From Echinarachnius parma (Eukaryota > Echinodermata > Echinoidea > Clypeasteroida > Echinarachniidae), in the NCBI GenBank assembly GCA_037951105.1, contig JBAMJV010003354.1:21001-85000 (forward strand): DNA of 64,000 bases. The letters run 5' to 3'. The notes under the pieces are model-generated. The model worked only from the letters and a program-made list of their open reading frames with translations. It made no database searches and was not told the origin of the DNA. Every line of letters starts with the position of its first letter. Within the stretch, counting starts at the first letter, position 1. Below, piece after piece: positions 1 to 64,000 of the stretch. A program made the position numbers and the translations under genes.

Positions 1-1747
1 GTGGATATGTACGTGTTCGAGCGCTTTTGCTTTTTAGTAACAGTTGATTGAGCCTTGATATTCTGTCCTGCAGGAACTGCTGTGTGTCCTCGGACCTTCC
101 CAACACCTGGTTGAATATATCATCATCACTCGATGCCATCCCAGACCTCGTTTGTTGCAGGTTCGGCAACGCCTGCTCAATCGGGGTGTTGTCATCCCGC
201 TTATTTTGTAGATTCGGCGAGTATTGTTCATTTGGGATGTTTTTATACCTCGCATTTTGTAGATTTGGCAAATCCTGTGCGTCTGGGGTGTTTCCGTTTC
301 TCTCATTGTGCGATAACGATTCATATAGTTTTGAGAGTAGGTCTCTAGCGCGTATCACTTCCCGCATGGGATGGTTGTTCTCGTGTGGTCGTACTCCAAA
401 GTTGGCTTGTTCTGAGACCAGTACATAAAGCCGTTGTAGTTGAGCGGACTGTTGCAATACCATGACGTCATTTGGTGTGACTCCAAACTTGACCTTTTGT
501 GATAGAAATTCGTTGAGCTGTGCTAGTTGCGATGGTCGCAATTTATTTATGTCATCTGGTGTTCCTCCAAACTTGACCTTTTGGGATAAATACTCATCAA
601 GAAGTTCTAGTCGTAATTGTTTTTCCTGTTGCGGTTCCACGTAGTTATTTGGTCTCTGCTCGAGCGTATCTATTTGCTGGCCCGGCCAGTCGCCACGACC
701 TTGTTTGTTGTTAATGGCAGCCATTCCCAATTCATTCAACTGCTGGTTCGGCCCTTGCTGATACCCATTCTGTCTTTGATCAACCCTTTCCATTGCTATT
801 TGCTGGCCTTGCCAGTCACCTCGTTCTGGCTCGTTATCAATATAAGCTGTCCGCTGTTGATTGTTCGGCAAATGGCCAACCTCGTTTCGACGCTGACCAA
901 CCCATGGCGGTTCTATTTTCTGCCCTGGCCAGCCGCCGCCATATTGTTCGTTATGAACATCAGCTAATCCCAATTGTTCATCCTCATTTCGTCGCTGATC
1001 AAACCTTGCCAAACCTTCCGGGCCTGGCCACCTTGGTTGGTTCCCGACCTCCCCAGTAGCTGCTACCAGATCGGGCCAGGCAGGGTCATTCGGCTCCTCA
1101 TTCTTGGGCAACGGGAATTCATGCCGTGTGTCACCCACGCTCACCAATCCCGGAGCAGCTGCATCTTCCTGCTTCCACTCGTCCTCGATGTCGTGTGCTT
1201 CTTTTGGTCGATCCCACCAGGCATCGTCCCCGTTATCATTTGCGTCCTTGTTTCCCAGAGGCCGTTTCCCCCCGAGCTGCGGATCTAAGACGTCCTCTTC
1301 TTCGTCGGGTGCATCTTTAGGTACATCCCACCACCCGTTGTCATGATCGCTCGCGTCCTTGTTTTCCACAGGCCGTGCATTTAGGTATCCGAGCGGCTCT
1401 GCGACGTCCGGCCCAGGCTTAACACCATCTCCTTCCAAGGCTTGCGGTATCACCGCTACCTTAACCACGTCGTTGTCGGGCTGTACCTTCACCGGAGGTT
1501 TTCGACGTCTTCGGGACATACGTGCTCTTGGCGGCTGGATAGCACCATTGTGATTTGCTTCAAGGGGTGCCTTGGGTGCAGGTGTGTAGACCTGGAGCTC
1601 ATGAACCAGGTCCCGCTGGGCGAATCTCAGGAGCGGGTCGTTGTACTCGAGGTCTTGAATGTCTGGTCGGGATGAGGTGGCCATCAGGTTCTGGCAGATG
1701 TTGGTGAGTACCATCCCCAGTATGAAGATGATCGGGTAGAAGAATAG
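1..1747 (-). CDS. Large open exon of an unrecognised single-pass membrane protein (partial, runs off the left edge)
   Basis: The minus strand stays open for 582 codons from a good splice acceptor (pyrimidine-rich tract ending TTGCAG, exon begins at 1747, phase 0) to the window edge. Residues 1-18 (LFFYPIIFILGMVLTN...) are a hydrophobic membrane segment. A basic cluster RRRRK lies near residue 79. Then come two acidic repeats with WWD (residues about 135-195), four W(P/Q)G repeats such as GDWPGQQI (240-360), three repeats around QKVKFG (380-450), and three units of about 16 residues around LPNLQ (485-535). The rest is Q/N/D/E-rich with no catalytic domain in view. The codons are ordinary and the length is in phase throughout, which argues for a real exon. 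A Golgi type II protein with a long lumenal stem, or an adhesion or scaffold protein, would fit, but I recognise no family. Upstream exons should lie at higher coordinates but I could not place them. Confidence 0.72.
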
Positions 1748-1935
1748 CTGCAAGGGGATAGAATTATGATAATAATATTAATAATACAATTCAAAATCAA
1801 AGTCGAAGTCGACGTCGAAGTCAAAATTTAAATTTAAATTTGAATAATAACAATAATGTTTTGATTTCGGCGCCTAATATGAATTATCTATAACATTGTT
1901 TAAGCGGTTTACATTATTATCCCCATAATTGGACA
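1748..1935. other. AT-rich intron sequence upstream of the left-edge exon
   Basis: It holds the acceptor tract of the left-edge exon, then short AT-rich simple repeats, including a run of GTCGAAGTCGACGTCGAAG type near 1801-1822. I see no coding signal. Confidence 0.5.
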
Positions 1936-1944
1936 CACATGTAA

Positions 1945-2095
1945 TGGAATTGCCCCATGGTCAGATAGTTCAGATAGGTCAGAGAATAACCGGACTCAGG
2001 AGTTGGATCGAACCCAGGTGTAGCCTATTTTGTATGTGCCACATTATGCAATGTGTTGTGCACTGTGGCATAATGGAGACTAGTAAAAATAAAAT
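1945..2095 (+). repeat. tRNA-derived SINE relic
   Basis: Near 1960 there is an A-box-like TAGTTCAGATAGG, and 35-40 bases later a B-box-like GGATCGAACCC, with the spacing of a tRNA-derived RNA polymerase III promoter. The tRNA-like head is followed by an unrelated body. It is too diverged to be a functional tRNA gene. Confidence 0.5.
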
Positions 2096-2478
2096 ATTAA
2101 ATACAAGAAAAGTATGCAATTCAAACTGACCTTCATAGATGTATACCTGAATAATCTGTAATAATTTCTGTTCTAATCGACTCTAACACAGACATAGATA
2201 CAACTTATTGTTCTCTACTGGCCACAGAGGGCGCCATACTATGAATCACCATAGGGTCAATGTATACTGTACTTGATGTATGTATTGCTGGCAGTGGGGA
2301 CTGCAATCATAGGCAGGAAGTTTTGATCGTTTTTCCTAAATTATTTTCGGATTTCAACTCTGGATTTTTCATTTTCTACGAAGAGGTATGACTTCCTTTT
2401 AGATGTTTATCAGAGTAAAGACTAATTCTAGTGATACATATCACAAATTTTCTGCATTTTGATGACTTTCTAGTCTAG

Positions 2479-2590
2479 CCAAGGAGGTATAGCTTCCTAA
2501 TACCTCCTTGGTCTAGCATATCAGTATTGATTTTTCACACACTGAAAATACTACATATCATTGCAAGGGGCTTATACAGTAAGCCCCTTG
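2479..2590. repeat. Pair of short perfect hairpins
   Basis: Two separate inverted repeats lie 50 bases apart: 2479-2511 with arms CCAAGGAGGTAT and its complement, and 2564-2590 with arms CAAGGGGCTTA and its complement. A degenerate B-box-like motif lies just beyond on the minus strand near 2610. This is probably a decayed small element. Confidence 0.5.
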
Positions 2591-2647
2591 ACTTGCAGGG
2601 GTGGATCGAACCGTGACCACCTGATTACTAGACCAAGGAGATGTAAG

Positions 2648-2676
2648 GTGTTTCACAAAGATCCTAAGTTGTAATT
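2648..2676. repeat. Terminal fragment of the GGTGTTTCACAAAG MITE
   Basis: The sequence GTGTTTCACAAAGATCCTAA matches the terminal repeat of the complete element at 57856-58168. It is cut off directly by the AAAGGGAC MITE that follows. Confidence 0.65.
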
Positions 2677-3053
2677 AAAGGGACTAGGTAACATTGTCCA
2701 AATCCTCAAAATAATTCTAGCGGTTCCCTCGTACCTTGTTGTATTCGTATTAACAATAAAATCATGGGACCGGTTTCGGTTTTTCAAATTTCCCTTTCGT
2801 TACAAAGATATGTACGATCAAAGTATTCAGATAAGAAAAACTCCCCCGGAGTTTGAAACCGTGTACAAAGTGAGTGCAGTGAGTTAGTGAATATCACTTT
2901 GCATTTTCGCTCATTACTTGGCCATGCAATGTCCATTTGACTTGAAATGTTCACACAATACCCTGTGGACATATAAGATAACAACAATATACATTGCATA
3001 AACCCTTCATCACTTTGTGCACAGTCATGTCAACAAAGTTACTAGATCCCTTT
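2677..3053 (+). mobile_element. AAAGGGAC-type MITE, copy 1 (complete)
   Basis: A non-coding element of about 377 bp. It begins AAAGGGACTAGGTAAC and ends with an inverted version, GTTACTAGATCCCTTT, in a TTAA-like context. Related copies lie at 3194 (interrupted), 8554, 11671, 23255 and 35657, in both orientations. Short inverted ends, no coding capacity and several copies make it a MITE; the superfamily cannot be set from this window. Confidence 0.8.
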
Positions 3054-3193
3054 AACTTTATGACGGACCTCACTATTATGAAAAGTCATTCATTAGCCTT
3101 GGAATACAATAATTATCTTCAAATTCAAAACAAAAAAGAACTTTTGACTTTTCATAAATGTTGCATCAACAACATAACATCTCCTTGATATTA

Positions 3194-4000
3194 TAGGGAT
3201 CTAGTAACTTTGTTGACATGTGCAAAAAGTGATGAGTGGTTGATACAATGGGCCGTATGCATAAAAACAAGCAATTGCTTGTGCTAGCCTTTTGCTTGAA
3301 TCGGTATGCATAAAAACAAGCAATTGCTTGCAAGCAAAAGCATTTGCTTACAAGCACAAGCAATTGCTTACTGCTCGTAAGCAATTGCTTACCAAACAAG
3401 CAATTGCTTAAAACCGTATGCATAAAACGAACCTTTTACTTGTCTTGATAAGCAATTGCTTGCGTTTTTTCAAGCACATCCAGACCAGCTTGAGCTCTTG
3501 CTTACTCAGGGCATTCGCGTTTAAGGATCAATTTTTCGTACCGTTTCAGGATGATTTCAAGCTCCATATTCCAGAGGTTATGTTGTGATCAAATTCCTGT
3601 TATTTTAGACTTTTTACGGCAATTTTTGTCCATCGATCTGCACAGAAACCCCCCTAATGCTCCGCGCTGTTTCCCCCCTATTTGCGTAATAAAAAATACT
3701 GCTGCCAGGTCGGGCACGAAGCGTTGTTGCCCTGCAGTGCGATGTTCGCACAACCGTAACGATCCTTTGTCCAACACGTAAGCAATTGCTTAGGCAGTGC
3801 AAGCAAAAGGTTTGAGCACAAGCAAAGGCTTGTGCATACGAATTTAAGCAATTGCTTGAACTTGATCTTTTGCTTGACAAGCTCTTGCTTGTGCTTAAAG
3901 CATTTGCTTATAAGCAATTGCTTGTTTTTATGCATACGGCCCATTGTATATTGTTGTTATCTTAAATCTCCACTGGGTGTTGTGTGACAGCCGATTCCAT
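3194..4000 (-). mobile_element. AAAGGGAC-type MITE, copy 2, split by an inserted element
   Basis: The terminal part (AGGGATCTAGTAACTTTG, 3194-3245) and its internal continuation (TATTGTTGTTATC from about 3949) match contiguous sequence in copy 1. They are separated by the element at 3246-3946. The inner part is diverged beyond about 4000. Confidence 0.65.
3246..3946. mobile_element. 701-bp TIR element rich in the AAGCAATTGCTT palindrome
   Basis: The ends are inverted copies of CAATGGGCCGTATGCATAAA and continue through ACAAGCAATTGCTT. The element is flanked on both sides by TA, the target duplication used by Tc1/mariner-type transposons. It carries about nine copies of the self-complementary 12-mer AAGCAATTGCTT (from 3269 to about 3920), and parts of the terminal repeat recur internally near 3302 and 3415. 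The central 300 bp (3480-3775) is unrelated and non-coding. Confidence 0.75.
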
Positions 4001-4245
4001 ACGCGTATCCATTCATTCATTGAGTACTTTTGGAAATTGCGTATCAATAGACAATGGATGCTTTTAGAACATGACCAACACATATTAGTTAGTATCCCAA
4101 TGGCATTGGACCAAATTTTACTAACATCCTTTAGTGTAGATATTATGGCCAATTTAATGTTAAGTTAGATGCATTAAGATAAAGGTATGTTTTTAAAATT
4201 AGGGTTGAGAAGAATAACAAAAATACGATATTTATAGGAGGTTAT

Positions 4246-4560
4246 TTAAAAAATATTGGCATTATTTTGTTTTCTCGTATTGGGCCTGGAATGGACGGTA
4301 AATGTAGCCGCGCGCGAGGCCGACGATGCTGCATGCGCATAGCGCTGCATGCATGGGCGGCCCCCCGGCCGCGCCCGGCGGTACCGCCGGTAGCTACCGG
4401 CCGCGCCGGTACCTAGTGAGCTAGATATCCCGTCATATATACTCATACAGCTTTTGCCGGTCTTGCGCACGTGAGTCAAATCTGAACTGAACGAAATTGT
4501 CACTGAATCCTTGTTTTTCGGAGAATTTACTTCGGGAGCCAAAACTTCACTCAAAGTCAA
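4246..4560. other. CpG-rich patch with short palindromes
   Basis: Between about 4300 and 4430 the base composition shifts sharply to G+C with many CpG and several GGTACC/CCGG palindromes, in an otherwise AT-rich stretch. No convincing exon or promoter could be read. It may be part of a decayed element or an unmethylated island. Confidence 0.35.
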
Positions 4561-4825
4561 AGGTATGTAGAAAGAATAGAGTCAATTACATAAAATTTTA
4601 AGACAAAGGCCAAGGTCAAGGACAGGTGGGATGGGATTCTGATTTCTAAATTCTGTGTATTACAATACACAGAATAAAGTACTTAAAGTCTTGACTTGTT
4701 CACTTGGTCTTGCCTCTTGGACTTGGCCTTAGTCTTAGAAGTTAGGGCCAAGGCCTAATTCTTATTCTTTTATATTCTTCTTCTTCTTCTTCCAGTTAGC
4801 AGGTTAGTACATCCCTCTACAAGAG

Positions 4826-5368
4826 TACCGTAGGGGGTGTAGAACTTGGCCAGGGGGTGGAACTTGGGTTGAACCACGGCTGTCTTTGAAATTAGATTTG
4901 CTGAGAATGCACTGAACATGCGACTTGAAAATTATATCAAACGATTTATCTGCATATTGCGCATAAAATGCATGTATCATGCTGTTCTGAAGTCTTCCCG
5001 TTTATCCAGAAAATCGCTTGAAAGTCAGTCTTTAATCTAAAAAATGTGTTATATTTTATTTTTTTCACGATAATTTTAGATTTCAATTTTTATCATCTTG
5101 ATTCTCGCATTTGTAAATCAAAGCTCTGTAGTTCATTTCGGTAGAAACTTAGACCAATTAGACCGCAATATCGAGGTGCCTTCGCTGATGAAAAATTATC
5201 GCTCAACGTCAATTCGGGTTTCCGCAAGTCGGAATTTTACGTCCGAAGGTTCAATTTATCGCAGTGTACTAGAACTTGGCCACCGCGCACTTGTGTGTAC
5301 AAAGCCTATGGCGCACTGTGCTGTTTCTGACCGTTTGTGACTGGCCAAGTTCTACACCCCCTACGGTA
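4826..5368. mobile_element. TACCGTAGGGGG TIR element, copy 1 (short form)
   Basis: A 543-bp element whose ends are inverted copies of TACCGTAGGGGGTGTAGAAC, continuing into TTGGCCA. The larger copy at 20214-21532 has the same ends, and shared internal sequence (for example near 5150-5290 and 20290-20460) runs in the opposite orientation. It is non-coding and non-autonomous. Confidence 0.8.
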
Positions 5369-5591
5369 TAGTCGTACTTTGGTGCAAATGGTGCTCGGTC
5401 ACGGGAACAGTGGTGATCGTGGAAAGTGCAGTAGAACAACTAACTAAATGATGCAAGTAAAAATCCTCTCATCACGAGGATCATCGAAGGGTGAGTGGGT
5501 TCAGACGGCTCACAAAGGTCTCGAGAGTCTGCGCTGAAACCACAGAGGCTGGAAGAGCATTCCAGATGCAGATAACGGCATACTCGTGTAT

Positions 5592-5778
5592 TAGGCCCCA
5601 CCCATTGCTATACACTAACATAACCTAACCCTAACCCTAAACCCTAACCCTACTTTAGTGGCTAAGGGTCAGATTAGTGGCTATAGGTCAGATTTAGTGG
5701 CTAAAGGTCAGATTTAGTGGCTATAAGTGAGATTTACTGGCTACATAAGTGTATCCAGTATAGCAGTGGTGGGGCCTA
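5592..5778. mobile_element. Small TIR element carrying interstitial telomere-like repeats
   Basis: The ends TAGGCCCCACC and its inverse enclose a run of CCCTAA-type repeats (about 5622-5651). Four to five diverged copies of a unit of about 22 bp containing TTTAGTGGCTA follow (5652-5740). Confidence 0.6.
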
Positions 5779-5905
5779 GCCCTAACACGATATTGCCCAG
5801 ATAACACTTGGGAAGAAGCATTATAACACTGTTATTAACATAAGTCATAACACTATTTTATATACAGTATCTAGTAAGTAAGTAACACTCGGTTAAATGA
5901 ACCAG

Positions 5906-7646
5906 CACCCCAAAATGATATACTTATCATACTAGAAAGGTAACACTAACATCTTTGGCGCTAATGTGCTTTCGTACTCCTTTTTTTAAAAATTTTTCCT
6001 ACCAATTTTTTCTTATTTTTTTTCAACACCGCCTAGCTCTCGGCATAGCTGCTCGTGAGGTTCCGCTGGGTCGTAAGCTAGCTGCTGACTTGATTTGTGT
6101 GGTACGCGCGCGCGCCCGCCGTAACAGGCAAAAGCCCACCCCTACTAGACAAGGGGTTAACTGCATGCTGCATTAACCCCTTACTCTATTCCCTGTTAAA
6201 AAGCCAGATAGTCAGCTGCCCTCATTGTCCAGGCAGACAATTGGGAAATCCCCTGTCTATGTAGTCTGAAACTAGATGTTTTCACACTACTGAATTGACC
6301 ATTTTAAAGCTGGGTTTGTATAAATGGCATAAACAGTTATAGCATGCCTTCATTGAAACATGGTGTAATTCTTATAAGTAGTTCAAAGCTGGTTGTAAAG
6401 AACTCCTTGGTCACAAATTGACAGGTCTACATTCCTTGTTATAAATACACTTTGGAATGCAATACAAAAGCCACATGTCATGTCCAGACACCTATTGAAA
6501 TGCTATCTATTCACAATCTTACAGGCTACAAGTAGAAGTCAAACTTCTTTTGTCTGTTACTGTTAGGTTATTCAGACAATAATCTCTTGAATAATCCCTT
6601 TAGCCCTTTGATAATAATGGCTGGCAGAAAAGTCTAAACATGTAAACAACTGTTCTAAAATCAGTAGAGGAGGGCTCCATAGTCAGAAAGCTAGATATTT
6701 AAAAACTGGAATTTAAAGTGCTTCTGACATTGAAAAGCTCATGTAAGTTTGAAATGATATCAAATTCTAACCCCCTGTCATGTTAAGTTTGATTGAATGG
6801 TGAGATTTTAGGTGGAAATTATTTTATAATTTATGCCAGTCCAACTAATTTGTTTACTGCAGCTTGCCTATGAGAGTGGCCCAAGGGTGGCAAAAGCCGC
6901 CCAACCGGTCTGCGACAATTTCAGTCGTCGATTAAAGTCTAAAAAAAGGGCTTTAATGTTGGATCAAAATATATACCAAACCATCGAGGGATAAAGACAA
7001 AGTGCAGTAACTTAGTAAGTTATACAAACTAATTTAGTTGAGTTTAAAGAAAAATAAAGCCTGGAAAAAAAATAAGAAAAAATGGGTCCGTAAAAGGGGA
7101 GTACGAAAGCACATTAGCACATCTTTAGTATTACATTCCTTCAAGAAGTACGCAAAAAAAAAAAAAAAAAGAAGATATAATCATTAAAATGCATCACCAT
7201 TCTCAACCATGAGTTAATGTGGTCTGAATTGTGAGACTATTATCAGACATTATGTCTGCAGAACGGAGCGCTTGCCTCTGTGTAGTCTGTAGAGCAAATG
7301 TATCATCAAAGATTCTGTTGACGTATGTGTAAACGCATTAACGCACTCGCAAATGTTCAACCCGCGCGAACCAGTTAGATAGCCGTGGATCCGCGCGAAC
7401 ATTTGCGAGTGCGTTAATGCATTCACACATACATCATTCGAATTTGGATGACACATTCGCTCTGTATCGAGCTCCCCGTTCTGTAGACATAATAGTCTCA
7501 CAATTCAGACCGCATTAACACATGGTTGAGAATGGTGATGTGTTTAAATAATATATTTTTTCTGAAAAAGATTTTTGTATACTTCTTGAAGGAATGTAAT
7601 ACGAAAGATGTTACCTTTCTATGATAAGTATATTATTTTGGGGTGG
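5906..7646. mobile_element. Foldback element interrupted by another transposon
   Basis: The outer ends CACCCCAAAATGATATAC (5906) and the inverse at 7613-7646 match over about 40 bp. The region from about 7125 to 7612 is itself a long imperfect palindrome centred near 7365, with arms of about 230 bp that share, for example, CGCAAATGTTC and its complement. The left part is split by the element at 5957-7118. A related arm fragment lies near 61960. Confidence 0.7.
5957..7118. mobile_element. 1.16-kb TIR transposon with an 8-bp target duplication (hAT-like size class)
   Basis: The inverted ends GCTAATGTGCTTTCGTACTC are bracketed by the direct 8-mer ACATCTTT (5949-5956 and 7119-7126). The interior has no long open frame. 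An 8-bp duplication is typical of hAT-type elements; this assignment is inferred from target length alone. It was inserted into the foldback element around it. Confidence 0.65.
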
Positions 7647-7929
7647 TGGTACGCTTTAAGGGAGATAGGCAAATATTGCCTGACTAACTAGATTCATATT
7701 CAAAGGCGAGGCAATACGGAAGATCTAGTGAGGGCAATATTTGCTGTGTAGCCGAAAGAAATTCCAGTCAATATTGTAATTATTTAATAATCAGACATCT
7801 CGAGGGAACATGCGATTCCATTTATTTGAAAGGCACTAATTACCCAATTCTTAAATTATTGAGCGATGTTTAAATTTCATGTTTAAAATAAAATGCACAA
7901 AAGTTTGACTTTGCCTCAACTAGTGCTGT

Positions 7930-8220
7930 TGAGTCACGGGTACCCGGGTCCCGCCGAAAAATCTTGAGTCCCGGGCGCAAAAATCGATACTCTATATCCC
8001 GAAAAAAAAGAGCAAAAAGTCCCCTTTTGAGTTATCTGCCCACTCTCATTTTCTTTTCATTCCCTTTTCCCTCTTTGAACTCCCAAGTTATCTGCATTTT
8101 TATCACCTGAATGAACATGTTTTCCTAGCGAGGTGACATGCCGATGGCGAAATAAACAAATGGGTAAATTTCGGTTACCCGGGACTCGCCCGAAAAATTA
8201 TCGCGAGTCCCGGGAGGGAA
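7930..8220. repeat. Diverged direct repeats around CCCGGGTCCCG
   Basis: GGGTACCCGGGTCCCGCC with GAAAAAT (7938-7965) recurs in diverged form at about 8175-8215 (ACCCGGGACTCGCC with GAAAAAT). These are probably the ends of one more small GC-ended element. I see no gene. Confidence 0.4.
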
Positions 8221-8284
8221 AAACTCCCGAAAACAACAGCAAATTTTCGCAGCGAACGGCAGCTTCGCGGCCGAGATCAAATAA

Positions 8285-9003
8285 GCCCCCCCCCCCTCCC
8301 CCCCCCCCCCCGGGCTATGCATTTTCAAAATAGCCCGGGCTATATAGGGTTACGGTCTCAAAAAGATAATTACTTGTTTAGGGTCTCAAAAACTCACCTT
8401 TCTTGCTAAGGGTATGAACAATAGGGGTTTAAAAAAATGGTATCAATTATAGTTATGACTTCCTTAGAGGTTTACCTAAAATGTATCACTTGCTTAGGGT
8501 ATCAAAAATAGCTATTACTTGCTTAGGGTATCAAAAATAGCTATATCTTGCTTAAAGGAACTTGTGTATTGTTGTTATATCATAATATTATGTCCACAGG
8601 GTATTGTGTGAACATTTCAACTCAAATGGACGTTGCATTGCCAAGTTATGAACAAAAATGCAAAGTGATATTTGGTGATATTCACTCACTCAGTGCATTC
8701 ACTTTGTACAGGGATGAGATCTCGCCCAGAGATTTTCTTATCTGAAAACTTAAAATGTTAATACATGTATCTCTGTAACGAAAGGGAAATTTGAAAAACC
8801 ATTAACTGTCCAATGATTTTATTGTTAATACGAATATAATAAGTTTTGTGGGAACCGCTAGATTGAACATTTTATTTTCAGGATTTGGACACTGTTACCG
8901 AGTCCTTTTAAGGGTTTACCCCAAAAATTGATTGCTTGTTTAGGGTATCAAATTACTGATAATCGTACTTCCTTAGGGTGTATTTTTTGCACCACGCAAG
9001 TCA
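8285..9003. mobile_element. Poly-C/G-ended element with TTAGGGTATCAAA subrepeats, interrupted
   Basis: It starts in a C-rich run and continues through subrepeats of the form GCTTAGGGTATCAAA. It ends at GCACCACGCAAG, as in the complete copy at 33234-33718. A AAAGGGAC MITE (8554-8909) is inserted inside it. Confidence 0.65.
8554..8909 (-). mobile_element. AAAGGGAC-type MITE, copy 3
   Basis: The reverse-orientation copy matches the 2677-3053 element along most of its length, including the internal GTATTGTGTGAACATTTCAA region. It is inserted in the poly-C/G-ended element. Confidence 0.75.
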
Positions 9004-9470
9004 GACTCGTCATATCATGATATCTCAAGAACATGTTGATTAATTTTCACCAATCCTAGTTACATGCATGTATCAGAAGGAGTCAATGAGCTGGTTAGAT
9101 TATGGGATCATGAGGTCAATGGCTCATTATACATGTATCAAATAGTGAATTCAATAAATAATACCGCTGTGTTATTGAGAGATATTTTAAAGACGCTAAT
9201 AGAAAGGGCAATTGGCAATCATTTCTTTGTACGAAGTAGACAAGTGATTGCTTGCATTACATCAATTATTAGAATGTTTGTCACAGGAGTAAGGGTGCAA
9301 TTGACAAAGCTGGATACTTGGGAATTCTAGCTGATAGCATTATAGATTCATCCAAATTGGGTGGTCTGTTTGAAAATCGATCAAAGCAATGTTAATGAAC
9401 CAGGATGATTGCTTCTAGAATATGCGGATAAACATTTACCATCCCAGAAGTGGGTCAGACTTGAGTGGTA

Positions 9471-9642
9471 CAGTGGAACCTTGTTACATGGTCCTTAGGA
9501 CCATGAAAGTTTCATTGTTATATCAGGTTTATCATTATATCAGGGTAAAAAAGGTCAAAAATACAAAGAGGCGGGACCTGTAAAATAACCTAACTATAAC
9601 ATGATTTTGTTACATTCGACCTCAGTATAACGAGGTTCCACT
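9471..9642. mobile_element. Small pogo/Tigger-like MITE
   Basis: The ends CAGTGGAACCTTGTTA and the inverse TAACGAGGTTCCACT resemble the CAGT...GAACCTCGTTATA ends known from pogo/Tigger transposons. The interior is short and non-coding. Confidence 0.6.
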
Positions 9643-9659
9643 CAGCATATTATGCAGCA

Positions 9660-9947
9660 TAATTATGCTGCATATGATGGCAATTTTGTATACTACATGA
9701 TGTTCAAATAGGTTTAAGTTATTTCTTGTCTGAATTATGCTGCATATGACGGCAATTTTGTATACTACATGATGTTCAAATAGGTTTAAGTTATTTCTTG
9801 TCTGAATTATGCTGCATATAACGGCAATTTTGTATACTACATGATGTTCAAATAGGTTTAAGTTATTTCTTGTCTGAATTATGATGCATATGACGGCAAT
9901 TTTGGATACTACATGATGTTCAAATAGGTTATAGTTATTTCTTGTCT
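9660..9947 (+). repeat. 72-bp tandem repeat, four copies
   Basis: Units start at 9660, 9732, 9804 and 9876. Each contains ATGCTGCATATGACGGCAAT (or a one-base variant) and TTCAAATAGGTTTAAG. The copies are nearly identical, so the array is young. Confidence 0.9.
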
Positions 9948-10032
9948 GATTTTGATCAAATTATCTCAAATCATTCATCTTTTTCTGCTTATTCAAATAA
10001 CGAATAGTTTTATCAACCCTGGACTTCCCCTT

Positions 10033-10327
10033 TAACCTTATCTGGACTGGGGGGGGGGGGGGCTGATTTACCCCCCCCCCCCCCCCCCCTCCACTATTTT
10101 CACAATAATTTTGCAACGCGCGTAGTTATTGCCGGCCTTTTGTAAGTTGGCGTAGGCCCTAAAATTGCAAATTTTTGTGATTTGTATACAAATCCTAATT
10201 TAGAGTCGATTGGACTTTCTGTTGCCGAGATCTTGGGGGGGGAGGGCCCTTTTAGCCCTTTTAGCCCCCCCCCCCCCCCCCAGTTTTTATAAGGGTTTGA
10301 AATAGCCCAGTCCAGATAGGGTAAGGG
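10033..10327. mobile_element. TTATCTGGACTGGG element with internal poly-G and poly-C
   Basis: The ends ACCTTATCTGGACTGGG and the inverse near 10307-10327 enclose G- and C-runs and the motif TTTGTATACAAATCC. A longer relative lies at about 19235-19885. Confidence 0.65.
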
Positions 10328-10339
10328 ACCAATCATAAA

Positions 10340-11670
10340 TGTGTGAAGCTTTACATTATCTTGATTGATTTGGAATTCTATATTCCAGATTCCAGTTTAC
10401 TCCTATATATTAGTATATGTAATATAAATATATAATATTGCTTGTTCTATTCTATTATAATCAACAGCTAAAAACTGTTGGCTACAGCAATTTTGCACCA
10501 GACCTGAATGTGTATAGCTATCATGTATATAATGATCATTACTCATTACTTCAATTGCCAAAAGACATATAATCCGCAGTATGCCACATTATATTTAAAA
10601 AAATGTACCAGTACTACTGGTACATTTTACTGAGTAATTAATACTGCATTGTGAAATATAACTGCACCAAGTACTTTTTGTTCAATTTCTAGAAATTTAA
10701 TGTTGTTTTGTCCATTTACTAATATTTCAAAGGAAACTTAGTCAATGACCTGCTACTACGATTATAGCTAGTGTTGTTGCAGATACCTTTTACATATTTT
10801 CTGCCTTTTTTTTTTGGGGGGGGGGGTTTAAACACATTCAAGATAAATACTTTTATGAAAGTGTCAAATAAATGCAAACCACCTTTAAACAAATCAGCCA
10901 AAGGTGCTCAGTCAGATAATTGTACACTAGTCAGGTGCTCTTTTTATTAGGTTTAATGTACAGAATCTTGCATGTTGACTGTACATGTCTTTTCTTTGGA
11001 ATAAATTATAATGTTCACATATAAAATATTAAAGATATGCCTGAATTTGTTTTCTGTTAATTTATACATGTCAGAAAAGTGTGTATGTTTTATATGCACA
11101 TGTATGACCGCCTTGAGCAAACTCCTCTACTTGTCTTCACAAGGAACGTGTGCTATGTAAGTAGCCACCATTATTATTATTTATAAAAACAAAGCATCAA
11201 AAGCAAGATTTATAATGGTATGAAAAACTACATTTGTTTTGATGTATTCAGACAAGTGCAGGGTTTTGCTATGGTTGATCACATGTGTGCATTTGATCAC
11301 TGTAATAATTTCTCTGATTTACTTGGAGCTTCCTTGGTTCTCCTGCTGTGTTGTTTAGCTTATGGTAAGAGAATAATAAAATAGTCCCAGCATGAAGTTA
11401 ATTATCATTTCAAAACAGTGTTTCAAAAGCGTTAGCCAACCCTTTTTTATAGTCAAAATAGCGATGCAGTTGAACACACCCAGCAGAGGCCGGTGGTGCA
11501 CCCTGCATTATTTGATGATAAAATATGAACCCCGTTTGCTTCACAAAGTATACAGTGGACGTTTTCTTTCAAACTTTCACAAATCTTCTCATTAATTTTT
11601 TTAACGATATTGATATATGATTGAAGTCTTAAATGTCATTTGTGCAATATCTGACACTTCACATGGATCT
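10340..11670. other. AT-rich non-coding stretch
   Basis: I see no supported exon. It holds a G-run at 10817, a CTAT/TTATTATTA SINE-tail-like segment near 11130-11180, and near 11255 a short terminal piece of the GTGACCGGCTATA MITE. Confidence 0.5.
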
Positions 11671-11952
11671 AAAGGGACTTCAGAACATTGTCCCAATCCT
11701 CAAAATATTTTTTATTCTATTGGTTCTCTCATACCTTGTATTCGAATCAACAATAACACGTTTTCCCTTTCATTTTCTTTACAAAGATATGTATGATCGA
11801 CGTATTCAGATAAGCAAAACTCTGGATGAGTTTTTCATCCATGTACAAAGTGAGTGCAGTGAATATCACCCAATATTACTTTGCATTTTCGTTCATTACT
11901 CATCAACCATCCACCACTTATCGCACATGTCGACAGTTACTAGTTACCTTTA
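11671..11952 (+). mobile_element. AAAGGGAC-type MITE, copy 4 (shortened)
   Basis: It begins AAAGGGACTTCAGAACATTG and ends in TTACCTTT. It lacks part of the middle of copy 1 but keeps the AAAGATATGTATGATCGA-like core. Confidence 0.7.
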
Positions 11953-12613
11953 AAGGGCACCTTCTAACCAAATACATGTTCATTTGTAATTATTTTTATT
12001 TTATTTTCAGAGCAACGCTCACTAAAATTCATAGCATCAAATCGATTCATATTTACACACAGATAAGCTATCACAGCTATCATTCTCCTTATTAATCTTA
12101 TTATCTTAAAAAATCAACGCTGCTTTTAAAAAAAATAAGAAAAATGCAATGAAATCATTATTACATGTCACTTTTAAAAAATCACAGTAACTGCTCACTG
12201 CGAACCTCCACGAAAGGCGGTCTATTCAGACTCCCTAATAACTATTCATTCAACTTCAGTTATGGTGATTTTGATTAAATTATCTCTTCAGATTTCATCT
12301 TATTTTATGCTTTCTAGACTAAGGCTCTAATCTACGTGCAAATATGATTCATTGGTTTGCTTTGGATCCTAATGGGCATTTCTTTTGGAACCCAGTTAAG
12401 TAAAACGTGTAATGAACAAAATTTAAACAACTCATTAATACCTATACTGGAAGCTACACAATAAATTTGTCGACTTCTGTTCAGCTGTATTAGTGTACAC
12501 ATTCAATATTTGTAAACGATTTGACCTTGTATATACCTTGTTTTGTAAAGTTTTAAACAATTCATAATTTATTTTTCTTGATGTTGCTAAGCCCCACCTC
12601 CCAAAAAACCCTC

Positions 12614-12929
12614 AAAAGTAAATTCTATTGTTGACCTGTTGTGACATCATCTGTCAATCACTGGTCAGCTATCACAAGATTAACAAAATATGAAAGTACA
12701 AAAAGAACATCCACCCAAAAGCATGCCCTGCATACCTCCATACAATAGCATAGACTGTGCTTTTCTTCCGACAAAGCAACAGCTATTGAAATTGAAGGTG
12801 TTCGAGTTGGTATTCTCTTCAACCATGTGATGCTATTGTGATTAGGCACTCTGCTTGGGTGAAGGTAACTTCTTTGTGAGTAGTGAATGGCTGATAATGT
12901 CACAACAGGTCAACAAAAGAATTTTACTC
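12614..12929. mobile_element. TIR element with TTGACCTGTTGTGACAT ends
   Basis: About 30 bp at each end are inverted copies (TTGTTGACCTGTTGTGACAT at 12629-12648 and its complement at 12896-12915). The interior of about 240 bp has no convincing frame. Confidence 0.7.
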
Positions 12930-13181
12930 TGAAGAGCTTTTCAGAAGTGGGGATATGGATACAAAAATAATGGTTTGAAATAAACAAAATAGGTTTCGTT
13001 CATATGGTTAACTAATAGAGATGAACAGAAGATATAGAACATGCATTTAGATTGCCTTTTAATGTGAAGACATGACTTCAGAGAAATTGAGAGACCTTAA
13101 GATTTGATCAAATGCATAGAGAAACATCTAAAATATCAGTAAAAGATTGCTATGATTGAATGTTAAAAAGGTGACCATAGA

Positions 13182-13732
13182 CTTGTGAAGGGCGGTCAAT
13201 AAGTTATTGGCCCAACCTGCAAGGAGTAAAGGACAGGTGTTCTTTCATCCATATAATACTGATGTCCAGCAAAGAACTTTTCTGTGTTTCCTCCCCGAGG
13301 GCCTCCATGAAGATGTAGATGTCTCAAAAACCTACATATTGGCAGATTATGTCTCTGTACCCCCTAAAAATCACAATCTTGGGATTGTTTCTTCAAATGT
13401 CATGAGATACAACAATACCATGCTTTGGGGATAAGAAGGAATTATCAACAAACCAATCCCATAGTTATAAACTTTTCATCTGGATCTGTTGAGTAGGAAC
13501 ATTGTTCCTAAGCAGCATTTCTCTCATCAACTTGCATTGCTCCATTTTCCACCATTTTCAAAGAGACTTTCAATGAACAATGCATCAATAAAGCCTGTCT
13601 AGATCAGAAACAGAATAACTGGCTTTGCACAACTGACCATGTGAAGGATGCAACATTGCATACACAACATTAGGTAACCCAACTTCCTGCTCTTTCATGG
13701 TTGGGCTTTGAACTTATTGAATGCCCCTCGTA
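13182..13732. mobile_element. Mariner-like non-autonomous element
   Basis: The left end GTCAATAAGTTATTGGCCCAACC and the right end GGTTGGGCTTTGAACTTATTGAATGCCCCTCGTA are inverted repeats of the GAGGGGCATTCAATAAGTT form found in mariner-type transposons. The interior of about 500 bp has no intact transposase frame. Confidence 0.6.
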
Positions 13733-16700
13733 CATCACACAAAAAATCAAAAAGTCAAGAAAAGAAGTTATATAACCTGTAAAATGGTGTATAATAAGAT
13801 GCTTGTTAATAGTCATGAATGATCTCTTTATTCAATCATTATTTTAACAATATATCACAATCACAATTTTCTCACTGAAAAAAAAAATGTATGTGTATGT
13901 AAGGGCTGCTTTTTTTTTTTTTTGATAACAGGTTTTTTCTTTTACTTTCAAGGGAATGCACCAGGGAATTTTGTTCTCCTCAGATAGTGGGAAACTGTAT
14001 GCAAGGTTGTTATATGTAAAATTAAATGTCTTGCCTGCTCAAAAATAAGAGGTTAAAAGCTCTTTTTGTGGTCTACTGAAAAACAAACAAAAACATGACT
14101 GTCACCATTTTTAAATTGCAGGTGAGACATTTTGCACATGGATTCCAGAGAGTACAACATCGCTGTGCGTGATAACTTTGTGACACGCGCACAGATTAAC
14201 GGCGTAATTGAAAAATATCAAAACCTCACTTAAACCATAGAAATACTACGCATGGACAGTCATTGCCTTTTAAAATATTTATTTACCTGTTGAATACAAA
14301 GATATCACCACAGCACCCATTCTTGCTCAATACCATCGATCTTATCATCGTCACCGCCGTAAAGAATGAGTCAAGTTTTAAAACAATTTTGATGAAAATT
14401 ACATTTTTAGAAGAACTTCAGCAAGCCGGATCTTCAAAGTGACTTGCTATCTATATATTTATATTCATACTGTATATATGGTCAGTTTCTGTCGCCAACT
14501 CAGCGGCAGTGTTCCCCTAACTCCTCCCTGAGTTTTCAAGCAAAGATCACCAAATTTGTCAGGTTGGCTCATCTCATGCTAATGCACACTCAACACTAAA
14601 TGGATGTAGGATTAATTGGTAATTAAAAGGCAAACTGATATGTATTTTCACTTACCACAGGCCAAGGGTGGGAATCGCTATATCAGTGGCAGTGCATGAG
14701 CACGTATTACATGAGCACGTTGTATGTACACTATGTATGGAAAGATTATGCTCGCATTATTTATATAAATTATCTATATGATTAAATTTTATTTAAGATT
14801 TATTTTGTTGTTAAATTGCCTTACAAATCTGTGAACCTAATTTACACGATTTGAATTTTATCCAAGATATATATTTGTGTGTGTAATTTGACTTATTAAT
14901 TTGTAAACAAAACATATTTCAGTACCCCAACTGCATTGTTTTGTATTTAACATGTATGTGTTTTCATTAATAAACTGAATTATATCCCTCATGAAAATGT
15001 TCTAGCCATGTGATTGGTCGAAACGCCGTCACGTGTTCAAATATAATTTCTCCAATCAAATCCCAATCTCATATAGTTCCTTTTGTACAGTTCTATTTTT
15101 TGTCGAGGACAACAAACTTTTGGGGCACTGGACGAGAGTTATAGTAAATTGCTGATACGCATGTGAGCTCATAGGACACGTGGTTAACAACCTCTAAATG
15201 TGGAATCAGCGAACGTTTCCAACAGAGTTGTTTCGTTCCCATGACAATCCAGAGCGCATCGGCACCCAATGCCAATGCTTATGGGTGCGCATTGCGCACT
15301 GCGCAAGTAAACGTGCGGGCGTTATTGCGCAGAAAGGCAGCGCGCTGGTGTGCAAAGTTTATGCGCGGCTACACTTGACGTAACAATGTAATAAGCGTCT
15401 TAGCCTTTTTAATCATAAATCTTATTCATGTGCAGGATTGACAAAATGAAAATAAAAGACAATCAATTGCTCAATATTCCAAACTTTTGAGCCCTTTTTG
15501 TTAGTTATATTGATAAAATTAGATGAGGGATATAAAACAAATAACCAAATCTCCTCACTAGCACATTTCCAGCTTTGCGCATGCACTGATCAAGCATAAA
15601 CTCTACAGGCAATCGTACCGCATAACTTTCGTCAATTTGAACTCGGAACTCAAACTAGCTTCACTGTTCACCAACCCACTCAAAAAGCATGAAGATACAT
15701 CATAAAACCTTGGGTAATGCAAAAAAAAAAAAAAACTGCTGGCGTAGCCACGTGGGCCTCTTGTGAAAAAATTGTTGCTGGTTGTTTGGTATGAATATCC
15801 GTTACAAAACAAACCTACTAAAAGAAATATGATCACACTTCTTTAAATTTATCGCCTGTTGTAATTAACGGCGTCAAAAAATTGATTTTCAAGGTTCCCG
15901 CACTTTTCTCCAGAAAACTATTGACACGTGTATAAAGATTGACAAGTCTTCTTTTTGGTCAATCGGGTGCTGTAAGTATTGCTTACCCCGACATTAGTAA
16001 CATAAAGCAATTACGACTCAACGAGGCAGGAATCAGCATAAAACACTCAGCTATGAGGAATTCTTTAGTCAAGTCTTAGTGAACTCATTATCCGATGGAA
16101 TTAAGTTATTTGTCCTTACACCAGATATGAGAACTATCTAATGACTGAAGATCAAACTCAGTTGTTGGGATAAGTTGAGTTTGATTCTGTCCAAAGATAG
16201 CAACTGCTGGATGATACCCTCAGTCGGAGGTCAGTCCTGGGCTTGGTAGTTGCTTATGGCTGTAGTCGGGCAAGCTGGGTCAACACAAATCCAGGGTGGT
16301 GTAGAAGCTGGCCGAAAAAAAGTCTGACCTAGTGACCTATGAATAGATAAGAAGGTTTGAAAATAGCAAGTTACAACATTTTATGACAAAATAGCAAAAA
16401 CAAGATTTTGGCTGCCTGTCGTCAATATAAGTACTCCTCCGTAGAGGTTTGGGGAAGATGAAAATTAGGTATATAACCTAATTATGCTTCTAAAATGTTA
16501 TGCATTGTCAAAGGTTGCAAAGGTGGACAAATCAGTAATATTCATGAATATAGTCAATAGAGGCAGCCATTTGAAGAATTTAGGGTGTCCCCCAGTGTAA
16601 ATGAGCACCCAAAATGGGTGCATTGACGCCAGGCAACAGAGCATGAATGGTGCGTTTTTTTTTTTTTTTTTTTTTTTTTGGTGAAAGGAACTAAATCACA

Positions 16701-17480
16701 GGCTGCTTTAACAATGAACACGATTACTTCCCTAATCAGAAAAAAAAAATGCACCAGTCATGCTTGGTTTCCTGGCAGAAGAGCAGCACTTTGTGCATTG
16801 TTCTAAATGACAAAACACCTCACTGCCTTTTCTTTCTTTATTTACTGTCTTGTTCACCTGGATGTTTCTCTACTTCATCTTTGCTCTCTCTATATCATGA
16901 AATATTTTGTATACTACAGCTGTACAATTTTGGCACATATTTGCATATTTTGTTAGTGCCCAGCCTGGGTACGAATCATTTAGTAAATTAAATGTTCTGA
17001 ACTTATTTATAATTATGCCACTGAGATCTCAGTTCAGACATTAATTAAATTGTACTGCTTTTTATATTTCCTAATTTTTCTTTCCTTTTGTTTTTCAGTT
17101 TTGCCTTTCCTTACTTATTATTTCTTCCCCCTTTTTCTTTTAGTATATCTTTCTCTCTAACATTACCTAGAAATAATCTGCAATATCATTATTATTGAAA
17201 TATGCATAACTGATGCCCATTATAAATATTTTGTTTCGATCACTGTGTACATGCAATTAGTGATGCAGTGAAGTCTCTGATACAAGCACCTTCGTCTTTT
17301 GCCCTCATTGGGGAGCTGCTTGGCATTAAGGTTGTCTGCTATGTGGAGTACAGCTCTGTGTATGGAGGCTTCACTGCACATGCATGTACTGTACTATTTT
17401 ATTTAATTCTTGATCATTCTTTATTCTTTTCCATCATTATACAGATATTTAATGTTTTGTAAATTAAATAATCAGTTTTT
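13733..17480. other. Intergenic stretch without a supported gene
   Basis: It holds poly-T/poly-A runs (13909, 15721, 16656), a CpG-richer patch with GCGCA motifs at 15280-15370 that resembles 40170-40200, and otherwise AT-rich unique sequence. The short frames between 16750 and 17460 lack family features or paired splice sites. Confidence 0.45.
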
Positions 17481-17489
17481 GAGATTTGC

Positions 17490-17700
17490 ATATATATATA
17501 TACAGTACAATGAGCCCTGTAACATTTTACCTCATAACCCCAAAATCTAATCAGATCATTGGCTCCCTAAAATACATGTACATATACCAATTTTGGTGAG
17601 AATCCGTCTATTTTTTCTTGAGATAACACGATCACAAGAACAGGACATAGGACAGACAACCCAAAAACATTACTATAAAATGATGACTCGACTATCACAC
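17490..17700. repeat. Single diverged monomer of the Helentron-like minisatellite
   Basis: CCCCAAAATCTAATCAGATC is followed by GTGAGAATCCGTC, TTGAGATAACACGATCAC and GACAGACAACCC, in the same order as the monomers at 46401-47660. A further fragment lies at about 17760-17825. It lacks the terminal hairpin seen at 47673. Confidence 0.65.
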
Positions 17701-17831
17701 ATTTGTTTATCAAGCCTAAATAAATGTGCATTGAATGAATAATGCGTATTCAATTTTGATGGATATTCATCACCAAGACCTTGAGATATCGCAATGACGA
17801 GCTATTTTGGCTTATATGACCCCTGACTTCA

Positions 17832-17999
17832 TTACTTCAAAATATGTAAAATAGTTTTAAGCCCTACATACATGTATTGATCATGGTGAATATTTTTGGA
17901 CACTTTGGCTACATTTAATGATTTTAATTGTTCAGGTAACTTTTGTTTTAGATATTCACCCCCTTTACCATCTACTATGTAATAATTCCAACCCTTTTT
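17832..17999 (-). CDS. Putative last exon of an unknown small protein
   Basis: Following the acceptor ACTGCAG, 55 codons are open to a TAA: KKGWNYYIVDGKGGEYLKQK, then a Leu/Lys-rich tail. Phase 0 matches the donor of the exon at 18156-18206. The composition is Lys-rich and low in GC. I recognise no family, and chance cannot be excluded for one short exon; support comes from three successive phase-compatible exons with consensus splice sites. Confidence 0.4.
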   Translation of the reverse strand, partial: KKGWNYYIVDGKGGEYLKQKLPEQLKSLNVAKVSKNIHHDQYMYVGLKTILHILK

Positions 18000-18155
18000 C
18001 TGCAGTTTTAAGCACTTGCAAATTAATTGGAGAGCACTGCGGTTGACAAACATCGCATTTCAGCAGGGTTCTGCATTCTAATTGTCTGATTGTAATATGA
18101 ATAATGAATTATATATATTTGGAAAGGTAAATCTGATTAAGAACATGATACATAC

Positions 18156-18206
18156 CTTAATGATATGCTCCTGAATGCTCAGCAAGTCCCGTTTTAGCTG
18201 AAAGGT
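18156..18206 (-). CDS. Putative 51-bp internal exon of the same unknown gene
   Basis: It is bounded by TTGTTGCAG and AAG/GTATGT and codes for TFQLKRDLLSIQEHIIK in phase 0 at both ends. The peptide is an amphipathic helix, likely coiled coil. A read-through frame in the same place (18194-18379) runs across the acceptor and is not favoured. Confidence 0.42.
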
Positions 18207-18599
18207 CTGCAACAACAGCAGAATTGAAGCTCTTCAAGCCAACAGTACATCGTCCCTCCCATACTGCCATGATGTTTGGATCCCTCGTGTGCTGCATCTG
18301 CATATAATATAAGAATATTATGTACAAAGTAGCCCTGTAGTGAAATAGTTAACTGACGGTTAACCGACCAACTTTGCAAAAGCTTTTTACCTTTGGTTTC
18401 GCTTATCCGAAGAAATTTTTATAAAAAATCCATCCTCCATTACTCATCCAGACTCTATTTCACCGTCATTAAAGTGAATAACCATCCTTTGTGCACATCA
18501 TCTCATGTGATTTTTTACAAAATGCGCAAAAAAAAATATTACGCAATCGGCTCAGCAAAGTGGCTTTGTGCGGAGCTCTAGCTCCGAACGGCGATATAC

Positions 18600-18656
18600 C
18601 TGCAAATGTTCATAGCGTAGATACAGTTCTACTCTCTCAAGATGCTTGGATATTGC
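18600..18656 (-). CDS. Putative 57-bp internal exon of the same unknown gene
   Basis: It is bounded by TTATTTTAG and CAG/GTATAT and codes for AISKHLERVELYLRYEHLQ, phase 0 at both ends. Joined to the next two exons it gives a continuous helical peptide. I could not fix the start exon. A CpG-containing segment with AAGATGGCC (YY1-like) and ATG TCG GGC near 19065-19105 could be the promoter side, but its short frame stops before any good donor. Confidence 0.4.
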
Positions 18657-19234
18657 CTAAAATAATAAATATCTGACACACAGTTGACTTCTCATTTCCT
18701 GAAACATATCCTAATGTCAATATTCATGTCATCATTGGCATTGAAAAGTGTCAATCTCTGTAAAATAACTGTTTACAACTCACCATTTTGACAAATTGTT
18801 GTTCACATATCATGGAGATGGAAAACAAATCTAGTTTATAGGGAAAATTTACCTAGTAGGATCATGTTCCGAGCTAGAATTACCAATATTATAACAATAC
18901 TTGAAGGGTAAAGAAACTCTGAATTTCTGCAATCATTATCGTTTTGAGGGTGATCAGACATTTTATTTGATACATAACTCGGCAATTTTGGCCCCTTAGA
19001 TCCCATGAACTCCTTACGTGAACACACACACCTTTCACTAATTTTTACGGCGGACAAAGATGATGTGCGCGGCCATCTTATTGAAATTGCCCGACATGCT
19101 TTGCAAACTCTGACGTTTGTACGGACGGCCTAACAAAAAGCTTTTCACTGCTCTGCTGACTCGTCAAAGCATCTACAAGTCTTCGGACAATTGTTTGAAT
19201 AGGTGCTATTGAAATGCATTAGTGCATATCACGG

Positions 19235-19885
19235 ACCTTACCCCTATCTGGACTAGGCTATTTTCAAACCCTTATAAAACTGGGGGGGGGGGGGGGGGGG
19301 AGGGGGCTAAAAAGGCCCCCCCCCAAGATCTCGGTAACCGAACGTCCGATCAACTCCAAATTCGACGTCGCGATAGAGGTCCATGAGCTCTACAATATTG
19401 CACAGTTAATTTTTAAAAATAATAATTGAATATGCTAATTAGAGCTAATTAATTATGCACAAATTTAATATTTTTGTATTTCATTTCATTCTTTTCGGCA
19501 ATTGAAACTACAAACCACTCCAAATTTGGCATGGTGATAGATGTCCATGAGCCAAACAATATTGCATAGTTAAAATTTTTGTTTTAATTACAATATGCTA
19601 ATTAGAGCTAATTAATTATGCGAAAATTTCATTTTTTTTTCATATTTTTTTCAATTAAAATTTTTGTTATTAGGAATTTTTTGATGGAATACAATGTTAA
19701 CCATCATTCAACCATTTGTAGACCCAAATTAATTGATTGCATTGGTCAGAATGAAAAATAATAAGGGTTTTTGTCTATTTGAGGAAAAAAATGAATTTCC
19801 ATAGGATTTGTACACAAATCACAAAATTTTGCGATTTTCAGGCAGACGCCGACTTACAAAAGGTCACGTAACTTTAGAACGGTAT
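19235..19885. mobile_element. Longer relative of the TTATCTGGACTGGG element
   Basis: It opens with CCTTACCCCTATCTGGACTA, TTTCAAACCCTTATAAAACT and an 18-base G-run, and closes with the TTTGTACACAAATC / GACTTACAAAAGG sequence shared with 10130-10190. Inside, about 180 bp is repeated twice in tandem (from about 19350 and 19515; shared CTAATTAGAGCTAATTAATT). Confidence 0.6.
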
Positions 19886-20213
19886 ACCAGGTCGTCGCAA
19901 ATTTGGTCTCAAAAGTTGCGCAAGTCTTCAATAAAAAAACTCACAAAATCGCGCGGCAATACCTAGTAGGCTATAATGCGGCTTTTAGCATGGGGCTAGC
20001 TAGGCAGTTCTGCCAACGTTCGTCGCGGATGAATCGTAACAACACGAGCAGCAGTTCACCTGGAGCTGGAGATCGCAAATTCACTTGACTTTTCAACTAG
20101 TAATGAATATGATAGATCGAATAAAGTCGATAAATATTCTTCGTTTTTTTCTCTTCTAATTTCATTTAATTCATCTATGATTATTACCTGTGTTTTTTCC
20201 ACAAGGGAAGTAG

Positions 20214-21532
20214 TACCGTAGGGGGTGTAGAACTTGGCCAGTCACAAACGGTCACAAACAGCACAGCGCGCCATAGGCTTTGTACACACAAGTGCGCGGT
20301 GGCCAAGTTCTAGTGCATTGCAATAAATTGAACCTTCCGACGTAAAATCACGCCTTGCGGAAACCCGCATTCACGTTGAGCGATAATTTTTCATCAGCGA
20401 AGGCACCTCGATATTGCGGTCTAATTGGTCTAAGTTTCTACCGAAATGAACTACTGAGCGTCGATTTACAAATGCGAGAATCAAGATGATAAAAATTGAA
20501 ATCTAAAATTATCATGAAAAAAAAAAACCAAACACATTTTTGAGATTAAAGACCGAATTTCAAGCGATTTTCTGGATAACCGAGAAGACTTCAGAAGAGC
20601 ACGATACATGTATTTTAATTTTTATGAGCAATATGCAGATAAATCGTTTGATATAATTTTCAAGTCGCATGTTCAGTGCATTCTCGGCAAATCTAATTTC
20701 AAAGACAGCCGTGTCGACTAGGTGGCCAAGTTTCCCCCCGTGGCCCGTTCAGGACCATTTACAATACATTGTAGATGTGCCCGTGGCCAAGTTTCCCCCC
20801 GTGGCCACATCTACAATGTATTGTAAATGGTCCTGAACGGACCATTTACTGGGCACAGTGTTAAAATATAGGAGACACAATTTGAACTACAAACACAGAG
20901 AAAAGAACAGCATATCTAAATTCAACAAATCCATACCTAGATTGAAGCATATTTTATGATTTATTGTTCAAAATTTCATTTCCAAAATGATAAGTCATAC
21001 TCACAAAAATCATCATATAAGTTCAATTTTTTCTCTTCCTGCACGATGTTCCATCGTAAACAAAGAAAGGCCGCCCGCAACGTGCGGTGGCTGCTTATTA
21101 TTGTCCAAAAACAAGCCAACTCACGATCTGCAAGCATGTCCGCCGTATCCGATTTCGGATACGCGTGTTGGATTTCGGATACGCTAGCACACGCGGTGTG
21201 GGAAGCTTGTGGGAAATACACGGCAGTCGTCCAGAAAGTAGCAACACTTTCGAAGTGACTACTTCTCAGGTTTTTGATATTCCAAAACGGCAGATTTTCA
21301 CCATTTTTCGACATTTGAAGAACAATTTGCATCATTTTGGTAAGTTCAAATGATACTTGTATCACTTCTTGGGCCAGTTATGATTGATTTTGCTGAATTT
21401 AAGTTCAGAATTTTATGTGAAAATTTGACAAACTTTTTCTGTACTGTCCCACATTGTTCACCTACAGGCCAGCATAGCTCTGCTCCCTTGTGTGCCCGTG
21501 GCCAAGTTCTACACCCCCTACGGCTACGGTAT
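20214..21532. mobile_element. TACCGTAGGGGG TIR element, copy 2 (long form)
   Basis: The ends match 4826-5368 in inverted orientation. It is 1.3 kb because of extra internal sequence: a foldback at 20747-20838, and a segment (20950-21400) with open frames up to 129 codons on the minus strand that match nothing I recognise. The motif CGTGGCCAAGTT recurs at the right end and twice near the foldback. Confidence 0.75.
20747..20838. repeat. 33-bp perfect inverted repeat with a 26-nt loop
   Basis: Arms 20747-20779 and 20806-20838 are exact complements (GTTCAGGACCATTTACAATA...). The loop holds CGTGGCCAAGTTTCCCCCCG, which resembles the terminal repeat of the element around it, so a small foldback may be nested here. 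Confidence 0.85.
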
Positions 21533-21657
21533 AGTAAAATCTCTGACATTCCAACTAAAAATACATATTGGTAATTTTTTTTATAATGATAATAATGGTG
21601 TTTAATTGCACCCGTAAGAAGGTTAACGGAGGCGATGGTTAAATAGAAAATCGCCTC

Positions 21658-21719
21658 CGTAGAAAACAAAGACAAAGTCACTACTTAGACTTTAGTAGTG
21701 ACTTTGTCTCTGTTTTCTA
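21658..21719. repeat. 26-bp hairpin with one mismatch
   Basis: The left arm GTAGAAAACAAAGACAAAGT... pairs with the right arm about 10 nt later. The surrounding ATCGCCTCCGT and GCCTCCGTTAACC-like motifs (21600-21660, 21765-21830) suggest a small nested TIR element about 220 bp long. Confidence 0.7.
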
Positions 21720-21839
21720 CGTACTAAAAAAGTTAAATTTAGGGGAAAATCTGCAAATCATTAAAGAACCTCCGTCATTATTAAAATAGCACCCGTTAAG
21801 CCTTAAGGGCTAACGCCAACGGAGGCTATTTTATTTTTG

Positions 21840-23250
21840 AAAGAGCCCCCGTGAACAAAAAATTAATTCGAGGGCTGCTGAGTACAATTCAATAAATTTG
21901 TTTATTTTATTTAGTGTGCCAATGTGTGGAGGTCACTCAATCATATGATTGTGAATAATGATATAAATTTATAATTAATTTAAGATATGGTTTTCAACTG
22001 GATCTAGACGGCCAAGCCCAAGCCCAAGCCAGAATATATATAACACGTTTTGAATTTGGATTTACTTACCACAGGAACAGCTTGTCTGAAGGCTGCCTAG
22101 GCTTGATCATGTAAGGGTCCAGCAATCAGCATAATTACAAAAATGTTCATTCCCAATCGAGACAATCACACCGCCTTTCCATGACCATGTTGTGATGCAC
22201 CGGCGGCGGCGCGGACTAGCTACTCCGATCCGATCCCCCCGGCCCGCGTCGGGGCAGCGCAAGGGCCGGGGTACGGTACTGTAAATATACGCTGATAGAG
22301 CGGGGTAGAGCTACGATCGGGTGCGCGTGCAGGCAGCTCAGATAGCCGAATCTTCCGGGCTAGCTAGCGTTGGCGTTTCGCTAACACGCGTCATGCACGC
22401 AGGTTTGTGGCGCAACACGGATCGTAAGAAAGCGGTAAAGGGCTCAAAATCGACCCGGCCTTACAATTATATAACCATGACATAACCTAGTCATTTGGCA
22501 GTTGATTACGAACATTTAGACGACCCGTGCCTTAATTAACGGTAACCTACAGCATAACAAATCAATATTTCCTTTCAATTGACTCCATAAGCATAATTAG
22601 TTCGAGATAAGTCAAATTTTCAATAGTAGTACTACCGGTAAAATTAGAGCTAATCCTGCGCTATATATAGCGCTAGGCTAGGTGAACTGATCACCCAGGC
22701 CCAGTCTACGTCCGATGCGGCACGAACCTTCAGAATTGGGGTAAGAGGCTCAAACCCGACCCAGCATTATTACAATGACTAATTGGGCTGTTCGGTTGAA
22801 CACAAACTCCCGGCTCTTTCCTGACCAAAAAGACACACGAGTACACTTACAGAACGACATAAACATTCTCTTTCGATTCACTCCTTCGGCACATTATTTT
22901 GAGATCAGTAGCCTAAATTGTTCAATACTATATAGCTGGTCCTGGGCTTTAAACTAGTTGAATGCCAGTCCTCCACCCCCTCCCCCATTCAAAAAAAGGG
23001 GGGGAAAAATCTCATTAGTCTATTGGTACACTGGTTTCCCAAAAATAATATCAAAAAGAAAATACACCAAATTGATCATCAGACAGCTGGTCTAAGAGTC
23101 TAATACACATTCATGTCGGTTTACTATTATAACACATAGTCCAATCATAATTGGACTTTGTTCCAACACACCTTGGATGTGTTACAAAAGGGTCCAATCA
23201 GCAATGTACGTAATTTCCAACATACCCAATGGTCCAATGAGGATGCATTT
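21840..23250. other. Diverged tandem duplication and CpG-rich patch, no gene seen
   Basis: About 22350-22640 and 22650-22930 are old copies of one another (shared CTCAAAAYCGACCC, TTACAATKA, CTTTCRATTSACTCC patterns). A CpG-rich segment with CGGCGGCGGCG lies at 22200-22290. I find no convincing exon. Confidence 0.45.
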
Positions 23251-23254
23251 CGTA

Positions 23255-23546
23255 TGGGGTGTGTGTGAACATTTCAAGTTAAGTGGACATTATATGGCCC
23301 AGTAATGTGCAAAAATGCAAAGTGATATTCACTAACTCATTGCACTCACTTTTTACACGGTTTTGATGGTCCAGTGGATAATTTAACATCTGAACACTTC
23401 AATCGTAAATATCTTTTTAACGAAAGGGAAATTTGAAAAACCGAGACCTGTCCCATGCTTTTATTGTTAATATAAATACAACACAAGGGAACCGCTAGAA
23501 TTCCAATTGGATTTTGAGGATTTGGACAATGTTACTTAGTCCCTTT
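23255..23546 (-). mobile_element. AAAGGGAC-type MITE, copy 5 (truncated)
   Basis: Reverse orientation. It ends ACTTAGTCCCTTT and shares the internal AACGAAAGGGAAATTTGAAA with copy 3. The other end is degraded. Confidence 0.7.
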
Positions 23547-23565
23547 AAATGGAAAATATGAATGA

Positions 23566-23696
23566 TTTGAATCAACATTTGTATGCCTTTGAACAAGGAT
23601 TTGTACAACATTTGTTCAAAGAAACTAGTGGGTTTCCATACTTTTTAAGTCCAACTTAGAGTTAAGTTCAACTTAGGATCTTTGTGAAAAAACCCA
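23566..23696. repeat. Half copy of the GGTGTTTCACAAAG MITE
   Basis: The right terminal repeat (TTTTTAAGTCCAACTTAGAG, CTTAGGATCTTTGTGAAA) is present with adjoining internal sequence, but the left end is missing. Confidence 0.65.
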
Positions 23697-23727
23697 AGAT
23701 CCAGTTCCTCTAGATTGTTATAGGGAA

Positions 23728-24628
23728 AAGATCCAACCAATGACAATGTCTGATTGCATGTATCCCGATCGGTTGCGTGAAGTATCCGAATTCAGATACT
23801 CTTGACTATGATCGTCTATAGAAAGATCCAACCGATGTCTGATTGCATGTATCCCGATCGGTTGCGTGAAGTATCCGAATTCAGATACTCTTGACTATGA
23901 TCGTCTATAGAAAGATCCAACCAATGTCTGATTGCATGTATCCCGATCGGTTGCGTGAAGTATCCGAATTCAGATACTCTTGACTATGATCGTCTATAGA
24001 AAGATCCAACCAATGTCTGATTGCATGTATCCCGATCGGTTGCGTGAAGTATCCGAATTCAGATACTCTTGACTATGATCGTCTATAGAAAGATCCAACC
24101 AATGTCTGATTGCATGTATCCCGATCGGTTGCGTGACGTATCCGAATTCAGATACTCTTGACTATGATCGTCTATAGAAAGATCCAACCAATGTCTGATT
24201 GCATGTATCCCGATCGGTTGCGTGAAGTATCCGAATTCAGATACTCTTGACTATGATCGTCTATAGAAAGATCCAACCAATGTCTGATTGCTGCCATGTA
24301 TCCCGATCGGTTGCGTGAAGTATCCGAATTCAGATACTCTTGACTATGATCGTCTATAGAAAGATCCAACCAATGTCTGATTGCATGTATCCCGATCGGT
24401 TGCGTGACGTATCCGAATTCAGATACTCTTGACTATGATCGTCTATAGAAAGATCCAACCAATGTCTGATTGCATGTATCCCGATCGGTTGCGTGAAGTA
24501 TCCGAATTCAGATACTCTTGACTATGATCGTCTATAGAAAGATCCAACCAATGTCTGATTGCATGTATCCCGATCGGTTGCGTGAAGTATCCGAATTCAG
24601 ATACTCTTGACTATGATCGTCTATAGAC
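23728..24628. repeat. 89-bp satellite, about ten copies
   Basis: Successive units start at about 23824, 23913, 24002, 24091, 24180, 24269, 24361, 24450 and 24539, plus a longer first unit. Each carries CCCGATCGGTTGCGTGAAGT and a CCGAATTC-centred palindrome GTATCCGAATTCAGATAC. Variation between units is one to a few bases, so homogenisation is recent. One unit (24269) has a 3-bp insertion. Confidence 0.95.
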
Positions 24629-24916
24629 GCTCTCAACTTATATCTGAAATATATCAAGGACTATATTATGTAGACATTTTAAAAATCAAAACCCATTTAA
24701 TTATTTTGTTACCAAAAGCCAAACAACAAGAGAAGTGAGAAAGCTTAAAGTGATGGCAAGTTGAAATAATTGTACAAAGTTAATGGATCACTTTAATCGC
24801 AATTATCTCCAAATGGTTATTATTGTGCAAATATTTATCGATCGTATATTAAATTTTAGATTAATTTTATTACCTTCTTAGTTTTAGCCGAAAATATCTT
24901 CATTATGATGGTGTAG

Positions 24917-25390
24917 AATTGCTGCAATTGTACAAAATGCAAATGTCAGACTCGAAGCGGCACAAGAATTAGGGCAGTGCAAATGTTCTCTGTCTCAATG
25001 AGCAGTTTCTTTTCGTGTATTGTCCCTTTCATAAAGAATTGCAGCAGTTGTATACGGAGTCAGATGGCAGTCCTAGAAAGGAATTGGAGAAGTCCAACTT
25101 TTCGTTGTAAAATTACTTTTTATTACGCGGTTTCATTCCGAGTATTGTCTCGTCCATAAAGAAATTGCTGCAGTTGTATACGGAGTGAGATGGTAGTTTA
25201 GAACGGCACAAGAAATATTGAAGTCCACATTTTCGTTGTAAAATCACTTCTTATTAAGCGGTATCGTTCCAAGTATTTCCTCGTCCATACAGAAATTGCT
25301 GCAGTTGTATACGAGTGAGCTATGGTAGTTTAGAACGGCCCAAGAAATATTGAAGTCCAAATTTTCGTTGTAAAATCACTTCTTATAAAA
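24917..25390. repeat. Tandem repeat of about 127 bp, roughly four copies
   Basis: ATTGCTGCAGTTGTATACGG recurs at about 25034, 25163 and 25291, with a diverged first copy near 24917. Each is followed by TTTCGTTGTAAAATYACTTY. A partial fifth copy reaches about 25490. Confidence 0.8.
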
Positions 25391-25499
25391 TGATTGATGC
25401 ATGTGTACTGATTGGGATGTCAGAGTCAGACCAAGATCGGCACAATAGTTGTAGAAGCGGAAGTTCTAGGTAAAATCACTTCATATCAAGACGTGTCTT

Positions 25500-26680
25500 T
25501 CCCGCCTGGTATATTGTACGTCTCTGCCATCATCTATAAAGTGTACACACAGTTCACACCATTACCGCCGTCGGGGGATGAAGTTATGCTTCGAAGAATC
25601 AATACGAGAACGAGAATTATAAAATACAAAATGCCGGGGAATTAATGGCAAATTCCTGATTCCTGAAAAATAGCATTCAGTACGTCGACTTGCTCAAATA
25701 ACTGATCCTCCGTTTTGCGATTAATCCAACTAATCTGTTTATGAGTATCATGAATACGGCCTAAATATCATCGTGAGTAATGCAGTAACTATCCGAGATG
25801 ATAATATCATCAAAACTAAATACACATATCCAGTAGCTTGATCATAATTATGTATGCCTGCAGTCATGATAAATCAACGCACATTTATGATCCTCCGTTT
25901 CCAATATAAATTATATCAAAACCAACTCTGAATTGTATTTGTAGGCTATATGTTTGATATATTATAATACAGACTAGCTAGAGTACACACGTTTAAACGT
26001 CGTCGCTTTGATATTATCGCTTTCTTTACATTCTTGAAGCAGGCTTGATGTTATAGAAAATAGTTACGCTCAGGTAGTTCTAATACGAACGCCTGTGGCC
26101 GAGAGCACGATCATGACCCAGGACCAGCCCTAGTTCCACTGATCTCTATATAATTATGCTCGTGTAATCCTTTACGGTTGAATAAGTAAGGGCGGTAGGT
26201 GTGCTCTGCTACGTTTTGTTGGTTTGTATGTTAATTCTACCATATCGACATCGATGAGTTAGAGCCAATGATGCTAATTACCATGGTGAATGTCGCTGGT
26301 CCATAATCGGGCCCCTGCCCCCAGATCTTCGCAATAATACTTTCTGTTCTATCTCTCTTTTGTTATCTCTACACGGCAGAGCGCCCATCCTTTCTTCATA
26401 TCTTTCACCCCATGCACCCTGGCCGAATCTGGGTCCTTTTTAGGGGGCGCTGATTACGTAATCGCACCTACACGTATTTCACCCACCACGGAATAGATAG
26501 GTAACTTGCCGCTTGGTCTACTCCCATTTGGTCTACTAGAAAATGATAAATTCGGGGGTTTATGATTATGATTAGGGTTAAGGGTGTGGTTTAGGGTTAG
26601 GGTTAGGTTTGGGGTTAGGGATCGTGTTTGGAGTTGGGGAAATTGAAGTTAAAGGCATCAGGTAGTAGACCAAATGCATG
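25500..26680. other. Unique AT-rich sequence with a telomere-like patch
   Basis: I see no supported gene. 26569-26630 is a degenerate run of TTAGGG-type units (GGGTTAGGGTTAGG), resembling the interstitial repeat at 5622-5651. Confidence 0.45.
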
Positions 26681-26689
26681 GGCGTCGAT

Positions 26690-26766
26690 CTGTAATTGAT
26701 ACCCATTCATCAGGGGGGATGATCTATTCATTCATCCCCCCCCCCTGATGAATAGGTATTACGTAA
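26690..26766. repeat. Small foldback element, copy 1
   Basis: AATTGATACCCATTCATCAG and its inverse surround GGGGATGATCTATTCATTCA. The same structure recurs at 56312-56416. Confidence 0.75.
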
Positions 26767-27000
26767 GTATCGAAGTATATGACCAAATGAGTTGTAGACC
26801 AACTGAGTGTAGACCAAGCGAACATAATACAATAGATAGATCAGACACGTATAATAGAGACCATCGATAGACCAGCGCAAATGACCAGGTCATAGTCTAG
26901 TGCCCGAATTCAATGCCCATGCATATAGGAACTAGAGAACCGATGGTTGGGCCTGGGCAGATCCTGGAATTATCTGTCTATAATTCCTTGGAAATGGAGA

Positions 27001-27260
27001 CTTGTTGCTGTTGTTGTTGTTGTTGTTGTGGTGGTGGTATTTTTTGTTTTTGTTTGCTGTGGTGGTGTTGTTATTGTTGTTGTTAGGGATAGTAGTTTTG
27101 TTGTCGTGGTGGTAGTGGTGGTGTTCTTGTTGCTGTTATAATGTGTCGTTGTTGTCATTACTGCATGGTGGTTCATTTCAATTTGAATGTTATTTTCACT
27201 TTAACATGCATATTTGTTGTTGCTGTTGTTGTCGTCGTTGCTGTTGCTGTACAAAGAATA
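27001..27260. repeat. GTT/GTG trinucleotide microsatellite
   Basis: Imperfect runs of GTT and GGT with short interruptions, dense at 27005-27140 and again at 27212-27250. Apparent low-complexity frames on either strand (poly-Val, poly-Thr) are artefacts of the repeat. Confidence 0.9.
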
Positions 27261-27289
27261 TTATAATAATTCCATACCGCGAAATAAAC

Positions 27290-28190
27290 CTTTGTTTTCA
27301 CTAGTGGCTTGTATTATTGAAAAGGCAAAATGGCGGCGTTTTTAGTAAAACAGTGACGTTTTGTAATATTAATAACCCATTATTAAATAGAGAACAATAA
27401 ATACTCTCTGGATGACTGTATGATTCAAAATATTGCTTTTATTTGTGTTTGTCGTAGGTATAATTCACAATGAAAGGTTCGTTATAAGTATAATTGAAAC
27501 TTATTCGACATGTACATGTAATTAACGGTATACGTGCATGCATGGACAGAGTGCCCCTTTTTTAACACTAATGATTGAATAACGCACTAAATTCAAATAA
27601 AACATTTAACTTATTTTACACGTAAAATTACATACTAATGACAATTAAATATTCAAGTATTAACATTGTACTTGATCGTATAATTTCGATTCAAATCAAA
27701 ACTAGATATGAGAAGATGAAATGTCCATTACATGATCATAATCGCTATATAATCAAACATAAATAAATAAATAAATAAAAGTAATCGCTTGCACTCACAA
27801 ACCCGAATTATTCAAGAAATCAACTTTTAACTTGATGTAAAAATTAAGTTGAGATTTAGAATGTGAGACAATTAATATATCCGATGCTTTTGACGAATCA
27901 CCTTCGTTTTGTTCAAAATTATCATACGCGTTTAAAATGGTGAGGAAAAAACAATTGTGGATTGATTTCGAATACATTTGCTTACTTCAAATCGATTTTC
28001 ATGTCGTTCAACTTGTAACGGATGACATATTGGTGTAACATTTATGAGATTGAAGAAATGAGCCATTACAGGTGCACTTTATTTATAGTGATGAATTAAC
28101 GTTCCTTCCTAGTACAACAGACCCGTTTGGAAGTATGGGATGGAGATTTATTGGTAAAATTCACATACATAATTAGGTCACGTTTGGTTG
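27290..28190. other. AT-rich sequence downstream of the lectin gene
   Basis: No exon could be supported. An AAATGGCGGCG motif at 27329 is the only promoter-like word. Confidence 0.4.
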
Positions 28191-28199
28191 CCCTACATG

Positions 28200-28350
28200 A
28201 AGAAGCGCAGGAGGCGGGGGGGGGGGGGGGGGGGGGGTGTATGCAGCCCCCCCCCCTGCAGTTTTGAAACCTACCATATTTGGGCAAAAGGTGCCTGAAA
28301 TTCGGGCAAAACTATGCTATATTCGGACAAAGCCCTGTCATATTTGGGCA
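28200..28350. repeat. G-run/C-run element end with TATTTGGGCAAA subrepeats
   Basis: A G-run of about 20 bases and a C-run of 10 enclose TGTATGCAG. Three to four diverged units of ATATTTGGGCAAA follow. Confidence 0.6.
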
Positions 28351-28610
28351 AACTCATGTTAAATGCACTTAAATGCATTAGCTTTAAGAGATGGGTCATT
28401 TGGGAGATTATGTTTTCATGATGTGACAAAATAATCTTCTGAAACGGTGGAACCGGTGAAATTCACAGGCGTTCTTTGCTCAAAGTAAAACAATTGAAAC
28501 GGTTCATTAATATTGTACAATCTTGGACAAACAAAGTGAAGTGAAATAGAAATTAAAATTATTTATGGATAACATTCGCAGGCATATAATATATCGAAAC
28601 TGAATTTTTT

Positions 28611-29059
28611 TTATGGATGAAATTCGCAGACGTAGGGTCGCTTTTGGTCGCACTGCATGTCGTTTAGTTTGTACCCGTTGAACTCGATACAATCCTCATC
28701 CTGGGTCCACAGGTCCCAGCCAGTCCGGTAGTTGTCCGGCTGATTGCGGTACCACATCCGGTCGCCCGAGCTCAGTTCCCCGCCGAATCCTTCCCACACG
28801 TAGCTGCCCTCGTTCTCTCGGTCGCTCAGCCCCGTCCACATCCACGGCAGCCCGTCTTCCTCGCCACCGCTGATGCCGTAGTGCGATTGGAGAAAGCTGC
28901 GGACAACGCCAACCTCCCCGGCGGAGTCGAAGGCGACAAGCCGCCCGCCCAGCCCGGCGCAGCTCTCCTGGGCGTCCTCCCACGTTGTGGCGTCGCCGCG
29001 GTAGATGTAGCACGAGTCGCGATCCGCGGCGCGCGGCGGCCAGTTGGCCGGACAGTCGT
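28611..29059 (-). CDS. C-type lectin terminal coding exon (whole lectin domain)
   Basis: The acceptor TATATAG is at 29060-29061 and the exon ends at TGA/TAA-type stop 28611. The codons end almost always in G or C, far from the AT-rich surroundings and unlike the plastin exons. Other frames read across this GC-rich block are shadows. Just downstream, 28555-28590 repeats about 20 bp of the exon end (ATTCGCAGGCAT against ATTCGCAGACGT). Confidence 0.92.
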
Positions 29060-32000
29060 CTATATAATGCAGAGGATCGAACAAGTAACGTGATTAAATA
29101 GTGGCGTAGATAAGAGGGACACGGGAGAGGGGGTGGGGTGTAACCCCGGGGGGGGGGGGGGGGCACTCAAATTATTTTTTGACGGGGGTGTGCCTCACGG
29201 AACTCTGAAATGGGGGTCTGAAGAGCTGACTAGAAGCACAAAATATAGGGTCTTTGGAGCTAAAAAAACCCTGAAACGGGAGTTAAGGGGTCTAAGGAGC
29301 AGACTAAAACTACAAAATACATAGACTTGGAGCTACCAAAGACCTACGGAAACCCTTAAAAAGGCTCAAATGGTGGTCCAAGGAGCCGAACTAGAAGAGA
29401 AAAATGGACTTGGCGCTAGTCAAATACATAGCCAAGTCATTCCGGGGGTCTATGGAGCCGAACTAGAAGAAGAATAATGGACTTGGCGCTACTCAACTAC
29501 CTAGCCAAGTCATTCCGTGGGTCTATGGAGCGGCAATTTTTGAAAATCGGGTATCTTTAGAGCTGCGATCGGGTGTGAAAAAGGGGTTCTTTTAAGCGGC
29601 ACATACCCGTCTTACATTATACATGAGTGCCCCCCCCCCCCCCCCCCCCCCCGGGGGTGTAACCCACTCCAATATTATGACACAAACAATACATTTTAAA
29701 ACAATGGAAATATGTGGGAAAACGTATAGAAATATATAAGGTGTGCCTCCAACGAGCGGAGAGATGGACTTAATAACCAAGTGGTCTTTATAGACAGCAG
29801 TACATTTACATTGCAAACTGCTTCTAAAGACTAAAGGGGATCGGCATTTTAATACCGGTAGTCGTCATTGTAAAAGAGCTAGCAAATATCACAAGTCGAG
29901 CAACCTACTTAAAGGTTTTGGTAAGGCTGAGCTTCAATAACCAAACCTGCACAATAACATTACAAACTAATACATGTAGTTATAACTCCACCATGCTCGA
30001 AAGGTATAGAAAATTACAAACGACTTAGTAAAAAGCCTGTTATCATTGAAAACGAGCCATTTAAACAAAAGAGAGCGCTCTCTAAAAAAAAAAGCATTGG
30101 TTTCAACCATTTTTCATACAAAATTATGCATGTGATGTTCTGTTGAAATAATGATTATAGAGAGATCATCAACACCTATTTCAAAACCTCTTTTAAAAAT
30201 GTTTGAAAAAGTGTAAGCATTTATTAAATAAAAACAAAATCATCGAATAAATCTGGGGCCCAGATTTATTCCGATCGGATATATTTGTCGATATTTCAGC
30301 CGTTTCTGAACCGATTTTGATGAAATCAAGTTTATCCTGTCATTAAAATTGTATCCTCTATCAAATTTTACACTCAGTTTTTCATTATCTCACCAATTTT
30401 TTTTTCGTGCAGCGCCCTCTATACCAAAACTGAACTATCCCTTTAATATGTCTTTGTTTTGAAAAATAGTGATTTGTTTTTGTTTATAAGGAGAAAATAC
30501 ATTAAACAAAAACATCAAAAAAAGTAGTGCAGCATAGGAAACATTATGATTCGCAACGAGCATTCACAAATAATTAATAATATTATGCCCGGCGCAGACA
30601 GAGCCGACTCGACTGGTTGTCATTCCGATCGGCTCAGTTTCAGTGCCTCGCGACACAAATTTTGCCAGTCGAGAGACAGTCGGATGCCAGTTGGGGCCGA
30701 TTCAACGCGATAAATCTGCTCCGACCGACCGGGCCCAACTCTAGCCTGATTAAAACCAGTCGGATCGGGTCGAGTCGGCTCTGTCTGCGCCGGGCTTTAC
30801 GTTGAAAAAGCGATCCACTTTTCTGGATAACATGTACATAAGAAAACAAAAACAAAAACGGAGCAACGATTCCCTTACTCCGAGATTGGAATTGACAACT
30901 TGTAAATTACACAATAGGAAAATAATACTCGAAAGACTATATCGATGCAAATAATGGATCACTAGAGAGCTATAGGGGCCCGTTGCAGAAAGATTTGCAA
31001 TCGATTGTAAAGATGCAATTAATTTCAAGTTAGAAAATATGCACATTTGAAGCAATCATATTTAGTCAAGTGATATAACTTGCAATTGACAAACTGGCCT
31101 TACAGGCCTTACAGAAGAGTGATATCTATCGCACTTAAACAAAAATAAAAGTAAGCTGCACTTTCCTTTCTTTTGGATCGGTTAGTTTATGATCGATAGT
31201 TTTACAAGATTGTTAGACGATCGATTCATCATGGGAAACCGTCATAATAGCCTACTCAACTCGGGGATAATGATAGTATGTCCACATTTGTATATCTAAT
31301 ATAAGTTTTTAAGTAGAACAATTTTAAATTGTAGTACCATTATATATGCGTTTTTGTGTAAAAATTAATAGAAACGGTTTCTAAAAAAAAAGTATTCAAA
31401 AACATAAACACTGATTTATTGTCTTCGCTATTCGGTTTATGATCGATAATGGTTGAAAAACATTGTGGAAAAAAACAAAAACATTTTACTCGGGATAAAA
31501 ATGAATAAAAATGAATTACCGGTATGTCAAAATTTGTATGGCAAATTTGTCTACAATTTGTAACAGAAGTATTTACATTGATCAAAGGTTTCATAGGAAT
31601 TAATGATAAAACAAAAACAATTCCTTGTTTCCGCGATTCCGGATGGGTCGGTTACAAGATTATCAGATGATCGATTCATCATAATTATGAAACAATCCAA
31701 GCATTCTACTCAGGATAAAAATAATTTCGCAAAATGTGCATACCTATTAGTTATTTTTGCAACATTTGTTTCAACTGTATTAAATATATGTTTGTGTTTA
31801 AACAAATCATGACAAATTTAATAAAAAGTACTAAAAAAAAAAAACACCAATTATAATTTGTGTTCGCGATTCGGGTCGGTTTATGATCGATAGTTATATC
31901 AGGTTGATAGACGATCGATTCGTCAGTGAAAATAAACAGTCTCGTACATGTATAACTATATTTTCACTCAAATTTTATATTTTAACTGTATCAACAAAAT

Positions 32001-32826
32001 GTGGCCTTTTGGGAAAATTATTATGTGTTTATTTGTTTGACCCCGTGCCCCTAAACCTACACCATTATGGTCGGTAGTTTACTAAATGATTTATCGAATT
32101 AACTAAAAAGGCATATAAGTTACCATAACCAATTCACACCTGTGGAATTCGGCAATCACATTGATGGTTGTCATGCACCACCTCTGATTGTTTCTCCTCA
32201 TTAAACATCCAGACAAAGGGATGCTTGACATTCCAATGAATTGGTTTAATATGCCGGCAGTAATATTATATCCTTTTGGACAGAGGATTGACAGGATAAC
32301 ATTGCTGGTGACTTGTGGAATTACTTAACTAATTACTGTGTGCCTTCTTAGTCTGGGGAGAAACAATTACTGTAGCTTATCACTGGCTGTGCATAGCATT
32401 AGCCTTCGCGCCATTGGCACCATAGGCTTGTATGCTCCCCAGGGAGTTGAGGAAGTATGCAATATCATTTTGTGGGTTTGAACTGTACCTGATGAACATG
32501 CATTGGTAATAATACTTGCGCTTAGAAACCCTGTATAAAGCGCTATATAATAAATGCAAGTTATTATTACTATCAACATACAGGTAAAGTTCCACCAGAT
32601 GTATGGTTTTACTGATTGCTGTATTATTATTTCTGTATTATAGTCCAGCTTAAGTTGATACATGTATTAGAATACCGACCGATGATGTTGTATGATACTT
32701 ACAATAGCTACAGCTTTCCACCAAAGTGTACAGCGCTTTCGCGGCCTCTTTGTTGTCGTCCTCTGTCCGGGAGAGGGCGGTATTACAGTTCACGAGAAAG
32801 ATGGTCACTAAGATGAACAGTAGCAT
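28611..32826 (-). CDS. Secreted C-type lectin, complete coding region in two coding exons
   Basis: The coding exons 32703-32826 and 28611-29059 join in phase (T + AC) to give a protein of 190 residues. It has a signal peptide (about 1-19), a short acidic linker, and one long-form C-type lectin domain (43-190). Six cysteines at 44, 58, 75, 165, 178 and 186 match the C0-C0', C1-C4 and C2-C3 pairs. WTGL lies at 116-119. The Ca2+/sugar site shows QPD at 148-150 (family knowledge: galactose-type; EPN would be mannose-type), an acidic EDC at 163-165 and ND at 174-175, where the usual W of WND is L. The likely role is Ca2+-dependent glycan recognition in body fluid or mucus, typical of innate-immunity or adhesion lectins of marine invertebrates. 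It has no membrane segment. The 5' non-coding exon and TATA box lie at 33822-33966. Confidence 0.9.
29136..29665. mobile_element. G/C-run-ended element in the lectin intron
   Basis: The outer ends TGTAACCCC plus a long G-run and CACTCA are inverted at 29627-29665 (GAGTG, C-run, GGGGGTGTAACCC). The inside has diverged tandem units of about 70-80 bp (GGAGCCGAACTAGAAGA at 29380 and 29454). Confidence 0.7.
29909..30446 (-). mobile_element. TTAAAGGGGTAGTTTAGTTT MITE, copy 1
   Basis: A 538-bp element in reverse orientation. It ends TACCAAAACTGAACTATCCC with TTTAA, and its start near 29909 matches the other end. The complete relative at 48021-48534 is collinear along the whole length, including GGGGCCCA with flanking inverted TAAATCT. 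Confidence 0.8.
30587..30795. mobile_element. GCCCGGCGCAGACAGAGCCG MITE, copy 1
   Basis: A 209-bp element with perfect terminal inverted repeats of 27 bp (GCCCGGCGCAGACAGAGCCG, then ACTCGAC). It is GC-rich and non-coding. Two more copies lie at 57397-57572 and 59286-59505. Confidence 0.9.
31180..32090 (+). repeat. Diverged tandem repeat of about 225 bp in the lectin intron
   Basis: A unit marked by GGTTTATGATCGATAGTT and GACGATCGATTCATC recurs at about 31185, 31430, 31645, 31870 and 32065 with strong divergence. It is an old array. Confidence 0.7.
32490..32580. repeat. SINE-like tail
   Basis: TAAAGCGCTATATAATAAAT followed by TTATTATTACTAT is the kind of 3' end seen on many invertebrate tRNA-derived SINEs. 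The tRNA-like head is not clear. Confidence 0.4.
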
Positions 32827-32845
32827 TGTGGCTGACGTTTGCTTA
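32703..32845 (-). CDS. C-type lectin signal-peptide exon (coding from 32826)
   Basis: The acceptor CCAG at 32846-32849 is fed by a run of about 35 T on the minus strand, an extreme polypyrimidine tract. The start ATG is at 32824-32826 in the context CAGCCACAATG. The exon codes 41 residues: MLLFILVTIFLVNCNTALS as signal peptide, then an acidic linker. It ends at TATT/GTAAGT, leaving one base of a split Tyr codon. Confidence 0.88.
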
Positions 32846-32849
32846 CTGG

Positions 32850-32888
<39 letters not shown>

Positions 32889-33233
32889 AAAATGATAGAT
32901 AATGATGCATAATCATCATACTGCTATACAATGAAATACGGTTGAATGATAATTATATGAAACGTGTGAGAGTTTGCAATGTTTCATCTAATTCTAAAAA
33001 AAAATTACACAGCAACCAACTTTATTATAGTCCAGATTGGAAAAGACAATGTGTGTTTGATATTGGAGTAACTGTTAAAATAACAAATAATTTAGTTACC
33101 AAGTGAACATATTATAACGTGTAAGAAATGTTGAAAATCACTGAACTATAAAACAATATCTAGAATAGTTAAAGATTATTACATTACATGCAACGGAATA
33201 AATTTGTGTCTCATTGTTATGCCGTGTATACAG

Positions 33234-33718
33234 CCCGGGGGGGGGGGGGGGGGGGGGGGTCTGTCCTCATTGAAAGGGGGTATCATGCGTGACCAAGAAA
33301 ACGAGTAATTAGGGTGGTTTTTACGATCAGGCGAGATACTCGAGTATGTCGAACAGGGTCTCAAAATCACACAAAATCAGGAAAAAGGGTAGCTTTTTTT
33401 TTTAGGCTGATGAATTACTCGTTTAGGGTCTCAAAAAGATGAACTACTCGTTTAGGGTCTCAAAAAGATGAATTACTCGTTTAGGGTCTCAAAACTCAGC
33501 TTACTTGCTTAGGGTATCAACAATAGTTATCACTTGCTTTTAATGCTTAGGGGTTTACACAAAATTGATTACTTGCTTAGGGTATCAAATTACCGATAAT
33601 CATACTTACTTAGGGTGTATTCAGTTTTTGCACCACGCAAATACTCGTTTAGGGTGCTTTTGGCAAGTCCTTGGTCACGCATGATACCCCCCTTTCTATG
33701 AGGACAGACCCCCCGGGG
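33234..33718. mobile_element. Complete G/C-run-ended element with TTTAGGGTCTCAAAA subrepeats
   Basis: The terminal inverted repeats are CCCGGGG, a long G-run, TCTGTCCTCAT, then GGGGGTATCATGCGTGACCA; the inverse lies at 33671-33718. Subrepeats GTTTAGGGTCTCAAAAAGAT occur at about 33420, 33449 and 33478, followed by TTGCTTAGGGTATCAA units. It sits in the first intron of the lectin gene. A relative lies at 8285-9003. Confidence 0.8.
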
Positions 33719-33821
33719 TATACAGTCCGATACACCTATACTTTTCCTTAAGTATATACAGTTTTATACAATAAGAACTCTTGAAAACAGTCCTACGTAA
33801 CCAAATATCGTTAATGCTTAC

Positions 33822-33934
33822 CACTTGATGAAATGAGGAGCACAGAATGACGACACAGGCATACGACACACAGCCTTTAAGTTTGCTGGATATTCTGATT
33901 GAAATGTTTGAAGATACAGTATCACCGGCGAAGT
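33822..33934 (-). other. Non-coding first exon of the C-type lectin gene (predicted)
   Basis: It ends at a donor AAGTG/GTAAGC (intron from 33821) and starts at the predicted transcription start about 32 bp below the TATA box. It splices naturally to the acceptor at 32845. An ATG frame here (from 33959) begins inside the promoter and is not favoured. Confidence 0.55.
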
Positions 33935-33966
33935 GAGGAAAACTGAACACCGAACGCATATTTATA
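33934..33966 (-). promoter_or_regulatory. TATA-box core promoter of the C-type lectin gene
   Basis: TATAAATA reads on the minus strand at 33966-33959. About 32 bp downstream is CTCACTT, an acceptable initiator (A at 33934); a second TCAGTTT lies at 33945-33939. Position, strand and a following consensus donor support a TATA-driven, probably inducible or tissue-restricted gene. Confidence 0.55.
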
Positions 33967-34019
33967 GTTTAAGAAATCTTTTAGTTTATAGTGTCATTGG
34001 CGTATCAACTAATACGTGT

Positions 34020-35650
34020 TTTGACGCCCCCCCCCCCCCCAAAAAAAAAAAAAAACACACACACATTTCAAACACACCCTTTATGTTCACCCCAGCAATA
34101 TATCATTACTTTTGAGTCAATATTTGCATAAATTGATGTCAATTGTCTGAAGATTATAGTTATCATTATTAATAATCGCAAATAGCACATGACACCAATC
34201 AAATCAAATGTTTCGGATGAAGAACTCGATCACTAAAGACAACATAAGATAAGTTTAGTCTTTCACCACTCTTGTGACTTTCATTTTCTGTCTCCAAAAG
34301 TTTGGCATCAATATTGACATAATAAATTAAAATTGTATTATGTTGATGTCGATTTGGCAAAAAACTCCAAGACGTCAATCACATTTCTCGGATGAACAAA
34401 TCAATGACATCAAAATAGCGTAATTAAACGCATTTCCCTTTTATGTCTCTCATAATTGTGTAATTTGTCCTAAAATGTTGATTTCTAGATATCTACGTAG
34501 CTTATAAATGTACTAATTTGATATTGTTCACTCAATTTGTATGGAAAATGGATTTAGCGCCTTTTTAAAACTATATATAAGCTGAGAGTCGATATAGGGC
34601 CTAAATTTTCGATCCTAGCAGAATCTTCTTCAGAGGCTATAAAATGACAATTGTACAAACAAAAACATCATATATACACATAGGGGTACACATGTAAACA
34701 ACTAAGAAAGGGGGCGGAGACATGGAACAATGAAAAGGCTGTGAGTGGCCAATTGGGCTGAGCTGGGATTGGAGGAAATACACACAAAGAGAATGTGTTA
34801 TGTAACAAGGAGCATGATAGGAGGCATGATCAAAGGAGTACCATGAAGGATGGTAATTAGGGACATGAATAGTGAATGGAGGTGAGATGTGAATAGAGGT
34901 AAGATGAAAGGGCTTATAGTAAGGAGGCCAAAGTGGCCACAAAAGATTGAGTATATAAGCTCTAATACAACTCACATGATTGACAGCCGTATAGTGAATC
35001 TGGGAACAAAACGAACAGGTGTCATCCGTCATTTCTCAGGATTCCCCTGCACGTAATCCTTCAAACGTGAGATTATTGATTCAAAATTAATTTGCGCCCC
35101 TTTTTCCGATACGAAATATTGACATTATTGTGTCAATCTGCAGTGGGCGTAGCTGCAGGCTGCTGCGGGGGCGTAGCGCGGTTGGATTAATTGGGGGAGG
35201 GGTAGGCCGGGGGGACTCGAATGAATCGGAGGCACATCTCATGTATGTCCTTATCTTTACACAGATGTTTCTCTTATGGCTGTATTATATTAATTTGTAA
35301 ACGATTCATTTTATTTTTTATTTTTTTCTTTCGATTTTTGTTATTTATTTATTTGTTTGTTTGTTAAATTGTTTACATTTGTTTGTAATTATTTGATTAA
35401 TTAATCTATTATTATTATTTCTATTCTCTTTTGTTTTTGTTGTTTTGTTGTTGTTGTTGTTGTTGTTTTTTTTTTTTGGGGGGGGGGGGGCACGTGCCAA
35501 TTGCGCCCCTCCTTGATCCGTAGCTATGCCACTGTCAATCAATTCAGTATGTAACTGACGAAAATTTAATTCAATCATAATGATATCGATTTTGCATTTC
35601 AACATCTTCAAGCAAAAACAAAACGAAAGTCAATCATAATTTTGTATTAG
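34020..35650. other. Non-coding stretch with homopolymer and TTTG/GTT repeats
   Basis: It holds a C-run then A-run at 34026-34054, a GTT-rich microsatellite at 35360-35475 and a G-run at 35478-35490. The tail CTCCTTGATCCGTAGCTATG is of the kind found at the ends of small elements. The 34637-35032 open frame on the minus strand has no family features. Confidence 0.45.
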
Positions 35651-35656
35651 TTATGT

Positions 35657-36039
35657 GAAGGGATCTAGTATCATTGTCAAAACACTCAAAACTTACTAGA
35701 AACTCTAGCGGTTGTTTCATACCTCTTTGTAATAGTATTACCAGTCAAAACATGAAGCAGGTAGTTTTTTTTCTCCAAATTTCTTTTTCGTTATAAAGAT
35801 ATTCATGATTGAAGGGTTTGGATTTTATATTATCTACAGGATAATTACAACTGTGCACAATGTAAGTGCAGTGAGTTGGGAAATAACACTTTGCATTTTC
35901 AATCATTACTCAGTCACATTGAATTAATTTACCCTGGAATTGCACACATCACTCAGTGGACATATCAGATCAAATAAACACACATTTCATCAAGCATTCG
36001 CCAGCTTCTGCCAATGTCAGCAAAGTTACTATACTTTAA
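35657..36039 (+). mobile_element. AAAGGGAC-type MITE, copy 6
   Basis: It opens GAAGGGATCTAGTATCATTG and closes AGCAAAGTTACTATACTTT. It is diverged but collinear with copy 1, so it is one of the older copies. Confidence 0.65.
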
Positions 36040-36249
36040 ACAGAACAAAAAAACATACACACACATGCACAATTTAACAAATGAAAACAATCATAACAAT
36101 TCCAGTTTATACGACTTTAATTTTGTGTGAAGACATATAATGGTTTGACTAGAAAAAAGCATAATGATATAATTTATGCTACATGTAGTTATAACCAAAG
36201 TGTAGTGTAGAAGAAGATCTATGTGAATTACAGAAACAAAATATATATA

Positions 36250-36514
36250 CACTACTCAAAAAAAGTTAAGGATCACTTTTTATTTTGTGTATAATTTTAA
36301 AATGACATATTTTACTCCTGAATGACCTCAAACACACTGTAATCAATATCACATTTGGTTCAGTTGTTGCATAATGTCTCTTGCATCATTTTGTATTCCA
36401 ATGAGGACACCATCTAGTCAAACAAAAAATGAAAGAACTAGGTAAGACCTCACTCATAGCTTGGAAAAAAATACAAGTTAAGAAAAAAGTGATCCTTAAC
36501 TTTGTTTGAGTAGT
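36250..36514. mobile_element. Tc1/mariner-type MITE
   Basis: The inverted ends ACTACTCAAAAAAAGTTAAG, then GATCACTTTTT, are flanked by TA on both sides. These are Tc1-like ends. At 265 bp it has no transposase. Confidence 0.85.
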
Positions 36515-36529
36515 ATATGATATTCAACA

Positions 36530-39500
36530 GGTTGCTTTGTGAATCGATCAACACAGAGTTTAGCAAATATACGTAATCTTATGACACTTAACGCTCATTT
36601 GTGTTTTTTGGAGACATACATAATAGTAGTAGCATTTGAAAAACAAATTATATGCTAGTTACATTCAAGTGAATAAAGTGAATAATAAATTCATATATAT
36701 GGTGACAATAGTGCTTCTTTTACCTTACATTATAGCCAAATTGTACACCTAATAAGCCCCACGTGCAAATGGTTGCACTGTAGTTATTACCTCGTACAAT
36801 TCAAAATATAACAGATTTTAAAATAATTTGTCAATGTTTATTTGTTTGTTTATTCAAAAGTGGTTATATTATTTCAATGTTTTATGTCCCTATAGTAGGC
36901 ATATTATACCACCAACAACAAAATGATGCGATAACGTTGTTTAAAATACAAAACTACCCACATTCCTTTACATACAAAATTACCCAATTTTGTTGCTTAC
37001 TTTCCCAATTGTACATACACATTACAAATGCATATTTATTCATAAACCATTTGAAATATGTTTGAATCATTAAATTGAAGGAATTACACTTCTTCACTAC
37101 TTTCTTCATATCTTACAACCACTACCTCTTTGTGTTGTCATTAATTATACAAAATATTTTTTCATGATTTTTATCAAATACATGCACTTCCATGATATTT
37201 TTGCTGCACTTAGCATTCATAACATGCACAATACAAATGTGCTAATTGTATTTCAAGTGGAAAAGGACACATACCACACAGAAGTTTTTATAAATACATC
37301 TGTAACTTGTGACAAAAATACATATTACTGTATACATCACTAATGCATTGTTATAGACCATATAATTCCATTCAGAGTAATACAAACAAACATTCAAGAT
37401 ATTGTCATGAAATGATATAATAAACGGCACGGTTATGAAAGTAGTTGGAATCGGACTGGAGATTATTTAGCTAAGGAAAAAAACCTTTCATTGAAAGAAA
37501 TATCGCTGACACTGTTTGGTCATAAAAGCCCCTTCTGAGCATCAACTAACGTATTTGTACAAATGTGAAAGCTCAGTATACCTCATTCTAGGCGGTTTAC
37601 ACGTGGAAAATCACAGCAAGCTTCCATACACACAGTATAACATCATGATTTGATTTTCCAATCTTTTTGGCTGTTGTGGAAGAAATGTAATATTATTACA
37701 TGTACAAACAAAGATACAAGGCTACTGTGATACAAATCAAGTATGAGCACTCATATATTACAACATAGGGAAATGGAACAGTATTTGCTTATTCTATAAA
37801 GGACTATCCTAAACATAACAACATTTTTGACTGGATATAGCAAATCCCTGCACTTGTCTGTAATTCATGTTTTGAAGAAATATACATTATAAGTTCTCAT
37901 AATGTATGTAAGACTTCTGTTAGTAAAAACATTTTTTTGCCAAATACTGTCAAACCTGTGTATAGTGACCACCGAAGGGAAGTAAGAAAAGTGACCTCTA
38001 TAGACAGGTTCATTTCATTGTTTTTCTCTGCAGGGGATCATGTTTAGTGGCCACTATAGGCAGGTTGGCTGCTATAGACAGGTGGCCACTAAGACAGGTT
38101 TGACTGTACTGTCCCTTTTGTAGAACAAGGTGGCAAATGAAACTTGTGCGATAAGGCCTTGCTAACTGCTTGGAAATCAACTTTAGGGTTTTGATTTATC
38201 CAATCACATTGTTTGGAAGGGGTACACATGACACAGTCAGAAAAAACAAACAAACACATATTAAACAAAAAAGGGCATTTCCTTTAGATGTATTAGACCA
38301 ACCACATATGTATATTTGTTCTTACATTTCAAAAGACATGTAAATACAAACTAGGCAATTAATGGGTTTGCTATTGAATCAAATAGATATGTTGTTTATG
38401 TTCAAGGTTTGGTAAATGCATGACGAAAAATGTAATTACTAGTACATTTCTACGGATATAATGAAGTTTCCAAACCAAATCATTATTCATTAAAAGAATC
38501 TACAATTGTTTAATTATGCCAAGCAGATTTGATAAATGTCCTTGTAAACAATATTCAACACAAACTTTATCCTAGTCTAATGACAACACAAAATGCTAAA
38601 CTCTCTAAAGATTTGTAAACAAAACTTCAACCCACGATAACATATTCAACACACAAGTATACACCCTAAAATGCAATTTAACAATCGATATTATGGTCTA
38701 TACTTAAAAGGGTTTTAACATACTTACCTAAACAATGATAACAATCATGTAATACATCAATCACGTGGGTTTATGTACAACACAAAAAAAAACATTAAAT
38801 CATTTCAGAAAACTCAAATTATGTGAAGATGCTTTTGTATTTATTATATCTTAGAGCTGCATGTTACACATTAATCAATAACAAAGAAACATACTTCCAT
38901 TTTTTTTTGTCTTTTAAATATATTATTCAATACATATTCTTTGCTCTGCGTTCTATAAACTACAGCTTACAGTACACATGTACACAGCATATGTAATATA
39001 CCTACGCAAATAAGCACAAATTCTTAAGAAAATACTACGGTACTAAACATTAACAATTAAAGAAGAAAGTATGTTTTGGGGGGACTAAATCATTATACAT
39101 GTAGATAAGTTGCTCATCATTGTATAGATTTCTTCAAAACATATTGGATATACATGGATATATATACACCTGTGTAAGAAACATAATACGGAACATAATC
39201 ATAAACTAAATACACCACAATTCATCATTGCATCTTTATTCTGCTAAGTTATTCTTCTTTTTTGTATTTGTCGATTAATTAATACAAAATAATCTAAGTA
39301 TTTATGGTATATAAACAAATCATATTTGACAGATATTTTGAGCTACAAAATAGGTATTATTATGTCGAACAGAAATTTAACCTGCCACAAGCAGCGTGAA
39401 CATTATTGGTCAAAAATATATTACAAATGTATATGTTTTGTGCATCTGGACAATGACAAAACAAATATTAAAAAAGAAAAGTAAAAATACACATTCTTAA

Positions 39501-42160
39501 GAACCTCTTTGAATTATTTCATGAATTCTTTGTGACAAAGACATATTTTGTAAATGAGACTGAAATTAGTTTCACTATTTTCAGTTTCATTTTTAGTTAA
39601 AAAATAAAAAAAGAAGAGAAACTACCATACAATGATGAGATATTGTTACATAACATTTAGGCCAACATTTTACGGATAAAATCTTTGCTGAGAAAAAAAG
39701 GAAAACAAAAATCATACAATGTTCTTTCAAGAGTATAAATGACAAATTTACATGGAACTAATACATGTATATATATATAGTTCTGACTACAGACAATAAT
39801 GGTTGCAACAAATACAGACGTGCTATAAAAATATATATATTGGCCCAAATTCTCAATAGCGGGATAAATGTAAACCTGAATCAAATAACTCTTAAGTCAT
39901 CCTTTACTCAGTTTGACAATTCAATCGAACCATAATACTTCATTCAGTCAGGATTACCAATATAATGTTTTATATGACACCTTAGAATGTTCTCGCAATG
40001 TGATTGGTTGAATTCAGGTCACATGACATTCGTGGAAATGTACCATTCCACGATTTTGAAGTCATTTTCATTGAATATAACTTTTTTTAGTACCATTCCA
40101 CGATTTCTGACATCATTAAACGTGGAATGGTACTTTTTTATGTTGTTGTTTTGTGCGAGCCAGCGAGAGTTAAAAATAACTGTGCGCATTGCGCAGATTT
40201 TCCATTCATGAACAAGCGCATTAACAAACATTACGCACTCCATGCAAGGCAGCTGTACTTTTTACACAACATGGCTGCAGAACCGGGAATTATTTTGCTG
40301 ACGGATATGATGCCGATTTGGACGATTTAATCGACAGTGCAGATTCTTATAACACGAAGAAGCAAATAAAGTAGGTGTCATATAAAACAACTAATGAATA
40401 TTTTTTCCATTCGTGCAATGGTACAAATATTTTCATTCGGTGAAAGATGGAATGTCGTTGAATGTAACATTCCATCCTTCACCTCATGTAAATGTTCGTA
40501 TCATACCACTCATAAACATTCATTATTTGTATACCATTCAATTATGGTCTAACATAACCTACTCCATACACCATATTCAACCCATTTTATACAACATTTG
40601 AAAATACAAATGCTGCGCTAGGGTTAGTATTTGTGTACATTTGTTTTGTTTATCATCCCGAGTTAGATCCTCAGATTAGAAAGCTCTATATGGTTTGACA
40701 TTCTATTATTATATCAAATTGTATCCATAAACTAAAAACTATTTAAACCAGGTTTAGATTTAACCCCATCTGCTGAGAATTTAAGCCAATCATTTTTTGC
40801 TTGTAATAGTGAAAGCTGATTTTCAACTCCTGTTTGTAGGTGGAATGAGATTGAAAGACGGGAAAAGATGGACATGATTTTATGAATTTACACAGTGAAA
40901 TGTTGCAATGCCGTTGCCATGACAACCTCATGATTTAATAGAAAAGCCACAGATTATTTACAAAACAAAATTTCAATGAAATTTTTTGATTTTCCAACAT
41001 TTGAAATTCATGTTAATTACATGTGGAAACAACTTTTAAAATGAAATATTGCAATTTCGTTAATTATGGAATTATACCGATGGGAAAACAAATCAAATAC
41101 ACATTTGGAAATAATTTTCACAAAATTTTCATTTTCTTTACCGAAAATATGAAAGGAATGATCATAGTTGGAAATGGTCAAAAGTAATTTCTTTGCTTAT
41201 ATAAACATATCTTCATGCATCATATTTGGTATATCAATATGCCCTATTCTGTAAATAATATGATTTCCTTTTATCAAAATGGTAATTATCATATTATGTT
41301 GAATCAAAACTAAATTACCCTTGAGATTCATTGACAAAATGACAATTGTTTTTCTCCATATGAAATGCTTATCAATGAACAAATGTTGCATCAAAATGTG
41401 ACTGTCTTTACACTATACCCTCTTCCTTATATAATCTGTGTCTTTATATATTATCTTTGAATAATGCCTTTAAAAGATAAATGCTTAATAATGCCTCTTA
41501 TGCTATACCACTAGTTGAAATTGATGTTGAAAAGTCACCAGACTTACTCTTTTCATAAAACATTTCAGGTTTTTGTATATTATTACTGCAATTATTCTAA
41601 CTCCGATGGCAACAACTTAAATTGTGCCATGCTCACTGGCTGTTGACATAGTAGGTAACAAAACTTAGCCATTTACAGCAATTTTAACAAGTTTTATGAA
41701 GCGGGAAGGATAAATTACTTATTCAAGATGTCGTCATACATATATACTGGGAAATTTTGTAGTTAATTAATAAAGCACACCAATTTCAAGGACAAAACTA
41801 TCATTTTCCTTCTTTCTAGCAAATCTGTCCATCAGTATGAATTTTAATGACTATTTTCATGATCAAGTTTTTATTTTGCATAAATATATTTTGTTACTTT
41901 GCAAGTAATATACAATATGGTGAATTTATTTATACTGCAGTTACAAACGCAAAGGAACATGTAGCATATTCTATATGACGCTTGTTAGCTGTGAGATATT
42001 TGTTTTGACATATCTGTTTCATATAACTCTTTATCAACCATAATACAATTATAAGAGAAATTAAAAAATACATGAATGAGACTATAATTACAGTCTGGAT
42101 TTCTCTTTCTTCAGTGACCTTCATATGCAAGTGTTACAAAAAAGTGCTAGATAAATCAAA
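36530..42160. other. AT-rich sequence downstream of plastin, no gene seen
   Basis: I find no supported exon. It contains a half GTGACCGGCTATA MITE (37836-37920), a pogo-like MITE (37947-38106) and, at 39975-40600, sequence with inverted GTACCATTCCACG motifs and CpG-richer GCGCA words. The rest is unique AT-rich DNA. Confidence 0.45.
37947..38106. mobile_element. Small pogo-like MITE
   Basis: The ends CTGTCAAACCTGTGTATAGT and the inverse CACTAAGACAGGTTTGACTG are flanked by TA. Repeated internal TATAGACAGGT motifs echo the ends. Confidence 0.7.
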
Positions 42161-42167
42161 CCTTTCA

Positions 42168-42173
42168 TTTATT
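42168..42173 (-). terminator. Candidate plastin polyadenylation signal
   Basis: AATAAA on the minus strand, about 380 bases after the plastin stop codon. It is the first exact signal downstream and lies beyond the 3' UTR repeats. Confidence 0.5.
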
Positions 42174-42199
42174 ATAACTTCTATATGGACCACAGACAA

Positions 42200-42552
42200 A
42201 TAAGCAGTTGGGAACGGCATTTCTTCTTTACGAGCCCAAGAAAAAACATAGTTGGAAAAAGTATATGAATATGTCTTACTTCTACACCCAATGAAGAAAC
42301 AACGTAGTTGAGAACGCCATGTGAATGTGCCTTACTTCTTTACAGACTGTAGTAACTATGTTTGGAACGGTATATAAACAGGCCTTTCTTCTACGCAGAC
42401 TTAAGAAAAAAAACGTTGCTAGGAATGGCATGTGTGTGCCTTACTTCTTTACGGACTGTAGAAAAAATGTGTTTGGGGACGGCATGTGAATGTGCTTTCC
42501 TTTTTTACAGACCCAAGAAACAACATGGTTGAGAACGGCATGTGAACGCGCC
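42200..42552 (-). repeat. Tandem repeats in the plastin 3' UTR
   Basis: Six to seven diverged units of 55-65 bp share, on the plus strand, GAACGGCATGTGAATGTGCC followed by TTACTTCTTTAC. The last unit overlaps the stop codon (TAA of the gene is the complement of the TTA in CCTTACTTCT). Each unit therefore echoes the end of the coding sequence plus UTR. Confidence 0.75.
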
Positions 42553-42717
42553 TTACTTCTGCCTGCTGAGACCGAGACCAAGAGCCATGAGGCAGGCGAA
42601 GATGGTCATCACCATCTTGGGTTTGACCTCGACGATGTCCTCGGGAAGAGCGTAGACCATGGCGCCGTGCTTGCGAGCAATGGAGATGGTGTACTGGGCA
42701 TTACGCAGCTTTTCGTC
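42553..42717 (-). CDS. PLS: Plastin last coding exon (end of CH4)
   Basis: The acceptor ATCAACAG precedes 42717. It codes 54 residues ([20 protein letters not shown]...) and a stop. [20 protein letters not shown] is the hallmark plastin C-terminus. The tail LGLGLSRQK is longer than the vertebrate one by a few residues. Confidence 0.96.
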
Positions 42718-45700
42718 CTGTTGATGAAACAAGAGGAAAAAACAGGTATTAAAGGGTACTAGTAACACGTTCATGTAATACCTTATTAAATCAATCAACT
42801 TATCAAGCAATAAATGAATCAATCAATCAACCAATGGAGATGGTGTACAGTGCATTAGGCAGATTGTCCTCCTGTACATGGAACGAGAGGGAAAAACAGA
42901 TATCAAAGATTAAAAGGCGAAGATGGTCGTCACCATCTTTTCATCCTGACGATATCCTTGGGAAAAGCACCGTGTTCACGAGCTGCAATGGATATGGTGT
43001 ACTGAGCATTGCGCAGCTTTTCCTTCTGTTAATGAAACAAGAAGAACTAGATGGATCTTCGACTGCGCGCAGTCGAAAATGATGCCTCCGCCATTACGCG
43101 ATTTATATCAAGCCCAAATCAACATGTACACTGAATTAATTCTGTCAACTCAATTTTGATGGTACTCTGTCTTTTAGATCTTGACGTATCACAATTATGA
43201 GCTATAAGTGACCTTGACCTTAGACCTCATGACCCCCAAAATCTAATCAGTTCATTGGCTCTCCAAGGAACATACGGGCAATTCCATAAATTCGGACGTA
43301 CATTTCACACACTTCAATTAGGTACTAAAGGAGAAGTAAATGTAAATCATAAGATTTTATGTGATCAATAGATTGCTAATGATGAGTAGAAAATAATATT
43401 ATAACTTATTCAGATTTTACCACCATAATGACCTTGTACCGATCAAAAAACACTGCATGGTCGGACGTACTCAGAGAAAATGATTTTTCTGACATGAGGA
43501 TTTCAACTGGAAAACTCTGTGAAGTTGATCATTTTTTTGGGCCAAATCATCTATTACCATTTGGATAAGATTAGAAATGATGGGAAATATAAAAAAAAAA
43601 TTGATATTTTCCCTTCGAAGCATGGAATATTTACGTTTTATTTTCGTGTCGGACGTACAATGTCGGACGTACAAGACTGCCGTGTCGGACGTACATGTGT
43701 TATACAAATGCAAGTCTACTTGCTGCTGAAATATTTGCTGTAAATAGACTCTTTAAGTCATAATTAGTCACTAATGTTGTCTTAAATGGTAGATATGAAC
43801 ATGTTTTCACTGTACCATTAAATTATGGCAGTATAATACAAATAAAAACACAATTAATCTCACTAACATGAATATGCACTGTTGGGACTACATGAACTAT
43901 ATGTATAATGTAAATTTGAAGTATAGGGTTGATTTTTTAATCACAAAATGTATGTTTGTTGTTCTTTCCTACTAAGAAAATTATTAAATGGCCTAAGTGA
44001 GTCATAATTAAATAATAATTATACAACATGGTCCATCTGAAGCCCTCTGAAGTATGTTTTTATGATATATTTTTTAATGACAGCATGATAGTGTGTAGTA
44101 TTAGTATGTAAATACCCATACAAAAATGTGACTATGGAATGTCCAGCCATATTATGATGATTTGTTAGAATTAGGAATATGAATCACTAAGTAATTAAGA
44201 GATATTACATTTGAATACACTCTTTAATCATACAGATAGGATACAGTGTGAATTTAAGTGTTTTAGGCTGGCAAAAACCTACTCATTTCAATGCCGTGTC
44301 GGACGTACATGGTCGGACGTACTCAAAAAGTGTACGTCCGACCACCCATTTTTTCCTTAATTAGTGATGATTGGAATTTTTTTTTTTACTCTCTGTGTAG
44401 AGGGGTTAGAACTTGCTTTGCTTTGACATCCTGCCCTTTATTGGGTTCTTTGTCTTTTCGTGAAATTGAAAATAAGTGTTTTTCCGTGTCGGACGTACAT
44501 GACAAAAATAGTCCTGATATTAATTAGCTACAAATCGTAATTAAAAGAGTATTTTTCTAATTTTTTTGTGGTAATGGATTCAAAAAATTATAATGTGTAC
44601 ATCTATCATGGTCAATTAATTATTCAGTCTATTTTAATTGAAATACATACAAATATCAAATGGTATGTTACAACAAAGAAAAATCAGCAACTTCAGAATG
44701 CCTTGATTTGGAAGGGTCTCATGACCTTGACCTTGATCAATTTTTTTTTTAATGAATGGTTTTTGACACTTCACATTATTACCTTCAAATTGATGTATCA
44801 TTTGGACCAATATGATGATTTTGAAATTTTGGCCTACTGATTTCACACACTTCAATTAGGTACTAAAGGAGAAGTAAATGTAAATCATAAGATTTTATGT
44901 GATCAATAGATTGCTAATGATGAGTAGAAAATAATATTATAACTTATTCAGATTTTACCACCATAATGACCTTGTACCGATCAAAAAACACTGCATGGTC
45001 GGACGTACTCAGAGAAAATGATTTTTCTGACATGAGGATTTCAACTGGAAAACTCTGTGAAGTTGATCATTTTTTTGGGCCAAATCATCTATTACCATTT
45101 GGATAAGATTAGAAATGATGGGAAATATAAAAAAAAAATTGATATTTTCCCTTCGAAGCATGGAATATTTACGTTTTATTTTCGTGTCGGACGTACAATG
45201 TCGGACGTACAAGACTGCCGTGTCGGACGTACATGTGTTATACAAATGCAAGTCTACTTGCTGCTGAAATATTTGCTGTAAATAGACTCTTTAAGTCATA
45301 ATTAGTCACTAATGTTGTCTTAAATGGTAGATATGAACATGTTTTCACTGTACCATTAAATTATGGCAGTATAATACAAATAAAAACACAATTAATCTCA
45401 CTAACATGAATATGCACTGTTGGGACTACATGAACTATATGTATAATGTAAATTTGAAGTATAGGGTTGATTTTTTAATCACAAAATGTATGTTTGTTGT
45501 TCTTTCCTACTAAGAAAATTATTAAATGGCCTAAGTGAGTCATAATTAAATAATAATTATACAACATGGTCCATCTGAAGCCCTCTGAAGTATGTTTTTA
45601 TGATATATTTTTTAATGACAGCATGATAGTGTGTAGTATTAGTATGTAAATACCCATACAAAAATGTGACTATGGAATGTCCAGCCATATTATGATGATT

Positions 45701-48640
45701 TGTTAGAATTAGGAATATGAATCACTAAGTAATTAAGAGATATTACATTTGAATACACTCTTTAATCATACAGATAGGATACAGTGTGAATTTAAGTGTT
45801 TTAGGCTGGCAAAAACCTACTCATTTCAATGCCGTGTCGGACGTACATGGTCGGACGTACTCAAAAAGTGTACGTCCGACCACCCATTTTTTCCTTAATT
45901 AGTGATGATTGGAATTTTTTTTTTTACTCTCTGTGTAGAGGGGTTAGAACTTGCTTTGCTTTGACATCCTGCCCTTTATTGGGTTCTTTGTCTTTTCGTG
46001 AAATTGAAAATAAGTGTTTTTCCGTGTCGGACGTACATGACAAAAATAGTCCTGATATTAATTAGCTACAAATCGTAATTAAAAGAGTATTTTTCTAATT
46101 TTTTTGTGGTAATGGATTCAAAAAATTATAATGTGTACATCTATCATGGTCAATTAATTATTCAGTCTATTTTAATTGAAATACATACAAATATCAAATG
46201 GTATGTTACAACAAAGAAAAATCAGCAACTTCAGAATGCCTTGATTTGGAAGGGTCTCATGACCTTGACCTTGATCAATTTTTTTTTTAATGAATGGTTT
46301 TTGACACTTCACATTATTACCTTCAAATTGATGTATCATTTGGACCAATATGATGATTTTGAAATTTTGGCCTACTGGTTGACATATTTATGGAATTGCC
46401 CATACATGAACCAAGTTTGGTCAGAATCCGTCAATCCGTTCTTGAGATAACGAGCTATTTTTGCATATATAATGAGCTCTGTGACCTTTGACCACATGAC
46501 CCCAAAATCTAATCAGATCATCGGCCCCCCAAGATACATACATGTACCAAGTTTGGTCAGAATCCGTCAATCCGTTCTTGGGATAACGCGATCACGAGCT
46601 ATTTTTGCATATATAATGAGCTCTGTGACCTTTGACCTTATGACCCCAAAATCTAATCAGATCATCGGCCCCCCAAGATACATACATGTACCAAGCTTGG
46701 TCAGAATCCGTCAATCCGTTCTTGAGATAACGCGATCACAAGCTATTTTTGCATATATAATGAGCTCTGTAACCTTTGACCTTTGACCTCATGACCCCAA
46801 AATCTAATCAGATCATCGGCCCCTCAAGATACATACATGTACCAAGTTTGGTCAGAATCCGTCAATCCGTTGAGATAACGCGATCACGAGCTGTTTTTGC
46901 ATATATATTGAGCTCTGTGACCTTTGACCTTTGACCTCATGACCCCAAAATCTAATCAGATCGGCTCCCCAAGACACATACATGACCCAAGTTTGGTGAA
47001 AATCTGTTAATCGGTTCTTGAGATAACGCGATCACAAACTATTTTTGCATATATAATGAGCTCAGTGACCTTTGACCTCATGACCCCAAAATCTAATCAG
47101 ATCATCGGTCCCCCAAGATACATACATGTACCAAGTTTGGTCAGAATCCGTCAATCCGTTCTTGAGATAACGCGATCACGAGCTGTTTTTGCATATATAT
47201 TGAGCTCTGTGACCTTTGACCTTTGACCTCATGACCCCAAAATCTAATCAGATCATCGGCTCCCCAAGATACATACATGACCCAAGTTTGGTGAAAATCT
47301 GTTAATCGGTTCCTGAGATAACGCGATCACAAACTATTTTTGCATATATAATGAGCTCAGTGACCTTTGACCTTTGACCTCATGACCCCAAAATCTAATC
47401 AGATCATCGGTCCCCCAAGATACATACATGTACCACGTTTGGTTAGAATCCGTCAATCCGTTCTTGAGATAACGCGATCACGAGCTGTTTTTGCATATAT
47501 GAGCTCTGTGACCTTTGACCTTTGACCTCATGTCCCCAAAATCTAATCAGATCATCGGCCCCCCCAAGATACAAACATGACCCAAGTTTGGTGAAAATCC
47601 GTCAATCGGTTCTTGAGAGAACGGGACGTACGGACGTACGTATGTATGGACGGACGGACAACCCGAAAACATAATGCCTCCGGCTACTTCGTTGCGGAGG
47701 CATAAAAAACAGGTATTAACCCCTTGCCTACAGGAACCGGGTGGGTTATGTACAAAGTCTATAATCAATCAATCAATCAATCAATCAATCTATCATTTAC
47801 AATCAGTTAGTCATTCGCTCGCAGAAACAACAATCATTTATCAGAAATAATATCGCTAGTGATATTCGTTTGTATCGCAATGTATGGTCAAACTAGGAAT
47901 CTAAAAGATTTAGATTCCTAGTTTGACCATACATTGCGAGACAAACGAATATCACTAGCGATATTATTTCCGATACTATAATCGCAATGGATAATATATT
48001 TACTATTAACAATCATTTAGTTAAAGGGGTAGTTTAGTTTTGGTAGAGAGGGCACTGCACATCACAATTTTTTTGTGAGGTAATGAAAAACTGAGTGTCG
48101 AATTTGAGAGAACATGGTCAAAATCGACCCAGAAACGGCTGAAATATCAATAAATATATCTGATCTTATAATTATTTGGGGCCCAAATAATTAGATGATT
48201 TTTAGAAAAAAAAAAAAAAATGCTTGCACTTTTTTAAAAATTTTCAAAAGCGTTTTTTAAATAGTTGTTGATGATCTCGCTAGTTAATCATTATATCAAT
48301 AAAACATCACATGCATAATTTTGTATGCCAAATGGTTGAAACCAATGCCTTTTTAAAAAGTGCCCTCTTGTGTTTGAATGGCTCTTTTTGAATGATAACA
48401 GGCTTTTTACTTAGTCGTTTGTAATTTTGTATACATTTCGAGCATGGTGGAGTTATAACTATTAGTTTATAATGTTACTGTGCAGGTTTTGGCTACTAAA
48501 GTTCAGCCTTACCAAAACTAAACTACCCCTTTAATCATTTAGACCTACTTCATCTTGGCTGTCGACGTAGAGTTCGTAGTTGACGCATCTAGGCTTGATG
48601 GTGTCGAAGATGTCCATGACTATGCATAACTTGATCAATT

Positions 48641-48676
<36 letters not shown>

Positions 48677-51600
48677 TATCATTTATATTCCGTTAGTCAT
48701 TTGCTCGCAGAAACAACAATCATTTAGTGAATCATTTAGACTTACATACCCGAGCATGGTGGCTTATAGCGGTTAGAGTGTCTGCCTCATGCACGGGAGG
48801 TCCCGGGTTCGAACCCAGACCGGGTCATACCAAAGACTTTAACAATGGTACATTCTGCCTTCTAGCCAGGCGCTCAGCATTTATAGAATGGAGAAGGGAA
48901 AGTTAATCCCATGAGTAACCAGAGGACTGGCCCCCTTCTGTAGATTTCACTACATTTAGTTCACGTGTGGCCTAGGGCTTAGGAATCGGAGAAAGGCGCT
49001 GCCTTATGTGCCAACATTGGCACGGGAAGGACTTTATTAACTTTTAAATTTAGACTTACATCATCTTGGCTGTCGACGTAGAGGTCGTAGTTGACACATC
49101 CAGGCTTGATGGAGTCGATGAGGTCCAGGATGATGGGGGTGTTGGAGATAGCTTGGTCCTGGAAGCTCATTAGCCTTGAAGACTTGCCAGCTTCCTCCAA
49201 CTGTAATGATAATAATATCAATATTAATGATCAAAATATAATAATGATAATATAATTACATTATTAATAATAATAATGATTATATAATTATTTTAATAAT
49301 ATTAAAGATGATAATAATAATAATTATACTACTACTAATAATAAAACTAATACTACTCATAATAATAACAACTATAACAATGTTCACCGATAAGAACAAT
49401 AACACTAACATGAAAATGTCAATTAAAGTCGTGCAAAAGTAATTTGTTTGCCCTTTACATATACATGCATTTTATAAAATATAAGGGGAAATTGTTTAAA
49501 AGAATCAATTAACTTTACAACATTTAAAAAAGGGATATTTAATTGGAACTTCCCCCAATACTGGATGGGTTACCACATGGTGTACGTGTACATACCGTTT
49601 TGTTGACCCATTCAACCACTGCGGAGTCAGTGATCGGGTTGTCAGACCCACTCAGTTTCTGTAGGATGCCGAGTGTGTAGGCTCGCATCAGCTGCCAGAT
49701 CAGAGCTGGAACAAACAAAATTAATTCATTGAATAGAACTGATGTGCATTGAATGGAACTGAACAGATCTGCATTGACTTTAATTGAATTGAAATGAACA
49801 TAGGAGTAGGATTAGGAGTAGGAGTAGGGGTAGGAGTAGGAGTAGGGGTAGGAGTAGGAGTAGGAGTAGGGGTAGGAGTAGGGGTAGGAGTAGGGGTAGG
49901 AGTAGGAGTAGGAGTAGGGGGTAGGAGTAGGAGTAGGGGTAGGAGTAGGAGTAGGAGTAGGAGTAGGAGTAGGAGTAGGAGTAGGAGTAGGAGTAGGGGT
50001 AGGAGTAGGGGTAGGGGTAGGAGTAGGAGTAGGAGTAGGAGTAGGAGTAGGGGTAGGGGTAGGAGTAGGAGTAGGGGTAGGAATAGGAGTAGAAGTAGGG
50101 GGAGGAGTAGGGGTAGGAGTAGGGGTAGGAGTAGGGGTAGGAGTAGGGGTAGGGGTAGGGGTAGAAGTAGGGGTAGGAGTAGGAGTAGGGGTAGGAGTAG
50201 GAGTAGGGGTAGGAGTAGGAGTAGGAGTAGGGGGTAGGAGTAGGAGTAGGGGTAGGGGTAGGAGTAGGAGTAGGAGTAGGAGTAGGGGTAGGAGTAGGGG
50301 TAGGGGTAGGAGTAGGAGTAGGAGTAGGGGTAGGAGTAGGAGTAGGGGTAGGAATAGGAGTAGAAGTAGGGGTAGGAGTAGGGGTAGGAGTAGGGGTAGG
50401 AGTAGGGGTAGGAGTAGGAGTAGGAGTAGGGGTAGGAGTAGGGGTAGGAGTAGGAGTAGGAGTAGGGGTAGGAGTAGGGGTAGGAGTAGGAGTAGGGGTA
50501 GGAATAGGGGTAGGAGTAGGGGTAGGAGTAGGAGTAGGGGTAGGAGTCGGGGTAGGAGTAGGGGTAGGAGTAGGGGTAGGAGTAGGGGTAGGGGTAGGAG
50601 TAGGGGTAGGAGTAGGAGTAGGGGTAGGAGTAGGAGATGGGGTAGGAGTAGGAGTAGGAGTAGGAGTAGGAGTAGGAGTAGGAGTAGGGGTAGGGGTAGG
50701 AGTAGGAGTAGGGGTAGGAGTAGGGGTAGGAGTAGGGGTAGGGGTAGGGGTAGGGGTAGGAGTAGGGGTAGGAGTAGGAGTAGGGGTAGGAGTAGGAGTA
50801 GGGGTAGGAGTAGGAGTAGGAGTAGGGGTAGGAGTAGGGGTAGGAGTAGGAGTAGGAGTAGGGGGTAGGAGTAGGAGTAGGGGTAGGAGTAGGAGTAGGG
50901 GTAGGAGTAGGAGTAGGAGTAGGGGGTAGGAGTAGGAGTAGGGGTAGGAGTAGGGGTAGGAGTAGGAGTAGGAATACTCGGAGGAGTAGGGGTTGGAGCA
51001 GGAAGAGGAGGAGTAGGGGTAGTAGGTGAAGGACTAGGAGAAGGACTAGGACAGGGACTAGAAGGGGGAGGGGGAGGAGGAGTAGGAGTAAGAGTAGGAC
51101 TAGGAGTAGAGTAGAAGCAGGACTAGGAGTAGGATAAGGAGAAGAAGAAGAAGAAAAGAAGTGTGGGAAGAAAAGAAGTGTGAAAAGAAAAGAAACTTAC
51201 CTAGGGTCAGATTTTGTGTGCCGTTGTAGATGTCCTCTCCGCCGATTCCAACAAGGGAGAACTTCATCTGTTTTCCAAGATCGATGCAGTAGTTGCAGTT
51301 CTCAATCCTTTTCATGTTACCTCCCATCTTCTTCAACTTCTCTCCCTGGTTGACCTTGCTCCAGTTGACGGTGCCTGGTTTGACGATGTCGATCAACTGT
51401 TTGGACAATAAAATAAGAATAATTATTATCTTCTTTAGAAAAAAAACATCACATTTTGTCTGTGTATCTAATGCACATGTTTTATGTTGTTGGTACAGTA
51501 GTAGCAACTCTCAATCCTTTTCATGTTACCTCCCATCCTCTTCAACATTCCCCCTGGTTAACTTTGCTCCAGTTGACGGTGCCGGGTTTGACGATGTCGA

Positions 51601-54600
51601 TCAACTGTTAAAAAACGATTTTCATAAGTCTTTTAAAAAACTAAGGTAATTAAGGTTCTGTATCTAGTGCATTTATTTTCTGTTACTAATAGAAGAATTG
51701 CAATTCTGGATCCTTTTCATATTTCATTCATCTTCTTCAACTTCTCCCCCTGGGCTCACTTTGCTCCAGTTGACGGTGCCTGGTTTGACGATGTCGATCA
51801 ACTGTTTGGGAAAAAAAAAGAATAATCATAGTTTTCATAAAAACAGGTTTTATGGTTCCAAAGAATACAAATTTTCAGTCCTACTAATGCGCGAACAAAT
51901 GCGTACAAGTGCAAACAAGCGCAAACGAGATTTACTACGAACAAGTGCGAACTATTCTACTGTGAACAAGATTTACTGCAAACAAATTTGTTCACAGTAA
52001 ATCCTGCTCGCAGTAAATTAGTTTGCGCTTGTTCTCAGTAAATGTTGCTTGCCCCTAGTCGCGCTTGTTCGCGCTAATTAGTAGGGGGCCCTAATTTCAT
52101 CTATTTTCTGCAGTAGTCGTAATGTTTGTTCATCTCTTTGTTTCCTTCCACCCTCTTCCTCTTCTCCCCCTGGGCTCACTTTGCTCCAGCTGACACCTAG
52201 TGTGCCATGGCTGTGCATGCACGCACAATAGAGTACTTGACCATGTCCATTGTATTGTGCAGTGGCATATTGTATACATAAGTGGCTCTATTGTATGTAC
52301 ACCCCCTTACATTAGTGGCTCTTTTGTATGTATGCCCCCTTATCTGCAGGCTTGGGGTATTTGCTTTTCAATAGAATTCCATTCAAACCCCCCTTCCAAT
52401 TAATTTGGCAGGCTAAAGGATAAAGTCATTATGATACAGGATTCATTATAGTGCTATTCATTGAGATGTTCATTTCTCCCTCTGGGCTCACTTTGCTCCA
52501 GTTGACAGTGCTGGGTTTGATGATATCAATCAACTGTTTGGACAAGAAAGAATTATCATAATCGTTCTGAATGTTGACTGTGATCTACTGTAAAAATCAT
52601 AAATAATTTATAATCATTTTACTTCTTTAAAAAGTCATTATAATACAGGATAAGTGCTATTCATTGAGATGTTCATTGTGTTTTGTTTTGTTATCTAGGG
52701 GAAGGGGTCATTGTGAAAGCTTGAGGATTATAGTGGTTTAGCTAATCCATATGACAGTTTATCCTGGATTAAGAGAGAATTAACCTACCTGTAGAAGGAT
52801 AAGTTCATATCTAATTAGAGATGTGCACATGTACATTGAGATGTTCATTTATTTGTATGTGGGAGGAGGGGGGGGGGGGGGGGGGGGGTCATTGTGAAAG
52901 CTTGAGGACTAGAGGGGTTTAGGGATTAAGAGAGATTTAGCCTACCTGTAGAAGGACAAGTCCATCGCACATGTCAGAGTAGAGATGGTGCACATGAGGC
53001 GAGACGTTCAGACTGTTCATCCAGTTACGGAAGGCTGCAAAGAAAAAGATGAAATAAAAACAAAAATTAGCTGAAAAGCTCACTTAACCCGCTCACTACG
53101 AGATTGTGAAATCCCCATAGACTTTGTACATAGCCCACTTGGCTCCCGTAAGCAACGGGTTACATACAGCGAACATGAATGCATAGCAAATGAAGATAAA
53201 TCACAGCAATTACATAACATGTACTCAATTAAGACAGTTCATGGGCCAAAGTTGTTCTCAATTTCCTTTTTTAATATAACACATCATGAATAATGTGAGC
53301 ATTATCTGACTTACTTCTCTCTTCAACATCTTCATATTTTAACCCGTTCCCTTCAACTTTCTAAAATCCCCATAGACTTTGTACACAACCCAACCGGTTC
53401 CCGTAGTCAAGGGGTTAAAGGACAATGAAATCCAGACAAATTGTTGTATGCACTATAAGACACTAAATATAATGAATAGTCTCTGAAAATTTGAGCACAA
53501 TCGGTCAAGAAATAAGAAAACTATGGCTCTTTGAAAAGAGCCATGTATTTCTTTGAGTGACTCAAATTGGCAACGCACTCTAGCAAAGTTGTGGACAACT
53601 CCCCATACATTTTGTACACAAAATTTTAATTTTGTTAAATTTTCTCAAAATGTTTACCCTTTGTTCGAGTCAACATATGTTTTGTAGAATGCTTTTATAC
53701 ATAACATATCATGAGTTGGGGGAATGGAAAAATGTGACTATGAAGAAAACTGTAAAAATGAGAACATTTGTGTACAAAACATATGGGGAGTTGTCCACAC
53801 ACTTATCAGAGTGCGTTGCCAATTTGAGTTCCCCATAGGAATGAATGGACATCTTAAAAGAGCCGTAGTGTTCTTGTTTCTTACCCGATTATGCTCTAAC
53901 TTTCAGAGATTATTCTTCTTAATCTCAAGACAATGAAAGCAACATTTTGATTGGGTTTCATTGCCCTTTAAGTGTGAAGTATGCTCAAGTATGGATTTTA
54001 AAAACTTTTAAATAAAGGTTATAATGCTTTTCCTTCTTTTATATGTTCCTGTTTAATTGTCTTACAGAGGAAAACTCTCATGGCTAAACAATACAGAAAT
54101 AAATAAGCTCAAATTTACTCAAAATTTGAGGGGAAAATATGATTATTTAATTCCATTGTTACTTCTCTCTTCCCTAGGATCGTCAACGTCTTCGTACTCA
54201 ACATCAGCCATGGGTTCATCAGTGAAGTGTGTTTTGGTATGGTTTGATCAAGTTATGTTTTTCCTTCTTTTAAATGTCTGAGAACAATCAACTATTTAAA
54301 ATTAAATCAAAAGTTGAAGAAAAAATATGATTATTTAATTCAATCCTTACTTCTCTCTTCCCGGGTTTCTTCCACGTCTTCGTACTCGACATCTTCCATT
54401 GGCTCCAGTGCTGGGAAGTGGTTGAACAGATTAGCAACAAAGGCCATGTTCAACTTAGCATTACCCTTGACGATATCCTAGGGAAATCAACAACAAACAG
54501 GGATATCAGTATGTGGGACTGTAGCAACATTTTATGCCGTATTTACCGTTTATCAAAAGGTCACTAGGAGCACTTCACAAAAGATTTTTGTTTTGGTAAA

Positions 54601-57600
54601 GTGGTTGAAGTAATTTGCTACGAAGGCAATGTTCAGCTTAGCATTGCCCTTGGCGATATCCTAGGGGGGAAATCAACAACAAACGTGGATATCAGTATGT
54701 GGGACTGCAACCAAATTTGCTGTGTTATTTACCGCTCATGAGCACTTCACAACACACTCTTGTTTTATGGGACTGCATTAAAATGATTGGTTCTAATTTT
54801 TTTTTCACTGGGCCTCATACAAATTAAGGTCATTGTAGACAAAAAGAAGAGTAAAATCATGAAAAATTCTTGTTTTGAGAAGTGGTTGAACAGATTGGAA
54901 AATATCTTAGGGGGGCCGGAAACCAACGACAAACACGAATATCAGTATGTGGGACTGCACCTACATTTTATGTGTGGTTTTCTGTAAATCAAAAGGTCAC
55001 TAGGACCACTTCACAACATACTTTTTGTTTTGGTGGTTGAAGTAATTTAATTTCCAAAAAACGTCATGTTCAGTTTTGCATTGCCCTTGCAATATCGTGG
55101 GAAACGAATCAGCAACAAACATGGATATCAGTATATGGGACTGCATTAAAATTCTAGATGCTCCGTTTTTTCTTACTGGGCTTTTTACAAAGGTCATTGT
55201 AAAAACAGTACTTAACTAAGTCCAGAATTCTTGTTTGGGGAAGTGTTTGAACAGTTTAGCCCCAAAAGGCCATGTTTAGCTAAAGCATTACCCTGGGCAA
55301 TATCTTGGGGAACAAAATTACCAACATGGATATCAGTATATGGGACTACGGCAAGATTCTCTCTGTATAAGTGTACATTTAATCAAAATGATGATATGCA
55401 ATTCTAAGGTAATAAGCAGTCTCTGTAAGAGCGTAAATTGAAATAAATTGAAATTGAATAAAGTTCAATAAAATTTGAATATTTTGTCTGTTCAAAGTAC
55501 AGTGCTCATGTCAACATGAATGAACAGGTTCAAACTAATAAGTGACTGACATACACTTGTAGTACATGTATAAAAGCACCAAACATAAAGCTACATTACT
55601 GTATGTACATGCATGCATTGGACTGTCTGCAAGCTTGAAAGTCTTATGTCATGATATATGCAAGTAGTGGATGTATGAAAATGTTTCTTTAATTCTAAAT
55701 TCTAAATTGATTTAGTGTTTGTAAACATTTTCTGTAACGGCAAGTTTTATTCTATTTTTTTTTCTAAATGTATTACCTCAAGAAATAGGCCCTATGAATG
55801 AATCTAAAACTCCTGTAATGAAACAATACATGGTCACATATTGTGGGTAATATTCAATTTCTTTAGAGGAAAGCAAAATGTTATCTTTTTATGTAAATCA
55901 ATGAAGCCGAGAGCTATCGAATCTGGCAGATTCTTCTTCAGGAGTACAAATGACAGCTAACTGTACTCAACACAGAGTTATATACACACCGTCATTTTGT
56001 AAACCGTCATATGTACGCCTGAAGAAGAATCTGCCAGATTCGATAGCTCGCGGCTTCATTGATATACTGTATATTTTATTACACTTGCCTTTATAGTGGA
56101 CAAGCAGTTTTCAGCAGTTTTTTACATTTATTTATCTTTTTATGATAAACTTCTCACCTGTTTTGTTGTTATCATAATGGTTACTTAATTTGTCTAAATG
56201 CTGTTCCATGAATTTCATTTAACATGCAATTCATGATGGGCTGTGCTAAGCTCCTACTTTATGTACATGCTGAAAGTACATGTATGTTGATTCCTAGACT
56301 ATTACTAGGCAGCACGGGCGTAGCGAGTTACGTAATACCTATTCAACTGGGGGGGATGGATGAATAGATCATCCCCCCCAGTTGAATGGGTATCAATGAC
56401 ATGTCTACGCCCGTGCTAGGCAGTGCTATATCATGGTCTAGTATACAAATGATGCGCAGGTATGAGTGGGTCGGTAGGAATTGTTTGCACAAGGTAACTA
56501 TGGAACTGTTAAACCCACGAGGCGAAGCCGAGTGGGTTTAGACTAGTTTCCATAGTTACCGCGTGCAAACAATTCCACCGACCCACGAAATAAACTTGCG
56601 CATCATCTGTTTTATAGAATGGGCATTGTTACGCCCCCCAAAAAGTCAAAAAATCAAAAATTAGAAAAATTATCGGATGCATGAAATAATTTTACCGGAC
56701 GCATGAAATTTTTTACCGGACGCATGACATTTTTTACCGGACGCATGACATTTTTACCGGACGCATGAAATTTTTACCGGACGCGTGATTTTTTTACCGG
56801 ACGCATGACTTTTCATGCATCCAGTACAATTAATTGTCTGCACAAATTTTGCTCTCAACCAATCAGATTGCAGGGATTTATCAACCCATTCTATAAAAGA
56901 AAATTAACTTGATAAAGTCCCTTAAAATCTTGTATTCATTTGGATGCCATACAAATTCAATATGGGCTGCACTACTGATACCTTCTCTGCGATGCTTTTT
57001 TTTCTTTCTTTCAGAGGCCCAGTTTTGAAAGTAGAATAAAAACCTTATTTATTTGTTCCATTTATCTACATGTACTACACTGTAGATCAGAATGCATGGT
57101 ACCACTGGTATTTAACACTGGATGAATTATACTGAAGTATGTGTGGATGGTTGATACAGTGGATTTATTCTAAAGATTGGCATGTGATATAATGATTGAT
57201 ACATGTACATGCAGCTTCATCTCATCAACCTACAATATATCCAACAATACAGATCAGTGGTATACTGATGTAGGATCAATTGAAGGCATGACTTCACTAT
57301 GTTGGGTTTACAACTCATCTTTACAACTTTTCTAGATCAGTGGAGGTCACTAGATTCAATCTGATGAGCTGACTAATGATAGTGGTCTACTCTCAAGCCC
57401 TCCGCACACAGAGCCAACTCGACCCGATCTGACTGGTTTTTAGTCAACAATTCAACATCACCAACTGGCTCTTGACAGGCAAAACAGGAGTCCTGAGGCA
57501 ACGTATACTGAGCTCACTGAACCGACTGAAGACCAGTCGGATCGGGTCGAGCCGGCGCTGTGTGCGGAGGGCTTTATGGGACTTTTGATTGCAAGCATGA

Positions 57601-60600
57601 CAGCAATACGGATGTTGTCACATATCACTGGAAAGCGTAAATGGATGCCCGATGGATAGAAATTTAGCGAGATCAAATTATCGGATGGTGAAAGTTGTCT
57701 CCATTGCTGCATGTACGAGACTTCCATCAGATAGCTAACAGACAAGGAGAGCATTTGCTCCCTCCAAAAAAAGGGCAAGAAACGCGTACAAGCCGAGAGG
57801 AATGACTTGGGAATGTTGCTCTCTGTCAAGCGTTCGTTTTCAGCTACATGTATCTGGGGGGTGTTTCACAAAGATCCTAAGTTGAACTTAACTGTAAGTT
57901 GGACTTAAAAATTATGGAAAGCCATTAGTTTCTTTGAACACATTTTGTAAAAGTTCTTTTAAAAGGCATAAAATGTTGATTAAAATCATTAATATTTTCT
58001 ATTATCAAGGACATTTCATGCTCTTGATATAAATTTTATGAAACGTCTAAAATACTTGCATTTTGTTCTCCTGAATATATTTTATTCCAAGGCTACAAAT
58101 GGCTTACCATGATTTTTAAGTCCAACTTAGAGATAAGTTCAACTTAGGATCTTTGTGAAACACCCCCCTGGTGATATGTGAGAGGACTTACCACCTTTGT
58201 TTGGGTCGGTTTCTAACTCATCCAGCTTTTTAACTTGTTTTCAAAATCAGTGGATGTTACTCATTTTAATCTGAATATATCTTACATGTCGGTCTGCAAT
58301 GAAAGCAAATGAATTCTGATTATTGTGTAGACTTTTTACCCGACAATCACAATTTGAGCTTTTTGTTCAGAATTGGAGTGACACACGCTGGCTGTTCTGA
58401 AATTGGTAGAATGTTTCACATAGATCGGGAAATAGCTTCACTGTGCTTGGTTTGTAACTCATCCACCCATCTAACTTTTCTAAATCAGTGGATGGCTCTA
58501 GTTTTAATCTACAATGGAGACAAAATAATGTTTAGCTGCATTTTTTTTTACCTGACAATCACAATTTGAGGATTTTTCAGATTTAGAGTGATTACACTCT
58601 GGCTGGTCTGAAATAGTCTAATAGTTCAGGAGAAAAAAATGTGCAAGTAAAAACAGAAATGGCAGACAGTTGGCAGGCAAATTATTTATAGAATTCAAAC
58701 ACACTTGACATTGTTCAAAATGTTTTATCACATGCATTGTTTGAACCTATCAAGGACGATCTGATTTCACGGCAAAATATATCATTATTTCCCTCAACAA
58801 ATTGGCAACTCGTAATGTTGTCCTGCCTTCTAATGACGTAAAATTAGATGGAAAGTATTCAGTTATTATTATTTTGTATACAACTATGAAGTAATTTTGC
58901 TGCAAAATTGCCAATTTGAATGCCAAAATCTGTTTTTTAAATATGACAATGTGTTGCCAATTAAAGGATTTTCCTAGATTATAGCAATTTACACAAAATC
59001 AATAATGAAAGAAGGTACAGTAACAAAATGGGGCTAAAACAATATAGAAATTTATGCTCTTTCTCCTTGTATACTTCATATAACCCGTCATCCTCTTGCT
59101 CAAATGTAGGACTAACAAATCACACATATGTGGGGCATCGTCCTTGATGGTTTAAAGAGCATTCTATACTTTTTGGGTGGACTATGTCAAATTGCTTAAA
59201 TCTGTTTCACTATAGAATTGACTACACCTGCTTTCTTTTCAAATTCAAAATCACAATACAAAAATTAAGAGGACAAATGAGTAAAGCCCGGCGCAGACAG
59301 AGCCGACTCGACCCGATCTGACTGGTTTCAATCAGGCTAGAGGTGGGCCCGGTCGGTCTGATCTGTTTCATCGTGTTGAATTGGCCCCAAATAGCATCCG
59401 ACTGTCTTTCGACTGGCAAAATGTGTGTCGCAAGGCACTAAAAACTGAGCCGATCCGAATGAAAACCAGTCGAATCGGGTCGAGTCGGCTCTGTCTGCAG
59501 AGGGCTTAAGAGACATAAACAAATTATAGCAACATATAATTTTGTTGACTATTGCTATCCATCTACACATTTGTTTTTCATTTCATTCAACTATTATTCA
59601 TTTACATTGTTTTTTTGTTGTTTGCTTGCATTTTGCATTAGCAAAAAAAATGTACTACAAGTATAAAAGAAAAGCTTTGGCTTGCTATGGGCAGCATTTC
59701 ACACATGTACATTTTCCTCAAAGTGCAAAATGTAAAAACAAAGATGTAATTCAAAACTTGGCAAGGCAATTATATTTCAACCAAGTGGCATCTCTGCGGG
59801 CTGTTTTTAAACAACTATCAACTGTCTTGACTGACCACTGATGCTGAGGCTGCCATGTTTTCCAACGAGACATACTGGCCCGAATTCTCATCAGTGGCTC
59901 AACTTGTGCCTGGCCTAAAAAGACAAAGACTACCGGTAACACTTTGCACCAGCAGACGTACATGTATTGTCTTGTCGCTATGGTCCCCAGAGATATTCTC
60001 ATGGTTTCTTTTCATTCCTTTGAAATCCAGTCATAGTATAAGAGGTCACCAGCAATACAATGTCCAGGATGATCCAGGACGCAATTTGGCTGATGACAGA
60101 CTATAATATGACTACATTTGAAAGGGCCCATTGTCCTGATGTCTATAATCAGAACTCAAGGGATTGACTGGATAATGAAAGGAAACCATTAGAATATCTC
60201 CGGGGACCATAGTAATGAGACAATAAGTATGCTGCTGCAAAGTGTTCTTTGTCTTTTTAGGCCAGGCACAAGTTGAGCCACGGATGAGAATTTGGGCCAA
60301 TGAGCGCGCACTAACAAGAGCAGGCAAGAGCAGAACTGCTGATGTTGTATCTTCTGCTATGCCAGTGGTTACGCTTTTGTTAGCGCAAGGTAGGATGACG
60401 TTTCATATGGTACAGTTGGAAAACATGGCAGCCTCGAGTGTTCAGTCAAAAAAGATAATAGTGGTTTTAAAAACATTGATTATCTCCATTATTAGTGAAA
60501 CCCGTAGGAAATATACGACTTGCGAAATAAGTAACGGGAATTATGCACTTATCAGTAACAGTAAGCGGAAATGCCAGCGTTCGGGGCCCCTTTCAAGAGG

Positions 60601-62290
60601 TACTTGAAAAATGGTGTCTTCTGAGATTCTGTTTGTGATTGTTTTTGTTTGTTCGAACTCCATGTGAAAGCATATATTAAAATTGAATAAAAATAGTTGA
60701 CTATTGAGTAAGGTTCTGTCAGACATTAACAGGTGCATCTTGACTGAATCTAGACTGGTTAAAAAGATCCATTAACTTTGCAAGACTGATATTTGAGACT
60801 TCAGTAATACATACCAATATAATTCTAAGATTCTTCTGAATGATGTGTGACATTTTTCTATAAAAAGAACAATGTTGACCTTGGAAAAAAGATAAAAATT
60901 GATGTCATATTTTATCCTAATAATGTATATATATACAAAGTATCCAATTTCAATATTTTGCGTATGTACATACATTTTTGCGAATCAGGACTTTACAACG
61001 ATTTCGCGAGTGGTTAAATTCGCGTTCGGCTGTTGCCAACACGCATTCATGACTGTCTTGAGAGAGATGCTGGTGCAGTAATGCATGCAATACAAGTATG
61101 TGCATTGCTTTGCATTTGGTGACAATATATTAGCGTGTTGTTAATTCAGCGATTCACAAGTGATTCGCGAAATTCACGAAAGTAAAACCCTCGCAAAATA
61201 CGCTGGAAAGTATCCTTACCTTGGCTGTGACAAAGGCTCTACAGTCCATCTTCTCAGCATTATTCAGAACTTGATCCGCACGCATCTCAAGACTTTTCTG
61301 TAAAGGAAAGAAGAATAAATCAAATATGATCGTCTTACATTTAATGTAGCCCCCTTTTCTGTTAATCCATAACTAAAAGTAGGAATTGAATAGTTGCTTG
61401 TTTGCAAGGAAATCAGACATATAATAGGGATAACAAGTCACAAAAATAATGTGACCGGCTATATAGCAAAACCCGACATTTGTCGGTAAAAATCAAAATG
61501 TAGATTTGTATACCATTACATCACAAGCTTTCATTTGATGCTTTGTTATAACTAATTGGTCAATAATTGGCGAAGATATGATTGTTTCAATTTTACAATC
61601 ATAGGTCTTTTACACACATTGTGTGAACTTAACATGCCCATTTCTTCAAAACATGAATAACCGACAAGTGCCGGGTTTTGCTATTAGCCGGTCACAAATA
61701 ACTTCTCTGCCCACATCTCAAGATTTGATTTGGAATGTTACTTCTCTGGAAGATACTTGTTTTTTTATATTTCAATATCTCACAGCGCTTTATAAATACA
61801 TTATCATGTACCACCACCCAGAAAAAAAAAAAAAAATTGGAAAACGCATCACCGTTCTAAAGCGTACTGCGTTCATGGGTCTGCATGTACAAAGACTACT
61901 TTATCCAGAGCGAACAAATCGTCTGGGATTATATTGTCTCCAAACGTACGCGTGAATAGCATTGGCGCACTCGCAAATGTTTGGCCCGTACGGAACCAGG
62001 AAATAATAGTGGTTCCGTAAGTGGTGGTAATCTATTGCTCTGTTTATGAATTTACACAACCCATTGCAACATGTTGGGTATCTATTTAATATCGCAAAAC
62101 AGTACCAAAACATATAATTACATGTGTGTGTTGTTTTTTGCCTGGTGGTCCCCTTTAATATTATTACTCACATTAGCCAGGTCGACATGGCTGAGTGGGA
62201 TCTCCTTGGGGCAGATCTGTTTGAGCAGGACGGAGTACACCTCGGAATCCTTGATGTCGCCGGAGAAATCCTTGATGCGCCGCATGGATC
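42553..62290 (-). CDS. PLS: Plastin (fimbrin), last eight coding exons
   Basis: Exons 62172-62290, 61220-61297, 54351-54477, 52946-53034, 51201-51396, 49596-49705, 49060-49200 and 42553-42717 (stop at 42553-42555) join in phase with consensus splice sites to give 341 codons. They correspond to the C-terminal half of plastin (vertebrate plastins are about 630 residues): the end of calponin-homology domain 2 ([22 protein letters not shown]), CH3 ([49 protein letters not shown]) and CH4 ([61 protein letters not shown]). Plastin cross-links actin filaments in the cytoplasm. The EF-hands and CH1 are beyond the right edge. The frame is intact. The introns carry many decayed copies of exon edges. 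Confidence 0.96.
42832..43038 (-). pseudogene. Two decayed copies of the plastin last exon
   Basis: 42832-42885 keeps the acceptor-side 50 bp (GCATTAGGCAGATTGTCC). 42914-43038 keeps about 125 bp, with an acceptor ATTAACAG and the peptide [14 protein letters not shown], then deletions and an early stop that destroy the CH4 end. Both lie just upstream (minus sense) of the real exon. Confidence 0.85.
43058..43077. repeat. Perfect 20-bp palindrome at the left border of the Helentron-like element
   Basis: TTCGACTGCGCGCAGTCGAA is fully self-complementary and lies 4 bp before the terminal ATGCCTCCGC. Confidence 0.9.
43276..46400. mobile_element. Nested TIR element with TCGGACGTAC repeats and an internal duplication
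   Basis: The 16-bp inverted ends GGGCAATTCCATAAAT (43276-43291) and ATTTATGGAATTGCCC (46385-46400) are flanked by the direct 4-mer ATAC. Removing the element restores an uninterrupted minisatellite monomer. The decamer TCGGACGTAC follows the left end directly and recurs about eight times per internal unit, once inverted. No transposase frame is seen. A 4-bp duplication limits the candidate superfamilies, but I cannot assign one. Confidence 0.8.
43302..46377 (+). repeat. Perfect 1538-bp tandem duplication
   Basis: 43302-44839 and 44840-46377 appear identical in every line compared. The break is seen as a switch from GGCCTACTG/ATTTCACAC to GGCCTACTG/GTTGACAT. Any frames within it occur twice and are not genes. 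Confidence 0.93.
46401..47660 (+). repeat. Minisatellite of about 147 bp, eight to nine monomers
   Basis: Each monomer holds TGACCTTTGACCTCATGACC, CCAAAATCTAATCAGATCAT, CAAGTTTGGTCAGAATCCGT and TTGAGATAACGCGATCAC. Some monomers carry an extra 7-bp CTTTGAC repeat. Two subtypes alternate in the second half (GTACCAAG versus GACCCAAG), which suggests higher-order duplication. Confidence 0.93.
47840..47974. repeat. 64-bp near-perfect hairpin with a 7-nt loop
   Basis: Arm 47840-47903 pairs with 47911-47974, with two mismatches. It includes AATATCGCTAGTGATATTCG and CAATGTATGGTCAAACTAGG. It lies in the last plastin intron, next to an (AATC)n tract. Confidence 0.92.
48021..48534 (+). mobile_element. 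TTAAAGGGGTAGTTTAGTTT MITE, copy 2
   Basis: A 514-bp element with inverted ends of about 25 bp (TTAAAGGGGTAGTTTAGTTT, then TGGTA). It is collinear with the reverse copy at 29909-30446. It is inserted in the duplicated sequence next to the exon-7 ghost. Confidence 0.88.
48541..48612 (-). pseudogene. Decayed copy of the plastin exon at 49060-49200 (donor half)
   Basis: About 70 bp match the donor half of the real exon (peptide [13 protein letters not shown] against [13 protein letters not shown]). The donor has changed from GTAAGT to GTAGGT. The acceptor half is missing. Confidence 0.88.
48632..48680. repeat. (AATC)n microsatellite
   Basis: About eleven ATCA/AATC units. The same tract with the same flank (CTATCATTTAYA, GCTCGCAGAAACAACAATCA) occurs at 47762-47833, which marks a local segmental duplication. 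Confidence 0.85.
48749..49045 (+). mobile_element. tRNA-derived SINE
   Basis: The tRNA-like head GTGGCTTATAGCGGTTAGAG (A box) ... GGGTTCGAACCC (B box) with typical spacing is followed by a body of about 200 bp ending GGCGCTGCCTTATGTGCC. It stops within about 10 bp of the donor of the plastin exon at 49060. It disrupts a copy of the duplicated intron flank. Confidence 0.85.
49060..49200 (-). CDS. PLS: Plastin exon, first half of CH4
   Basis: 47 codons, phase 0 at both ends (acceptor TCATTACAG, donor GTAAGT). It contains [19 protein letters not shown] and [16 protein letters not shown]. Confidence 0.96.
49596..49705 (-). CDS. PLS: Plastin exon, CH3-CH4 junction
   Basis: 110 bp, entered after one base of an Ala codon. 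It codes [20 protein letters not shown], then [13 protein letters not shown]; donor ACG/GTATGT. The acceptor follows the hexamer-filled intron. Confidence 0.96.
49794..51140 (+). repeat. GGAGTA/GGGGTA hexamer satellite
   Basis: About 1.2 kb of AGTAGG units with frequent A-to-G variants (GGGGTA) and rare others, degrading at 50985-51150 into GGA-rich sequence. It fills nearly all of a 1495-bp plastin intron. Read on the minus strand it is a C/T-rich tract (TACTCC)n. The apparent Gly-Val / Arg-Ser frame is a repeat artefact. Confidence 0.97.
51201..51396 (-). CDS. PLS: Plastin exon, core of CH3
   Basis: 196 bp between acceptor CCAAACAG and donor CTAG/GTAAGT. It codes [20 protein letters not shown], then [15 protein letters not shown] and [20 protein letters not shown]. 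Confidence 0.96.
51503..51808 (-). pseudogene. Two decayed copies of the CH3 exon start
   Basis: 51503-51609 and 51700-51808 each repeat about 100 bp of the acceptor half (GTTGACGGTGCC, TTGACGATGTCGATCAACTG on the plus strand). Small deletions in the KVNQGEK region break the frame. Each is truncated near the ENCNYC codons. Confidence 0.9.
51881..52084. mobile_element. Foldback element with GCGCGAACAA motifs
   Basis: CTACTAATGCGCGAACAA and the inverse TTGTTCGCGCTAATTAGTAG form the ends. Inside are repeated GCGCAAAC / TTTACTGYGAACAA units in both orientations. Confidence 0.75.
52122..52197 (-). pseudogene. Third decayed copy of the CH3 exon start (shortest)
   Basis: Only the TCCCCCTGGGCTCACTTTGC and CTCCAG part is clear; the acceptor side is lost. 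Confidence 0.7.
52472..52546 (-). pseudogene. Fourth decayed copy of the CH3 exon start
   Basis: It retains the acceptor (GTCCAAACAG on the minus strand) and about 65 bp of exon ([15 protein letters not shown] by translation), then ends. Confidence 0.85.
52765..52832 (-). pseudogene. Decayed copy of the donor end of the plastin exon at 52946-53034
   Basis: The intron side (AATTAACCTACCTGTAGAAG against TTTAGCCTACCTGTAGAAGG) and about 40 bp of exon are shared. Confidence 0.8.
52868..52888 (+). repeat. Long G-run in a plastin intron
   Basis: A homopolymer of about 20 G, following GGGAGGAG. The nearby GTCATTGTGAAAGCTTGAGG occurs twice (52707 and 52888). Confidence 0.9.
52946..53034 (-). CDS. 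PLS: Plastin exon, start of CH3
   Basis: 89 bp, completing a Thr/Ser split codon. It codes [20 protein letters not shown], then [10 protein letters not shown]; acceptor TTTGCAG, donor CAG/GTAGGC. Confidence 0.96.
53107..53416. repeat. Pair of direct repeats with CCCCATAGACTTTGTACA
   Basis: 53107-53163 and 53364-53416 share CCCCATAGACTTTGTACA, and CCCGTAG...GGGTTA follows each. An inverted relative lies at 47715-47762. Confidence 0.6.
53415..53971. mobile_element. Foldback MITE with TTAAAGGACAATGAAAT ends
   Basis: The ends TTAAAGGACAATGAAATCCA and the inverse GGTTTCATTGCCCTTTAA are joined by long imperfect arms (both contain GAGTTGTCCA, GCAACGCACT and AAAGAGCC words in opposite orientation). 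Confidence 0.8.
54160..54232 (-). pseudogene. Copy of the donor half of the plastin exon at 54351-54477
   Basis: About 70 bp remain in frame ([18 protein letters not shown]) up to a GT donor (GTAACA). No acceptor is present, so it cannot be used as a normal internal exon. Confidence 0.85.
54351..54477 (-). CDS. PLS: Plastin exon, end of CH2 and linker
   Basis: 127 bp from acceptor TTTCCCTAG to donor GAGAA/GTAAGG. It codes [35 protein letters not shown] and EETREER. The linker to CH3 is acidic. Confidence 0.96.
54596..55370 (-). pseudogene. Array of four decayed copies of the acceptor half of the plastin exon at 54351-54477
   Basis: Copies of the exon's first 40-75 bp lie at 54596-54664 (still reads [20 protein letters not shown] with intact AG), 54876-54915, 55030-55098 and 55240-55306. 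Each is followed by the same intronic sequence (AACAACAAAC, GGATATCAGTATRTGGGACT). The unit is about 180-240 bp. None has a donor. Confidence 0.88.
55897..56063. mobile_element. Foldback element with GAAGAAGAATCTGCCAGATT arms
   Basis: Arms of about 48 bp (TCAATGAAGCCGAGAGCTAT... and the inverse) surround a 70-bp middle. A diverged fragment lies near 34575-34640. Confidence 0.85.
56312..56416. repeat. Small foldback element, copy 2
   Basis: GCACGGGCGTAG and its inverse form the ends. An inner pair contains AATACCTATTCAACTGGGGG and its inverse. It matches 26690-26766. Confidence 0.85.
56444..56612. mobile_element. Foldback element with GTGGGTCGG arms
   Basis: ACAAATGATGCGCA ... GTGGGTCGGTAGGAATTGTT pairs with AACAATTCCACCGACCCAC ... 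TGCGCATCATCTGT. A second inner pair (AAACCCACGAGG / GAGTGGGTTTA) forms the loop region. Confidence 0.75.
56613..56898. mobile_element. TIR element with seven ACCGGACGCATGA repeats
   Basis: TTATAGAATGGG and CCCATTCTATAA bracket a tandem array (56672-56815) of 19-25 bp units, TTTTTACCGGACGCATGA. Confidence 0.75.
57397..57572. mobile_element. GCCCGGCGCAGACAGAGCCG MITE, copy 3 (diverged)
   Basis: The ends GCCCTCCGCACACAGAGCCA and the inverse match the family at most positions. The internal ACCAGTCGGATCGGGTCGAG is conserved. Confidence 0.8.
57856..58168. mobile_element. GGTGTTTCACAAAG MITE, complete copy
   Basis: The inverted ends are about 55 bp (GGGGGTGTTTCACAAAGATC, CTAAGTTGAACTTA, ...). The interior of about 200 bp is AT-rich. 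Fragments lie at 2648-2676 and 23566-23696. Confidence 0.88.
59286..59505. mobile_element. GCCCGGCGCAGACAGAGCCG MITE, copy 2
   Basis: A 220-bp copy with 25-bp ends and an interior collinear with copy 1 in inverted orientation. One end has drifted (CTGCAGAGGGC). Confidence 0.88.
59878..60298. mobile_element. Large foldback element (arms about 110-180 bp)
   Basis: The left arm GGCCCGAATTCTCATCAGTG, ... GGCCTAAAAAGACAAAGAC pairs with the right arm ... TCTTTGTCTTTTTAGGCCAG, GAGAATTTGGGCC. Outside it, a second short pair (GCGCACTAACAAGAGC / GCTTTTGTTAGCGC, 60302-60388) begins. Confidence 0.8.
60945..61206. mobile_element. TIR element with TTTTGCGTATGT / AAAATACGC ends, abutting a splice donor
   Basis: ATATTTTGCGTATG and the inverse CGCAAAATACGCTGG enclose inverted TTCGCGA motifs. 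The right end is about 12 bp from the donor of the plastin exon at 61220. Confidence 0.55.
61220..61297 (-). CDS. PLS: Plastin exon, middle of CH2
   Basis: 78 bp, phase 0 at both ends (CTTTACAG to AAG/GTAAGG). It codes [20 protein letters not shown], then AFVTAK. Confidence 0.95.
61450..61696. mobile_element. TGTGACCGGCTATA MITE, copy 1
   Basis: A 247-bp element with inverted ends TGTGACCGGCTATATAGCAA, AACCC and ...TGTCGGTAA. It has no coding content. A second copy lies at 62457-62699. Confidence 0.88.
62172..62290 (-). CDS. PLS: Plastin exon, first part of CH2 in this window
   Basis: 119 bp, entered with two bases of a codon. It codes [39 protein letters not shown]; acceptor CCTTGTAG, donor [18 protein letters not shown] is a plastin signature. 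The preceding exon is not in the window. Confidence 0.95.
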
Positions 62291-62456
62291 CTACAAGGAA
62301 CAAGAGAGATTGTTATATCCACAACGCTGATCCACAAATAATTACATATTTACCATTTCAATTTTATAGATTCAATTCAATTCAAACAATTTGTATTAAT
62401 TTCAGTTTATAATAAAAACAAAAATACAAACTTAGATATAATAAACATTCACAATA

Positions 62457-62699
62457 TGTGACCGGCTATAGCAAAACCCTGCACTTGTCGGTAATTCATG
62501 TTTTGAAGAAACAGGCATTTTAAAATCACATAATGTGTGTAAAAGACTTCTGATTGTAAAATTGAAACAATCATATCTTATCTTTGCCAGTTATTGACCA
62601 ATTTGTTAGAACAAAGCATCAAATGAAAGCTTGTGATGAGGCCTTTATAATGGTATTTTTACCGACAAGTGGAGGGTTTTGCTATATAGCCGGTCACAT
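62457..62699. mobile_element. TGTGACCGGCTATA MITE, copy 2
   Basis: A 243-bp copy, collinear with 61450-61696. Together the two bracket the plastin exon at 62172-62290. A half copy lies at 37836-37920. Confidence 0.88.
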
Positions 62700-64000
62700 A
62701 TAATAAACAAGAAGATGAACGAAGGGAACCAAAAAGGACAAATGGCCTGTGGAGGCATAATTCCCCAAACAGTGGTTAGGAAATTTACTCATAATCAAGC
62801 ATGCAAACAAAACATCCAATTAGGACTCGTTAAGGCAATGAAATGATACAGCAAGTTTTTGCAATAAATAAGACCTCAAGACCCCAAATATTCTCTCAGT
62901 AAGCTGTGCATCGAACAGACTCCAAAGGCACAACATACCGTAGAACACCATCGTCAAGCACCCCCCAATCACCTATATGCATCTTGCTTTTAAAGAGCAC
63001 CCGCTCTCTGTCCAAACGGGAAACTTTAATCAAGAATGCAAATAATGGTGAGGAATATTCATCTATTATATTAATACGGTAAGCTTCAACCCACGAATCG
63101 TGTCCCACTCGAGATATCCTCACCCCGACGATTCGGCGACTCCCCGACCGTCGGGATCGAAGGATATACGTTTTGCGGAGGACAATAAGGTATTCCCGAG
63201 TCGTTCCCGCCCCGTGGTCGTCATCCAGATCGAAGAAAAGGGAAAGTCAGCAATGCAGCATTGCCCGTTTAAGACGCCGAGCATTGACTACCGATTTATC
63301 GCCGCAACTTTGTTCGACGAATATAAAACGGAGTTGAAAAAGCAATATATATATTACGAAACATATTCAAAGTTTACGAGTTGCAAATATATCCAGTTTT
63401 AGATAGATATAAATATCATTATCACGCGAATGGTCGATATGATCCGTAAGTCTAAAATTGTCAACGCGAGGTGCCATGTATTCGTAGTGTAATAGTCGTA
63501 AGGTTCAGTAATTAGAATTTCGCTGCGCATAGTACTCAAAACATAGTACTCAAAACCGTGTACACGCATCGGAGTCATCGTTCGACCACGGGCCCACGGG
63601 CCGCGTGTTTATTTGCATAGTTTGACCGCTGACCCATTGAAGTATGTCCATGTTAGTGGTATAAGTTCAATGTGCTGACCACACAATTCTATAATCGCGC
63701 CCACATGTGGTAAGATGTATTAAGCCAGCCGCGTATAGCTAAGACGCTGTGGGTGAGGGGGAGGGGGGGGGGGGGGGGGGGGGGTATCTATACTAATTTT
63801 TTATGCAATGCATGTACATGTATATACGGCTTCTATTCCCTTCAAAGGTATATATCATCGGGTTTCTCAGATATTAATTGTTTAGGGGACACGACGGGTT
63901 ATGTGTCATGCAGGCAATTGGAGACATGGGGGGTGGGGTGGGGGCAGCGGCGAGTGCATGTTGTATTTGATTAGTTTGGCATGCATAACATTTCATCATA
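62700..64000. other. Plastin upstream intron or flank; CpG-richer patch and G-run
   Basis: No plastin exon was found here. 63100-63320 is CpG-rich and open on both strands for about 100 codons, without family features. 63764-63784 is a G-run. Nothing else is supported. Confidence 0.4.

Follow-up and report, generated by a model that had tools for sequence, protein, structure and literature searches.

Among the ways in which genomes gain DNA, short tandem duplications form a large class, and to our knowledge what sets their length is not settled. Tandem duplications reportedly arise after adjacent single-strand breaks, in work by Schiml et al. 2016 with designed nicks in plants. This is a candidate mechanism for turning nick spacing into duplication length; here, the spacing would be supplied by chromatin. 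Among the matches listed in our literature searches, no paper linked tandem duplication to nucleosome length, and those on nick-induced duplications were genome-editing reviews and unrelated work.

Several described systems involve duplicated exon sequence. In the excerpts of a survey that uses the Exonize classes, significantly more genes carry partial or border-crossing exon duplications than full-exon duplications. The copies that we describe here are like the partial and inter-boundary classes as excerpted, in which a copy is part of an exon, may run across its border or lie within an intron, and may be a degenerate exon. In contrast to those excerpts, we see one-sided polarity, a preferred unit length, and many exons of one gene struck, with no full-exon copy among 44 exons of other genes and 12 of plastin. 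Tandem exon duplication and mutually exclusive exons (PMC9013439) are similar in that there is tandem duplication within a gene, leaving unannotated intronic exon homologues. In the consulted part of that article, however, a mutually exclusive exon is an entire exon that has both its splice sites and a usable frame; here, none of 54 matches is a full copy and there are frameshifts.

Intron gain by tandem genomic duplication (PMC3443670, PMC2891723, PMC4974935), in the sections seen of these papers, likewise starts from a short tandem duplication with exon sequence and splice signals. In the sections of the first two, the unit lies inside an exon and the new intron arises from duplicated AGGT, whereas here the unit straddles an existing border and no intron is made. 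Decoy exons in retained introns (PMC12017769) are comparable as unproductive splice sites within introns, but the portion of that report at hand describes both splice sites and an effect on intron retention, while the copies here have single sites and are known from DNA sequence alone.

Truncated exon copies at the plastin locus

The window, a stretch of 64,000 nucleotides from Echinarachnius parma (assembly GCA_037951105.1, contig JBAMJV010003354.1), contains eight exons (A-H) of a plastin/fimbrin gene on the minus strand; at least four more lie beyond it. The real exons in the window splice into an open frame of 340 codons that matches plastin-3 with E=1.7e-122, bearing out the sequence-only reading that they are intact. 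The highest identity among the best 120 of 1454 protein matches is to a fimbrin-like protein of Strongylocentrotus purpuratus (68%). Rfam and ARAGORN scans of the window gave no match.

Truncated local copies occur at 8 of the 12 plastin exons (the eight in the window and four beyond), including W, X and Z outside the window. The five exons for which the sequence-only reading had named partial copies indeed have them, far above chance (best E per exon from 3e-44 for exon E to 5e-15 for exon D), at coordinates that were correct to a few bases. A sixth exon end had been seen echoed in the 3' UTR array; this echo amounts to 8 coding bases of a 56-bp UTR repeat. The plastin copies contain intron plus exon, and neighbouring copies abut as tandem units: H copy 2 starts where the intron part of H copy 1 ends, and TRF independently finds the exon-E array as a tandem repeat (51293-51830, period 196, 2.6 copies). 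The G copy is a single tandem unit that was split by later insertions. SINE-like and MITE-like elements are also present at the locus.

Table 1 Plastin exons, their partial copies and a neighbouring array (window positions unless marked C3353).
Feature	Positions	Strand	Description	Basis
Exon H	42553..42717	-	last coding exon, stop codon at low end	gene model, plastin-3 alignment
Exon G	49060..49200	-		gene model
Exon F	49596..49705	-	no copies found	gene model, search for copies
Exon E	51201..51396	-		gene model
Exon D	52946..53034	-		gene model
Exon C	54351..54477	-		gene model
Exon B	61220..61297	-	no copies found	gene model, search for copies
Exon A	62172..62290	-	no copies found	gene model, search for copies
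Exon Z	C3353:96369-96576		past window	
Exon Y	C3353:97122-97224		past window	
Exon X	C3353:101385-101538		past window	
Exon W	from C3353:104369		past window	
H copy 1	42832..42913	-	40 bp of exon 5' side, acceptor (ACAG), intron; upstream of exon H; shift 154	local alignment
H copy 2	42914..43046	-	~124 bp of exon 5' side, acceptor, ~20 bp intron; frameshifted	local alignment, genome search
G copy	48530..48619	-	~71 bp of exon 3' side, donor (GTAGGT), intron; downstream of exon G; 88% identical	
G unit, intron part, first copy	48649..48726	.	95% identical to 47763-47840	
G unit, intron part, second copy	47763..47840	.	palindrome and dispersed element now between it and exon copy	
E copy 1 unit	51496..51693	-	110 bp of exon 5' side, acceptor, intron; 1-nt frameshift; shift 209	
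E copy 2 unit	51694..51850	-	junction about as in E copy 1; +1 insertion	
E copy 3	52118..52215	-	degraded; +1 insertion in common with E copy 2	
E copy 4	52474..52568	-	56-64 bp of exon, acceptor; same +1 insertion as E copy 2	
D copy	52698..52835	-	exon 3' side, donor (GTAGGT), intron; downstream of exon D; shift 181	
C donor-side copy	54018..54224	-	~60 bp of exon 3' side, donor (GTAACA), intron; downstream; shift 188; aligned codons open	
C acceptor-side copy 1	54597..54875	-	62 bp of exon, intact AG, intron; upstream; shift 183; aligned codons open	
C acceptor-side copy 2	54876..55034	-	without AG; exon part mostly deleted	
C acceptor-side copy 3	55035..55237	-	without AG	
C acceptor-side copy 4	55238..55385	-	without AG; 1-nt insertion	
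56-bp tandem array	42223..42560	.	in 3' UTR, reaching 8 bp into CDS across stop codon; not counted as border copy	TRF

The idea that a splice site is kept in every copy is borne out by 9 of the 13 window copies; three of the four acceptor-side C copies lack the AG, and E copy 3 is too degraded to judge. The AG or GT sites that persist could mean that the half-exons are retained because their unpaired acceptors or donors work as splicing decoys, or because they serve as poison or alternative exons tuning plastin expression. The open aligned codons in C acceptor copy 1, the C donor copy and the G donor copy favour this idea, as do the excess of copies at exons over introns, the pooled dN/dS below neutral (both described below) and the precedent of human genes in which, according to the portion of PMC12017769 at hand, decoy exons cause intron retention. 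We consider it improbable, given the frameshifts in the E copies, the seven nonsynonymous differences to one synonymous between the G copy and exon G, the loss of AG from three C copies, and the occurrence of similar units away from known exons; moreover, the decoy exon described in that portion has a 5' and a 3' splice site, and the plastin copies one.

Orientation, length and decay of the units

All 20 scored plastin matches are direct, and in all 20 the copies of the 5' side of an exon lie upstream and those of the 3' side downstream; none is a full-exon copy. By eye, the points in exon and intron that are joined at the junction are about the same in E copies 1 and 2, and likewise among the C copies. 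The copies are thus direct and adjacent with a common junction, as head-to-tail tandem repeats are, and 0 of 54 matches (plastin plus the kinesin and TCP-1 exons below) is inverted. This pattern of side and orientation has the geometry expected when a head-to-tail tandem duplication breaks once in the exon and once in the intron. The +1 insertion common to E copies 2-4 indicates that an already decayed copy was duplicated again. The same geometry explains why the copies almost never include both exon ends, as had been noted from the sequence: among random units of 100-250 bp touching exons C-H, 77-93% run across a single border, so that strong selection against whole-exon copies is unneeded.

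Dispersed repeats or a mobile element could instead have captured exon ends and then inserted near the exons, and SINE-like and MITE-like elements do lie at the locus. An inserted fragment would fall on either side and either strand, whereas side and orientation are right in 54 of 54 matches. In addition, the genome matches of the E border (4 of 4) and the H border (3 of 3) are at this locus, with none elsewhere in the 1.2-Gb genome (lower bounds), leaving unsupported the possibility that the same fragments are ordinary dispersed repeats. These two border searches also turned up no second contig with the plastin locus. We regard capture by such elements as extremely unlikely.

By our own count, between 42.2 and 55.4 kb, 6 of 11 tandem events straddle a border, compared to 8-13% expected (P 7e-5 to 3e-3 depending on unit length, post hoc). 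In this region, 60-64% of non-exonic positions fall in local direct repeats, mostly three big arrays; with arrays and copies removed, the figure is 6.5% (2.7% at 70 bits), and at 3-42 kb of the window 4.5-6% of positions are in such repeats. These background figures do not decide border enrichment.

Tandem units have a preferred length near 190 bp. Among 73 unit families in 265 kb, 19 measure 180-199 bp and 39 measure 150-219 bp; in a 78-family count, the median of units in the 140-240 bp range is 188. Simulated detection is 0.79-0.92 for units of 150-600 bp, 0.69-0.76 for 90-130 bp and 0.46 for 70 bp, and so detectability by length does not account for the peak. One nucleosome repeat may set this length, a step that we put forward tentatively. 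With a chance only a little short of even, the same tandem duplication owes its ~190-bp preference to a non-chromatin cause, for example polymerase template-switch distance or selection on tolerance near exons. Consistent with such a cause, 150-219 bp units are proportionally commoner among those touching exons (19 of 25) than among others (21 of 53; 78-family count). Units away from known exons show the peak too, however, so that exon tolerance alone does not produce it.

In 8 of 9 pairs of real exon and copy, divergence is lower in the exon part than in the intron part (mean K2P 0.21 vs 0.43), as expected if one partner is constrained; for C array copy 1, it is slightly higher in the exon part. 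Pooled over 37 matches compared with their exons (L065 left out, a few related loci still inside), dN/dS is 0.274, below three neutral-copy simulations (95% ranges 0.376-0.565, 0.335-0.503 and 0.362-0.510), suggesting that some copies may have been coding for a time. The plastin value, 0.31, falls inside 9 of 18 neutral settings (9 of 12 at kappa 2-3, 0 of 6 at kappa 1). Together with the surplus at exons reported below, the low pooled dN/dS speaks against a simple neutral story.

Partial copies of kinesin and TCP-1 exons

We sampled exons from two families, kinesin and TCP-1 chaperonin, taking the best HMM matches first. Related loci were merged by mapping exon onto exon, and the truncated locus L058 was left out, yielding 44 distinct exons. 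Counting partial copies from six-frame HMM tables was too insensitive and was not used. A partial copy is found at 23 of the 44 exons in at least one member, and at 19 in every member. Repeated local duplication had been correctly recognized from the plastin sequence, but it is not limited to that one gene; we read it as a genome-wide process rather than a plastin peculiarity. Polarity was scored in a test that is independent of gene orientation: all 34 matches, on 27 exon sides, lie on the correct side, with 0 inverted and 0 full-length. It also holds in 32 of 32 cases with a shift of 0.75 match lengths or more (counted before haplotig merging), showing that polarity is not forced. With related loci still included, the counts are 25 of 55 exons, 38 matches, 38 with correct polarity and 16% of bases; other such counts are 24 of 59 exons against 26 of 118 controls, and 17 of 33 contigs.

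Copies within 700 bp occur at 22 of 44 exons vs 19 of 88 intronic pseudo-exons (p=0.001), although the control reach is somewhat shorter and the surplus is overstated by some part. Detection bias as the full cause of border-centred copies was dropped, since the simulated gain of exons over introns is just 1.22-1.27-fold. The proposal that duplication is centred on exon-intron borders therefore stands in part: exons are struck more often than introns, but the units span from exon interior into intron, and introns have units too, as the pseudo-exons show. In this 44-exon sample, 18% of exonic bases have a homologue within 1.5 kb; the excerpted rates for exonic bases that have a homologue in the gene at 80% identity or above, ~2% in human, 0.08% in fly and 0.06% in worm (PMC9013439), come from a different method, and our sample is small.

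Related loci also bear on the idea that unmerged haplotypes or contig overlaps were set in tandem by the assembly. Haplotig pairs are present in it, the window contains a 1541-bp tandem pair of 99.94% identity, and in 4 of 14 related-locus groups a copy in one member is absent from another. In favour of tandem duplication, a 158-bp kinesin unit is single in L035 and double in L032, loci that are ~90% identical; an unduplicated relative of this unit thus exists. L072 and L073 have one partial exon copy in common (70 of 72 bases alike), and a ~400-bp tandem copy sets them apart. Against an artefact, most copies are 70-93% identical, several are frameshifted, arrays reach five copies, and lengths range from 150 to 220 bp; the same partial copy is also present in two haplotigs of one kinesin locus. 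We therefore judge this explanation very improbable.

Origin and meaning of the half-exons

The half-exons are very probably the spare halves of head-to-tail tandem duplications, mostly 150-220 bp long, with breakpoints in the exon and its flanking intron, arising genome-wide and adding what may be about one nucleosome repeat each. A duplication with one breakpoint inside the exon and the other in the flanking intron would leave the full exon once, plus a truncated exon end that retains its splice site. The full exon would keep the gene working while the spare half decays mainly as intron DNA, and a tandem unit, once present, could be duplicated again, giving arrays such as those at exons E, C and X. 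Nucleosome length could enter, for example, if two nicks on opposite strands, lying in neighbouring linkers, were filled in and joined, or if Okazaki fragments of nucleosome length were mis-processed. The half-exons would be tolerated if exon definition ignores an unpaired splice site.

In such genomes, gene finders and exon-duplication surveys can take these fossils for exons. A genome with a preferred length near the nucleosome repeat and many copies of varied age beside constrained exons would allow the length-setting step to be tested. Should the rate seen here hold genome-wide, the half-exons also amount to a large natural experiment in exon definition, with single splice sites ~190 bp from real ones. 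It is possible, though we suggest it with reserve, that germline DNA in this lineage has been gained mainly one nucleosome repeat at a time, with chromatin setting the ~190 bp; about half of exons would then have a half-exon fossil, introns would grow thereby, and the fossils would record both the mutation process and the tolerance of splicing.

Partial copies of plastin exons in tandem units

Exons A to H of the plastin gene (first to last coding exon in the window; Table) give a predicted product that aligns with PDB plastin-3 residues 287-627 (E=1.7e-122), with no alignment gap in that range big enough for an exon to have been left out. The gene extends past the window (C3353:21001-85000, in an assembly of 1.2 Gb), and four more of its exons (Z, Y, X, and W) lie further along that contig. 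The sequence-only reading had described five plastin exons with truncated local copies, and a sensitive local search recovered direct partial copies of C, D, E, G, and H inside the window and, likewise, of X, Z, and W beyond it. At 50 bits or more, 20 matches fall on 8 of the 12 plastin exons, none of them inverted; E copy 3 and C copy 2, also in the window, are weaker and fall outside this set. All 20 have the same polarity, with acceptor-side matches upstream and donor-side matches downstream of their own exon, where random fragments would be placed correctly about half the time. This one-sided arrangement is just what a tandem duplication with a single breakpoint in the exon and another in the intron would produce, when one full exon has to remain.

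Alignments reveal intron as well as exon sequence in the copies, which are tandem units rather than bare borders. By eye, the exon piece of E copy 1 ends where the intron of the next unit immediately begins, the junction of E copy 2 is about the same, and the C copies are likewise alike among themselves. TRF, unprompted, calls the E array as a 196-bp tandem repeat. The G copy looks isolated because its unit pair was later interrupted by insertion of the SINE-like element, of a palindrome, and of a dispersed element; the intron halves of the pair remain 95% identical. A one-base insertion common to E copies 2-4 indicates that an already decayed copy was duplicated anew. In 8 of 9 real-copy pairs the exon part has diverged less than the intron part, with mean substitutions per site of 0.21 and 0.43. 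Constraint on one of the two partners would lead to such a difference, and this conservation is what makes the exon ends conspicuous to the eye.

Given that the copies could have been ordinary repeats scattered across the genome, we searched the whole genome with the E and H borders. There are four and three matches, respectively (counts are lower bounds), all at the plastin locus. As far as these two borders show, the plastin copies do not appear to be dispersed repeats.

Features of the window
Feature	Position	Strand	Remarks
Plastin exons A (62172-62290) to H (42553-42717), eight exons	42553-62290	minus	one joined open frame, 340 codons
Intron halves of the G unit pair	47763-47840; 48649-48726		95% identical
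SINE-like element	48744-49044		flanked by identical 14-bp stretch ATTTAGACTTACAT
1541-bp tandem duplication	43302-46380		99.94% identical
1.3-kb (TAGGAG)n-type array	49801-51134		~66 bp from exon E
Inverted-repeat (MITE-like) elements	7119-7611; 53415-53971; 57856-58168; 61449-62703
C-type lectin domain ORF	28614-29093	minus	PF00059, E=4.5e-14
592-aa ORF	2-1777	minus	no Pfam match at 0.001

The SINE-like element contains GGGTTCGAACCC, which we take to be a B-box-like motif; ARAGORN found no tRNA in the window. Because it inserted at the exon G donor, its 14-bp target-site duplication itself copies the donor. The 1541-bp duplication must have arisen very recently or else be an error of assembly; by eye, a 16-bp inverted repeat is present in its outer flanks.

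Preferred unit length

The smallest plastin shifts (distances from exon to copy) per exon side are 154, 181, 183, 188, 195, 201, 209, and 219 bp, with larger values of 505 and 513 for the W donor and G, the latter including the SINE-like insertion of ~300 bp. We clustered local direct duplications over 265 kb (90 clusters) and then collapsed them by unit sequence. In the first collapse, 20 of 78 families are 180-199 bp long and 40 of 78 are 150-219 bp (median 188 within 140-240); 56 units measure 100-299 bp, and if this range is divided into ten equal bins, the probability that a single bin receives at least 20 of them is ~2e-6. A stricter collapse leaves 19/73 and 39/73 families in those ranges, and the 20-bp bins beside 160-219 contain 5 and 2. 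The search did not produce this peak, since simulated detection is 0.79-0.92 at 150-600 bp, 0.69-0.76 at 90-130, and 0.46 at 70. In the first collapse, 19 of 25 duplications touching a known exon have 150-219-bp units, compared to 21 of 53 others.

Partial copies in kinesin and TCP-1 exons

The sequence-only reading had described such duplication across one gene; it also occurs in the two other families that we sampled. For kinesin and for TCP-1/Cpn60 we extracted the 30 best exon matches per family with 1.5 kb per side, removed one truncated locus, and grouped related loci exon by exon on both strands, yielding 44 distinct exons. Partial direct copies occur in at least one member for 23 of the 44 and in every member for 19. 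Among representatives, 34 matches on 27 exon sides all have the expected polarity, and none is inverted or covers the whole match; before grouping, polarity was correct in 32/32 cases where the shift was large enough for an unforced outcome. Copies at least 80% identical within 1.5 kb exist for 18% of 9804 exonic bases. A published survey (PMC9013439) gives ~2% in human, 0.08% in fly, and 0.06% in worm for copies anywhere in the gene, a rough comparison because method and sample differ.

Introns are affected too: direct copies lie within 700 bp of 22/44 exons compared to 19/88 intronic pseudo-exons (p=0.001), with inverted copies at 4/88 pseudo-exons. The exon surplus exceeds what detectability covers, as exon conservation raises detection only 1.22-1.27-fold in simulation. 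Part of it arises because the control leaves out real-exon copies and hence has less reach. By our own count and in a post hoc test, 6 of 11 tandem events at 42.2-55.4 kb straddle an exon border, compared to 8-13% expected. This DNA-level evidence comprises plastin and two gene families, whose exons are best HMM matches, with several exons sharing a gene.

Several loci in the assembly are paired at 94-99% identity, some in opposite orientation, indicating that both haplotypes are retained in places. The haplotigs L072 and L073 (contigs C5986 and C5710) share one partial kinesin exon copy; the haplotigs agree at 70/72 bases, and exon and copy match at 63/72 and 64/72. Within the limits of this test, such copies do not appear to be an assembly slip. 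One haplotig has an additional ~400-bp tandem copy, so that such duplications probably segregate in the sequenced animal. A copy is present in one member and absent in another in 4 of 14 related-locus groups (L010/L011, L031/L033, L032/L035, and L040/L041/L042; 84-96% identical), which may be alleles or paralogues; the L032/L035 pair, at ~90% identity, has a 158-bp unit in duplicated versus single state.

Fate of the copies and a possible mechanism

The claim that each copy keeps a splice site stands in part: AG or GT is present in 9 of 13 window copies, lost in three C copies, and unclear in one E copy. E copies and H copy 2 have frameshifts; the aligned codons are open in C acceptor copy 1, the C donor copy, and the G donor copy. 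The 13 plastin copies have a dN/dS of 0.31 against their own exons. Simulated neutral copies beside constrained exons have medians of 0.37-0.59, and the neutral 95% range includes 0.31 in 9 of the 18 settings tried, each of which has a kappa of 2 or 3. Pooling 37 matches from other genes gives 0.274, which is under all three neutral ranges (0.376-0.565, 0.335-0.503, and 0.362-0.510) and at or slightly over the upper end of those for half-strength constraint (0.174-0.298, 0.172-0.266, and 0.166-0.269). A wholly neutral reading is thus disfavoured. Copies that were once, or possibly still are, coding are most clearly suggested at a kinesin exon (L030 1501-1683, contig C59), with three partial copies at shifts of 210, 510, and 867 and, in all, 17 synonymous versus 4 nonsynonymous differences; these may have fallen silent only recently.

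The Exonize classes of partial, inter-boundary, and intronic exon duplication (PMC12343006) cover copies of this kind. We rejected mutually exclusive exons and intron gain by tandem genomic duplication, whose defining features we looked for in these copies and did not find. Our literature search, outside which most subscription journals lie, found no account of a genome-wide density of this order together with one-sided polarity and a preferred unit of ~190 bp.

These results show that tandem units of preferred length arise with one breakpoint in an exon, that one full exon survives, and that the spare copy decays and is re-duplicated. The nucleosome repeat consists of a 147 bp core and about 40 bp of linker, and the preferred length would correspond to it; that this repeat sets the unit length we regard as possible rather than probable. 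Such a length could come about in two ways: opposite-strand nicks in neighbouring linkers could be followed by fill-in and joining, or Okazaki fragments, which in yeast have lengths set by nucleosomes, could be mis-processed. Should the spliceosome pair sites across exons and therefore ignore a lone acceptor or donor, half-exons would be expected to be tolerated.
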